Shown here: piece after piece, positions 1-64,000 of the stretch
How positions within the stretch are numbered: the first letter of the stretch is position 1
How the letters are laid out: each line of letters starts with the position of its first letter
Assembly: GCA_034620365.1 (NCBI GenBank)
Contig: JAQGEQ010000180.1
Location: forward strand, 62,001 to 126,000
Reading direction: 5' to 3'
Length of the DNA stretch: 64,000 nt
DNA from: Pegea sp. RAD2-039
Taxonomy: Eukaryota; Chordata; Thaliacea; Salpida; Salpidae
The notes under the pieces: generated by a model
Database searches by the model: none
What the model saw: only the letters and a program-made list of their open reading frames with translations
Told to the model about the DNA's origin: nothing
Translations under genes and position numbers: made by a program

Positions 1-289
1 AAATATTTGATTAAATAACCTAACGTGATCAGCTACAATTTTTCCATAATAATAATTAGCAAAGACAAAACTAATAATGAATTTACAAACAGTTAGTTGA
101 AGAGCTTACCTCTAATCTTAAGATCGCTGGTTCTCAAACTTTTCATAATCAGTCTATAGGCTCTCTTGAAATACTTTTAGTAAAAATAAATTAGCATAAA
201 CCGGTCACGCACAGTGAAGCATCTATATGAGTAGTAGATACAAGTTTGTTTGAAAACGGTTGCTGATAATTTTATTAATAACTTTTCGA

Positions 290-500
290 TTTTCAAAATT
301 ATAAATACTAGTAAGTAAATACAAACAGCAATAGTTTGATACAAATGTGATAGTTTATAGCTATTAAACATCTAAGACTACGTTTTATAAACAAGCGTCA
401 ACCATTCTATCAAAGTCTCTAGGAGCAGAGTTGGTTTGTAAAGACAAGTTTTTCTGTAGTTGATGTAACTCAGCTTAAAGAAAATAAATTTGTTTGTTTT
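290..500. repeat. Segmental duplication, copy 1 (left block)
   Basis: This block matches about 55985-56185 in direct orientation, with scattered substitutions and small indels; the shared core includes aaacaagcgtcaaccattct. A second matching block follows at 1255-1345 (against about 56525-56595). The two blocks lie further apart here than in the other copy, because this copy also holds the LINE remnant at 925-1224. No gene is seen in 1-925. Confidence 0.75.
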
Positions 501-924
501 TATATTAAAGAGATCTTTTAGCTTTTTTCATTTATTTAAATATGATTTTGGAATTAAATGAATTGAATAAATGAATATGAATTAAATTGTAATAATTAAA
601 TAAATTTCTTTCAAGTGAACTTTGAATACTTTTGTTCGGATTGTAAATTTAACAGCTGAATTTGTTTAAGAAAATAACTTTTAAAAAACTAAAAAAAATA
701 CATTTTTCAGTTTTATTTGTTTTCAGATTGAAAATTGAAAGATAAGTTTAAACTAGAAATATTTAGTTATTTACAGTTTAATTAGTCGTGAAAAAAGGAT
801 TTTAAAAATTTATTGAAATTAATTTACTTCTGATCATTTATCAATACTTTATTTACTCTTACAAGACTTTTTACAGTTCTAATTACATTCTGAAACTTTA
901 GCATCAATAGAGATCGATAAATTA

Positions 925-1224
925 GAGCCAGCAGACCAGATAATATTACCAAAGGATTAAAACCAATAAAACGTGTTTACTAATAGACGTTGCAGTACCA
1001 AGCAATGCAAATGAAAGTTTCAAGGAATTTGAAAAATCCAAAAACAAAGTAATTAAGATCCGAAGATGGAAAGTGAATACTAAAATACTTCCAGTTGTAA
1101 TTGGTGCATTAGGAATAACATCAAAAGATTTTGAAAAGTTCACTAAAAATACTTTGAAAAAATCAAGGAGCTGAAATTCAAATTGGAAACAGCGCACATA
1201 CTACGTAAAAGATTTGATGCTTAA
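925..1224 (+). mobile_element. Non-LTR retrotransposon (LINE) C-terminal remnant
   Basis: Read on the plus strand this encodes the conserved tail found after the reverse transcriptase in many animal LINEs: a CLLIDVAVPSN motif near 970, then LPVVIGALG near 1090 and ETAHILRK near 1190. One frameshift before KELKFKLETAHILRK and another before CLLIDV show that it is dead. There is no RT catalytic core next to it. The related duplication at 56.0-56.6 kb lacks this insert. Family identity rests on recalled LINE consensus motifs. Confidence 0.7.
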
Positions 1225-1254
1225 TTAAATTTAAAACTTTTCTGACTTCTTTTT

Positions 1255-1345
1255 TACTTGTAACCTAATTTCATTGTTTGATATCACTCACAAAACTACG
1301 CATCTTAACCAAATCTTTACTGTTATCAAATATTTTCCATCTTTT
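1255..1345. repeat. Segmental duplication, copy 1 (right block)
   Basis: Nearly identical to 56525-56595, sharing tgatatcactcacaaaacta and the bases that follow with two or three differences. It is the right-hand continuation of the block at 290-500. From 1346 to 2054 I see only AT-rich DNA without a supportable gene. Confidence 0.75.
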
Positions 1346-2054
1346 CGCTGTTTTGATTATTAGTAAATGTTCGACTTTTCAATTTGACGTTAATTTTGAG
1401 TCTAATTTCGATAATATATAAATTTCAAGCAGAATTTGAATAATGTGATTATTCAACATTTCTTAGTTAAAAAAATAATGTAATAAAATATTTTGTTATT
1501 AAAATAATTTAAAAAATTAAACTGAATTATAAAATAAAGTAATAAAACTGAAAAGAAATTATTGAAGAATAAGTTAGAATGTTAAAATCTAAAAATCAAT
1601 TAAATAAGAACAAATTTTCAAGTTTAAAAGTTTTAAATTGATTGTAATCAGATACCAACCCTGAAAAACTATTGGTAATTGTAGCAGCATATCGAAGATT
1701 TAATATTTAAAGACATTAACTTTAAAAGACTCTTTTTTGGATCACATTTTTATTTTCAAAAATTTATTTTCGTCAAATGATAAAAACATGATAAAGAATT
1801 TATTTAAAAAATCAATATTTAGATCTAACTAGAACTTTTTAACATCTTCTTTATCTACAAAATAAGAATATAAGATTATTATAAATAGTAATGAAAATCG
1901 GTTTTAGAGGTTTTTAAAGTGCTCGTTGATAGTGATTAAGCGTGGCAGAAAGAAGAAACTTTAAAAAGGCAAAAAAGCTCAGATACTATTTACTCTAACA
2001 TATAATTAAGTTGTTAAGATAAATGCGCGAAAATATATTAGACAAAAAGATAAA

Positions 2055-2759
2055 TCATTTCTTTCTTCGTGGACGATTTCGGCCTTTTTTATTTTGGCGT
2101 CAATTAATTGCTGCGCTCTTCGCTTTAGATCAGCTCTTGTAGGAGATGCTGTGTCATCTTCATCACTATCTTCCTCATCTGAGGATATTCAACAATTATA
2201 AATTTGTCGGGGAATTTGTTCTGCAAACCTTCGAATGTATCAATTTTAGTTGTTGTTGGTAAAACAATTCTGGTGTTGTAGGAAGGAAGTTTTGTTTCAA
2301 TCGAACTTTGAAATTGAAAAAAAGTTTGAAAATGAAAGTTTTTCAAAAGTTAAATTCGAACCTCATTATCTCCATATGACGTAGAATTGAAGGTAGTTCA
2401 GTGCCGTCAAGATCTTCTAGAAGTTTCAATAACTTCTCTTCAGAAGAAGATAAAAGATTAAGGACACATGCGTAATATTTTCCTTTTTTAGCTCTTCAAG
2501 ATGCTTTTGTGTCTCTCCTTGAGAACGGAATCTCGTTACAACCTCCTGAAATAAAATTTGTGAGTTTTAATTCAACTCTCATGAAGTAAAACCTGAATCC
2601 CTGAGACTCCAGTCGCTTCCTTAATACACAAAAACGCTCCTTCTTAAGACGAAAACTTCTTCTCGTTATCTTCTTCAATCGACTCTTTCAGCTTGATCTT
2701 TCTTCTCTTCAGCGAGAGCTTTCAACTGATTCAGGGCAACTTCTCGCTCCCTGCGTTCT
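2055..2759 (-). pseudogene. ODAD3/CCDC151-like 3' exons, broken
   Basis: Three minus-strand exons can be joined: 2759-2593, 2545-2362 and 2305-2055, all with AG acceptors and GT donors. They read a coiled-coil stretch (VALNQLKALAEEKKDQAE), then CIKEATGVSGIQ continuing in phase into EVVTRFRSQGETQKHLEELK, then SSSEEKLLKLLEDLDG, KLPSYNTRIVLP, an acidic SDEEDSDEDD tract and a basic end (GRNRPRRKK). From memory this order resembles the C-terminal half of outer-dynein-arm docking protein CCDC151/ODAD3, which anchors dynein arms on ciliary doublets. Damage: a TAA before EGAFLCIKEATG, a frame change in the first exon, one near ENI/YACVLN, one before SDEED and one before the basic end. The N-terminal half is missing. 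Other ODA docking coiled coils are possible. Confidence 0.5.
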
Positions 2760-2828
2760 CTAAACACAAAAAGATTTATTTTACTTCAATTTACAAAAAT
2801 CAACTTTGAACAGCATAAACACAAAAAG

Positions 2829-3866
2829 CACCTTCAACCACCAAGCACAAGATTTGTTTGTAAGACAAGTTATTATTGACTTGGTGTTGTTGGTCGAGGA
2901 GTTTTTACAAGTCAAGGTGCTAGAAACAAATGAGTCTTCAGCACCTTCAACCACCAAACACAAGATTCGTTTGTAAGACAAGTTATTATTGACTTGATGT
3001 TGTTGGTCGAGGAGTTTTTACAAGTCAAGATGCTAGAAGCAAGTGAGTCTTCAGCACCTTCAACCACCAAGCACAAGATTTGTTTGTAAGACAATTTATT
3101 ATTGACTTGGTGTTGGTGGCCGAGGAGTTTTTAGAAATCGAGGTGCTAGAAGCAGGTGAGTCTTTAGCACCTTTAACCACTAAACACAAGATTTGTTTGT
3201 AAGACAAGTTATTACTGACTTAGTGTTGGTGGCCGAGGAGTTTTTACAAGTCAAGGTGCTAGAAGAAAGTGAGTCTTCAGCACCTTCAATCACCAAATAC
3301 AAGATTTGTTTGTAAGACAATTTATTATTGACTTGGTGTTGGTGGTCGAGGAGTTTTCACAAGTCAAGGTGCTAGAAGCAAGTGAGTTTTCAGCATCTTC
3401 AATCACCAAACACAAGATTTGTTTGTAAGACAAGTTATTATTAACTTGGTGTTGGTGGCCGAGGAGTTTTTACAAGTCAAGATGCTAGAAGCAAGTGAGT
3501 TTTCAGCACCTTCAACCACCAAACACAAGATTTGTTTGTAAGACAAGTTATTATTGACTTGGTGTTGGTGGCCGAGGAGTTTTTACAAATCAAGGTGCTA
3601 GAAGAAAGTGAGTCTTCAGCAGCTTCAATCACCAAATACAAGATTTGTTTGTAAGACAATTTATTATTGACTTGGTGTTGGTGGTCGAGGAGTTTTTACA
3701 AGTCAAGGTGCTAGAAGCAAGTGAGTTTTCAGCATCTTCAACCACCAAACACAAGATTTGTTTGTAAGACAATTTATTATTAACTTGATGTTGTTGGTAG
3801 AGGAGTTTGTACAAGTCAAAGTGCTAGAAGAAAGTGAGTCTTCAGCACCTTCAACCACTAAAATAC
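2829..3866. repeat. 113-bp tandem repeat array
   Basis: The motif caccttcaacc recurs at 2829, 2942, 3055, 3168, 3281, 3394, 3507, 3620, 3733 and 3846 with small variants. This gives nine full units plus a partial one, every spacing exactly 113 bp. Units differ by substitutions (for example ggtgttggtggccgagg against ggtgttgttggtcgagg) but not by indels. Open frames of about 60 codons on the minus strand are by-products of the repeat and shift register from unit to unit, since 113 is not a multiple of three. The array lies between the ODAD3-like fragment and DNAJC13 exons. Confidence 0.9.
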
Positions 3867-3935
3867 TTTGTTGACTAATAAATACAAATGTTATCAAGTT
3901 GAGATAGTTTTAATCAAATCGAAATATGTTTTCAC

Positions 3936-5350
3936 CTTAGAAAAAAGCTGTATATTCATATGATCATAAGTAGACAAGACTTTATTTGATGATGGGTGTA
4001 TTTGGCGAATAGATGCGGCTGCAACCTACAACAGAAATGTCTTTATCCAATTAAAACTGATAATAAATACCTCTAGAACAATCGGGACATGATTTTCACT
4101 CCAGTGATACTTTCGTGAATTAAATCTTTTTATTTTATGATAAGAATCTGAAGTGGTTTTACAATGCCTCTGTAATAAAAACGATGAGTTGAAATTTTAT
4201 GATGATAAAGCAAAAGCTGCAGGTTTAGAAGTTAATTATTAAATTCAATTGTGAGCTGGTTCAATTGCTTCAAAAGATTTCGAAAAGCTGTGTTTACAAA
4301 ATCGCTGTCAGCAAAGAGTAATATTTTTAGGTTCCACATTTGTACATTTAAGATGAATTTAGGATGAAAATGTACTTACTAGTGTCTCAGTGCTCACATT
4401 CTCCCTGTATTCACATGAAAATCTCATGGTTTCGTTCTTCTTACCAGTTTTACGCAAGGATATTATAAACTTATTATTTTTTGGTTTACTATCAGGTAAG
4501 ATGCCAGCAAAGTCAGTATAGGACCACTAAAAAAATGAAATTCAAAAAGTCATTAAAATGAACTCAAATTAAATAATATATTAAAGAAGGTTGATCTATT
4601 TATTACTTAATTTTTATTTGTTTAAATCCATTAACTAAATATTATTACAATAAATATAAATTACAATGTGAAAATTCAACTAAAACTACATTTAAAAAGT
4701 TATACATTCCAACATTTTAAAATAAATTAATCGAATTAAAAAGAATTTTTATAAAACTTCTTTTATAGTTGTATTTATACATTGATACTATATTTAAAAA
4801 GTTATGTAAATAGGTTTATATAAATCAAATAAACAAATAAATATCAGTAAACTGAAGGTACTTGGTTAGTTATTTCTTATGAGCTTGGGTTATATGTAGT
4901 AACAGATTTTGTTCCAACTGCAAATGACCTTTTATATCTAAAAACAAAATATATTTTAAAATCTGAAATTTATTTATTTACATTACATTAACACATGGCT
5001 GCAGATAACAAAACCAATTAGGTTTTAAGGTAATCACAGAACCATATGACTATAATGAAAGGTAAGAAGTACCATAGTTTAACATCAATAAGGTAAAAAA
5101 TAGGAACACTGCAGAGGCATGGATATATATTTAACAAATATTTACAAAAGTATTAACAAAATAACTATTTTTTATACATATAAATAGTCTATAAAATTAA
5201 AAATAATGATCTCTGTAATTATGATGTTAAGTTTTACATAAAGTCTTTTAAACTGATATAAACAAATAATTACTTTCCTCTCCATGAATGTTTGGTTGCA
5301 TAGTAACAAGCTATATCAACATTATCAGCAATAAATTGTGACTTAATCCA
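3936..5350 (-). pseudogene. DNAJC13/RME-8 N-terminal exons with premature stop
   Basis: Five minus-strand exons join in consistent phase: 5350-5274 (DIACYYATKHSWRGK), 4937-4862 (YKRSFAVGTKSVTTYNPSS, stop, EITNQ), 4526-4380 (WSYTDFAGILPDSK, then FSCEYRENVSTETL), 4169-4071 (RKYHWSENHVPIVLE) and 4025-3936 (QIHPSSNKVLSTYDHMNIQ). This is the N-terminal PH-like region of DNAJC13/RME-8, an endosomal J-domain protein acting with Hsc70 and retromer, whose human start reads ACFYTTKHSWRGKYKRVF. All splice borders are canonical. The second exon has TAA where the family has Leu. No ATG is seen before the first exon, and the J domain and the remaining roughly 2000 residues are absent; the 113-bp array and the ODAD3-like fragment follow instead. 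I call it a truncated pseudogene; an assembly or sequencing error at the TAA is the main alternative. Confidence 0.8.
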
Positions 5351-6930
5351 CTAACTTTCTTTTTGTCTTCAGTTTATCTAAATGCCCCAGACATATATAC
5401 ACTAAAAAATAAATAAATTAAAATGGTTATTGTAGAAATAAAACTTAAATAATAGTTTTTAGTTTTTTATGAATGGTTATAAGCAAATATATTTGGAATA
5501 TAAACAAGGCTTTGATCTAACAGTTTTAAAGCCATGAAATGATAAAACTAAATAATAAATAAAACAAAATTGGTCCAATAAAAATAAATAAATGAATTTG
5601 CAAACTTTTTCTAGACAATTATTATCAAAATATAATCTTATATCATTCTATATTCTAAAGTTAAAAGTATAGATTTTAATAAGGAAATAGAAAAATTAGT
5701 AAACATAAATGTTTATATAATTACTTTTAATATTTGAAATGCTAAAATTTTCAGTAAAAATATAAATTAAATTAAAAATGATCAAATTATCAATCATACA
5801 TTGATACAATAATACAATTAAAAAAATTCGTTTTGTATAAACTACAAAAAAACTCATATTTTTATAATTAGTCTTAAATATACACAATTGTTAAGTATAG
5901 AACAAATAAATAGAGATAAAATCACAAAAACAGTTTAAAATATAACTCATTAGACATAAATAATTTCCAAAAATCAATTTATTGAAGTGATAAACTACTT
6001 CAAAGTAGTTTTTGATTAAAGTTGTTGTTAAAAAATTTATATACAAATAATAAACTTGTAAATGAAAGAAAACTGTTTCTACAAAATAACAAAAACCAAA
6101 AAGTACAAAAAAAAGAAAATTAAGAAAATTTTCGATATTTATTTAAAACATTTAATTATATAACAAGTTAAATAAGCAAAAAATATTTAATAAATAAAAA
6201 TAAAATATTTCAATTAATTAAACTTACTTTAGACATCTTTAAAATTTAATAGTTAAGGCACAATGATTAAGTTAATAATTTATTTTGAAAACTTAAATGT
6301 TAAATTACTAAAAAATATTTCAAAATAGATTATTAGATAATTATTGCAAAAATATTTTTAATAATTTTATTTTAACTATTACAAACGATTTTTGATTAAG
6401 AATACTATTTAAAACAAAAAATAAATTTTATTTGACGAATTTTATTTCAAAAAAACTTTTAAAACAAATTTTATAATATTTGTTAGTAATTAAATGACGA
6501 AAAAAATGTCAACAAAATTTTAACTTGTTTATGATTTTCAAAATATTGTAGATTAATAAAACTCAAATTAAAATGGACGTTTTCATCTTTGGAAATATTT
6601 TGAAATAAGATTTGTTTTAATTACTTGTTTATTATTAACTGCTTATAGTTAATTTTGATTGAATTAAAAATTATACAATTCAACAAGTATAATCATAATA
6701 AAAATCCACGCTAGATTTAAAAAACTCATCAATAGTTTGAAAGAACATTTTTAGAATGTAATCCTAGTAATTTAACTTTATAGAAGCTATGATAGATCAA
6801 AACCAGTAATAAAAAAAAAACTTTTTGTAAATACATAAAAATTTAGTGATACTAATAAACACTTTTGGATATAATGAAAGTTTTAGCTTGCTAAAAGAAT
6901 ATTATAATTTCAAATTTTATTACTCTTAGA
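5351..6930. other. AT-rich stretch, no gene seen
   Basis: Very AT-rich sequence rich in homopolymer runs. The longest open frames are short, of biased composition and without splice-site support. I see no RNA gene or mobile-element motif. Confidence 0.6.
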
Positions 6931-7308
6931 ATGGTTTGTATTGCCCGTACTTTTATTGTCATCTATGATAACATAGAAGTTAGTGATTACATTATAAAAA
7001 GATTGAAGCATGATAGGCACCAAAATGGTTTCGTTGCTAAAAATAAAGTTGAAAAAGGAATGAATTTAAAAGAAATTGAAAGAAGTTTTAAAATGGTAGA
7101 AAATTCCATTACAAAACAAATTAAGGTAGACGCAGAAGTCAATTAACAGTTGTTTGAAATAAAGAAATCATGCGAAGAAGATGAAAAAGTGGAAGGAAAA
7201 GACAAGAAAGAAGAACTAATTGAAACATGGAGTACTGAAATTTAAGATTTTAAAGAAATTGTGGAAGACAACGATGATAAAAATTTTAAAAATAACCTAA
7301 ATTATGAA
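6931..7308 (+). pseudogene. Unrecognised frame with two internal TAA codons
   Basis: A single frame starting at an ATG runs to 7308 and is interrupted only by TAA at 7144-7146 and by a second TAA before DFKEIVEDNDDKN. The translated parts (IIKRLKHDRHQNGF, then QLFEIKKSCEEDEKVEG and KKEELIETWSTEI) are charged and helix-like and keep the same frame across both stops, which suggests a gene that lost function by point mutation. I do not recognise the family. It could also be a chance purine-rich frame. Confidence 0.35.
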
Positions 7309-7979
7309 TAAACAAATGAAACATGTTAAATGAACAAATTAATTAATTAACTTTAGAGCACTTTAAAGAAATTTTCTGTATCTAAAATACCAAAAACATT
7401 CTTTTAAGTAATTATATTAAAAATATAAAATTGGGTTTTTATGTAATTGGTTCATTATTTTATTATTATTGGTTCATTTAACGGCAAATATTTATTTTTC
7501 AGCAAGTTTTTATCAATGTCTTTAATTGAAAAAATTGTAAAGAAATTAATATTTAAAAACTATTTTGAATATTTGTTGAAAAAGAATTTATTTTGACGAT
7601 TTCTTTCAAGATTTTCAAAAGTATTAAATTGCATTAGTAGGAACCTTCGATCATTATTAATCTATGAATATCAATGTCTTTAATTGAAAAAATCTAAAAT
7701 TGCACGACAAAATAGTTAATAATTTCAAAAGTTTATTTCCTTAACTTTTGAAGTTTTTAACCGAAAATAAATTACCTATTATAGTTATAATTATTATGTA
7801 TACTTATATATGATAGAAATAGAAACATTCTTAAATTGAATCAAAGTAAAAACTTATCTCTGGCATGTTTTATTTTAAAAACCTTTAATAAATTGTATGA
7901 ACTGAACATCGACTTTTAAATTAGTAGAAGGAATTTCCCGAAACTTATGTTTTATTTAATAAAAATCGAATATTTTTAA

Positions 7980-8775
7980 AACACATTTTATAAACTCTTT
8001 TAATATTTTTCTTTGAAAATTGATATTAATAGCATTTGCTTTAACCTTTCACAGATGAATGGGAATCTTTCGTGCACAAAATCAATTGTTAATATGAACA
8101 TTTTTGGTTACAGTCGAAGTTTTGTTCTTCATTGTTTTATAAAGATTAAAATCTCATTTTCTCACAGACTAAAATACCCAATTTACTATATTCTTTATTT
8201 ATTATATTTAGTTTGATGTCTGAGTCACTCGCGTTGTTCAAGCAGAAGTTGAACTGTTATAATATTACCAACATTGCCATTTTTAAACTGAGAATTTTTC
8301 CTTTTTTTAATATTATTATAATTCTAATTTAAAACAGATTTTATAAACTCTTTTTAATGTTTTTTTTCGAAGTTTGATATTAATAGCATTAGATTTAACC
8401 TTTCACAGATGAATAGGAATCATTCGTGCACAAAATCGATTGTTAAAATAGTTCGATTTAGTACAGAGATATCAGACTTCTAAGGTTACTTATTGATCGA
8501 TGATAGCAAGTTTACAAGCAATGCTACTCGTGTAAATTACTTTTTTTATAAAGTGGTTTTTGGTACCAACATGTAAAAAGCCAATTAAAATTAATTGATT
8601 GAATAATTATTAATAAATAATCAACATTATTGAATAAATAGTGAAATTTTGCATCATTGTTATTCATCGCGAAATTCTGGTTGCAATCGAAGTTTTTGTT
8701 CCTCATCCTTTTCATAATGATTAAAGTCTCATTTCTTCACACAATAAGATATACAATTTAATATATTTTTTACAT
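7980..8775. repeat. Diverged direct duplication
   Basis: Bases around 7985-8095 recur at 8335-8445 (shared core aacctttcacagatgaat, then cgtgcacaaaatc). Bases around 8110-8195 recur at about 8690-8770 (shared tcgaagttttgttc-type text). Order is kept, so this is one tandem duplication of about 220 bp whose second copy was split by insertion of about 240 bp. No gene is seen in 7309-9305. Confidence 0.65.
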
Positions 8776-9305
8776 ACTTGATAAAAGTAAAATTCAAATA
8801 TAGAATTTCATTTGTAGAATTTAGAATAACATTTTAACAATAAAAATTCAACACTTTATGTTATTCAAAATAACTATACAGAAACTGTGTTTATTGGGAA
8901 AGCAAAAAAGTGTAGAATGGAATATTTAATTACTTGAAATATTTCAAGCATGAAACTTCCAGGAGTATTTAATAGTCTTTTTAAGATTGATCATAACCAT
9001 TAAAAACGTTTTTATCATCTTACATGAAATAAGATATAACAAAACAAATTCTATTTTTGGTTCTATTTTACCTTTATTAAGAAAATCTTTTTTTTACTAT
9101 TACAAAGTAGAATAATAAAAAAGAAAAAAGATAATTTCACTATTAAAAGTAAGCATAGTCTAATCATTGTTGTAAAAAGAAAGTAGCTAAAAGTACTTCA
9201 ATTTCTTTCGATTTTAGATAGTCTTATTGGTGGGACTTGATTTTAAACTTTATTTTCAAAGACTTCAGCTTAAACATTTAAAAGATTTTGCAGGATTTAA
9301 TAGAA

Positions 9306-10796
9306 ATGAAGTCTATTGTATTAGCTTTAGTAACAGTTTTGATTTATGCTGTGAATACTGCAGGTGAAATTATTCGAATAATTTATTGTTAATAATGTTT
9401 GAAAATTTATTTCTTCTTTACAATAAACGCAAAGTAGTATGCTTGAAAAGAGAACCTCTTACTAACATATATTCTCATAGAAAATATAATAATACTGATA
9501 ATAGAAGTCTTTTTAATATTTATTAATATACATTCTGAATATTTAATAACGACTTCAAAGTAAATATTTCTTAATTTAGATGGAATCAAATGTGTAGTGT
9601 ATCGTGGTTTTATAGAAGATAAGACAGAAAAATTAGTTCTATTTGAAAGTGATGAAGCTGACTGTCCTGAATCCACATCTTGCTACTTTACAATATATAG
9701 ATTTCTTTCTGGTAAGAACAAACAATATAGTCTCAAAAATTTTAAAATAAACAAACTTTAACTCTAAATCTACTATTTGATAACTTTTAAAAAAGCGTTT
9801 TTAAAACTTACTATTTATTTCTAGAACTTAGTTTAGTTAGTAGAAGTTTGCTGATCAAAATTAATTTTTTTATCTCAATTGCAGCAACATACACAGCCTA
9901 TGTAGCAAACTGTGTCAAGATAGACGATGATTTCAGCGATCCGTCCTTTTGTGAAGCAGAAGACATAACAACTTGCTCACATAGCTCTTGTTCTGAAGAT
10001 CTTTGTAATAATATTTCAATATTTCAGCCAACAACAACTCAGTCACCAACAACTCAGCTACCAACAACTCAGCTACCAACAACTGAGCCAACAACTCAGC
10101 TACCAACAACTCAGTCACCAACAACTCAGCCACCAACAACTGTGGTTGAAACAACAGCTGAAACAACAACTTATACTTCACCATCTTCAAGTATTACCTT
10201 CAATCTAATTGTTTAAAGACAAGTTAATTTCATTCTAATCTGTTTTTAAGAATGTCCACCTCTTAGTAAAGATAGACCAGTTGACTTCAATTGTTCAAGA
10301 TTTTATGATGATTCATCTAAATGTGGACGTCGCCGAGCATGGTCTTGTGATTATTCTAGTTGGAGAGTTAATATGTTGGAAGTGTTTTTAAAAGAGTTTG
10401 TAGACAAAATGTAAATTTACAACTTTTTTTCAAAATTTTAACTTTTTTATTTTATATAACAAAATTTTTAGTCCTGAAGATAGTGATTTTAAACTTCCTA
10501 AATGTGATAATGATGATGGCATCAGTTGTGAATCATCAGAAAAATGTTGTTACATCTCTTACAGTGGATGTCAAATCTGTCATTGCATCGACCATGATTA
10601 CATTGGTAATTGATGAGTATTATTTTTTGAAATAGTTTCTACTTATTATCAATTGTTTACTAAAAGTGTATTAATGATTTTAGATCACACATATGTACAA
10701 AATATTTGGAAGCGAGATCAGCAATTATGGAGGAAGCTATATAAATTATACATCGAAGTTTATCCTGGAGAATCTGACTATTTTAATACTTGTTAA
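9306..10796 (+). CDS. Secreted Cys-rich protein, Ly6/uPAR-like segment and Thr/Pro stalk
   Basis: Six exons join in frame: 9306-9363, 9580-9711, 9885-10190, 10251-10410, 10472-10605 and 10684-10796, giving about 300 aa. All introns (216, 173, 60, 61 and 78 nt) are GT-AG. Exon 1 is a signal peptide (MKSIVLALVTVLIYAVNTA). Exons 2-3 carry eight cysteines, ending CSHSSCSEDLCNN, which resembles the closing C-x-x-D-x-C-N of three-finger Ly6/uPAR domains. A stalk of repeated PTTQ-type units, probably O-glycosylated, follows. Exons 4-6 add a second Cys-rich part (KCPPLSKDRP; CESSEKCCYISYSGCQICHC) and end FNTC. No transmembrane or GPI signal is evident, so I infer secretion. A shorter product ending at 10216 would arise if intron 3 were retained. 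The second half matches no family I know. Confidence 0.75.
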
Positions 10797-12060
10797 ACCA
10801 GCGAAATCTTCCACAATATATTACTTACAGTAGTTATTTACTAACAATTATAAATATATCAAAACCTTATACTTTTTAAGAGTGCTAACTGTTGTAACTT
10901 GTATATTATCTTTATAATTAAAAAATGTTTGATTAAATTCATAAGAAAATTACTGTAGTAATATAAAGTAAATTAGCAGAAATGAAATACCTTTTAGAAA
11001 GAAAACTAAACATTAAAAATTAAAAGTAAGTTCCACTAATAGAGAAATGTTTTTTTGGTAATTTTTGTTCCGCAAAAGCTCAAATTAATACTATTTTTTT
11101 TCATTTTATTTGTTTTATTCAATGCATCGTTGGAGATGACAAACTATTCAGCTGATATAGAAGACTGTAAAAAACTGCTGAAGGATGTTGTATAAGTCTA
11201 TAGTATAGTTAATGTAGAAAAAAGAACTCTATTGAAGCATAGTTAAATAAACGTAAATAAGAAAATATATCAAATTAAGTGAAAAAAGAAGCTGGCAACA
11301 TTATATATAACTTGTTAACAAAATTGTCTAAATGTTATTTATTTCAAAAGATACTAAAATTGTATGTATTGAAAGATTTGTGAATTTGGTGTGAAGCAAC
11401 TGAACTAGTTCGGAATAAATAATTTTTTTATAAAGATGCATCTATATTACTTTTTCAAATTAAATAAAAGTCAATATTAGTAGTAAGCAAAAATGATTTA
11501 ACAATTATTTATACGAATATGATTACATAAACATTTTAAGCCAGATTTTCAGTTATTAGTAGCAGTTTGTCAACAAGAATTGTTTTGGAAGACTTTTCAC
11601 ATAATCTTTCCTTAAATAGAAAAATATTTTATAGATTGCTCAACAGCAATGTAGTTATAGAAAATTATTTAGGCAAAACATTATTTGCTCATTTGACAAA
11701 GTTGAAATTTGACTTTTAATACCTGAAACACTGAATTAAATCCTGCAAAATGCTTCTAAACTAAATAAAGGTAAATAGTTTCAGCTTTTTTATCTACTAG
11801 CTTGTTCGACTATAAACACAAACTATTTGAAATCCTGTCTATAGAAAAAATTATTAAGATCAAACGAATAGTTAAATAATTAGATGATAAAGTTCTTCAC
11901 TGTCCAAGATTCAGAGAAGACATGTAATTAAGTACATCAGAGTTTTATTCTAATTTTAGTGTTCGTTATTCTAAAATCAAGATGTAAAAAATACAAATAC
12001 TATTCAATAAAAGAAAAACTTTCTAAACAATCACCTCTAGTATACTGCAAATTTCATCTT
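10797..12060. other. Intergenic, no gene seen
   Basis: AT-rich DNA between the Cys-rich gene and the minus-strand two-exon gene. Short frames lack splice-site or composition support. Possible polyadenylation signals (aataaa-like) occur shortly after 10796. Confidence 0.5.
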
Positions 12061-12527
12061 TCAAGTAAGACAAAGTAAAAGTCGAAAACAAAAACGTAAA
12101 CTGCGCTTAAACACCATCGCCATGTCCATTCCAGAGAAAATTGTTGAATCCTTAACTTTAATAGATATATTAACATCATCAACACTACTACCCCTTTGTC
12201 TTGCTTCAAAATGAAAGTTGAGATGTACAATAGCGCACTGTGAGCTCTTGGAGTGAATACTTATGACAGCAAAGACTGCTTCGAAGAATAGAATTTGTGA
12301 TTTGCATCCATCTGACAAATAAAAGTTAACTAAAATTTATTTTTTTTATTTATATATAACACATTTATATATAAATAAACATATATAAACATTTATATAT
12401 GACAAATATGAGTTAACTAATATCATTTACTTAACATTCCAAAAGATTATTGAAAGCATACCTCTTAAAGTTTCGTATCTAGCTATTTTTCTTTGGTAAT
12501 CGCAGAACGTATGAACCGTAGATTATT
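12061..12527 (-). CDS. Unrecognised two-exon coding region, partial
   Basis: Minus strand: exon 12311-12061 has a good acceptor (TTTGTCAG) and reads DGCKSQILFFEAVFAVISIH, ending FRLLLCLT with a TGA. An exon from about 12527 down to 12462 reads FCDYQRKIARYETLR and ends at GTATGC. The phases agree (one base carried over a 150-nt intron), giving the joint RYETLRDGCKSQI. I do not recognise the protein and cannot fix the start: an in-frame TAA lies just upstream of about 12527, so a further exon would be needed. The gene points away from the PROPPIN gene, and its 5' end lies about 100 bp from the presumed PROPPIN leader exon, so the two may share a promoter. Confidence 0.4.
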
Positions 12528-12629
12528 TACCGCATAGGTTTCTGCGCATTGCATGTTGTTAGTTCATTCTGTATTCTGACATTTGAGTTTTTCATCATTA
12601 TTTACCGGTGTTGTTAACAGAAGACTTTT

Positions 12630-13528
12630 GTAAGTTTTTTATTTAAAGATAATTTCATAATTATATTAAGATTATTAATTTAAAGTGATTAATTCTTTAT
12701 TTTTATTTTTAATCTTTTAGTTTCTATAATTATATTTGGGATTTTTATTTTAATCTAATTTTTATTTATTAGATGATAGCCATAATAATGAGTAATTTGT
12801 TAAAATTAATTTTTTATAAACTAAATTTTGCATTTAATATTATTTATTACTAAAGTTGTTCTTAAGGAAAACTATGCATTGAAAAAATGTTATGTTTCAA
12901 AGTACAAGATTTGTTTTTAATTGTAGATATGAAAGTATCAATAATATTGTTTTATTAATACTTATTGTGATATTATTAAATTGAAAACAATTTTGTCATA
13001 TATTTCTAGTTTCATTATTAATAAAAGTTTTGTAATCTGTTTTTTTCGTCTTAATTTTCTTTAGTTTAGTAATTTTAAACTTTTATACAAACTTTTTTAT
13101 CGTTTGTGTAGATTTTATTTTTTATCAAACTATTTTTTAGTTTATAATTATTTGACAAATTATATTTTTGTTAAAATTGTTCTACATTTTATTTTTTTTT
13201 GTAATTGTAAAAAATAAACTTATTATTTTTTGTAACTAAAATAGAAATATTTTATTGAATCAAATGTAGTTTTTATGGATATTTATCCTATAAATATATC
13301 ATCAAAATTTAAGCTGATATTTTTGTTGAATAATTTAAGTATTATGAATTTTATTAATTTTCAATTTTTCTAAATTAACTATTTTTAAATATATATTTTA
13401 CTCTGCAATCTTTTAATACTTAAATTTGTAGATTTTTTGAATTTACTTCAAGTAAAATCTTATATTTTATATATATTTAAATATTAAATTAAAATTGTTT
13501 GTCAAATAATTTTTTAAATACTTTTTAG
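12630..13528 (+). other. Probable 5'-leader intron of the PROPPIN gene
   Basis: A donor-like gtaagt at 12630 and an acceptor (actttttag) ending at 13528, 26 bases before the ATG, would remove 899 nt of AT-rich DNA that has no coding frame. This is inferred from splice consensus only. If right, the first non-coding exon and the promoter lie around 12530-12629. Confidence 0.4.
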
Positions 13529-13554
13529 GTTTACAAATTTGATACAAGTTAATA

Positions 13555-14658
13555 ATGTCTCTAGTTAAAGAAAGTTCTCAATTCTTGTCACAAAACAAGA
13601 AGTATGTTGCTACCTTGGAAACATTAAAAGATTTAAATAGAGTGGATATGATGATATCTCCAATGAATTTCGACAAAGTACAAATAATCAATCTTCAGTC
13701 AGTTACTGATCTATACATGAAGGAAAAATCTAATTTGAAGGATGAAGAACAGATTAAGTCTCTCACTAAATGGTGTGCCACAAAAATGCTGCTGAGTCAT
13801 AGAGAAAATTCGGGTGTTAAAAAGTCCATGTTGATTGTAGTTGGTACAGAATCAGATGGTTATCTTGTAATGGTAAATACAAGTATGGATCCTCTCAATC
13901 TTTATGATTATCTTCCATATATTAAAGTAACAGCAACTGATACTCTCATTACATTGATTACCAAAGATAATTTTAGAATGTATCAGAGATCAAAGAATGA
14001 ATCCTTGAAATATCTGAGTCAAAAGCATGATAAAAGTGGAACTATTTGCTTTCTAGAAAAACAGAAACTATTAGTGACTTATGGATATCATTGTGACTGT
14101 GGGCATGTAGAAGTATTTGATTTAAAAAATATGAAAATTCGTATGGTACTTGAAGCCCATAAACATAAAGTGGTGGCTATTTGTGGTGATTCAAACAGTG
14201 ATATGATTGCTACTGCTTCTGAACGTGGAACTGTTATTCGAGTATTTTTTGCTTCAACAGGAAAACTCTTTCATGAGTTTAGGAGTTCTTTAGTTGGAGG
14301 AACGATTACTGCACTTGCTATTAGTTCTGATTGTGAAATAGTAGCAGCTGTTTATTCTGATGGTCTTGTTAATTTATTCAAGCTACCAAAGTTTTGCGAG
14401 CAGGATGCCGAAAAATCTATGATTGTTGATACTATGAGCAGACTTTTATCAACTTTCATACCATTTGCTGATTATATTAGTCAACTTCCTGTATCTAAGT
14501 GGTTTTATACTGAAGCTGATGTAACTGCTGTTCATCTTTTTAAGGAAACAGAATATGTTGTTATGGAGCTGGTTAAAAAGAATCAGCAGAAAATATTTTA
14601 TAAAATTAATTTACGGAATGCGCAAATTGATTCTGTTGATGTCGTTGGCGAATATTAA
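13555..14658 (+). CDS. WIPI/PROPPIN-type seven-bladed beta-propeller protein
   Basis: A 367-codon frame without introns. WD-like blades are recognisable: SMLIVVGTESDGYLVMVNT (residues 91-109), HVEVFDLKNMK (about 184-194) and IATASERGTVIRVFFASTGK (218-237), the last being the PROPPIN signature blade. WIPI/Atg18 proteins bind PI3P on forming autophagosomes and endosomes through two sites flanking an F/L-R-R-G motif that normally follows this blade. Here the position (242-245) reads FRSS, so the second Arg and the Gly are replaced. Length is normal for the family (340-450 aa), and the downstream blade (AISSDCEIVAAVYSDGLVNL) is intact. The ATG is the first after the presumed leader intron. Codon use is balanced for an AT-rich genome and there are no stops, so I call it functional. 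A fragment of it recurs at 19200-19269. Confidence 0.85.
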   Translation: MSLVKESSQFLSQNKKYVATLETLKDLNRVDMMISPMNFDKVQIINLQSVTDLYMKEKSNLKDEEQIKSLTKWCATKMLLSHRENSGVKKSMLIVVGTESDGYLVMVNTSMDPLNLYDYLPYIKVTATDTLITLITKDNFRMYQRSKNESLKYLSQKHDKSGTICFLEKQKLLVTYGYHCDCGHVEVFDLKNMKIRMVLEAHKHKVVAICGDSNSDMIATASERGTVIRVFFASTGKLFHEFRSSLVGGTITALAISSDCEIVAAVYSDGLVNLFKLPKFCEQDAEKSMIVDTMSRLLSTFIPFADYISQLPVSKWFYTEADVTAVHLFKETEYVVMELVKKNQQKIFYKINLRNAQIDSVDVVGEY

Positions 14659-14984
14659 CTTTTATGTGTGATTTAATCGTAATAAATTTGATTTAAAAAA
14701 GTTTCTGCCTCTTAAAAATTACTGTCTATCAAATTCTTTATATCTAATTTATTTAGATTAGATTTTTATGTTTAAAGCATCAGCTAATAAAAACAAATTT
14801 ATAAAGTTAAAAATTATGTAAAGTTTAAAAATTGTTAAGTCTATTTTTATCAAGAATGTTTTGAGGTACAGAGATAGTGCAGAGATAACTAAATAGTGAA
14901 AGAAAATATGTAAGATAGATCGACAGGAAAAAGTGAAATAATAAATGAGTCGTAAACAGTTTTGCAGTCTTCTTGAAGCAAGAT
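14659..14984. other. PROPPIN 3' flank
   Basis: Holds the likely 3' UTR; aataaa occurs about 20 bases after the stop codon. Nothing else is supported before the LINE remnant. Confidence 0.5.
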
Positions 14985-15905
14985 GTTCTTTATGTATTGA
15001 ATTAGTGTGGCATTAGAGTAGCATCATCTGCAAACATAAGTTTATAAATCATGGTGAGATAAGATTTACATCTTAGAAGTCTCAAATTGATTGTAAAGTC
15101 ATTAAAGTGGTTCCAAAAATAGATTGTGTCTTGTTCATCCAGGTTTAAAGATATATGATTTAATCTCAAAATGAATAATATTGAAAAGAGAGTTGTTGTA
15201 TGCACACATCTTTCTTTAAACTGTTTCTGTCACAACAGTGTGAGAAAGTCATTTCCAAATTTTACATTACCTTTTTTGCTAATTGTTGAGCCGCATAATC
15301 ATGTTAGTAAACTTAAGTAGACATCCAAGAAGTTTGATTATCTTCCCAGGGCTTCTCTAATTACAGCATCAAAGACTTTGGTGAGGTGTATGAATGTGGT
15401 ATAGTGGAATAATAACAGCTTTTAAAAAGAGCTTTATTCTATTACAAAATGCGCCTAACAACAAAAGTAACGATAAACGAACTAAGACATGCAAAATTAT
15501 AATAATAAACCAGTAGAGCAAAAAATTGATTTTTAAATAATAATTTCGTGATCAATAAAATATATATATATTTAATACGTTTTCAATTATCAAAATACGT
15601 CTTTTTTTAGTTTGCTTACGAAATTGTTATCAGATTTTCTATGAGCAAATACGATAAGTTAGCAAAATACAAGCAGCTTAGAGCTTTGTTTAGTTACTCA
15701 CTACCTTTTTCACAACTCTGATCGTTTCCATCGACATCAGAAGCTCTTTTGCATTTTAAGCTGATTGATTGCTTTGGTGATCTCATTAATACATAAAGGG
15801 CTCATCAAGCTCCAAAATCACCTGGTGTTGTGGAATACAGAGAAGATTTTTATCACTTACAGAGCGCTTACCGTCGAATAGGACTGAAAATGCTTGGACC
15901 ACCTT
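14985..15905 (-). mobile_element. Decayed LINE reverse transcriptase
   Basis: Minus-strand translation in shifting frames shows the classic order of a non-LTR RT at normal spacing: NLLCIPQHQVILELDEPF (about 15850-15795), EITKAINQLKMQKS (about 15790-15745), FIHLTKVFDAVIREALGR (about 15395-15340), LLGCLLKFTNMIMRL (about 15335-15290), and the catalytic box as LMFADDATLM (about 15038-15008). The last corresponds to YADD with Phe for Tyr, preceded by INLRLLRCK. Several stops and frameshifts show a dead copy. It is diverged in sequence but keeps its length, so it decayed mainly by point mutation. Confidence 0.75.
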
Positions 15906-16942
15906 GATAAGATGAAGTTTATAGTTATTAGTAAACCATTAACAAAACTCCACAGAGAGTTCTTATACTTAAACGATGAACTATTTACTGTTTTCATAAA
16001 TTCTTCAGTAGTTGTCAGTGTCTGTGTACAGTTGGGTTTCTTAAATGATTATTGTTTTAAATTTATTAATTGTGAACTTAAATCTCACTTCTTTGCAGCA
16101 ATCAAAAGAGTGTTCATCATCTGAAAAAGAATTTCTTTAAAAGAGTAAATCAAAATTCTTCCTGGAAACCTTTTAACAGTGATGGTGCTAGAGTTTTATT
16201 TCCTTTACTTAACGCATGATTGCCGATAAAAAAAACTTACAACTCTTAACTCGAAAACAAAACATTATGACAACAAAGAAATAGTTTAAAATTCTCAGGT
16301 TAAAGCAACATAAAAAATATAACAACAGTGCAAAAGCATAGATATATATAAAAATATGTTAGATTTGAATTTGAAAGTAAGTTTATATTGAAGTTAGTAA
16401 ATTTTGTACTACAGGTAATAAGTTTTTAAACAATTTTATGCTAAGATTTGAAATAAAAGTATCTGTGAAAGTAATTTAAAAAACTGTTTTTATTTTGGTA
16501 AGCCAGAAAAATTTATAATATATAAAAAATTTCAGCAATCATCAAACTAGTTACTTTCTATCTTTATTATTTTTGCAAAACATAATTAATTTTAGATGTA
16601 TTTGCTTTTGTCAAGTAATAATATATGAACTGAAAATATTAATTTTTGATAAAGAAATATAATAATGAAGAATATTGATATTACAAAATACTTTAGCTAT
16701 TGATAAACTTGAAAATGATTTGTAATTAAATATTATTATGTAAAAGGTTAATATACATTTCTGATTAAATTTCAAAACTTAGAATTGATTTGTATTTTTA
16801 TTGAACAAATTAATTTTAACAATTAAATTTATTTTACAATAATTCAAAAAGCTAAACATTACAAAAAGATAAAAATATATATTCCAAGGATATATTTATT
16901 AAAGTTAGACACCTATTTAGATATATTTTATTTTATATATAT
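15906..16942. other. Intergenic, no gene seen
   Basis: AT-rich DNA with no supported gene. A 76-codon frame at 15894-16124 has no recognisable features. Confidence 0.5.
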
Positions 16943-17114
16943 AAATGCGAAGGAGGGTGCCTAAAGAGAGCACATCTCACCAACACACATTCTCAGGAGT
17001 TTTTATGGTTTTTCTCAGGAGTTTTATATGTCTCCACCTGGGGTCGAACCCGGTACTTCCTAGCTAGATGTACCTTGTAGCTAGGTGTAGTAACCGCTTC
17101 GCCACCAAGCAGGA
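16943..17114 (-). mobile_element. tRNA-derived SINE with LINE-type tail
   Basis: Read on the minus strand, the head at about 17114-17030 has an RNA polymerase III A box (TGGCGAAGCGG) and B box (GGTTCGACCCC) in tRNA-like spacing. The anticodon region does not fold as a working tRNA. After a short body in which the words ACTCCTGAGAA occur twice, the 3' tail (GAGAATGTGTGTT ... CACCCTCCTTCGCATTTAT) matches the end of the LINE fragment at 55920-55970. This layout is typical of a SINE that borrows the reverse transcriptase of a partner LINE by sharing its 3' end. AT-rich flanks hide any target-site duplication. No gene is seen in 17115-17640. Confidence 0.75.
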
Positions 17115-17640
17115 CATATTATATTATTATCTTTAGCATAAATTCATTAACTCACTCTTTAATTTTATTATGTAATTATTTTAGTCATTCAATGTTTTGA
17201 AACTTTTAAAAACTTGAGATAATCTTTAGCCAGATTCCAGCCCACAAATTTTATAACAAAGCTTATAACTTTATTTCTTCAACCAACTTTATAATTCCTT
17301 TTACCAATATTCCATCAATAGATTTATTATTCCACAAATATCTTTGTAAAATCAATCAACTTTGTTTACTCTATTATAAAAACCTTTAATTCTAAGAATT
17401 TTTTGTATTTAGAAAATCTTTTTATAAATGTTAAATTTTCAATTTCACAAATTAATTCTTAGTTAGTTTCTTCACGACCAAAAACTTTGAAATTGAAGAC
17501 TGTGATGTTAGTTAATGGTTTGTTATTAGGATACAATTTGCTCTTTATGGTTTTAAAGAATTATAAATCTTAATTAACTACAAAAAAACTGTTTTGTGCT
17601 TAGATGTTTTATTGTATCAACAAAATTTCGAGCTATCTTT

Positions 17641-18478
17641 CAAAAAGGCTACATCATGATGTAATTAAAGAGATTATCAGATGCAGAAAGTTGCTTGAAA
17701 CAGGAAGACAGATTGAGATCATTGATCTAAGGATTAGCATCTTGGATCAAGTTGGGATCGATTGTAAGTGACGTCATCGCTAGAAGCTTACAAGGTTCAT
17801 CACATGACTGAAATCTTGTTAAGTGATTGGACGATAAGTTAAGATGCGTTAATCACGTGGTTTGCGACAGTGTGACGTCATCAATCATGTTTCTAGATAT
17901 GTCGAGAGTTGATAAGATAAAGTAGAAACAGAAATTGTTGATAGGTTGTGGTCGCATAGCCTTGCCACTATCGCTAACTATTGGTCCGAATGGACTTGGA
18001 TATGCAAGTGGATGTCAAGGAGCAGTTGGTACTGGTCCGACATCTAATGTTGATGGTTGATGATCTCCAAGATTCTTATCATTGTCAGTGTAGACAACTC
18101 CTGTTTGTTGTGGAAGATAACTTGGTCCTTCCAACATTGGAATATCGTACTTGTGACCGTCACTAAGAACATCTTCATCGTCATAATAACTGTCTTGTGG
18201 TGTTGGTACTCCACCATAGATTAATGATGCTTGTGGACCGACAGGTTGTGGTCTCGTTGGCTTAACACTATAAACAGCTGGTGACCAGGGACTTTTCATT
18301 GAAATGGTTCTAATCTACCGAAGTAAGGCTGTTGTTGGACGCATTGAAGCGCAACAAGTTCGGGAAGATTTGATTGAGATGTTGAAGTGATTGGAGATTC
18401 TTGGAAGAGATGTCGAGAGAAATGATGGATGTTGTGATTTGGTTTGAAGAAGGGTTGATTAATTGGTTGTTGTTGATC
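17641..18478 (-). pseudogene. Leucine-rich-repeat gene remnant with Pro-rich repeat inside
   Basis: Minus strand. After an acceptor (TCTTACAG) an exon starting at 18478 reads INNNQLINPS, then SIISLDISSKNLQSL and LLRFNASNNSLTSVD, a typical LRR pattern, ending at a stop near 18322. A second LRR-like block at about 17930-17690 reads STLDISRNMIDD, then LTHLNLSSNHLTRFQSC and INDLNLSSC, with stops between. Between them, 18299-18015 holds a frame of 94 codons (PSYLPQQTGVVYTDNDKNL) with a motif repeated about 290 bp apart (VKPTRPQPV; GKAMRPQPI). The GC content is higher than the surroundings. I infer decayed LRR exons split by, or alternating with, a Pro-rich segment; I cannot tell the order of events. 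LRR proteins of this style are common in cilia and in receptors. Confidence 0.45.
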
Positions 18479-19199
18479 CTGTAAGAAGATATTAGATTAG
18501 AGAAGTTTGGATTTTGTTTAAAGATTTTGCAGGAGATAAATGTAGCAGGAATTTTGATGAGTAAGAAGAGATTATATCAGGAAGATTTGATGAAAAATTT
18601 TGTTTTTAAATAAAGTCCTAAGATCATTTATTTTAAATCAGATGTTAAACAGGTTTTAGTGACTAAAATTACTTTAAGATCAATAAGATATGAAAGATTA
18701 CATGATCTGAAGATAAAGACGTCTTTGAAGTTGTTTAAACTTAAAAAAGATGTAAAAATTTTAAACAGAATCTTTCTAGAAAATGAGAAGAAAATATTTT
18801 GATGAAAATATAATAAAAGATTCAGAAGCAGTAAATGTGAAAGAAGAATTCTGAAGATTAGAATAACTTGAAGTAGAAATCATGTTAAAATCTTCCTAAG
18901 GAAATGGAAGATATTAGAATGAACTGATGTAACTCTGCAACAATTTGGTAGAAAGCTTGAAGATCAGAATGATTTGAAGATGAAGTCATGTTTGGATTTA
19001 GTACAATAAAAATTTTTGAATTGCAATCTTAAAGATTAGAATAACTTGAAAGAAGATTGAAAAAACTCACTAACAACCAAATAGGTCTTTTTTTATAAAA
19101 AATATGATTAAATAACAAATTGATGACGTCATCAATGACGTAATTACCTTTAAGTGAAGCAGATTTTAAATACATTCAACAGCAAATAAGCCACAGTAG
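18479..19199. other. Intergenic, no gene seen
   Basis: Purine-rich degenerate sequence with repeated words such as gaagattagaataacttgaa, suggesting old local duplication. No gene is supported. Confidence 0.4.
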
Positions 19200-19269
19200 A
19201 TTGTAGTTAGTACAGAATCAGATGGTTATCTTGTAATGGTGAATCCAAGTATGGATCCTCTCAATCTTA
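19200..19269 (+). pseudogene. 70-bp fragment of the PROPPIN gene
   Basis: Nearly identical to 13834-13903 inside the PROPPIN coding region (about three differences in 70 bases), covering the blade encoding VVGTESDGYLVMVN. Similarity stops abruptly on both sides: upstream DNA is unrelated, and downstream the AT minisatellite begins. It cannot be functional. The low divergence shows recent copying from the gene 5 kb away or from a close relative of it. Confidence 0.9.
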
Positions 19270-19551
19270 TTTTATTCGAATGTACAAATTTATTTTATTC
19301 AAATGCACAATTTTATTTTATTCAAATGTACAAATTTATTTTATGTAAATATACAATTTTATTTTATTCAAATGTACAAATTTGTTTTATTCAAATGTAT
19401 AATTTTATTTTATTCAAATGTACAAATTTCTTTTATTCAAATTTACAATTTTAGTTTATGCAAATATACAAATCTATTTTATTCGAATGTACAAATTTAT
19501 TTTATTCGAATGTACAAATTTATTTTATTCAAATGTACAATTTTACACATC
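19270..19551. repeat. About 21-bp AT minisatellite, copy 1
   Basis: About a dozen degenerate units of the type ttttattcaaatgtacaaat in tandem. Reading frames across it (YFIQMYKFIL-like repeats) are repeat artefacts. The reverse complement of the same array stands at 51785-51955, next to the second SMC6 fragment. Confidence 0.9.
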
Positions 19552-19970
19552 ATCTTGTTTGTTGACTAGATTAAGGATAGTAACTTTTAATTAACATCTT
19601 TTAAGATACACAATTCCTTTCTTTAACTCTACCAGAAATTGTTTGATTAATAACAACATAATTTGTGGATAAATAAATTCGTTTTAATAAACTTATTATA
19701 TTAGTTTTTAATATAAAGGCCGATTTTAAACAAACCTTGTTAACATTTTAATCATCAAATCATTTACGACAATTCATGAAGACAATGCCTTGCAAGTAGC
19801 TCGGGAATGTCGACAAAAAGAAATAAATTAAAGGTTGAGGCAGACTGACTCCTCAGATGAAATCATACACAGATAACTGCTCTTTTGTTGGCTTTCAAGT
19901 GAAAATCATAAAGATACGTAGGTATTCTAATATACGTAGGATATCAACCAGAAAAGAATCAGGATAAACG

Positions 19971-21352
19971 GTGTCAATTTACATTGTGAAGTTTGGAGAA
20001 AAGCTACATGATGTCAACCGCTTTAGAACAACTCACCCAAAGTACTCGACTGTTTTTGACTTGCTGAAAGTAAGTGATGTAAACGTGATGAATTGTTTGA
20101 TTGATTGCACTCATATTGAAAACGTTCTCATAATTCCTGATTTGAATGAAGCTATTGATTGCATTCAAGTTCAGAAAAGGGATAAGTGTACGAAGGCTAT
20201 AACATCAGAAGGTGATGAAGTTTATGTCAGAAAGTTTTATTCAAACAAATATTCATCAAAAACAAGTTTTTTAGGTGAAGACTTTTAGGAAGCTATTAAA
20301 AACATCGAAAAAAAGTTATTACTCATCAAAACAGTCTTAAAAAAGATAGATTTAGCATAAATGAATTGCAAAGTCAATCTAACATGAAAAAGAAGTCCTT
20401 GAACCAAATGAAGATGCTTAAAGTTGATCTTGTAAAAAATATGAAAAAAGTTCGATTAAAGATCAGTAAACTAGAGTGGATGGAAAAGCCAATTGAAATG
20501 AACTGGGAAGAATTAGAAGAAAAAAATTTGCTTTATGAGCATAAATTGAAAAAAGAAAAGGACGAATTAATCAGAGTTAATTCACAGCGACAAGCAACTA
20601 AACTAGAATTAACTGAAAGAAAAAGAAATTGTGGATCGATCGAAGAAACTGTAATAGCTCGATATGAAATAGTTGATAACCTTTCTGAGGAACTTAACAT
20701 TTTATCAGATCAATTAAAGAAGTTGAAATCTGAACAAAACTATTGTTTAAGTATGATGAGAATAAGACCTTAGTTGCAGAGTTGAAAAAAAAATTTGAGT
20801 TGGTAAGTCAACAAACTTTGATCATACAAAAAAATTACTTCAACTTGAAGTCAGTCAATGAGGGGGAGGAAGTGGAAAGGAAATTAAGGTCCTTTCTGTT
20901 GGTGAGCGTTCTTTCAGTAAAGTTTGTTTTATGATGTCTTTAGGAAAGATTATGCATACTCTTCTTCGTTGTTTGGATGAATTTGATGAATTTATGGATA
21001 TTAATAACCATCGTATGGCTATAGAAGTTTTGTTAGGTTGTGCAAAGACACAACCAAATGTTCAATTTATTTTTCTCACTCCAAATGAAATCTTTAATCT
21101 ATCAGGAGATCATAAAGTACAGGTTTGGAAGATGCCTGATCCTGAACGCCACAAGAAAGCAAGATGAGTTGCTGCTATTTTTTATTTTCACCCTCATATG
21201 GTCAAGACACATTACCTTTTGGTATAGCAACATCTTTCCAAACTCCTTCACACCCACCTCTTATAGAGGATTTATCAACTTTGACCTCTTTTGGGCAGCT
21301 AAGTTTTGCTCGTCCCATCAAATTCTCAATTTCAAAAAGAAATAAATTTTAA
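19971..21352 (+). pseudogene. SMC6 fragment, copy 1 (hinge, coiled coil, C-terminal ATPase half)
   Basis: The frame opens in the SMC hinge (19971-20288: VFDLLKVSDVNVMNCLID, KAITSEGDEVYVRKFYS) and continues into coiled coil (about 20366-20810). It then jumps to the C-terminal ATPase half: a signature-like SVGERSFSKVCFMMSL near 20898 in place of SGGERS, then RCLDEFDEFMDINNHRMA (Walker B and D-loop region), QFIFLTPNE, MPDPERHK and, after a frame change, DTLPFG. These are SMC6 features; SMC6 pairs with SMC5 in a DNA-repair and chromosome complex. It is broken by several frameshifts, lacks the N-terminal head and part of the coiled coil, has no ATG at the hinge start, and shows no introns, which suggests a processed copy. 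Confidence 0.8.
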
Positions 21353-21584
21353 TTTTCCAAATTGAATAAATCAATCCAATTTGGAATTATTTCAAAACAA
21401 ATATTTGAAACTAGCCATTTTGATTTTGGTATCTGGAACTTGAATCATTTTGCCATGTACAGGTCAATCACCCAAATTTAACTCATTACATTTAACGCAA
21501 TTAAAATTGTAAAAAAACAAATTTATTTTATTGAAAATTGTTTATTTGAAATATTAGTAATTTTATTTTAATGTAGTAAATGGA

Positions 21585-22784
21585 ACTTACACTCAGGCAG
21601 GAAATGAACTTATAGAACTTCACCTTAGGTACCAAGATAAAGATTTTGATGGATTTGATTGTTTTTCTGATTTACTTGTGAAAGATAATATTCTGTAAGC
21701 AGGATTCGTTTACTGGATATACAAAGAAAGTGGATTAGTGAAACTTTACAAATTGAAAGATTTTAATGTCAGCAGTATCTCATATCATTTTACTATACTG
21801 AGAAAATTCTTTCAAATTGGAACAAAGTTTTCTTTCAAAAAGGACAAATCTGTAGAAGCCCATTTTTTTGCTTTGGAATTATTAAAACATTGTCTGTTGA
21901 TTGCTGAAAAATTCAAACCAACTAAAACCATAATGAAATACTGCGTTTTCGTTTTTTATAGTACAGATCTTGGATGTATTCGGCAATATGTACGGAACTA
22001 ATATCTACAAACAAACCAAAAAAGTTGATGATTTGATCACCAGATTGTCTTTGCTATCTGGTAGAACTAAAATTGTTAAACTATCAACAACCACCAATAA
22101 TCACAAGTTTCAAGAATATTTATCATTTTTGGATGTCTTTCATTCTTCACTTGAGTCAACTGAAGATCTATTTGATTACAATTCTATTAGTTTAGAGTAT
22201 AACAGTATAATAGTAATTGCATTTGTATGCTTATGCGGTTTGATGTTTTTCATTCAATCTTCAATAGCAGGACACTTATATGTTTTTAGGCAAACGTTTG
22301 CTTCATATAGCCTACAAATAAGTTTACAAGGAGTTAAACAACATCCAAAATTTGCTAAAGTTTTCTGAAACAATTCACTTGCAGCTGTTTTGTTTAGTTT
22401 TAATTTGTTAATATCGTTAGCTTACCATTTGAAGTTTTCAAAAATAAGAAAGCAATCTATACTCCTCCAAACTAATACGTACCTGTGTCAACAAGCTTAT
22501 ACAAGTTTCAAGTTTTTAGCCAACTAAGCAAAATTGAATCCGAATTTTAAGAGAAACTGAAATATTTTTGGAGTAATATGAAAAATAAAGAAAACAAGAA
22601 AGATGAAATGTTTGTTAGTAGATATGAGAGCCTGTACGACGAATTACTTATTATAAATATAATTTGTAAAAGTGTTTTAGACTGTCAAAAGATGAAACAC
22701 ATTTTGACTAAAGCCACAAAAATAATTATAAAGTTGCATTGTTCGTTTAAAATTAGTTATGCCTGCATTATAACGCTATCGTAG
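21585..22784 (+). pseudogene. Amplified family member 1, broken
   Basis: Homologous to the intact copies from about residue 40 on, but the first exon-like start and the N-terminal 40 residues are missing: similarity begins at AGNELIELH near 21598. Lesions are TCA to TAA within NILSAGFVYW (near 21697), a frame change near 21955 (after TIMKY), a stop at 22366-22368 after KFAKVF, and further frame changes toward the C-terminus. The last part (ISYACIITLS) ends at 22784. It stands just downstream of the SMC6 fragment and lacks the family promoter region. Confidence 0.85.
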
Positions 22785-23609
22785 AAGTTTTCATCACCTT
22801 AAAAATTTAACTTACCTTCAGGATAAAATTTTTTGTTTTATATTTTTATAAATTATACTTAATAAGTTAAAACAAGATGAAATTCGGTTTAGCTAGAAAT
22901 ATGATTAAATTATTACATAAATTCTTCAGCTAAGTAATGATAGTCAACTTGATAGATATAGAAGAATTAGTTCATATATATGATTAGTAAATTGTTATTA
23001 CATCATATTACGATTTATATCTAACTCTAGGTAACAGAAATCGTCAACAAAATTTATACATAATAAAGCTGTAAAAAACTAAAACTGTATTTGTAAATTT
23101 TTCTTTTAATAGTTTTATTTAGGTTTTAAACTTACCTATAAAAGGTAACTGCATATTATTTATAAATAAAATCCACTAAAATAAATAGAGTTATTAATAT
23201 ATTGTAAGAAGTATAAACACACTAAATAAATATTTGAAGTAAAACATTATTGACTTAATATTATTGAGAAGATTTAAACTAATACAAATTTACATCAATT
23301 AAATAAGTAATAATTAAAATGAGGATTAAAAAGATATCTTTAGAGAACTATAACAGAGATTAAGTTAAAAAGTCAAAACAGCTGAGTTGATATTTTATAC
23401 TTTAGCTTCTACAGAAATAAGTTTGTAGAAAAATCATAAAAAATATGTTTAAAAGCCAAAAACTTGGAAAAATAATCATTAAAACCGATAATAAGTTATT
23501 TCTTACAAAAGTGGTATAACAGTAGTTTTTATTTGAAGAATTTAATCAAGATTCACAAAAGGAAAATTGCAAATGATAATATTATGAAATTCCCAAAAAC
23601 ACTTAGTGG

Positions 23610-24020
23610 TTTGCACTCAGTAACCTAGCAAACCCAAAAACACTTTGTCCTTTACCTTTAGTACTCTGGCATGAAAAATATTTGGGTGCAGTCCGTTATG
23701 AATTAGAAATCACCATAACTGATTCTCAAGACAATTTTACAAAAGACGCTCTTGTGAGATTGGTTAAACAAGCTGTGGAGTAGTGAGTATATAACGCGCC
23801 TGTAATAATAAATATTAAGGAAGTTTATGAGGAAGCTAGTTTCAAACTTTTAATAGTAGAAAAAACTAAAATCAAAAGTGATTATATCTTAGTTGTCAAA
23901 TGGTTTTTAGAAAAACTTTTACCGGATATTAAAGAGTTCTTCTATAACATTTCCTTTAGAAGTTTGAATTGCTCTTTAGAGCCGTGCAACGTATTTTGTA
24001 GTTACCATCAAAATTGATTT
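23610..24020 (+). pseudogene. Unrecognised conserved frame, copy 1
   Basis: One frame reads LPLVLWHEKYLGAVRYELE, then FTKDALVRLVKQAVE, is stopped by TAG TGA, and goes on in the same frame with INIKEVYEEASFKLLIVEK, then YILVVKWFLEKLLPDIKEFF, to SYHQN and a TGA near 24018. Composition looks coding. A more decayed inverted copy lies at 43895-44250, so it is part of the duplicated unit around the gene family. I do not recognise the protein; it may be a former neighbour gene carried along. Confidence 0.45.
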
Positions 24021-25077
24021 AAATCTGTTTAATTTTGTTATGATCATTGTTAATGGACCAGCTAAGTTATAAGCTCAGTAAATTTTTTTAATTCTTTAGT
24101 ATTGTGACAGGTCTTGACAACCTCTAGCTAACATATAAGACTGAAAACAGTTCTTTTGTGATCAGCCAATAGCATGCAAGCTTTCGAATTAGAATATTTG
24201 CAACTTAACTTGAATTTTAATTCGATTTATTTACAGTTGTAACATATTTAAAATATATCCACAAAACATTATAAAAAATATATAAAAGTCCAAAATACAT
24301 AACTTTTGGTTGACGTCACACAGAGATATTTGACTTTTGATATCATTATGGGTAGTTTCAATTCAGAGAGGCCATAAGGACATAGATAAATGTATATTTG
24401 TGGAACTAAATAAAAATAGTAAATAGTTTCGATTGGGTGTTATAAAAAAGATTGTTTTGATAATAATAGGTTTTGATAATATTGATGCTATTAATTTTTA
24501 AGGTTAAATTAAAAATTTTCGTTTACTTTATTCTTTAAATTAAAAATTTTGGTTTGTTTAATATAGCAAAAGTTGTTTTTGATTTCTTGATAGTTTAAGT
24601 TTTTTTTCACAAATTCTAAATCATTTAAGCAAACCGAAATCAAGTTGAAAGCTACTTTTTAATACTCAATTTGTTTATAAAAAAAAATTATATGCTTTAG
24701 TCTAAAACAAGGTTGGTTTGGGATTGATTTATTTGCTATTTTAGTTTTCGTAGTTTAGGAACATCAAATTCAGTTTTCAAGCTTTCATATAAATATTAAT
24801 TGAGGATAAAAATATAAAAATAACTTTCATGTAGTAATTAGAAATATTACAAAAACAAAAAGATAGTTTCGGTAAGATTTGGAAATTAAACTCAAGCTTT
24901 ACTCATTTTATAACTTTAATTTATTCAACCAAATTGTTTTAATCTATAAGTTAGCTGCCAGGAGTTTATATTCACAAAGTTTCATGAAACAATTACTGCA
25001 ATATTAGCCATCAATTTAAAAGTTAAATAATTAAAACTAGATTATAAACTTGCTACCTTAGTTAACAAAACATCGTC
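24021..25077. other. 5' region of duplicated unit
   Basis: No gene is seen. Parts match 42640-43300 in inverted orientation (for example the words attgggtgttataaaaaa near 24433 and their complement near 43140), so this belongs to the large inverted duplication around family members 2 and 5. Confidence 0.6.
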
Positions 25078-25676
25078 TCGGCGATGACGCCTTTGTGGAA
25101 TATAATGAGTCGGCGTTGCAGGTAATAACATCTTGCTTTACAGAGGTTGTAAGACTCTTCAGACTTGAAGTGAGCCTAATAATGAGTAAATCTAACTACC
25201 ACCTGCCTCCACGAGACAAATACACTTATCTTCATTTCACTATCAGCAACACAAGACTTGAAACCCCTACAGCAATATATTCATTATTGTCTAAATACTT
25301 TAAGAAAACAACTTCAGTCATAAATAAATGTCTAATACTTTTATTTAAACTTGTAAGTCTTGTGATATTACAAAAAGCATTTTGACTAAATTATTAGACA
25401 TTTATCACTTATATTTTATTGTTAGTCTAAAGAAATTTCATTTATATTTAGAGCAAACTGACTTGAAACTACATTTATTTTAAGAAGCAAAATAAAATGA
25501 AGAGTTATTAAACAGATTTCTTAATCTTTCAAATCTTTGATAAGCTCAATAAAAGACCATTAAAAGATGTTTCTAATATGCAAATTTTGTATTTCGTGAT
25601 CACCAGTATGTTTGTTTTTATTGCTTCTAGCAGAAAGACATATATTTAAAAAGCTGTTAAAGTCGTATCCTGCTCT
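25078..25676. other. About 600-bp insertion/deletion block between units
   Basis: In the unit of member 7 (near 52790) the text catcgtct runs straight into agcggaaag. Here the same two words are about 600 bp apart, the block being bounded by cgtct on both sides. It contains a 96-codon frame at 25095-25385 (VITSCFTEVVRLFRLEVSL) that I do not recognise and that is not clearly kept in other units. Its second half partly resembles 32230-32510. Confidence 0.5.
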
Positions 25677-26368
25677 AAGCGTCTAGCGGAAAGTAAAGAG
25701 ACATATATTCAAAAAGCTGAAGGAAACGTTTCAAGGAAATTATTTTTAGCTTTGTGCAAAATATAAGCATAGTCATAATGCTTCATGTAATTTCAGCAAA
25801 ATATCGATTTATATAAACAGAGAAAGCAAAGAATTCACCTTATATAATTTTACAAAATTATTAATAATAAAACTGTCTCTTTATCAGTTCTTAAACTGAA
25901 CATATAATATTGAAATGATTACAGTTTAAACAAACTGATTGAATTAATAACAAGTCTGTTTTCATGATTTTTATTTTGGTTGATTTGGTTTACATTTGCA
26001 AGACTATAAATAAATGAACAACCCGAATATGAGGGCATATGTGTTGAAGACTTTTCTTACATGGAAAGTTCTATCTTTTACTTTATCGTTTGTTTGCTAG
26101 TTTAGTACTGAATATGTTTTAACTATATGATGTGAATTCATATGTTTGATTTAGAATTTAAGTTAATGAAGATACTACTACTTCTTAGTAAGATTTAAAT
26201 CTTGATTGCCTGCTGTAAGCTGAAAGGTAAAATATGTTCAGAACATTTTATTTTAGTAAATGTACTGAGTGATGCTACGTTTGTCTAATAAATTATTTAA
26301 CTACAGCCTTACTTTTAGCAGCTCCTGATTTTGTAGATTAATCTTCTACAAAAATTAACAATTTTGAA
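25677..26368 (+). promoter_or_regulatory. Shared promoter/5' leader of the gene family (member 2)
   Basis: This stretch is conserved before members 2, 3, 4, 6 and 7 and, inverted, before member 5. It includes a TATA-like tatataaa at 25810-25817 (also 32640, 36619, 45394, 52930) in an otherwise alike setting (tatcgatttatataaacaga). Just before the start codon, a tacag...ttttag acceptor ending at 26317 (also 33143, 37118, 45906, 53439) is followed by the invariant ctcctgattttgtagatta-type leader. Most copies also have a donor-like gtaagtta about 95-110 bp upstream of this (for example 33046, 37019, 45806), so I infer a short 5'-UTR intron. Confidence 0.6.
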
Positions 26369-27730
26369 ATGAATAAATATTATGAATGTGTGAAAGTTTT
26401 AGACGTTGGAGGAAAAACGTCTTTCATTTTGCAAGGCAGTCTATTTGATTACATTTTTACAAACCCGGCAGGAAATGAGCTTATAGAACTTCACTCTAAG
26501 CACCAAAATAAAGAGATTTCTGTTGATGGATTTGATTGTTTTTCTGATTCACTTGTGAAAGATAATATTTTGTCAGCAGGATTCGTTTACTGGATTTACA
26601 AAGAAAGTGGATCAGTAAAACTTTACAAATTGAAAGATTTTAATTTCAAAAATACCTCATGTGATTTTAATATGCTTAGAATATTCTTCCATATTGGAAC
26701 CAAGTTTTCTTTGAAAAAGGACAAATCTGTAGAAAGCCATTTTGTTGCTTTAGAATTATTAAAACATTGTTTGTTGATTGCTGAAAAATTCAAACCAACT
26801 AAAACCATAATAAAATACAATTTATCCGCGTTTTCATTTTTTATAGTACAGATATTGGATGTATTCGGCAATATGTACGAAACTAAACTCTGCAAACAAA
26901 CCACTAAACTTAATGATTTGATCACCAGATTGTCTTTGCTATCTGGTAGAACTAACAATGTGAAGCTATCAACAAATATAAACAATCAGAGGGTTAAAGA
27001 ATCAACAAACACCAATAATCACAAGTTTCGAGAATATTTATCGTTTTTGGATGTTTTTCATTACTCACTTGTGAGCTCGTGTACTGTTGTGTTTCCTAAT
27101 GAAACTGCTGGATTAAAGTATAACCGACATTTAATGAGAGTTATTGCATTTGTAAGCTCCTGCGATGTGATGTTTTTCATTCAATCTTCAATAGCAGGAC
27201 AGTACCATGTTTTTGGACAAACAATTGCTTCATCTAAACTACAAACAGATTTAAAAGGAGTTAACCAAAACTTCCTTAAAATCTTGTTTATTGAGTCATT
27301 TGTAGCTGTTCTGTTTAGTTTCAATTGGTTGATATTGTTAGCTTGCCACATAAAGTTTTCAAAAATAAGGGAGAAACCTATATGCCTCCGAGCTGGTCTG
27401 TACGTATGTCCAGAATTTTATACAAGTTTTAATTTTTCTGATCAGCTAAAGATTATTGAAAAAGATGTTTCTGAGAAATTGGACTTTTTTATGAGTAAAA
27501 AAACAAAAAAAGCAAAAAAGAAAGGTAAAAAAAAGTTTGCTAAAAATAAAAAAGATAAAAATGATGAAATGTTTGCTGAAAGATATGAGAAGATGTCGGT
27601 CAGATTAATTAAGATAAGTATAATTTGTGAAGAGCTTTTAGACTGTCAAAAGATGAAATCTATTTTGGATAAAGCCACAGTAATATTCATAAATTTGTGT
27701 TCTTCCTTGCACAATAGTTTTGCAAGTTAA
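26369..27730 (+). CDS. Amplified family member 2 (453 aa), unknown function
   Basis: Intact, intronless 453-codon frame. The other copies start at MNNFEMNKY; here the first ATG is ATT, so translation should begin at the second Met. Conserved landmarks are FILQGSLFDYIF (about residues 16-27), GFVYWIYKESG (about 70-80), VALELLKHCLLIAEKF, a hydrophobic stretch SAFSFFIVQILDVF, LITRLSLLSGRTN, FVSSCDVMFFIQSSIAG, and a hydrophobic VAVLFSFNWLILLAC. The end is Lys-rich (KKAKKKGKKKFAKNKKDK) followed by a helical tail. There is no signal peptide, and I recognise no domain. An 11-residue in-frame insertion (KESTNTNNHKF) near residue 205 combines the versions of members 7 and 3, indicating unequal exchange. 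Open frames on the opposite strand are shadows. Confidence 0.85.
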   Translation: MNKYYECVKVLDVGGKTSFILQGSLFDYIFTNPAGNELIELHSKHQNKEISVDGFDCFSDSLVKDNILSAGFVYWIYKESGSVKLYKLKDFNFKNTSCDFNMLRIFFHIGTKFSLKKDKSVESHFVALELLKHCLLIAEKFKPTKTIIKYNLSAFSFFIVQILDVFGNMYETKLCKQTTKLNDLITRLSLLSGRTNNVKLSTNINNQRVKESTNTNNHKFREYLSFLDVFHYSLVSSCTVVFPNETAGLKYNRHLMRVIAFVSSCDVMFFIQSSIAGQYHVFGQTIASSKLQTDLKGVNQNFLKILFIESFVAVLFSFNWLILLACHIKFSKIREKPICLRAGLYVCPEFYTSFNFSDQLKIIEKDVSEKLDFFMSKKTKKAKKKGKKKFAKNKKDKNDEMFAERYEKMSVRLIKISIICEELLDCQKMKSILDKATVIFINLCSSLHNSFAS

Positions 27731-29300
27731 GTGGAACATCAATGCGAAAATGAAGTCAAAAATAAGAATTGCAAAAATATCAGTCAGACACTGAAACCTT
27801 ACATAAAAAACTTTCTGATTTTTCTTTAACGAAAATTTTTATTTAAACTTAAAAATTCATTTTTAATAGTTTTCTTCTAGAATGATAACTCTTGAAAAGT
27901 TAAAGGCTAAACGTCAAAGATATATGAGCAAGAAGCAGAGACATCCGATAATGTTGGTCGGATGTAATTTTAAATAATAAGTTTGTATAATGACAAAATA
28001 AAATTTTACTTTTGATAAAGTAAAGTTTGATATCTGTGATATTTGTTTGTGCGTTTGCTAATTATTTTTACTACCAGAAAAGTTTATGTTTTACAATCTA
28101 AGTTTAAATTTCGCCTCTTATATTTGATGTTTAATGTTTTCTCTTTGAATTCAAATTAAATTATGAAATCCTTGTGCTTTAATCAGTTTTCTTATCAAGC
28201 AGGTATAGTCAAATCTTTTAAGTTTTATTTGTTTTAGTGTAGATTTTATAGGCTAGTTGAAAGACACCATAGTTAGAATTTTTAAATCAATGTTTAAGTT
28301 ATAGTACACAAGTCATTTACACATTGCATGTGATTTAGTAAAGTTTATTATTTCTGACAATTTTGTAAGAAGGTAATAACATTAAAAAATCATTAGATTA
28401 TATGGGTTTTATGAAAGCTTCTGATATTGTATTGAAGTCATAAAAATCTGTTTGTTTTATTCTCTTCAATAATTTGATTATTTACTTCCATTGAATTTTT
28501 TGATTTTTATTTAGGTGCTCATATTGAGTAAAAATATGTAAGCTTAAATGTAAATTGAACTAAAATGTTTTGTAACGTTTTTACTAGTAGATAACGTTAA
28601 CCAACTACAAAGTTTTTAAAGTTGGGAAACAAACCCAAATCCTTTGAAAATGATCTGTACTTGTGTCTAGTAGGATAAGACTTAGATGCGATTGTTTTTT
28701 GATGTCCATGTATTTTTGAGATGTTATCAATGATGCTCACTGTAAAGCACAATCAGAACATTCCAGATTGTTATGATTGTTTAAAATAAAGTTTCACAAC
28801 CACAATAGAAGCTTGATAATACTTTAAAAATTTTGTTACATTAAACTGTTTGGAAAGCTTAAATAAAGTGGTGAGAAATTTAGAAACTTCAATAAAAGCT
28901 TTTTTCTAACCAAAGTCTATCAATCAGTAAATTTTAATCTTTTTTGACGCGTTTGATAACCTATGAAATTCTTGTTTCTTTTGAATAAGTTAGCAAAGTA
29001 GAAGCTAGAATTGTTTTAAAATTTTTTCTTCCAAACTATTTTAAAAAAGTCACATTTTTCAGCTGTTTTAAACTCTGTTTTTCTTGGTTGTGAATAAATC
29101 AAACTTTGTGATGTTGTGGTAATTAGTAGCTGATTCGTTTGTAAAAATGTAATCTATGATAAAGAAATATCTGCTTCGAATTTCATGATAGCAAAACTGA
29201 GCTGATTATTTCTCAGTGTAAATTAAACAGCACAAAAGTTTTCAAAAATCTGCTGAAACAATATAAGCAATTATACTTTTATGATAGCTTTTTCAGATAA
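27731..29300. repeat. 3' flank of duplicated unit
   Basis: No gene is seen. Much of it matches 38890-40444 in inverted orientation (3' flank of member 5), and shorter parts match 47231-48010 and 54818-55690. The conserved word tcgcctcttatatttgatg occurs after several members. About 28685-28780 recurs at 39410-39510 (inverted) and twice at 47830-48030. Confidence 0.7.
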
Positions 29301-29889
29301 CTAGGTTGTAGTGAAATTTCACATCGATTGATGCATACCACGCATGCAACCAAGCTAGTTAAAGGTGGAAACTGCTGTAGAAATCTATGCAGTGTATTTA
29401 TAGAATGATCATCCAAAACTTATGAATTGTATGTAGGTGCTAGCTGAGCTGGTTTAAAGTGTTTTAACAAAATATCTTTAGGTAAATTAGTATAATGACA
29501 TCATGTTAAATAAGTATAACATCACAAGCTACTTTAATAAATGGCGTCACTTTACCTGTATTCAGACAGTTTAAAGATATCTGAACTTATTCGTTTTATC
29601 TAAAAGTGCCTATAAGTCCGTGAAGGTTGTGAACTTTTTATTTTAAACATAATTATTTGCCGAATTCTTAACCGTCTGAAATAAATTTACATATTACAAG
29701 ATAAAAAATAGACTTTTTATTTAATCTAAACTTTCTTTCGACAACGTATTTTCAAAAAATAAGTATCTAAGTAAAAGATATTTGTGAAAATTTGTCTCTA
29801 GCTTTAACCAAACTTTACATTCTTCAGTTTTGATCAATAATTTCAACATTGCGCACTTTTTCGAAACCTTATGAAATCTTTAATTTACA

Positions 29890-30150
29890 ATTAAGTTTTG
29901 TGGCTTAGCTATTTAGTGTACTTATTATCAGTATATATTTACTGCCTTCATATATACCCGAATGCAAAGACCTGCATTACCCATATAAAATACCCATATT
30001 TTCGTAACTTAATGAAAGCTTTCTTTAGCAATTAAATTTTGTGGTTTAGTTATTCAGTATACTTATTACCTTGTGGTAGAACTATAGAATGTACTTATTA
30101 TCTGTATATATTTACTACTTCCATATATACGTGAATAAAAAGACTTTATG
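29890..30150. repeat. Local direct duplication
   Basis: The text around 29893-29965 recurs at 30030-30135 (shared cttattat-c-gtatatatttact and catatatac-tgaat words). The same motif occurs inverted near 36230-36300 and 49795-49870, so it is part of a dispersed repeat. No gene is seen in 29301-31150. Confidence 0.6.
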
Positions 30151-31164
30151 AAAAGCTAGTTCTTGTAAATAATGTCTGCTTCTTGTATTTTTCAAGTACT
30201 TAAAACTTCAATTAGTGTTAAAAATAACTGCAAAATGGCAATAAATCTTACCATACTGCTTGTCTACTAGTTTATTTGTAATCTCAGATAAAGATCAAAT
30301 AAAAGTTTTTTCTGATAAAACTTATTTATAAATTACAGCAACTCTCATATTATATCAATCTATTATATAGTTTTACTTTACTTTATATCTAAAACAAAAC
30401 TTCTGTACAATTTCAAATTAATATTAGTTTGCTATTTACTACAGCTATTGTCCAAAATGAATTCATTATTTTATAAATAAACATGAATAAATACGAATAC
30501 TTCAAATACTAAATTACATGGTGACAAAAGATAAGGAAAAAAGAGTTTAAATTCGGTCGACTATTCATAATTCATTTAAACAGTTTAAATCGTCTTTAAT
30601 TAGCTACACCAAACTTTAATTTGATAAATATAAACTAGAGAATCTACACAATTTTTTTGCATTCGAGAAAGTATAAATGATCTCAACTTCTTCAAAACCT
30701 CTAAATGCTTAGCTATCTCATTCATTTTTTCGACAAAGTTATTCCTTGAATTAAATTTAAGACAAAATATTAATTGAAAAAGAAAAAACGCAGAAAGTGA
30801 TTGTAAAATCTTAAGAAAAAGGTCAATCTTGTAATGCTTTTTCTTCTAAAATTAGACCTCATTTTGACATGATATATTTTGTGGAAAAGTTTGTAAAGTA
30901 AATATGTGGTTACTTGGCTAACATACAGAATAAAAACGCCAAGAATAAATGCAAACCGCAGTTTTAATGTAGCAATTTTGATTTATCTCAATTTATAAAC
31001 GTATAGAGGCGAGTAAAACAAATCATAAAAGCCTTGAATAATACAACTATTATTACTGCCACTATTATTAGTTTAGTAGCTAATCATTGCAAGTTTAAGA
31101 AAACCCCGCTTCAAAAATATAATAAAAAACAAAATATTTTGCAATATAAAGCAAATTGTGGCAT

Positions 31165-31235
31165 TTCGTATCGGCGGTTGTGGCTCAATTGGTTAATGCA
31201 TCGTGCCTTTAACTCAAATGACCCGGTTTCCGACC
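31165..31235 (+). other. Degenerate tRNA-like element
   Basis: ggcggttgtggctcaattgg carries a good A box, and a weakened B box (ggtttccgacc) lies about 45 bases later. A tRNA-like anticodon loop ctttaac is present but its stem does not pair and the acceptor ends do not match. It is a decayed tRNA or tRNA-derived SINE head, not a functional tRNA. Confidence 0.4.
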
Positions 31236-32499
31236 TAGCACCAGTATTTTTTTATATTTGCGCATTTAGTGGTTAGTCATTTAGCCTGTGACATAAAAAC
31301 ATTGGTTTCGATTCGTTGACTTGCAGTTGATTTTTGTCCGTTTATGAACTAATTTGTTTTATCAAAAATATCAACATTTTTCAAAAATCTTTGTAAGTTT
31401 CTATAATTACATTATTTCACAAGATTTTTAAATTTTAATGAAAATTCACTTTTCTTACAGCTTATTTCTGTAGATAATCTTATTATTTTAACAAAATAAA
31501 ATCTAAAAACTCTAAAGGTTACAATATAAATTTTATAGCTAGAAACTCATGAATGAATCCTATTTATAACTTCAGGTAGTTATTATTTTATTTAGATTGA
31601 TTCAATCAGCTTTTCTAAGTGAAAACAGGTTTCTTTTTACCTGTTAAATTAATCTGCAGTAAAAACGGTTTTAGTAAAAACACCGACAACATTTTTTTTC
31701 TGAAAAAGTATATATGCCTTTGTGATTGTTGTCTTATGATTTTACACATTTTCATATCGGGCTTGTTGTCGTCTGAATTTGTAGTACAGCAACTCTACTT
31801 AAAATGTAAAATAAAGGTTGTAGAATACTTTACAGATTTATTGACTACATTAAGTGAATCACCTCTCTATTAAAGTGAAGTGTTTGTAGGTACCAACCTT
31901 GCTTTCAATAAATTTTCAGAATAGGTTATCTATAAAAGTAACAATTTAAAAACTACAAAATTCTTACAAAATTAAAGCAAGAAGTCATGGAAGTTAGTTG
32001 AGTAATGTATACTTAATTGATGTTAATAATGCTTTTAAATGCTGGTGCACAATGTCTACAAGTTAACCAATGAAAACATCTAGAAATTGAGTAAGATGAA
32101 ATTTTTGCAAATTTAGGCAGTATTTGTAATCCACAATAAGCAAAACTTCTGCGTAATTGTAGTACTGAGAAGTAGTAATGTATTGAACAACCTTTAATTT
32201 ATAAAATTTCACTCAATTCTTTTATTTAAGTCTTGTGATACTACAAAAGGCATTTTAACTAGAAGTATTAGACATCTATGATTTTCTTGTTAATAGTCTT
32301 AAGAACTTTTATTTGTAGTGACAGCTAACTGAGTTGAAACTAAATTTTTATTTGAAGTAAAATAAAATAAAAGAGATTTTAAACGAATTTTTCTAATCTT
32401 TAAAAGCCTTCATAAGCATCACTTAATAAACTTTAAAAATGAAACACTCTTCAAATATGCAAATGTTGTGTTTCATAATCAAGTAAAACAATGTTTTTA
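31236..32499. other. Intergenic, no gene seen
   Basis: AT-rich. The 84-codon frame at 31619-31873 has no recognisable feature. From about 32220 the sequence begins to resemble the 5' region of member 2 (25335 onwards). Confidence 0.5.
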
Positions 32500-33177
32500 T
32501 TGCTTCTAGCGGTAAGTAAAATGCAATTATTCAAAAAGCTGAAGAAAGCTTTTACAACTTCAAAGAAATTATTTCTATCTTTGTGCCAAAATATAAGCAT
32601 AGTTATAAGGCTTTATGTAATATCAGTAAAATATCGATTTATATAAACAGAAAAAAGCAAAGAAATCACTTTATAGGATTTTACAAAATTATTAATAATA
32701 AAACTTTCATTTTATCAGTTCTTAAATTGAAAATATAATATTGAAATGATTACAGATTGAACGAAATGATTGAATAAGTAACAAGTCTGTTTTCATGACA
32801 TTTATTTCAGTTGATTTGGTTTACATCTGCAAGACTATAAATATATGAACAACCAAAGATGAAAGCATATGTGTTGAAGACTCTTCTTACATGAAAGCTT
32901 ATGTTATTTACTTTATCGTTTGTTTTCTAGTTTTGTGTTATATATTTTTGATTATTTGATGTGAATTCATAAGTTTGATTTAGAATTTATTTAACAAAGA
33001 TACTACTTCTTAACTCAATATAAATATTATTGCCTGCTATAGGATGTAAGTTAAGATATCTTCCCATACATTTAAAATTACTAAATGTACTGAGTGATGC
33101 TACCTTTGTCTAATAAATCATTTAACTACAGCCTTAGTTTTAGCAGCTCCTGATTTTGTAGATTAATCAGCAAGAAA

Positions 33178-34500
33178 ATGAACAATTTTGAAATGAATAA
33201 ATATTCTGAATGTGTGAAAGTTTTAAATGTTGAAGGAAAAACGTCTTTCATATTGCAAGGTAGTCTATTTGATTACATTTTTAAAAGCCCGGCGGGAAAT
33301 GAGCTTATACAACTTCACTCTAAGTACCAAGATAAAGATATTTCTGTTGATGGATTTGATTGTTTTTCAGATTTACCTGTGAAAGATAATATTTTGTCAG
33401 CAGGATTTGTTTATTGGATTTACAAAGAAAGTGGATTAGTTAAACTTTACAAATTAAAAGATTTTAAAGCTCACGATATCTCATATGATCGTATTATACT
33501 TGCAATATTTTTTCAAATTGGAACCAAGTTTTCTTTGCAAAAGGACAAATCTGTAGAAAGCCATTTTGTTGCTTTAGAATTATTAAAACATTGTCTGTTG
33601 ATTGCTGAAAAATTTATACCAACTAAAATCATAATGAGATACAAAGCTTCTGCGTTTTTATTTTTTATAGTACAGATCTTGGATGTATTCAGCAATAAGT
33701 GCGAAACTAAACTCTGCAAACAAACCAAAATACTTAATGATTTGATAAACAGATTGTCTTTGCTATCTGGTAGAACTAAACAAATTAAATTATCAACAAC
33801 CACCAATAATCACAAGTTTCAAGAATATTTATCATTTTTGGATGTCTTTCATTCCTCACTTGTGGATTCAGGTGATAATCTGTTTGATTACGATACTATT
33901 GGTTTCGAGTATTACCGAAAAATATTGAGAATACAAGCATTTGTAAGCTTATGCGATTTAATGTTTTTTATTCAATCTTCAATGGCAGGGCAGTTGTATG
34001 TTTCTGAGCAAACATACGCCTCATATAGCTTACCAGTAAATTTACTAACAGTAACAGAAAATCCAAACTTGGTTACAGCGTTTTTAAACAATTCACTTGC
34101 AGCTGTTTTGTTTAGTTTTAATTTATTGATATCGTTAGCTTCCCGTATGAAGTTTTTAAAAATAAAAGAGCAGTCTATATGCCTCCAAACTGATCTGTAC
34201 CTGTGTCAAGAAGTTTATAAAAGTTTCAATTTTTCTAGCCTACTAAGCGAAATTAAATTTGAATTTTCAAAGAGACGGAAATATGTTTTGATTGACATGA
34301 AAAACATAGAAGACAACGAAGCCAGAATGAATGAATATAATCAAGCAAAACTGAAGAACAAAGATATAATGGAAGATTTACTCCGTATAAAACAAGTTTT
34401 TGAAGCTGCTTCAGAATCTCAAAAGATGATATTTATTTTGACTACAGCCTCAGAAATACTCAAAAAGATGTGTTCTCTTTTTGAAAATAGTTATGCCTAA
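33178..34500 (+). CDS. Amplified family member 3 (440 aa), unknown function
   Basis: Intact intronless frame starting MNNFEMNKYSECVKVLNVEG. It keeps all family landmarks: GSLFDYIFKSPAGNELIQLH, VALELLKHCLLIAEKF, LINRLSLLSGRTK, YLSFLDVFHSSLVDSG and FVSLCDLMFFIQSSMAGQLY. The C-terminal third differs from member 2: instead of the poly-Lys stretch it has NEARMNEYNQAKLKNKDIM and an acidic/helical end finishing ENSYA. The conserved promoter region with TATA at 32640 lies upstream. That five copies stay open over more than 400 codons while their sequences differ at many sites suggests selection on the protein. Confidence 0.85.
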   Translation: MNNFEMNKYSECVKVLNVEGKTSFILQGSLFDYIFKSPAGNELIQLHSKYQDKDISVDGFDCFSDLPVKDNILSAGFVYWIYKESGLVKLYKLKDFKAHDISYDRIILAIFFQIGTKFSLQKDKSVESHFVALELLKHCLLIAEKFIPTKIIMRYKASAFLFFIVQILDVFSNKCETKLCKQTKILNDLINRLSLLSGRTKQIKLSTTTNNHKFQEYLSFLDVFHSSLVDSGDNLFDYDTIGFEYYRKILRIQAFVSLCDLMFFIQSSMAGQLYVSEQTYASYSLPVNLLTVTENPNLVTAFLNNSLAAVLFSFNLLISLASRMKFLKIKEQSICLQTDLYLCQEVYKSFNFSSLLSEIKFEFSKRRKYVLIDMKNIEDNEARMNEYNQAKLKNKDIMEDLLRIKQVFEAASESQKMIFILTTASEILKKMCSLFENSYA

Positions 34501-35035
34501 ACATTCCTATATTTATTTAAGTTTTCTTCTGTTTTATCCGTAAAAAATCATTTTAAAGCTAAACGTTAAAGATTGATGAACAAAAAGCAAAGACATGAAC
34601 CACTTTAGATAATGCTGGTATGATTGTAAATTACATTTTTAAAGAGATAAAAAAACATTTTACTTTTGATAAAATAATGTTTGATGTCTATGAGATAAGT
34701 TTTTGCGTTTTTTAATTTTTACTCGCAGAAAAATTAATATTTTAATCTAAGTTGAAATTTCGCCTCTTATATTTTGATGTTTAATTTTTTTCTGCTTGAA
34801 TTAAAATGAAATTATAAAAACTTTGTGCTTTAGTTGATTGTACTCTCAAGCAGCTGTAATCGAATCATTCAAGTTTTATTTGTTTTAGCCTAGCTTCTGT
34901 AGGTTAGTTTACATACAGAGTAGTTACCTTTTCAATCAATGTTTATATTATATTTTCTAGAAGGATTAAATACTTTAACTTTGATTAAGCAAACTCATCT
35001 ATACTAGAATTAACATCTGTTATAAAAATTTAAAA
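34501..35035. repeat. 3' flank of member 3
   Basis: Shares tcgcctcttatattttgatg and neighbouring text with the other 3' flanks, and matches 39895-40300 inverted. No gene is seen. Confidence 0.6.
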
Positions 35036-36480
35036 TTGTTTATTAGTTCTGAAAACAAAACTTTTTGCTAAATCATATTTAAATTTCATTCAGTAAAAAG
35101 CAATTGTAAATATAAAGTTTATTTCATCGATTTGTTCAAACTTGACATTTAAAAATCGACTAAAACAAAAAACATTACATAGATATTAGTAAATTACATT
35201 TAAATATCTCCATCTACAATATCTCGGAGACAAACAAAAACTATCTTCTTTTAAAAAAATAGTAAAAAAAATATTCTAATTATAGAATTTTTAAAAAAGT
35301 TTTAAGTTATTAACTAGAGTTACAAGGAATATTTCAAACATAAACTGTTTATATTAAATTATTGAGTCGACAATTTATTTTTTTAGTTTATCCTAATTTT
35401 TATGGGAATTGTTTTTTGTAAACTATAAATTTTGACAACATTAAAACTTAAAAACGAAAACTTAAAAAATTTATGAAAACTAACAAGTAGCAAATAGTAA
35501 AAACTTAATTTAGAATTGTTATCAATAAAAAAATGTTCTCGTTGTTTAAAATAAATCAAACCCATGAAAAAAGTTGAATTTTAAATTTTGAGTTTTGTCC
35601 GGACAAACGCTAAACCGAAAGATATTAATAAATACAAACAAGTTTCATAGAGTTTAACAGAAGTTCAAGACAAATCAACTATTTTGAAATCGGCAACTTG
35701 CCGATGACCTTATATCAAATCCAAAATAATTCGAAAGTAAAAGATGCTAGTTATCATTGGTCAGTGATTTCAATCCCAAACATGCTAGCATGGTGCAACT
35801 TCTTGCCAAGTTATCTAAGAAGAAGTATTATTGCAAGATATCTTTTCATCAGTTCCCATTTTGAAATCATGAACATGTCGGTTATCCAATTCAAACAACT
35901 GCTAGTTTCTATTTTGTATGAGTAACTTTTGACTATTACACAGATAAATGTGCTTCGGGCCACTTTCACAGAGTTTCCAGTATTTTAAGCCGATTGACTA
36001 TTAAAAAAAATCAAATGATTAAAATCTAGTATAATGATTTAATAGTTTTGATTCTCAAGCTTATGTAGGGCAACAACCACAAGTAAAGAGCCTGAATTTT
36101 CCATAGACAGAATATAACCTGTTTTTCTTTATCTTTTATAATCATCTAATACTCAAAACTTGTAGAAAGCATTTGGAACATATCAAAAGTAGAAATCATT
36201 TACAAGAACTAGCTTTTTATCAAGTCTTTGCATTCACGTATATATGAAGGCAGTAAAATTATACTGATAATAAGCATACTGAATAGATAAACCACAATAT
36301 TTAATTGCAAAATAAAGCTTTCATTAAGTTTTGAAATTGTGCACAGAGTTTAAATTATTGATCAAAACTGAAGAAAGTAAAGTTTGTTTAAACGTAGAAA
36401 AGAATTCTCACAAATATCTTTCAGTTAGATGCTTATCTTAAAAAAATTCTTTGTTGGTTATCAAATAAAGTTTTATTTTT
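35036..36480. repeat. 1.45-kb direct duplication, copy A
   Basis: Highly similar to 48611-50050 in the same orientation, starting at tttattagttctgaaaacaa and ending near agttagatgctta. A 75-codon frame at 35698-35925 is open here but interrupted in the other copy, so I do not call it a gene. Copy A runs on into the promoter of member 4, while copy B is cut by the inverted-repeat SMC6 element. Confidence 0.8.
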
Positions 36481-37152
36481 TCTTCTTGCAGAAAGTAACA
36501 AGACGAATTCACTAGAGCTGTTGTGAGCTTTTATAACTTGCAAGGAATTATTTTTAGCTTGGTGCCAAATCATAAGCATATCCATAAGGTTTTCTGTAAT
36601 TTATGTAAAATATCAATTTATATAAACAGAAAAAGCAGAGAGATCACCTGGAAAGATTTTACAAAATTGTTAACAATAAAAGTTTCTTTTACACTTTGAA
36701 CCGATTACAGTTTGATTACAGTTTGAACCAACTGAATAAATAGGTAATAAAACTGTTTTCAATGATTTTAATTTCGGTTGATTTGCTTTACATTTGCAAG
36801 CACTCTTACATAAGAACAACTCAAAGATGAAGGCAGATGTGTTAAAGACCTTTCTTATATGGAAAATTTTATGTTTTTCTTAAATGTTTGTTTGCTAGTT
36901 TTGTAGTGAATATGTAGTAATTATTTGTTGTGATTTCATATTTTTGATTTAGAATTTAAGTTAATGAAGATACTACTACTTCTTAGCTGAACTTAAATCT
37001 TAATTTCTGTTATGAGTTGTAAGTTAAGATATATTCTAAAACATTTTTAATTTAATAATTGTACTATGTGATAAAACCTTTTATCTAATGAAACATTTAA
37101 CTGTAGCCTTATTTTTAGCAATTCCTGATTTTGTAGATTAGTCAGCAGGAAA

Positions 37153-37641
37153 ATGAACAAATTTGAAATGAATAAATATTCTGATTGTGTGAAAGTTTTA
37201 GACGTTGTAGGAAAAACGTCTTTTATTCTGCAAGGTAGACTATTTGATTGCATTTTTACGAGACCGGCTGGAAATGAGCTCTTTGAACTTCACTCTAAGT
37301 ACCAAGATAAAGATTTTGATGGATTTGAATGTTTTTCTGATTTACTTGTGAAAGATAATATTTTGTCAGCAGGATTTGTTTACCGGATTTACAAAGAAAG
37401 TGGATTAGTGAAACTTTACAAATTGAAAGATTTTAAAGCCTACGATAACTCATGTGATCTTACTATACTTAGAATATTCTATCAAATTGGAACGAAATTT
37501 TCTTTGAAAAAGAACAAATCTGTAAAAAGCCCTTTTTCTGCCTTAGAATTATTTAAACATTTTCTGCTGATTGATAAACATTTAAAGCCTACTAAAACAA
37601 TACTGAAATACAAATTATCCGCATTCTCATTTTTTATAGTA
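37153..37641 (+). pseudogene. Amplified family member 4, truncated
   Basis: Begins with a normal promoter region and MNKFEMNKYSDCVKVLDVVG and stays open to residue about 163 (SAFSFFIV). There similarity to the family ends abruptly at about 37641, inside the word tatagta, and unrelated sequence begins. The frame then runs eight codons (SSSIYLKV) to a stop at 37668. The lost part is the C-terminal 60 percent. The joined DNA is the end of a Gln-rich frame on the opposite strand, so the truncation is a rearrangement and not a simple nonsense mutation. The start of member 4 could still give a short protein. Confidence 0.85.
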
Positions 37642-38067
37642 TCTAGTAGCATCTACTTGAAAGTATAAATATTTTGAACCATGTTGAGTTACTTGTTCAT
37701 CCTGTGTTTGGGTCACTGGCTGTTCATACATCTGTGCTTCAAGTATAGATTGTCCATCGGAAAAACACTCTTGGTTCACTGGCATTTCAATGAAGCTATG
37801 GTTTTACTGAAGATTATTTTGATTTAGTAGTTGCTGAGTTACAACAGTTTTTTCAGGTTGCATGTTTTGTTGAAAGGTTTGGCTTGATGTTGCGCAGTAG
37901 ACCTACTAATATCTTCCATAAAACGTGGTTGCTGCTGTTGAAATCCATCATCATCATCAATAGGTTGCATCTTTATTGTAGATTGTTGTTGGTACGGCAT
38001 ACTTTGCATTTGAGTATTATGTCGAACAGAACACGGTTTCAGAATTGGATCAACCACACATGATGTT
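37642..38067 (-). pseudogene. Gln-rich exon fragment
   Basis: On the minus strand an acceptor (CAATTTTGTAG) ending at 38068 is followed by TSCVVDPILKPCSVRH, a Gln-rich stretch (QSMPYQQQSTIKMQPIDDDD), then after a frame change NMQPEKTVVTQQLLNQNN, a TAG/TAA-type stop, and in the same frame MPVNQECFSDGQSILEAQ and VTQTQDEQVTQHGSKY. It looks like a low-complexity coding exon now broken by one frameshift and one stop, ending at the junction with family member 4. I do not recognise it. Confidence 0.45.
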
Positions 38068-38119
38068 CTACAAAATTGTAAAATACAATAATAAACATTT
38101 AAATATTTGCAGTACATTC

Positions 38120-38889
38120 TTTAAAAAACATTTGTTGTTATTTATATCTCATCATCTTAGATCATTGCATCAAAAATATAAAACGGATTAAAATTTCAAA
38201 TCTAATTTAAACTATACTATTAAATTTATATTTAGTTTATAACAAAAACTAGCTTAAAGTTGGTGGTTTCCAGTTGAACTTGCATCAAATGTATCTCTAA
38301 ATAAATAATTGTATTCAAAACTAAAAATCACAATTAATGACTGAAAAAGATACTTTTTACATGAAGAAAAATTTCCATGATTAAAAGTATCAAATATTTA
38401 GACGAACAAAACTTACCCGTTAAAAATATCTTCTATTTGGAACAAATTTAAACCTTTGAATAAAAATGTTCAAGCTTTATATCTGAAACCAAACTTTTCT
38501 ATTATCAACTTTAATAATCATAAATGTGGCTAAATAAATCGAAACCAAATTTCTTTGTTAAAAAAAAACTTTTATAGATAATTTAAAATACTGAACATGT
38601 AAACTTATGTATTCTATGATTGCTAAATCGTCTTGAGATAAAGTAGTTTGAAAGTAAACTTCCCATAAACCTTTTATGTTACAGATTCCAACTAATTCTC
38701 CTTTAATTTCTCAAACAGCTTTTTATAGTTTGAAAAGAAATACTTTCGTGAGGAAAAAGTTGCTGTCAATATCATCAGATACCAGTTTGATGTCAGAACT
38801 TCTGATAAATTTTTATCTATATGTGTTAAATTATGATCTAAATGATCTAAGAAATCAATCAATCGATATAGAATTTCACTAAAACACTG
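38120..38889. other. Intergenic, no gene seen
   Basis: AT-rich. Short overlapping frames on both strands around 38676-38910 have no supporting features. Confidence 0.5.
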
Positions 38890-40444
38890 GTTACTTAAAA
38901 GGGCTATCACAAAAGTATAATTGCTTATATCGTTTCAGCAGATTTTTGAAAACTTTTGTGCTGTTTAATTTCCACTGAGATATAATCAGCTCAGTTTTGC
39001 TACCATGAAATTGAAAGCAGATATTTTTTATCATAGATTAAATTTTTACAAACTAATCAGCTGCCACTTACCGTTACATCACAAAGTTTGAATTATTCAC
39101 AACCAAGAAAAACACTTTCAAACGTTTGAAAAATGTAATGTTTTCTAAAAAAATAGGAAGAAAATATTTTAAAACAATTCCAGCTTCTACCTTATGAACT
39201 TTGTCAAAAGAAACAATAATCTCATAGAGATTAAACGCGTAACTAACAAAGTAAAAAGTTATTTATTGAAAAACTTTGGTTAAAGAAAAACTTTTATTGA
39301 AGTTTCTAGATTTCTCACCACTTTTTTAAAACTTTCTTAATAGTTTAATGTAACAATTTTTTTTTAAATATTACAAAGCTTCAATTGTTGTTGTGAAACT
39401 TTATGCTAAGCAATCATAACAATCTGGAATGTTCTGATTTCAAAGTTAGCATTTTTGATAACATCTCAAAAATACATGGATATCTAAGGACAATCGCACC
39501 TAAGTCTTATCCTATCAGACACAAGTACAGATCATTTTTAAACGACTTAGGTTTCTCTCCAGACTTTAAGAACTTTGTAATAGGCTAACGCTATCAGCCA
39601 ATACAAACGTTACAAAACATTTTTGTTCAATTTACATTTAAGGTTAACTACTATTACTCAAGGTGAGTACATGAATGAAAAAGAAAATTGATCCATAACA
39701 ATAAGCAAATTATAGACGACAATAAAGCAATCAGATTCTTATGGCTCGAACACAAGATCAGAAGCTTTCATAAAACCCAAATAATCTAACAACGTTCTTT
39801 TTTGTAATTAACTTCTCAAAAAATTGTCAGAAATAATAAACTTTGCTAAATAAAATGCAATGTGTAAATGATTTAATTTTTATAAAAGATGCTACTTCTA
39901 GTATAGATGAGTTTGCTTAATCAAAGTTAAAGTATTTAATCCTTCTAGAAAATATATAAACATTGATTGAAAAGGTAACTACTCTGTATGTAAACTAACC
40001 TACAGAAGCTAACTAAAACACATAAAACTTGAATGATTCGATTACAGCTGCTTGAGAGAACAATCAACTAAAGCACAAAGTTTTTATAATCTGATTTTAA
40101 TTCAAGCAGAAAAAAGTTAAACATCAAAATATAAGAGGCGAAATTTAAACTTAAGTTATAAAGCATTAATTTTTCTGCAAGCAAAATAAATAACAAACGC
40201 ACAAAATTAACTCATAGATATCAAACATTACTTTATCAAAAGTTAACTTTTATTTTATCATTTTAAAAATGTAATTTACAATCACACCAACATTATCTAA
40301 AGTGGTTTTTATCTTTGCTTATTGTTTATACATCTTTGACGTTTAGCTTTTAACTTTTTAAGAGTTATCAATCAACATGAGAATAATTTAAAAATGATGT
40401 TTTAAGGATAAACGAGAAAAGACATTAGAAAAACATAGGAAAGT
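38890..40444. repeat. 3' flank of member 5 (inverted copy of 27731-29300)
   Basis: Reverse complement of the member 2 flank, as seen from the matching words around 39285-39320 (gaagtttctagatttctcac) and 40130-40300. The 61-codon frame at 39403-39588 lies in the repeated word block and is not kept open elsewhere. Confidence 0.7.
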
Positions 40445-41701
40445 TTAGGCAGTGCTATTTTCAAGTAATGAATACATATTTTTAAATATTTTTGTAGTTG
40501 TAGTCAAAATAGAGTATACCTTTGGACGGTTTGAAACAGCTCCAAAAATTAGTTCTATTTGAAGTAAATCATGCAGTTTAGGTTTGTTGTATTCTTTATT
40601 TTTCATATTACTAAACAAATAATCTATTTTCTGTGAAAATTCAGAATTCGTCTTGCTTAGCTGATAAGAAAAATTGAAACTTGTATAAACTTCTTGACGC
40701 AGGTAAAGATCAGCTTGTAGGCATATAGAATACTCTCTTTTTTGAGAAAACTTCATATGACAAGCTAACGATATCAACAAATCAAAACATAACAAAACAC
40801 CTACAAGTGAATTGCTTAAAACATCTTTAGCGAACCTTGGATATTGTTTGGCTCTTTGTAAATTTGTTTGTAGGCTATATAAGGCAAATCTTTGCCCAAA
40901 AACATACAACCGTCCTGCCATCGAAGATTGAATAAAGAACATCAAATCGCATAAGCTTACAAATGTATTTACTTCCATTACTTCTTGGTAATACTTAAAA
41001 CAAAAAGTATCTTCACTAAACAGAATGGTACAAGACTCCCCAAGTGAGCAACAAACGACATCTAAGAATGATATATATTCTTGAAACTTGAGATTATTTA
41101 TATTTGTTAATAGTTTAACGTTGTTAGTTCTACTATGTAGCAAAGAAAATTTGATGATCAAATCATTAAGTTTTTTGATTTGTTTGACTTTAGTTCCGTA
41201 CATATTGCCGAATACATCCAAGATCTGTACTAGAAAAAATGAGAACGCGGATAACTTGTATTTCATTATGGTTTTAGTTGGTCTGAATTTTTCAGCAATC
41301 AACAGACAATGCTTTAATAATTCTAAAGCAACAAAATGGCTTTCTACAAATTTGTTTCTTTTCAAAGAAAACATGGTTCCAATATGAAAAAATATTCTAA
41401 GTATAGACAAATCATATGAGATACTGTTGACTCTAAAATCTTTCAATTTGTAAGCTTTTACTAATCCAAATGTATCGTATTTCCAGTAAACAAATCCTGA
41501 TGACGCAATACCATTTCTCACTAGGAACTCAGGAAAACAACTAATATGATCATGAGAAAATAGAAGTTTTGTAAGCTCTTTTCCTGCCGGTCTTGTAAAA
41601 ATGTATTCAAATAGACTACCTTGCAATATGAAAAACCTCTTTCCTTCAGCCTCCACAACTTCTACAAATTCATAATATTTATTCATTTCAAAATTGTTCA
41701 T
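40445..41701 (-). CDS. Amplified family member 5 (418 aa), unknown function
   Basis: The only minus-strand copy; intact and intronless, starting MNNFEMNKYYEFVEVVEAEG. It is the shortest member because the segment after AGKEL is deleted in frame (LTKLLFSHDHISCFPEF replaces the longer HSKYQDKDISVDGFDC version). Other landmarks are kept: GFVYWKYDTFGLVKAYKLKD, SHFVALELLKHCLLIAEKF, LIIKFSLLHSRTN, EYISFLDVVCCSL and FVSLCDLMFFIQSSMAGRLY. The C-terminus lacks the Lys-rich insert and ends LLENSTA. The promoter region is present but diverged, with a weaker TATA near 42240. The open frame at 41088-41387 on the plus strand is a shadow of this gene. Confidence 0.85.
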   Translation of the reverse strand: MNNFEMNKYYEFVEVVEAEGKRFFILQGSLFEYIFTRPAGKELTKLLFSHDHISCFPEFLVRNGIASSGFVYWKYDTFGLVKAYKLKDFRVNSISYDLSILRIFFHIGTMFSLKRNKFVESHFVALELLKHCLLIAEKFRPTKTIMKYKLSAFSFFLVQILDVFGNMYGTKVKQIKKLNDLIIKFSLLHSRTNNVKLLTNINNLKFQEYISFLDVVCCSLGESCTILFSEDTFCFKYYQEVMEVNTFVSLCDLMFFIQSSMAGRLYVFGQRFALYSLQTNLQRAKQYPRFAKDVLSNSLVGVLLCFDLLISLACHMKFSQKREYSICLQADLYLRQEVYTSFNFSYQLSKTNSEFSQKIDYLFSNMKNKEYNKPKLHDLLQIELIFGAVSNRPKVYSILTTTTKIFKNMYSLLENSTA

Positions 41702-43890
41702 TCTCTTGATGATTATTCTACAAAATCAGGAGCTTCTAAAAATAAGACTAAAGTTAAATATTTTATTAGATAATGGTAGCATCATATAGTACATTTACTA
41801 ATTTCAAAATGTTCTGAGAATATATTCTAACTTACAACAGAAATTAAGATTTAAATTCAGTAAGGAAATATTAGTACCTTCAATAACATAAATTCTAAAT
41901 CAAAGCTATGAAATCATAACAAATAATTACAACATATTCACTACAAAACTAGAAAACAAACATTAAAGTCAAAAATACAACTTTCCAAAAACAAGAAATC
42001 TTCAACACATCAAAGTTCATCTTTGAGTTGTTCTTATATATGAGTGCTTGCAAATGTAAAGCAAATCAATTGAAATAACAATCATTGAAAACATTTTTGT
42101 TAACTATTTAATCATTTAGTTCAAACTGTGATTATTTCCATAGTATATTTTCAATTTACCAACTTAAAAAAAGAAAGTTTTATTATTAACAATTTTGTAA
42201 AATCTTTGTAATTGATTTCTCTACTTTTTTGTTTTGTATAAATCGATATTTTACTGATATTACATAAAGCCTTATGGCTATCCTGATAACTTGGCACAAA
42301 GCTAAAATAATATATTGATAGTTATTATGATTTTTTTTCAGCTTTTGTGGTTTTGTCTTGTTACTTTCCGAAGCAATAAACAAAAGTTATACTTGATTAT
42401 AAAATACAAAGCTTGGAGATTACAAACGTCTTTCCTTTTCATAGCTTAGTGATGTTTATTTCGAAGATGGAGAAACCCTTTCAATGACTCTTTTATGTAT
42501 TTTACTTCTTAAAATAAATGTAGTTTCAATTCAGTTTGCTATCACTAAAAACAAAGCTTCTTCATACTAATAACAAAAAAAAAATAATAATGATAGCTAA
42601 TGTTTCTTCATTAGTTTTTTGAAAGTTTTCTGAAGGTAAAATGGAAAACCGGGCAGAGAACTTACAGATTAAAACAACTTGGTTTAATTAATAAAAGTTA
42701 GAACTTAAGATTAATTTCGAAATCTTACCAAAATAATTCTTTAGTCTTGTTTTATTTCTAACTACTTCATAAAATTGATGTTTATGTTTTTATCATCAAT
42801 TAATCTTTAAGTAAAAGCTTGAAAACAAAAATTCTGTTCCTAAACTACTAGAGTTTAAATAGCAAATAAATCAATCCAAAACCAACCTTGCTTTAGACTA
42901 AAGATTATAAAAGTTTTTTTATTTATGTAAAATAATTGAATAAGTTTTCAAATGTAGCTTTCATTTGCTTAAGTAATTTAGAACTTGTAAAATCGTTAAG
43001 CTTTCATTAAAGCAGAAACAACTTTTGCTTTCTTGAAAAAGAAATAGGTAAATGAAAATGTACAAGTTCAGCTTATAAATTACTAGAATTATTATTATCA
43101 AAATCTGTTATTATCAGAACAATGTTTTTTATAACACCCAATCGAACATTTTTTTTTGGTTTTTCTTATTTTTATTCAAGGAAAACCTAATTTAGTTCCA
43201 CAAATTCATTTTTAACTAGGTGTTTATGATCACTCAGAATTGAAACTACTCATAATGATATCAAAAGTCAAATATCTCTGTTTGACGTCGAGCAAAAGTT
43301 ATGTATTAATGATGAATTAAAATTACACTAGCAACAAAACTCTAGGCTATTTAAGAATTTTAGTATTTTATGTTTAATTTAACCTTAAGATTTTTATAAC
43401 TGCTTACATAATTGCATATGATAAATCGTTTTTGTGAACTTTGAGTACAAACAATTTCATTTCATTAGAAAAAATTCTCTATAGCGCTATCAAACGAAAT
43501 CAGTTTTAAATATAAACTTTATGAAATTGATAATTCATACAAGTATATTTTTGAAACAAAGTTAAAAAAAGAAACATTTGAATTTTTACTATAGTTCAAC
43601 AAAAAAATCAAATTTTGTTTTGTGAATATATTTTAAATATCTTACAACTGTTAATAACTCTAATCAGATTTCAAGCTAAGATTGTAAATATTCTAATTAG
43701 AAAGCTATTATGCTATTGGGTGAGCACACAAGAAATATTTTCAGTCCTATCTGTTAGCTAGAGTTGGTCAAGCCATGTGACGTTACTGAAAAGCTTTTAT
43801 AAGATTTGTTACTAAGCTTATAATTTAGCTGGTCCATTAACACTGATCATAACAACTTTTACCTCTAACTTAATATTTTGGGTAGTCAAC
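41702..43890. repeat. 5' flank of member 5, inverted copy of 24020-26368
   Basis: Runs away from member 5 with the same order of words as upstream of member 2, but lacks the about 600-bp block found at 25078-25676. No gene is seen; the 65-codon frame at 42186-42383 lies in the conserved promoter block on the minus strand and has no counterpart in the other units. Confidence 0.65.
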
Positions 43891-43894
43891 CAAT

Positions 43895-44250
43895 AAATAC
43901 GTTGCATGGTTCTAAAGAGTAATTTTAACTTCTAATGGGCATGTTATAGACGAACTCTTCAATATCTGTAGAAATTTTTTGTATGAACCATATGACAGCT
44001 AAGATACAATCATCTTTGATTTTAAAGTTTTTACTATACAAGTTTTGAAACTAGCTTCCTCATAAACTTCCTTAATATTTATTATTACAGGCGCGTTATA
44101 TACTCATTACTCCACAGCTTGTTTAACCAATCTCACAAGAGCGTCTTTTGAAAAATTTTCTTGAGAATCAGTTATGGTGATTTCTAATTCATAAAAGACT
44201 GCACCCAAATATTGCTTCATCCCGGAGTACTAAAGGTAGAGCTCGGAGTG
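43895..44250 (-). pseudogene. Unrecognised conserved frame, copy 2 (decayed)
   Basis: Minus-strand counterpart of 23610-24020. Recognisable pieces in shifting frames include PLVL, an ILAVIWFIQKISTDIEEFVY-like stretch and SLEPCNVF. More stops and frameshifts than in copy 1. It shows that the duplicated unit included this former gene. Confidence 0.45.
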
Positions 44251-45240
44251 GTTTTGGGTATTTCATAATATTACCATTTGCAATTTTCTTTTTGCGAATG
44301 TTGAACAAATTCATTAAATAAGAATTCATGAGTTTTAAAATTCCAAAAATTTTTGAAATGTACAAAAAATAATTCTAATGACAGTTTTATTATTTTAGTT
44401 GAAATATTTTCTTCAATGTTTCACTGTTGCTAATTTCTTTATTGCATGAGTAACTTTTAATTCTTTCACAGATAACTTTGCTTCCAGGCCACTTTCAAAG
44501 AAAGTTTCTTGTAATTTGAGCCGATTGAGTTTCTAAAAGTCTCAACTGACTATCATCTACTAAAATAATTTAATAATTTTAATTCTTAAGTTTATGTAGG
44601 GCAACTACATCAACTAAAGAACTTGATTTATCTATCAAGAGAATTTAATATTTTTTTTGTATTTTGTCACTATCTATTGTTCACAAATTTGTAGAAGTAT
44701 TGTTTTGCGGCCAAATTTGTACACCTTAAAGTTTTGTATCAGCTACGTGATGGATTTAAAAATATCCTATAATAGTTTCAGTTTTGAATCAAACTTTAAA
44801 CAATGTCATAAATGTGGTCTTCTGCTGGATTTGAGAATTTCAAGTTAAACATCTGTAAATATCAGTTCAACACAAACTTTGACCTTCTAAGTAAGAAAAG
44901 TGCTAATATTATCTAATATTCAATAATAATTTTTTGTTTATAATTTTTTTGCAGGTTATATATAAAGTTGCTAATAATTGTTATTTTGTATTTGAAGTAT
45001 TTGTGTTTACTTGTACCGCAAAAAAATTATTTGTACAATAAGATAGATTAATCAAGTTACACCAGCTGTATGATAAAATTTATTTGCCATTTTGCTGCTA
45101 TTTTTTAAACACTAATTAAGTTTAAATCATTGATCAAAACTAAGGAATGTAAAGTTTGGTTAAACGTAAGGAAGAATTTAAAAAACTATTCTTTCAGTTG
45201 GATGCTTATTTTAAGAAAATCTTGCTTTTTGTGTTCAAGC
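44251..45240. other. Inter-unit DNA, no gene seen
   Basis: About 44450-44610 resembles 35930-36070 and 49500-49640 (words gccactttca, ttgagccgattga, ttatgtagggcaact). The 63-codon frame at 44657-44848 is unsupported. Member 6's promoter block begins near 45240. Confidence 0.5.
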
Positions 45241-45940
45241 AGAGCTTTATTTTTTGCTTCTTGCGGAAAGTAACAAGACATATTCACAAAAGCTGTTGTG
45301 AGCTTGTATAACTTGCGAAGAATTATCTTTTGCATTTTGCCAAATTATAAGAATACCTCTAAGGTTTTATGTAATATATGTAAAATGTCAATTTATATAA
45401 GCAGAAAAAGTAGAAATATCACTGTAAGATTTTACAAAATTTATAAATAATAAAACTTTCTTCTTTTCAGTTCTTAAATTGAAAATATAATACTAAAATG
45501 ATTACAGTATGAACCAACTGAATAAATAGGTAATAAAACTGTTTTCAATGACTGTTATTTCGGTTGATTTGCTTTACATTTGCAAGCACTCATATATGAG
45601 AACAACCCAAAGATGAGGGCAGATGTGTTGAAGATTTCTTTCTTATATGGAAATTTCTATTTTTTACTTAAATTTTTGATTTTAGTTTTGTACCGAAAAT
45701 CTTTTAATTATTTGATGTGATTTCATAATTTTGATTGAGAATTTGAGTTAATAAAGATACTACTAATTCTTAACTGAACTTAAATCTTAATTTCTGTTGT
45801 AAGTTGTAAGTTAGGATATAATCGCTGAAAATTTTTCATTTAGTAAATGTCCTATGTGATGAAACCTTTTATCTAATGAAACATTTATCTACAGACTTAT
45901 TTTTAGCAGCTCCTGATTTTGTAGATTAATCAGCAAGATA

Positions 45941-47230
45941 ATGAACAATTTTGAAATGAATAAATATTCTGAATGTGTGAAAGTCCTAGACGCTGGAGGA
46001 AAGACGTGTTTCATTTTGCAAGGTAGTCTATTTGATTACATTTTTACAAGCTCGGCAGGAAATGATCTCTTAGAATTTCAATCTTTTTTTAAAAATGGAT
46101 TTGATTGTGATCCTGATTTGCTTGTGAAAAACGATATTTTGTCACCAGGATTCGTTTACTGGATTTACAAAAAAAGTGGATTAATGATAATATACAAATT
46201 GAAAGATTTCAAAGCCAACGATGTCTCATGTGATTTTACTATGCTTAGAATATTCTATCGAATTGGAACGAAATTTTCTTTGAAAAAGAACAAATCTGTA
46301 GAAAGCCATTTTGTTGTCTTAGAATTATTAAAACATTGTCTATTGATAGCTGAAAAATTAGAGCCAACTAAAACCATACTGAAATACAAAGCATCTACGT
46401 TTTTATTTTTTCTAGTGCAGATATTGGATGGATTTGGCAATATAACCGCAACTAATATCTACAAACAAACCAAGAAACTTAATGATTTGATCACCAGATT
46501 GTCTTTGCTATCTGGTAGAACTAACAATGTGAAGCTATCAACAAATACAAATTTTCACAACTTAAAACGATATTTATTATTTTTAGATGGCTTTTGTTGT
46601 GCACTTATGCAATCATGTAACAATCTGTTGTCTAATGATTCTGCTTATCTCAAGTATTATCGAGAAATAATGAGAGAGCTTGCTTTTGTAAGCTTATGCG
46701 ATTTGAGGTTATTCATTCAACCTTCGATAGAAAGACATATGTATGTTTTCGGACAAACATTTTCATCAAACAGCCTAGAAGAAAATTTACTAAAAGATAA
46801 ACAAAATCCAAAATTTTTTGAAATTTATTTTAACAATTTAATTGTACCTGTTTTGTTTATTTTTAACTTGTTGACGTCATTAGCTTGTTGTGTAAAGTTT
46901 TCAAAGATAAGAAAAGAATCTGTTTGCCTCAAAACTGATCTGTTCCAGTTTGAAGAAGCTTATAAAAGTTCCAATTTTTCTGATCAGTTAAACAATATTA
47001 AATCTGACGTATCAGAGAAAATGAAAGATTCTATGATTAACATAAGAAATAAAGAAACCAACAAAGATAAAATGCTTGCTAGTAATTATCAGCACCTATA
47101 TGAAAGCCTGTTGGACGAATTACTTGATATAAAACTAATTTGTGAAGATGTGTCAGGCTGTCAAAAGATGAAATCTATTTTGAATACAGCCGCAGAAGTA
47201 ATTAAAAAGTTGTTTTCTTGGTTTAAATAG
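45941..47230 (+). CDS. Amplified family member 6 (429 aa), unknown function
   Basis: Intact intronless frame starting MNNFEMNKYSECVKVLDAGG, with a conserved promoter (TATA at 45394) and leader. It is among the most diverged copies: the block after AGNDLLEF is shortened (QSFFKNGFDCDPDLLVKND), YLLFLDGFCCALMQSC replaces the usual YLSFLDVFHSSL, and FVSLCDLRLFIQPSIERHMY replaces the FFIQSSIAG version. The family core LITRLSLLSGRTNNVKLSTN is unchanged. The C-terminus has a helical DELLDIKLICEDVSGCQKMK stretch and ends KLFSWFK with a TAG. Opposite-strand frames are shadows. Confidence 0.85.
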   Translation: MNNFEMNKYSECVKVLDAGGKTCFILQGSLFDYIFTSSAGNDLLEFQSFFKNGFDCDPDLLVKNDILSPGFVYWIYKKSGLMIIYKLKDFKANDVSCDFTMLRIFYRIGTKFSLKKNKSVESHFVVLELLKHCLLIAEKLEPTKTILKYKASTFLFFLVQILDGFGNITATNIYKQTKKLNDLITRLSLLSGRTNNVKLSTNTNFHNLKRYLLFLDGFCCALMQSCNNLLSNDSAYLKYYREIMRELAFVSLCDLRLFIQPSIERHMYVFGQTFSSNSLEENLLKDKQNPKFFEIYFNNLIVPVLFIFNLLTSLACCVKFSKIRKESVCLKTDLFQFEEAYKSSNFSDQLNNIKSDVSEKMKDSMINIRNKETNKDKMLASNYQHLYESLLDELLDIKLICEDVSGCQKMKSILNTAAEVIKKLFSWFK

Positions 47231-48610
47231 TGATGCCTACTAATGCGAAAGTGAAGTCAAAAATAAGAATTGCAAACGTTTCAGTACAGCATCAAAACCT
47301 TACATAAGAAAACTTTCATATTTTTCTTGAACATATTTTTTCGTTTAAACTCAAAAGTTCAATGTTGTTTTCTTCTAAAACGACTAAACGTCAGAAACGA
47401 AGATATATGAACACAAACCAATGACATTAGATGATATTGGTCGGATGTAAATTTAAATAAATAGCTTTAAAAATGATAAAATAAAATTTTACTTCTGATA
47501 AAGAAATGTTTGATGCCTGCGAGATAAGTTTGTGCGTTTGCTAATTGTTCTTACTACCAGAAAAGTTTATGTTTTATAATCTAAGTTTAAATTTCGCCTC
47601 TTGTATATGATGTTTAATTATTTTGTTGGAATTAAAATAAAATTACGAAAACTTTGTGCTTCAATCAATTTTTCCATCAAGCAGCTATAGTCGAATATTT
47701 CAAGTCTTATTTGTTTTTGTCTAGATCTTATAGGTTAGTTTAATTACACAAAAGTCATTTAACTTATTTATAGTATTTTATAAATTACAACAAGTTAAGA
47801 AAAGATAAAAATACTTTAACGTTAGATTTTCATGTATTTTTGAGATGTTATCAATGATACTCACTGTAAAGCACAATCAGAACATTCCAGATTGTTATGA
47901 TTGCTTAACATAAAGTTTCACAACAACAACAGAAGCTTGATAATGTTTTTTTAAAAATAGGATAAGACTTAGATGCGATTGTTTTTTGATGTCCATGTAT
48001 TTTATATAGATGTCATCAATGATGCTCACCGTTAAATTAATCTTGAATCCAGAACGTTCCAGAAAAACAATAGAAGCTTGATAATATTCTTTATTATTGT
48101 TCAAAAATAAAATATTTGAAAGTCTTAATAACACTGATAAGAAATTTAAAAACTTTTTTTTTTATTTTTGTTAATATCATTAGTCCTATAAAGCTTTTTG
48201 ATAGAAAAAACTTTCAGATGATTACAAAAATTATTTTGATAGTACAGCTAAACGTACTCATTGCAAAACACATTAATTATAGCTGTAGAAAAGGATGTGA
48301 AAATTATAAATTTCAATGATTAAAAACTAAGAAAGAAAAGATTTACAAATTGATACATAACTAAATAAAATGTTTATAAATGCTACTAAATTAAAATCAA
48401 AGTCTTTGTTAGACTTTTGCTATTTGCATTTTCACGATTAGTTTTCTATTAAAATCATAAAATAGAGACAGAATTAAATCGATCAAATTTAATTAGAAAC
48501 TGTAATAGAAGTTTTTTATCATCTTGAAACACATGAGATATCATGAAAAATAAAAACAAAATTGTCATTTGGATGTTGTTGCTTATTCTTCATTAAGAGC
48601 TTTTATCAAA
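47231..48610. repeat. 3' flank of member 6 with internal duplication
   Basis: Starts like the other 3' flanks. Around 47830-47880 and 47985-48035 the same words (catgtatttttgagatg..atcaatgat.ctcac) occur twice, and once more at 28700 and (inverted) 39440. No gene is seen in 48100-48610. Confidence 0.6.
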
Positions 48611-50050
48611 GTTGTTTATTAGTTCTGAAAACAAAACTTTTTGCTAAATCATATTTAAATTTCATTCAGTAAAAAGCAATTGTAAATATAAAGTTTATTT
48701 CATCGATTTGTTCAAACTTGATATTTAAAAAATCGACTAAAACACAAAACATTACATAGATATTAGTAAATTACTTTTAACTATCTCCATCTACATTATC
48801 TCGCAGACAAACAAAAACTATCTTCTTGTAAGAAAATAGTAAAAAAAAATATTCTAATTTTAGAATTTTTACAAAAGTTTTGAAGTGATTAACTAGAGTT
48901 ACAAACAATATTTCAAACATAAACTGTTTATATTAAATTATTGAGCCTACAATTTATTTGTTTAGTTTATCCAAATTTTTATGGGAATTATTTTTTGTAA
49001 ACTATAAATTTTGACAACATTAAAACTTAAAAATGAAAACTTAAAAAATTTATGGAAACTGATAAGTAGCAAATAGTAAAAACTTAATTTAGAATTGTTA
49101 TCAATAAAAAAATGTTCTCGTTGTTTAAAATAAATCAAACCGGAAAAAAAAATTTAATTTTAAATTTTGAGTTTTGTCCGGACAAACACTAAACCGAAAG
49201 ATATTAATAAAAACAAACAATTTTCATAGAGTTTAACAGAAGTTCAAGACAAATCAACTATTTTGAAATCGGCAACTTGCCGATGACCTAAAATCAAATT
49301 CAAAATAGTTCGAAAGTAAAAGATGCTAGTTATCACTGGTCAGTGATTTCAATCCCAAACTTGTTAGCATGGTGCAACTTCTTGCTAAGTAATCTAAGAA
49401 GTATTATTGCAGGATACCTTTTCATCAGTTTCCTATTTTGAAATCATGAACATGTCGGTAATCTAATTTAAACAATTGCTAGTTTCTTTCTTATATGAGT
49501 ATTTTTTTACTATTACACAGATAAATGTGCTTCGGGTCACTTTCACGGAGTTTCCAGTATTTTAAGCCGGTTGACAATTAAAAAAGACTTAAATGATTAT
49601 CATCTTCTATAATGATTTTATAGTTTTGATTCTCAAGCTTATGTAGGGCAACTACTACAAGTAAAGTTCCTGAATTTTCAATAGACAGAATATAAACTGT
49701 TTTTCTTTATCTTTTATAATCATCTAATACTCAAAATTTGAAGAAAGCATTTGAACACACCAAAAATAGAAATCATTTACAAGAACTAGCCTTTTATCAA
49801 GTCTTTGCATTCACGTATATATGAAGGCAGTAAAATTATACTGATAATAAGCATACTGAATAGCTAAACCACAAAACTTCTTTGCAAAATAAAGCTTTCA
49901 TTATGTGTTGAAATTGTGTATATAGTTTAAATTATTGATCAAAACTGAAGAAAGTAAAGTTTGTTTAAACGTAGAGAAGAATTCTCACAAATATCTTTTA
50001 GTTAGATGCTTATTTCATAAAATTCTTTTTTGGTAATCAAGTAAAGCTTT
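48611..50050. repeat. 1.45-kb direct duplication, copy B
   Basis: Partner of 35036-36480, colinear with small indels and substitutions. It ends at about 50050, where the left arm of the inverted-repeat element begins. Confidence 0.8.
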
Positions 50051-50206
50051 TTTGAGACGCTTTCAAAGCTACCAAATAATTTTGTCGCGTTTAATTTCAT
50101 GTTTGATTCAAAAAGTAGGAGGTTACTCCTAATAGACACTTACCTTATTCAAATAGATAAATTTAGAAGTCTTATCTACGTTCATATAAATATTATTAAG
50201 TTTAGT

Positions 50207-51365
50207 TCATATATCTACTATTTCCATTTGTCGACTGAAATTAAATGATAAAGTTTCTTCAATCTTTTGCAGTTGGTTTGTGCAAATTTCAATCTGACTT
50301 CTAGCAGTATGGTAGAGTTCTTTAGCAATCTTTACTTCTTCCAAACTCTTGTCGTAATCTCCAACAGTTTTTTCTCTGTTATTAATTTTTGCTTGAATCG
50401 CTGAAATTGTTTTTATGATATCTTCAGTGGTTTCTTCGATATCAGGTCGCTCTTTAGACACTTGCCGAGCTTTAAGCTACCTTTAAGCTACCTGCTTTAA
50501 TAGAACAACATTCAACTTCTTGACTTACCAACTCAAACTTTTTTTTCAACTCTGCAACTAAGGTCTTATGCTCATCATACTTACCTAAACAATAGTTTTG
50601 TTCAGATTTCAACATCTTTAATTGATCTGATAAAATGTTAAGTTCCTCAGAAAGGCTATCAACTATTTCATGTCGAGCTATTACAGTTTCTTCTATCGAT
50701 CCACAATTTCTTTTTCTTTCAGTTAATTCTAGTTTAGTTGCTTGTTGCTGTGAATTAACTCTGATTAATTCGCCCTTTTCTTTTTTCAATTTATGCTCAT
50801 AAAGCAAGTTTTTTTCTTCTAATTATTTCCAGTTCATTTCAATTGGCTTTTCCATCCACTCTAGTTTATTGATCTCTAATCGAACTTTCTTCAAATTTTT
50901 TACAAGATTAACTTTATGCATCTTCATTTGGTTCAAAGACTTCTTTTTCATGTTAGATTGACTTTGCAATTCAGTTATGCTAGCTTTAACTTTTTTAAGA
51001 CTGTTTTGATGAGTAATAACTTATTTTTGATGTTCTTTAATAGCTTCCTAAAAGTCGTCACCTAAAAAACTTGTTTTTGATGAATATTTGTTTGAATAAA
51101 ACTTTCTGACATACACTTCATCACCTTCTGATGTTATAGCCTTCGTACACTTATCCCTTTTCTGAACTTGAATGCAATCAATAGCTTCATTCAAATCAGG
51201 AATTATGAGAACGTTTTCAATATGAGTCCAATCAATAAAACAATTCATCACATTTACATCAATTACTTTCAGCAAATCGTAAACAGTCGAGTACTTTGGG
51301 TGAGTTGTTCTAAAGCGGTTGACATCATGTAGCTTTTCTCCAAACTTCACAATGTAAATTGACAC
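50207..51365 (-). pseudogene. SMC6 fragment, copy 2 (hinge and coiled coil)
   Basis: Minus-strand partner of 19971-21352. The hinge frame (51365-51048) is almost identical to copy 1 (VYDLLKVIDVNVMNCFID; KAITSEGDEVYVRKFYS). The coiled coil follows at 50807-50472 and, after a short frame change, at 50461-50207 (ETTEDIIKTISAIQAKINN, KIEETLSFNFSRQMEIVDI), a part that copy 1 has lost. The ATPase head is absent here. No introns. The two copies therefore come from one longer intronless source and then lost different parts. Confidence 0.8.
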
Positions 51366-51784
51366 CGTTTATCCTGATTCTTTTCTGGTTGATATCCTAC
51401 GTATATTAGAATACCTACGTATCTTTATGCTTTTCACTTGAAAGCCAACAAAAGAGCAGTTATCTGTGTATGATTTCATCTGAGGAGTCAGTCTGCCTCA
51501 ACCACTAATTTATTTCTTTTTGTCGACATTCTCTGAGCTACTTACAAGGCATGTCTTCATGAATTGTCGTAAATGATTTGATGATTAAAGTGTTAACAAA
51601 GTTTATTCAAAATCGGCATTTTTATTAAACACCAATATAGCAAGTTTTAATAAACGAACTTATTTATTCACAAATTATGTTGTTATTAATCAAGCAATTT
51701 CTGGTAGAGTTTAAGGAAAGGAATTGTGTAACTTAGAAGATGTGAATTAAAAGTTCCTATCCTTAATCTGGTCAACAAACAAGA

Positions 51785-51955
51785 TGATGTGTAAAATTGT
51801 ACATTTGAATAAAATAAATTTGTACATTTGAATAAAATAAATTTGTGCATTTGAATAAAATAAAATTGTACATTTGAATAAAATAAAAATTGTACATTTA
51901 AATAAAAGAAACTTGTACATTTGAATAAAATAAAATTTTACATTTGGTATTTGAA
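51785..51955. repeat. About 21-bp AT minisatellite, copy 2
   Basis: Units of the type aaatttgtacatttgaataa, the reverse complement of the array at 19270-19551 but with about half the number of units. It lies at the same position relative to the SMC6 hinge as copy 1, so the array and the gene fragment were copied together. Confidence 0.9.
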
Positions 51956-52188
51956 TAAGGTAAGTGTCTATCAGGAGTAACCTCCTATTTTTGTCAATCA
52001 AACAAAAAATTATACGCGACAGAATTTTTTGATAGCTTTGAATGCGCATCTACAGCTGGTGGAATTACAGAGAAACATCTGTTTGTGAAAGTTCAGGGGT
52101 ATGTTCATTAAATTCATCCAATAGAAGCAGATGCTGCTCATACTACCGAATAAAAAAGTGACTTAGTAATGGAATGAATGAGGGTTAG

Positions 52189-52351
52189 CAGAAATAACAA
52201 TTATTGCTTCCGAAAAGATAAATCGAAAGGGAGAAGCAAGAAGAAAGTCGATCCCAAACATGTAAGTTGAACTTATTTTTGTTAAAATCAAACTGATACT
52301 TTATTTTTCATGTTCAGTACTTGCTAGAAGAAATGAACCGTTTGTTAAGCG
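52189..52351 (+). CDS. Two possible exons of an unrecognised gene
   Basis: Exon 52189-52261 (acceptor ggttag, donor gtaagt) reads NNNYCFRKDKSKGRSKKK and ends in phase with exon 52318-52351 (acceptor tgttcag, donor gtgagt), together giving KVDPKHYLLEEMNRLLSG. A possible exon just before, at 52028-52090, reads SFECASTAGGITEKHLFVK. Composition is less AT-rich than the surroundings and looks coding. I see no start, no end and no family; it may be a gene remnant beside the inverted-repeat element. Confidence 0.35.
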
Positions 52352-53473
52352 GTGAGTTTCCCAAACACCTTATTAGTAATTTATTGTTACTGTTGCTGGT
52401 AATATTAGTCAATCTATGAATACTTCCCTGATCAAACCATCACTGTGTTTTGCTGCAGTGACCTTTTTGACGAGCAAACCTTTCTTTTAGTTTTTGTACA
52501 TACAACTACTTCAGCGTCGCTTCTGTTTTTACATAAATCTGACAGCACTAAAAGTACACATTGTGGGTTGCGCGCTTAACAGGGTAGATTGAAAATTCCT
52601 TTTACTTTTACCTTAGTTTTGTTTAATTTTATTTATTCAACCAAGTGGTTGTAATCTGTAAGTTTGCTGCCAGGAATTTCAACTTTATATTCAGATAGTT
52701 TCACAAAACTAATGCTGCAATAGTAGCTATTTACTTAAAAATAAAACGTCTACAATTAGATCTAAAACTTACTACCATAACTCATAAACATCGTCTAGCG
52801 GAAAGTAAAAAAACATATATTCAAAAAGCTGAGGAAAACTTTTACAATTTCAAAGAAATTATTTTTAGCTTTTTGCCAAAATATAACTATGCTCATAAGG
52901 CTTTATGTAATATCAGTAAAATATCGATTTATATAAACAGAAAAAGCAAAGAAATCACTTTATAGGATTTTACAAAATTATTAATAATAAAACTGTCTCT
53001 TTATCAGTTATTAAATTGAAAAAATATTATTGAAATGACTACAGTTTGAACAAGCTGATTGAATAAGTAACAAGTCTGTTTTCATGATTTTTATTTCGAT
53101 TGATTTGGTTTACATCTGCAAGACTATAAATATATGAACAACCCAAAGATGAAAGCATATGTGTTGAAGACTCTTATTATATTGAAAGTTCTATTTTTTA
53201 CTTTATCGTTTGTTTGCCATTTTTGTACTGAACATGTTTTAGTTATTTGATGTAACTTTATAATTTCTATTTATTATTTAAGTTAACAAAGATATTACTA
53301 CTTCTTAACTGAACCTAAATCTTAATGCCTGGTGTAAGTTGTAAAGTAGAACATTCTCAGAACATTTTGTGATTAGTAAATGTACTATGTGATGATACTT
53401 TTTATCTAATAAATAATTTAACTACAGACTTATTTTTAGCAGTTCCTGATTTTGTAGATTAACCAGCAAGAAA
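52352..53473. other. Inter-unit DNA and promoter block of member 7
   Basis: No gene is seen in 52352-52620. From about 52620 (tttattcaacca) to 52795 it follows the 5' region of member 2, then joins the promoter block at the word catcgtct with the about 600-bp block missing. TATA-like tatataaa at 52930; leader acceptor ending at 53439. Confidence 0.6.
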
Positions 53474-54817
53474 ATGAACAATTTTGAAATGAATAAATAT
53501 TCTGAATGTGTGAAAGTTCTAGACGTTGGAGGAAAAACATCTTTCATATTGCAAGGTAGTCTATTTGATTACATTTTTACAAGCCCGGCAGGAAATGAGC
53601 TTATAGAACTTCACTCTAAGTACCAAGATAAAGATATTTCTGTTGATGGATTTGATTGTTTTTCTGATTTACTTGTGAAAGAAAATATTTTGTCCGCAGG
53701 ATTCGTTTACTGGACATACAAAGAAAGTGGATTAGTGAAACTTTACAAATTAAAAGATTTTAAAGTCAGCAGTAACTCATGTGTTTTTAATATACTTAGA
53801 ATATTCTTTCAAATTGGAACAAAGTTTTCTTTCAAACAGGACAAATCTGTAGAAAGCCATTTTGTTGCTTTAGAATTATTGAAACATTGTCTGTTGGTTG
53901 CTGAAAAATTCAAACCAACTAAAACCGTAATGAAATACAAATTATCTGCGTTCTCATTTTTTATAGTGCAGATCTTGGATTTATTCAGCAATACGTACGG
54001 AACTAAACTCTGCAAACAAACCAAAAAACTTAATGATTTGAAAAACAGATTGTCTTTGCTATCTGGTAGATCTAACAATGTGAAGCTATCAACAAATATA
54101 AATAATCAGAGGGTTAAAGAATTTTTGTCGTTTTTGGATGTCTTTTCTTTCTCACTGACGCAATCATGTACCACTCTGTTTTGTGAAGAACTTACTATAT
54201 TAAATTATAACCGATATTTAATGAGAGTTCTTGCATTTGTAAGCTCCTGCGATGTGATGTTTTTCATTCAATATTCAATAGCAGGACAGTACCATGTTTT
54301 TGGGCAAACAATTGCTTCAAATAGCGTACGAAAATGTTTAAAAGGAATTAAGGAAAATTTCTTTAAAACTTTTTTTATTGATTCAATTGTAGTTGTTTTG
54401 TTCAGTTTTAATTGGTTGATATCATTAGCTTGCCTTATGAAGTTTTCAAAGATAAGAAAATATTCTAACCGCCTCCAAGCTGGTTGGTACTTGTGTCAAG
54501 AGTTTTATAGAACTTTTAATTATATTACTCTGCTAAAAATTATTCAAAGAGATGTTTCAGAGAAAAGGGAATTTTTTATGAGTAAAATAAAAAATAAAGA
54601 AAAAAGGAAAGCTAAAAAAATGTTTGCTAAAAATCAAGAAAACGACAAGGGTGAAAAGTTTATTTGTAGATTTAAGAGCCTATTGGCCGAATTATTTTAT
54701 ATAAATAAAAATTGTAAAGACCGTATAGACTGTAGAAAGATGAAATCTATTTTAAAAACAGCCACAACAATATTCATAAAGTTGTTTTCCTCTTTTCAAA
54801 ATAGTTATGCAAGTTAA
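53474..54817 (+). CDS. Amplified family member 7 (447 aa), unknown function
   Basis: Intact intronless frame starting MNNFEMNKYSECVKVLDVGG. It is closest to member 2: both share KLSTNINNQRVKE, FVSSCDVMFFIQ and a C-terminal Lys-rich insert (here KIKNKEKRKAKKMFAKNQEN), and both end NSYAS or NSFAS. It lacks the second half of member 2's internal duplication. Hydrophobic stretches at SAFSFFIVQILDLF and VVVLFSFNWLISLAC could be buried helices or membrane segments; without a signal peptide I lean to an intracellular helical protein. The 3' flank resembles that of member 2 over several hundred bases. Confidence 0.85.
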   Translation: MNNFEMNKYSECVKVLDVGGKTSFILQGSLFDYIFTSPAGNELIELHSKYQDKDISVDGFDCFSDLLVKENILSAGFVYWTYKESGLVKLYKLKDFKVSSNSCVFNILRIFFQIGTKFSFKQDKSVESHFVALELLKHCLLVAEKFKPTKTVMKYKLSAFSFFIVQILDLFSNTYGTKLCKQTKKLNDLKNRLSLLSGRSNNVKLSTNINNQRVKEFLSFLDVFSFSLTQSCTTLFCEELTILNYNRYLMRVLAFVSSCDVMFFIQYSIAGQYHVFGQTIASNSVRKCLKGIKENFFKTFFIDSIVVVLFSFNWLISLACLMKFSKIRKYSNRLQAGWYLCQEFYRTFNYITLLKIIQRDVSEKREFFMSKIKNKEKRKAKKMFAKNQENDKGEKFICRFKSLLAELFYINKNCKDRIDCRKMKSILKTATTIFIKLFSSFQNSYAS

Positions 54818-55690
54818 GTGAAGCATCAATGCGAAAATGAAGTCGAGAATAAGAATTGTAAAAATATCAGTCAGGCACTGAAACCTTACATAAGAAAACT
54901 TTCTTTTTTTATTTAACGAAAATTTTCATTTAAACTTAAACATTCATTTTAAATTGTTTTCTTCTAGAATAATAACTCTTTAAAAGTTAAAGGCTGAACG
55001 TCAAAGATATATGAGCAAGAAGCAGAGACATCAGATAATGTTGGTCGGATGTAATTCTAAATAAGTTTGTATAATGACAAAATAAAATTTTACTTTTGAT
55101 AAAGTAAAGTTTGATATCTGTGATATTTGTTTGTGCGTTTGCTAATTATTTTTACTACCAGAAAAATTTATGTTTCATATTCTAAGTTTAAATTTCGCCT
55201 CTTATATTTGATGTTTAATTTTTTTGTTCGAGTTAAAATAAAATTATAAAAACTTTGTGCTTTAATCAGTTTTATTATCAGGCAGGTATAATCGAATCTT
55301 TCAAGATTTTTTTATGTCTGTCTAGATTGTATAAGGCTAGTTGAAAGACACCATAGTTAATATTTTTAAATCAATGTTTAAGTTATAGTACATTGTAAAA
55401 GGAACAAAAAGTAACGTTGATCAAGCAAACTCATTTATTCTACAAGTAGCTTCTATAATAAGAATTAAATCATTTACACATTGCATGTGATTTAGTAAAG
55501 TTTATTAGTTGTTAGTATTTTGTAAGAAGGTAATTACAACAAAAAATCAATGTTACATCATTTAGGTTTTATGAAAGTTTCTGATTTTGTGTTGGAGTCA
55601 TTAAAATCTCTTTTCTTCTCTATAATTTGCATTCTATTACTATTGAATTTTTTGATATTCAATTAGGTACTCACCTTGAGTAACAGTATT
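54818..55690. repeat. 3' flank of member 7
   Basis: Colinear with 27731-28560 (shared words tcagtcaggcactgaaacct-type text, ttggtcggatgtaatt, cacattgcatgtgatttag). No gene is seen. Confidence 0.7.
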
Positions 55691-55699
55691 TAAGCTTAA

Positions 55700-55985
55700 A
55701 TGCCAATTGATAGTTATAAACATCGTCTCAGCTTCTTCAATTTAGATACTTTGGAAATTCGACGGATTAAATACGACTTAATTCTTATTTTTAAAATTAT
55801 CCACAATTTAATTGACATTCAGTTTGATGATTTCTTTTCCATTAGTCCTTCCCTAAAGTTATATCAGCTCAGACGACACACATTACACCTTAATCAGCCC
55901 ATATCACCTAGTTAATTGTGAGAATGTGTGTTAACGAGAGGTGCTCTTTTCAGGTACCCTCCTTCGCATTTATTGTAATAAATAA
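55700..55985 (+). mobile_element. LINE 3' end (RT C-terminus and tail)
   Basis: The frame at 55700-55915 reads YKHRLSFFNLDTLEIRRIK, then YDLILIFKIIHNLIDIQFDD and FFSISPSL, the conserved R-R-x-K-x-D-L-I-x-x-x-K-I motif after the RT in CR1/L2/Jockey-type LINEs. The tail (gagaatgtgtgtt ... accctccttcgcatttat) then ends in aataaataaataaat, the kind of short terminal repeat found in this group. It is 5'-truncated, as usual for LINEs. The tail matches that of the SINE at 16943-17114. Confidence 0.8.
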
Positions 55986-56600
55986 ATAAATACAAGTAAG
56001 TAGATACAAACAGCAATAGTTTGGTAAAATTGTGAAAGATCCTAGCTATTAAATATCTACGATTCTATTTTCTAAACAAGCGTCAACCATTCTATCAAAG
56101 TAGGTGTTTAATTGTGTGCTGCTAGGAACAAATTTGGTTTGTAAAGACAAATTTTTCTAAAGTTGATGCTACTCAGCTTAAAGAAAACTCTAAAAATAAT
56201 TTTGTTTGGTTCTAAATTAAACATTTTGTTTGTTCATGTTTCGTAATGTAAATTTGTAAGATGTAATGAAATTAAATGAACTGAATTTTATATTAATAAA
56301 TTTAGATATTTTTAATGAATAAAAAGAGCTTTTACATTTTTACATATTCATTTATTCTATTTCTAATTATTTTTGAATTGTAATTCTTACAACTGAATTT
56401 AATTGAGAAGTACTAACTTATTTATTAATTTCAGAAAAATAAAAAATTAGATTAATTATCAAATTTTAATTGTGTTAATTTAGAATGTTTTCTAACCTCT
56501 TTTTTATTTGTAACTTACTTTCACTGTTTGATATCACTCACAAAACTACGCATCTTAACCAAATCTTTACTGTTATTAAATATTTCCCATCTTGCATATT
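55985..56600. repeat. Segmental duplication, copy 2
   Basis: Matches 290-500 and 1255-1345 in order and orientation. The LINE remnant present between the two blocks in copy 1 is absent here. Copy 2 starts directly at the end of the LINE tail. No gene is seen in 56600-56748. Confidence 0.75.
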
Positions 56601-56748
56601 TCTTTCATATTTTAATTTTTTCGTTTAACTTTTGAAATCAGAGACTTCAAGAAAACATTATCTACTTTTTCATTTAATTTCCTAGAAATAATAAGTTCTA
56701 GATAAAATTGTATGTTATAAACTAAATCTCTGAATTTAAATTTCGTTG

Positions 56749-56820
56749 TCCTCGTTAGTATAGTGGTGAGTATCCCCGCCTGTCACGCGGGAGACCGGGG
56801 TTCGATTCCCCGACGGGGAG
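56749..56820 (+). tRNA. tRNA-Asp (GTC)
   Basis: A 72-nt tRNA with a full cloverleaf: the acceptor stem TCCTCGT pairs with ACGGGGA (one G-T pair), the discriminator is G, the D arm is GTATAGTGGTGAGTAT, the anticodon loop is CTGTCAC with anticodon GTC, and the T arm is GGGGTTCGATTCCCC. A box and B box are intact and there is no intron. A T-rich stretch right after the gene (ttcttttt) serves as the pol III terminator. The sequence is of the usual animal type, and the GC content contrasts sharply with the surroundings. Confidence 0.97.
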
Positions 56821-56827
56821 TTCTTTT

Positions 56828-57632
56828 TGGTAACTTACAATTTATTCATTTGCCAATTTTTTTAGTAAAATTAAAAACATTATTTAACTTTCTATAATAA
56901 TTACATTTTTATAGACATTTTTACAATTATAGATACAAATTCTAAATTCATAAAACTTGTTTTTTCGTAATACATAAATATTAATACAAGTTCCTCTTAG
57001 ACAAGAAGGTAAGTACTCTGACAGGGATAGACATAAAAGCTGGACTTTTCTTCAAATACTTGAATCAAATACTAGAAGTTTATCTGATCATAGTTTTTTG
57101 ATACATTAGTAATATTAAGTAGAGTTTGTATTTATTTAGATATCAAAAATAAATGAATCCAGCGACCTGATTGTGTCATTGGCTGAAAAGTCAATTCTTT
57201 AAAGAAAACCTTTACAAGTTTTATAAACAAGATTATGTTAGATTGAAAAGATGAGAACATTGACTGCACTCATTAATTATTAACTAATTACTCCTTAATT
57301 ATGTAACATCTATGAATACTTTGAGAGCTGTCAGAGTTATCTAGAATCTGAGGAAAAGTTATATTAAAAAAAGTCTGATGAAATTTTTGTATACTATTGA
57401 AATCAAAAACAAAAACCAAGAAAAGTCTAAGAAAGATTTTTGTTTATTCTGATACGCTTCGACAAATAATGTTTAAGATTTGAATAGTGTTTACAATCAA
57501 ATGTAAACGGTACAAGAATGACTATTATCACATTTACGTCAGCAGTTAACTCGACAAAACTTCTCAAAATAAATGAAATTTGTTTACCAGCAGATGTAGA
57601 AAACATATTTCCAATTCAGTTCCATCATTCAA
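56828..57632. other. Intergenic, no gene seen
   Basis: AT-rich DNA between tRNA-Asp and the 3' end of the micro-exon gene; it includes that gene's 3' UTR on the minus strand. Confidence 0.5.
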
Positions 57633-60600
57633 CTACAGCTTCTGAAAATGAAAAATAAAATAAATAAACAAAAGTTTTTTTTTCAATTAAAATTAAATGA
57701 TAAAAGCAAATAGATTATAGAATGTTTTTTATATTGCTAAATTATATCACAAAGTAAATTTTTCAAATTAATAAGAAATGAAATAATTAAATCAAATAAA
57801 AGATAAACTTTCAGTTTACATTTTCTTACGCATCCACAAGTAAAAACTCGAATCAAAAGATTTCTAAATCTCTTCTTCTTCTGCAAATTTTTTTTAAATT
57901 TAATATTTTACTTAATTCATTTTATAGAATTAAAGATTCTTATTTTAATAAAATAAAATTCAGAGAAATTAAAATTTGTTAAACAGAAATTAATTGCTTC
58001 AATATTATTTAATTTATAGTTAGCATCAGGTATTCGTCTTAACTTACAGATAATTTTTTGATGGCATCTTTCTTCCTAGTTTCAACCTTGTTTTTCTGCA
58101 TTGAACAACTTAATTTTACAATTTAATTCAAGATAATGATTTTCACTATAAACACCAACTTATTAATAATAATTATAAACAATCATATATGTAACTGATA
58201 AACGAAACCATACTTACCGGTCTGCTTTCGACATTTATATTCTTAGGTTCTTTATCTGGGATATTTTGATCCTGAATAAAATAATTAAGGTTCAAATGAA
58301 GTTAAGTGCAAATATAATATTAATTCTATATTTAAGTTGTAGTTTAAAAAAGTTGTCTAAAGTAGTGACATTAATTTTATTAGTGAAATATTTTTACAGA
58401 AATATTGAACAAAATTATTATTTAAATCAGAAACAAACTTTTCAAATAAAACCATTATAATATCAACATTAAATCACAACTAACTGGTTTGCTTTCAACA
58501 TTTTGAATATTGTTATTATCATCTATACCATGTTTCTGAAAAAAATAAAATAATAATTAATCAGTTATAATTTTAATATAGTACAAACAGCAAATATACG
58601 GTAACAGAATTACAAACAAATAATTATTACGTTATGTTTTCTTTTATGTCAAAACTTTAAAGGAAAATGAAAATTAGCTTGATTAATTTAACAACAAACT
58701 GAAGCTAAATCAAAAAGTTTAAAATCAATAAATTATTTCTAAACTTTTAATTGAATGAAAAATTTAATATTCTATTGTATGATAATGACAATCTAGTAAG
58801 TTTTTGAAACGAAACTAAAATGGTTTTACTCTTTGTCTAAAAGCTATTAAACCAGTTTCTATAAGATTATCTTCTATATTATAAATAAATTTAATGAAAA
58901 ATTACATCAGTAACTTGTATTTATATCCTTAATAGCTAACTCTAAATTAGTTTTATTATTAAAATTTACAATAATCTTGGTTTTGGTCAAAAGAACAAAA
59001 AGAAATAATCAGTTTTCACTAACTGTATCCGGTTCTGAAATTATCGAAGTGACTTTGCTTCTCATTTTATCGTTTTCAATCTAAAATCATAAATAAATAT
59101 TTTCAGTAAGTTTTACTAAGGCAATTTTATATTTTAAATAAAAGAAATTAGGTTTAGGATCAAATTAGTACTTACCAAACCTGGATTCACCAAATTATTG
59201 CTGGTTTCTTCGCTATCGGTTTTCTAAAAAAGACAAGTTTATCTTTTATTATTTGAAAGTAACAAAAACAACTTATTTGATGTTTTCATGGAAACAACTA
59301 TTATCTAATTAAATTTATTTAACCTGAAATATAGTTATAACTAAAAAAAACCCTTTTTAAGAATTTATAAACAAAATGACTGATAATAAATTAATCACAG
59401 AAACTAACCAATGAGGAGATTGACCAGATGTCACTTTGACTTTTCTTGCTAGCATTTGATTCCTAAAGAAAATATTTATTAAAAACTATATGAAAATTAT
59501 TCAAATTTATTTTACTAATTTTCTGTAATAAGTTAGTTGTTTCAATAAAGTATTTTTATGTTTTATCATTTTTCAAGTTATAAGATTTAATTTTGTTTTT
59601 GTAAAGTAGTTAATTTGATTTTATTTAACATAATTCATGACTAAAAAAATGATTTTAAATTTATTAAAACAAAATTCAGAGGTAATAAGTTTTATTGAGA
59701 GCTAGAAATTAATTGCTTTACATTTTTATGTTCTATTTAACATCAGGTATTAGTGTTAACTTACACATATTTTTTTAGAGTTATTTTTCTTATAAATTAG
59801 CAAAAAGAAAAAAATATTTGATCGTTTCATGAAAACAACAATTATTTAATTAAATTTATATAACTTGAACCAAAGTTATGACTAGCAAAAACTATACATC
59901 AGAATTTATAAACAAAATGACTGATGATAAATTAATCACAGAAACTAACCAATGAGGAGATTGAACTCCTGTCACTTTGACTTTCCTTTTTAGCTTTTTG
60001 TTCCTAAAGAAAACATTTGTTAAAAACTATATGAAAATTGTTCAAATTTACTTTACTAATTTTCTGTAATAAGTTAATGGTTTGAATAAGGTATTTTCAA
60101 GTTTATCATTTTTCAAGTTATAAGATTTAATTTTGTCTATGTAAAATAATTAATTTACTTTATTTAACGTAATTCATGACTATAAAAAAGAATTTAAATT
60201 CATTAAAATGAAATTCAGAGATTTTAAAAGTTTATGGAGAGATAGAAAATAATTGTTTTAAATTTTTTACGTTATATTCAAAATCACGTATAAGTTTTTA
60301 CTTACAGCTCTTATTCTCAAAAAATTTCTCTTGAAAATCTCGAAAGCTGTTTCCTGCATTGAACAACTTAAATTTATAATTGAGAAGACTCATTTTTATA
60401 TAAACATTAACTTGTTATCAATAATTTCTCAAAAGTTACACATTTATATCTGATAAACAAAATCCAAATAACCAAACTTACCGGTTTGCTTTCAACATTT
60501 ATATTCTTAGGTTCTTCATATGGGATATTTTGATCCTGAAAAAAATGATTGAAATTTAAATAAAGTTGAGAGCAAAAATAATATTAATTTTATGTTGAAA

Positions 60601-63600
60601 ACGTAATTTTTAAACGATTTCTAAAGTAGTTATAACAAATTTATTACTTTAATTTTGTTCAGTAATTTTACAGAGAATTTATCTTTAAATCAAAAAAAAA
60701 ACCTGTGAAGTAAAACCATTGTAATATCAATATTAAATCACAACTAACTGGTTTGCTTTCAACATTTTGAATATTGCTATTATCACCTATGCTTTGTTCC
60801 TGAAAACAATGAAAGAAAAATTAATATGTTTTTATTTTAATATAGTACAAATATAAAAAAAAAAGCAACATAGGTACAAGCAATTAAATTTTAAATTATA
60901 TTCTATTTTATATCAAAACTGTTAATAAAAATGAAAATTAGTTTGATTAAATTAAAAATGAATTGAAGTTAAATCATAAATTTTTTATTTCTAAACTATT
61001 AATGAATTAAATATTAAATAATCTGTAGTATGATAATGACAATTTAGTAAGTTCTTGAAAAGAAGCTGTAATGGTTTACTCTTTGTCTGAAAGCAATCAA
61101 ATCAGCTTCTATAAGATTATCTTCTATATTATCAATAAACTTAATGAAAAATTAAATCAGTAACTTGTATTTAGATCTGTAATAATTATTTCAATAACTT
61201 GTTTAACATTAAAATTTACAATATTTTAGTTTTTAGATCAAAGAAACAAATAGAAATGGTAATTTTTCACTAACTGTATTAGGTTCTGAAATTATCGAAG
61301 TGACTTTGCTTTTCATTTCATTGTTTTCAATCTAAAATCATAAATAAATATTTTCAGTAAGTTTTAATAAGGCAAATTTATATTTAAAACAAAATAAATT
61401 AGGTTTACGATCAAATTAATACTTACCAAAACTGGATTCACCAAATTATTTTTGGTTTCTGAGCAATCGGTTTCCTAAAAAATACAATTTTATGTTTTAT
61501 CTTTTGAAAGTAGCAAAAAAGGTTTGATATCATTGTATAAAAACCAAGTATTTAATTCAGTTATCATAACTTGAAAAAAGTTCTTAAAAACAAAAAGTAT
61601 ATATAAGATTTAATAAACAAAATGGGTGATGATAAATTAATCACAGAAACTAACCCATGAGGAGATTGAAGAGATGTCACTGTCACATTCCTTGAGTAAC
61701 TCTAATAACTAAAGAAAATATGTATTGACAACCATTTTTAAACTACTCAAATATATTTTACTACTTTTTTGGAATAAGTTAGTGGTTTAATTAAAGTATT
61801 TTCAAGTTTTATCATTTATCAAAATAATAAATTACAATTTTGTTTTGTAAAATAATTAATTTGATTACAATCTTGTTGACTTTAAACTACAACCTTCAGT
61901 GTCAAATTTGTTTAGTAGCTTAAACATAACTTTAAAACTAATAGTTTAAACAATTTAAACTAATGCTAAAATCGGAAAACCACCTTAAATAAAAGACTGA
62001 CATTGAACCTTAATTTAAAGTAAGCAGAACTTTAAATATGTTTCTTGTTAACACATCATAGCTAGAAAGAAAACTGATTTTTTGTATAACTGTGATATAT
62101 TTTATTTGAGTTTTATATTTTGTGTCTCTGTATAATTGTTATAATTGTTTAGTCTTTGAAAAGCTCGAATAATTAGTATTTTATAAAATAAAAGCGAATG
62201 ATACTCAAATTATACAAATGCAAGTGAAGCAGCAAAAGAAGTTAAATTTGTTTCACAAACATTAATACAATCAATTTAACAAACGGATAAAGACTTTTAA
62301 ATTAGAATCACGGACAAACTGAATCTAGAAGAAACAAAAACTCACGCTGGAAGGTTTCAAATCATCACCACCATCTTCCAAATCAGTCAACTGAAAAATA
62401 TTTCCCAGTTTACATATTTTACTTCTACTTAAATTATTTTGTTTTAAAAGTATTGAAAGCTCAACAAATATTTGATTTTAAGCTGATTTAATTTCAATAT
62501 GACCATTATTGATTTAGCAAAGATGAATAATTAATCTTTTATATAGTTAAAAAAATAAACAAATAGTTTTATAATGTACATATTTTATATCAACGGTTAA
62601 AATTTACCATTTCGTTTTCTTCTTCAATAACTTCAACAACTGATGAGGTTACCTATAAGAAATAGAGTTAAACAAAAACTTTAATAACTTATTCAGTCAA
62701 CTGTTATCATTTATTAATTTGCATTAAGTATGAATAAGGATGAATCAAATACTTTCTGATAAAATACTGAAATTATATTTGCCAATCAGTCTTAAAACTA
62801 CTACAAAAGACAAGCAAGTGCTATCAATAAGGAAAATGTTTATTTAACTCACTGTATTGAAGTCTATAGCATTTTCAACAATATCCCCAACAACAACTTT
62901 GTTAACAGCTGAAAATATTTTTAATTTTGTATTAAGACTTAAAATTCTACAATTTAATTGAAAACATAAACAAAAATATGACCATAAAGTAACAAGTTTC
63001 AGAAAAATCAGATTAAATTTATTATTTTTAGAACAAACATTTTGTCTGTTACACTTACTTAGGTGCTTCATGTATTCCAACTAAAAATAAAATCATAAGT
63101 TATTTTTACTTATTAACAGAATCTTTAAATTAAAAAAGAAATTCTGCAAGGGTTTATTGAATCAAATATAATTAAATAAGCTTGAAAAAGTAAATACTTG
63201 ATATATTATTAGGTGTTTTTAACATAATAATTGAAATAAATCATTTTACCAACAAACATTTCCACTGTTGCAGGTTAAAAACATTTTGTTGAATTGTACC
63301 TAAAATTTTTTATATGTTAATATATGAGGTTACAATCAATTAATTAATTCTCTAACCTTTAAATTTCGTTTGTTCAAAATTACCTTTAAATAAAAATGTA
63401 GTTTTAAAAACTTATTATCAGTTGCATTAAGACATTTAAGTTAAAATCTAATCATTTAAAACAAAAGTAAACTTACCAAACAATGATATTTCAAACAATA
63501 CTAATTTTGGCTGAAATATAAAAAATTAGTTAATTTAAACAAAGCAAGCTTGTTATACACTATAAAATAGTTATTTAAAAGTGGTATTAATAAAGTTAAC

Positions 63601-63817
63601 AAGTTTATTGAGTTACCAGTTGAAAAAAGATTTCGTTTAAATGTAGGTGATTCACTTCATATAAGTGAACTTCCATAGTATGATCTGAAATCATAAGAAT
63701 AACATTTACTCATGAACTACAAAGTGTTAATGTTATTTGTATAACTTTATTACAAGGTTTAAAAAGAAAATGTTAGATTGAAAAATACTTACTAAGGAAG
63801 TCTAGTTGCTTATCCAT
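57633..63817 (-). CDS. Micro-exon gene with a tandemly repeated six-exon cassette
   Basis: Minus strand, about 20 tiny GT-AG exons. The start exon is 63817-63793 (MDKQLDFL), then 63684-63617, 63080-63059, 62908-62853, 62652-62608 (VTSSVVEVIEEENEM) and 62390-62346 (LTDLEDGGDDLKPSS). Cassette 1: A 61708-61655, B 61474-61427, C 61331-61275, D 60799-60749, E 60535-60482, F 60353-60306. Remnant: A 60003-59950 and a 24-nt F-like 59788-59765. Cassette 3: A 59462-59409, B 59223-59176, C 59080-59024, D 58535-58485, E 58271-58218, F 58095-58048. The last exon at 57641 gives KL and TAG at 57633. Corresponding exons have identical lengths (54, 48, 57, 51, 54, 48 nt), all phase 0. The product, about 320 aa, is Ser/Asn/Glu-rich and probably disordered, without a signal peptide. 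Two further candidate exons (63510-63477, 63264-63250) break the phase if both are used, so the 5' part is uncertain. Function unknown; the architecture recalls flatworm micro-exon genes. Confidence 0.75.
58048..61708 (-). repeat. Tandem exon-cassette duplication (about 2.26 kb period)
   Basis: Introns as well as exons are duplicated: cassette 1 (61708-60306) and cassette 3 (59462-58048) align throughout at an offset of about 2.25-2.26 kb, with many substitutions in introns and fewer in exons. The middle remnant keeps only A and F; its flanks match the flanks of those exons in the other cassettes, so B-E were deleted from a third copy. Confidence 0.8.
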
Positions 63818-64000
63818 CTCGAAAAATAAATAATTCTATCTGATGAAAAGATATTTTTAAATAGCAAGACAAAAAAATTAATGTTAACAACTACTTTTTA
63901 ATTATAAACTTTTAAAATTAACTTAGTTAGCGATGAAAGCTATTAATTATATCCTTGTATTGTCGCATATTTTAAAATAACAACAAACTAAAACTGCTCA
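63818..64000. promoter_or_regulatory. Presumed 5' flank of the micro-exon gene
   Basis: AT-rich DNA upstream (on the minus strand) of the first coding exon; it runs off the window. The promoter or a further leader exon may lie here or beyond. No clear TATA setting can be singled out. Confidence 0.3.

Follow-up and report, generated by a model that had tools for sequence, protein, structure and literature searches.

What does the minus strand of the window (the whole stretch of 64,000 nucleotides analysed here) encode between positions 63817 and 57633? Twenty-four exons joined across this interval give a single 1110-nt frame of 369 amino acids, and every internal border of the model is an AG acceptor or a GT donor. 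From the joined sequence, its copies elsewhere in the genome and two intronless relatives (the unnamed proteins P0001 and P0002, described below), we consider the predicted 24-exon model confirmed as a real gene. The ORF list contains no ORF of at least 150 aa between 54.8 and 64 kb of the window, so single-ORF calling would miss the gene, as an initial annotation of this DNA had stated; the locus shows how micro-exon genes evade ORF-based annotation.

All exons lie on the minus strand and rest on the joined model and, up to exon 23, on the copies; further support is named where it exists. Exon 1 (63793..63817, 25 nt; also upstream comparison) supplies the ATG start and reads MDKQLDFL. It is followed by exons 2 (63617..63684, 68 nt), 3 (63477..63510, 34 nt), 4 (63357..63383, 27 nt), 5 (63250..63299, 50 nt; NVFNLQQWKCLL), 6 (63059..63080, 22 nt) and 7 (62853..62908, 56 nt), among which exons 2, 3, 5 and 7 are also found with P0001 templates and the last closes a conserved N-terminal domain (residues 1-94). 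The lengths of exons 1-3 and 5-7 are not divisible by three; that of exon 4 is, yet this exon lies in phase 1.

Exons 8-24, the other 17 of the total, have lengths divisible by three, and each begins in phase 0. Exons 8 (62608..62652) and 9 (62346..62390), symmetric and 45 nt each, precede a first series of modules: A (exon 10, 61655..61708, 54 nt; also internal repeats), B (exon 11, 61427..61474, 48 nt), C (exon 12, 61275..61331, 57 nt), D (exon 13, 60749..60799, 51 nt), E (exon 14, 60482..60535, 54 nt), an F-like module (exon 15, 60306..60353, 48 nt; ETAFEIFKRNFLRIRA) and a further A (exon 16, 59950..60003, 54 nt). The second block begins with another A (exon 17, 59409..59462, 54 nt; also internal repeats) and continues with B (exon 18, 59176..59223, 48 nt), C (exon 19, 59024..59080, 57 nt), D (exon 20, 58485..58535, 51 nt), E (exon 21, 58218..58271, 54 nt) and F (exon 22, 58048..58095, 48 nt). 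Exon 23 (module G, 57830..57880, 51 nt; also composition) encodes the basic amphipathic C-terminus, KKKRFRNLLIRVFTCGC. P0001 templates also find exons 11-14 and 16-23.

These lengths bear on three earlier statements. The phase-0 exons had been put at 24-57 nt; exons 8-23 in fact measure 45-57 nt. Nearly all exons in the main body had been described as symmetric, which is correct for exons 8-24 and wrong for exons 1-7. Finally, any subset had been held to be skippable without a frameshift; since exons 1-3 and 5-7 are not divisible by three, free in-frame skipping is limited to exons 8-23 and does not extend to exons 1-7.

The last exon is the weak point of the model. Exon 24 (module H, 57633..57641), with 9 coding nt including the TAG, is uncertain and comes from the joined model; its stop is missing in 2 of 12 copies, and P0001 ends in VRK, as if exon 23 were read through, where the window protein ends in KL. 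Read-through of exon 23 is thus an alternative to exon 24. At the other end of the gene, an acceptor-like AG (63840..63841, minus strand, context cttttcatcag) lies 22 nt upstream of the ATG and is kept in 16 of the 16 copies compared; it is a possible acceptor, either for trans-splicing of a spliced leader or for an intron in the 5'UTR.

A convergent single-ORF neighbour of 455 aa lies on the plus strand at 53450..54817 (ORF list, genome search). It belongs to a second multi-copy family, with 56 matching stretches in the genome, of which 40 are long, and its copies, complete or partial, adjoin the micro-exon gene on contigs C35, C253, C87, C70, C165 and C159.

Copies of the gene and two intronless relatives

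A 568-bp probe from the 3' end of the gene, searched against the 105.7-Mb genome of 387 contigs, finds at least 57 matching stretches at about 40 places, several of which hold two stretches. At least 19 matches cover the full probe, and at least 16 of these, the window included, do so at 88% identity or more. Twenty regions were fetched; one of them (L009) is the window, which leaves 19 other copies. In these 19, AG stands at 468 of 482 acceptors and GT at 473 of 478 donors (three exons are unmapped), and 375 of 389 exons of the symmetric class are divisible by three, so the canonical splice sites noted initially are kept well beyond the window. A single exon, an F exon of the middle block, accounts for all 14 exceptions among the acceptors and all 14 in length; it is lost in 14 of the 19 copies, with AA in place of the AG acceptor; without this exon the frame is open in 11 of the 14 affected copies, these 11 being the ones read in the right frame. 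The remaining five donor exceptions are GC at exon 1 and GA at exon 8 in L025 and L026, and GC at exon 8 in L012. When part of the N-domain was searched against the genome at E up to 10, matches of the exon-7 type appeared at 19 places and matches of the exon-5 type at another two loci, both on C26; several of the matches are weak.

Against 5.77 billion proteins the joined protein has two matches, both unnamed JGI proteins: P0001 (369 aa, on a contig of 1230 bases; 40% identity) and P0002 (350 aa, on a contig of 1173 bases; 38% identity), each with 99% of the query covered. A profile search, of the kind that the initial annotation had asked for, returned the same two and nothing further (5.77 billion proteins, from which the 8000 candidates sharing most words were scored). 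Both proteins have the N-domain, the modules and the basic tail in common with the window gene, and differ from it in the order of the modules and in ending with VRK instead of KL. We take them as putative cDNA because they are short and intronless; a retrocopy would look alike, and would itself come from spliced RNA.

P0001 is particularly informative about exon borders. It can be parsed by hand, with no remainder, into exons 1-7, the modules B C B C D E A B C D A B D E F G, and VRK, and its module lengths equal those of the genomic exons with two exceptions: one C has 16 residues, and one F has 14. Templates taken from P0001 only, which cover the exon types of 17 of the 24 exons, were searched between AG and GT. 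They recover 16 of these 17 exons at the predicted borders, exon 10 being missed; elsewhere in the 64 kb they find nothing on the minus strand and one weak match on the plus strand, and in 20 randomised 6.5-kb sequences they find nothing. The open frame, the two relatives and the splice sites kept across copies together bear out the original proposal of a micro-exon gene with phase-0 exons.

How strongly is the coding sequence constrained? The comparison uses 12 full copies and leaves out L017, L022, L023 and L024, which are truncated or cut, and the more distant L025-L028. Among the 12, singleton changes per site amount to 0.0648 in exons versus 0.0841 in introns, and exon divergence is below intron divergence in all 66 of 66 pairs. 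The exon singletons comprise 60 nonsynonymous, 29 synonymous and 0 nonsense changes, against 88.6, 28.4 and 7.9 expected at intron rates. Of 49 deletion runs, just 2 reach into exons, and one of these shifts the frame. With L025 and L026 added, the resulting 14 copies hold 2 'stop' variants against 29.0 expected; a 16-copy set that includes L017, L022, L023 and L024 has 10 'stop' singletons, those four copies being misaligned at the 5' end. Measured against the window copy, pairwise dN/dS runs from 0.60 to 1.39, a range near 1 that indicates weak amino-acid constraint and speaks against a simple claim of selection at the protein level. Furthermore, when all variants are counted, synonymous changes fall below expectation (42 versus 60.7), so part of the exon conservation may reflect splicing signals or gene conversion. 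In short, frame and splice sites are kept, and amino acids are weakly kept.

A few copies show damage of the kind that would be expected if the pattern had arisen by chance or were what remains of a pseudogene. One of the 12 full copies, L012, has a 1-nt frameshifting deletion in exon 3, and L017 and L022 are without 5' exons despite additional fetched sequence. The frames of L022, L024, L027 and L028 also look broken, in their case because an exon is cut off or unmapped. Against this reading stand the frames and splice sites kept across copies and the recovery of exons at their predicted borders by P0001 templates, and we consider it very improbable.

Tandem duplication of exon blocks

Internal repeats in the gene region are spaced at about 2250 bp and about 540 bp. 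This spacing agrees with the exon list, in which the order A (54 nt), B (48), C (57), D (51), E (54) and F or F-like (48) occurs twice, together with one extra A; the array thus owes its growth to tandem duplication of a symmetric-exon block. The duplicated block A-F, in its register of about 2250 bp, is delimited by the internal repeats and the exon model to 58048..61708 on the minus strand. Among the 20 fetched regions, 16 have three blocks, the window copy and L021 have two, and L027 and L028 have one. A protein-level exon scan finds exons 1-8 present in both L027 and L028, and only two F modules in region L030 (C102 group). Exon blocks have undergone tandem duplication, and copies have gained or lost them as complete units; as a result the linker that they encode differs in length from copy to copy, and the frame is still open.

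Because only symmetric exons allow a block to be duplicated without harm to the frame, the symmetry could have a cause simpler than any design for splicing. Splicing could then be constitutive, with the symmetry produced by tandem duplication alone, every exon always included, and diversity residing between copies and not between isoforms, much as in elastin-like and other repeat proteins that expanded through exon duplication. The evident block duplication, the nearly complete set of intact splice sites in the fetched copies and the differing block number all agree with this account. What speaks against it is that P0002 is without precisely one of the C modules of P0001, a weak objection, since the two records may be two gene copies. 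We rate constitutive splicing at slightly below even odds.

The arrangement of the copies raises another possibility. Among the 19 full-length matches, 12 are arranged as six inverted pairs, in which 4.5-5.4 kb separate the 3' ends. In one pair on the window's contig the arms share 95.1% identity along 6.8 kb and 92.8% along another 1.9 kb. The tree of the copies comes close to a star; in it, pair members are mutually nearest in C70c/d and C26a/b, and not in C272 and C90. The inverted pairs, the star-like tree and the adjoining second multi-copy gene are what one might see if a mobile or self-amplifying element carried or contained the gene. However, homology in the fetched regions extends into the flanks, as in segmental duplications, and the stretch between 54.8 and 64 kb is devoid of ORFs of 150 aa or more, and we regard such an element as improbable.

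The protein and a possible choice of exons

Exons 1-7 encode a conserved N-terminal stretch of about 94 aa, which aligns with P0001 without a gap (residues 1-94) and has a GRAVY of 0.00. Inspection by eye finds the N-terminus not to be hydrophobic and reveals no obvious signal peptide, in line with the initial annotation. Exons 8-22 encode an acidic linker of low hydrophobicity, built of repeated modules of 15-19 residues with one symmetric exon each, and exon 23 encodes a basic tail. The linker (residues 95-334) is polar, with a net charge of -21 and a pI of 4.46, and the whole protein has a pI of 5.16, a composition that upholds the early description of the protein as acidic and disorder-like. 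The last 35 residues are basic (net +12), and the strongest hydrophobic moment among all 11-mers belongs to KRFRNLLIRVF, directly before CGC.

Searches against family collections likewise agree with the earlier view that the gene is not simply a copy of the known secreted families. No Pfam family exceeds the cut-off for the window protein (best weak match MRP-S32, E 0.086) or for five alignment members (best weak match XH, E 0.066); PHROGs give a weak match below cut-off (E 0.017), NCBIfam has no match for P0001, and the PDB none to the protein. A PC4/p15-like N-domain, a possibility that the sequence had raised, is not supported: the Pfam PC4 family stays unmatched when the window protein is searched with an E limit of 10 and the five alignment members with a limit of 1.

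How might such a protein work? We propose that the phase-0 borders would make the gain and loss of blocks safe, and that the linker, to judge from its composition, may act as an acidic tether of adjustable length that joins the N-domain to the tail. By the same token the tail, a basic amphipathic segment with CGC, may bind membrane or nucleic acid. Linker length would be set by exon number, which is shown between gene copies and suggested within one copy, where some choice of modules may also take place during splicing.

The suggestion of splicing choice comes from one pair of records. P0002 is P0001 minus one 19-residue C module, and the other three differences between them all lie in the D and E modules next after the missing C. 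This would fit a splicing choice of another duplicated D-E pair, and it would fit a pair of gene copies, a pair of alleles or an assembly chimera just as well. The generation of protein variants by exon skipping, which had been proposed at the outset, is to this extent suggested by the pair.

In a stronger form of the same idea, each copy would produce many isoforms by skipping symmetric exons, in the manner of the micro-exon genes (MEGs) of schistosomes. Each of exons 8-23 can indeed be skipped in frame, P0001 and P0002 differ by a whole module with their other three differences confined to the next two modules (35 residues), and the F-exon acceptor has been lost in 14 of 19 copies, with the frame open in 11 of the 14 when that exon is left out. 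Nevertheless, a single pair of records is involved, for which paralogues, alleles or a chimeric assembly would be just as good an explanation. We regard an isoform generator of this kind as doubtful.

Genome of origin and known micro-exon and repeat genes

The initial annotation had placed the gene in a flatworm frame. Among the best 120 matches to the Arp1 of this genome, the closest named full-length proteins are those of Phallusia (81% identity), Clavelina (80%) and Ciona (77%); among these 120, actin-like proteins from other animals, which are longer, also rank high by E-value, at 51-56% identity to Arp1. In a tree of 29 hand-chosen rows, Arp1 groups with Clavelina, Phallusia, Ciona and a Ciona-like row at 100/100. 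The 16-nt spliced leader of Ciona, as given in a passage of PMC7986045, has 272 exact copies in the genome, and its reversed control has 0. A tandem array on C4 comprises at least 33 places with a unit of about 199 bp, where GTAAGT comes after the leader; in L040 a dispersed copy has no GTAAGT behind it, so not all 272 copies are leader genes. If the leader is trans-spliced to the transcript of the micro-exon gene, it could join at the acceptor-like AG at 63840-63841. A rotifer origin had first been considered on account of the low GC content and the genome size (nine monogonont assemblies have 24.95-31.14% GC according to a passage of PMC11954553), and it gave way to the tunicate result. The spliced leader of bdelloids has 0 matches in the genome, as does a guide sequence from Brachionus manjavacas, and a COX1 search of the genome gave no match; a passage of PMC1925144 reports monogononts to be without a spliced leader. 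Judged by Arp1 and the spliced leader, the genome, taken as a whole assembly, is that of a tunicate, and the flatworm frame has to be given up. The exon design is of the same kind, but a tunicate genome and a profile search that, with 8000 candidates from 5.77 billion proteins scored, yields P0001 and P0002 only leave membership in the flatworm micro-exon gene families with a negligible probability.

We therefore favour, with a probability of roughly two in three, a real multi-copy tunicate family with micro-exon architecture, whose relatives found are two unnamed records and which would have an adjustable linker and perhaps some choice in splicing. Most likely it is a convergent, lineage-restricted micro-exon family that combines a conserved N-domain with a basic amphipathic tail, the two being joined by an acidic linker whose length varies. 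In a more far-reaching version, a micro-exon family would have evolved independently in one chordate lineage, that of a tunicate, with at least 16 close copies and additional distant ones in duplicated regions; each copy could make many linker lengths through combinatorial inclusion of duplicated phase-0 exons, which would give a variant repertoire driven by splicing and copy number outside parasitism. This version is unlikely, and in our estimate a shade less probable than the isoform generator considered above.

If MEGs are not specific to flatworms, variation at the host-parasite interface cannot fully explain their architecture, which could come about through tandem duplication of symmetric exons in any gene whose disordered linker can change in length without harm. 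With many recent copies that differ in block number, and with distant relatives at hand, the growth and loss of an exon array become observable.

How does the gene compare with known micro-exon genes? A rule given in part of PMC7653826 calls for at least seven exons, at least half of them shorter than 70 nt and divisible by three, with four or more of these in an unbroken row. The tunicate gene conforms to it: of its 24 exons 18 qualify (exon 4 and exons 8-24), 17 of them in one run, with exon 24 counted at its 9 coding nt only. A description in an excerpt of PMC8293314, that schistosome MEGs consist mainly of symmetric exons of at most 36 bp, does not fit the 45-57 nt of exons 8-23, and a passage of PMC10526429 describes a schistosome MEG product as a secreted protein. 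Like the schistosome and tapeworm MEGs, as portrayed in those parts of PMC7653826 and PMC8293314, the gene has long runs of short exons that can be skipped in frame, is multi-copy and evolves fast. Unlike them, it belongs to another phylum, with no sequence relation found by the profile search, has symmetric exons longer than 36 nt and no signal peptide visible by eye, and combines a conserved N-terminus encoded by asymmetric exons with a repeated six-exon block. A limited survey of the open literature on rotifers, tunicates, ascidians and MEGs in general, which is a weak test, found no tunicate micro-exon gene family. The same survey brought up small Agrin exons in Ciona.

Finally, in elastin, the PEVK region of titin and similar proteins, phase-compatible exons have been duplicated in blocks and encode a repetitive, disorder-like linker. 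The tunicate gene is like these in both respects; it is unlike them in having at least 16 copies of at least 88% identity over the probe, a block number that varies between copies, and no known relatives. It is best called a convergent variant of the known micro-exon architecture.

Copies of the micro-exon gene

In 14 other copies of the 24-exon micro-exon gene (L010-L020 and L022-L024 among the fetched genome regions), the acceptor of an F exon in the middle block is AA instead of AG; this is a natural exon loss in which the frame is kept. Two distant copies, L025 and L026, both have GC as the exon 1 donor and GA as the exon 8 donor; because of the latter change, exon 8 is probably skipped in both. 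If the last intron were left unspliced, the frame would run past exon 23, which encodes the basic C-terminus, into VRKCKLKVYLLFDLII... (window 57829 downwards). The VRKCKLK in this read-through is identical in 20 of 20 copies, and in most copies a hydrophobic stretch lies beyond it.

Two copies are borne by a palindrome on the window's own contig, beyond the window (C272:42998-59757; arm identity 95.1%). Further inverted pairs of matches to a 568-bp probe from the 3' end of the gene are found on contigs C70 (two), C90, C159, and C165.

A family of long single ORFs and other window features

A second, separate multi-copy family consists of long single ORFs. Its six members in the window, judged alike by eye, lie at 26342-27730, 33154-34500, 37129-37668, 40445-41725 (minus strand), 45917-47230, and 53450-54817, the last being convergent on the micro-exon gene. 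Most are about 430-460 aa, with the sequence pattern 'MNNFEMNKYSECVKVLD...FILQGSLFDYIF'. Searches of Pfam and NCBIfam with the members tested returned zero matches over the cut-off. Genome-wide, 56 stretches match the family, and contig C87 carries a copy reported to be 100% identical to window 53450-54814.

The micro-exon gene and the ORF converging on it are separated by an interval that contains a tRNA gene (56749-56820). Elsewhere in the window are a short run of tandem repeats, 23-24 bp per unit (51788-51969), and a PROPPIN/WIPI-like beta-propeller ORF (13543-14658; PF21032, E 3e-11, over the cut-off).

Spliced-leader RNA genes

Spliced-leader RNA genes form a tandem array on contig C4 (L043, C4:1135020-1135480, and C4:1135044-1142217) with a unit of ~199 bp, and their 16-nt leader is identical to the Ciona leader.
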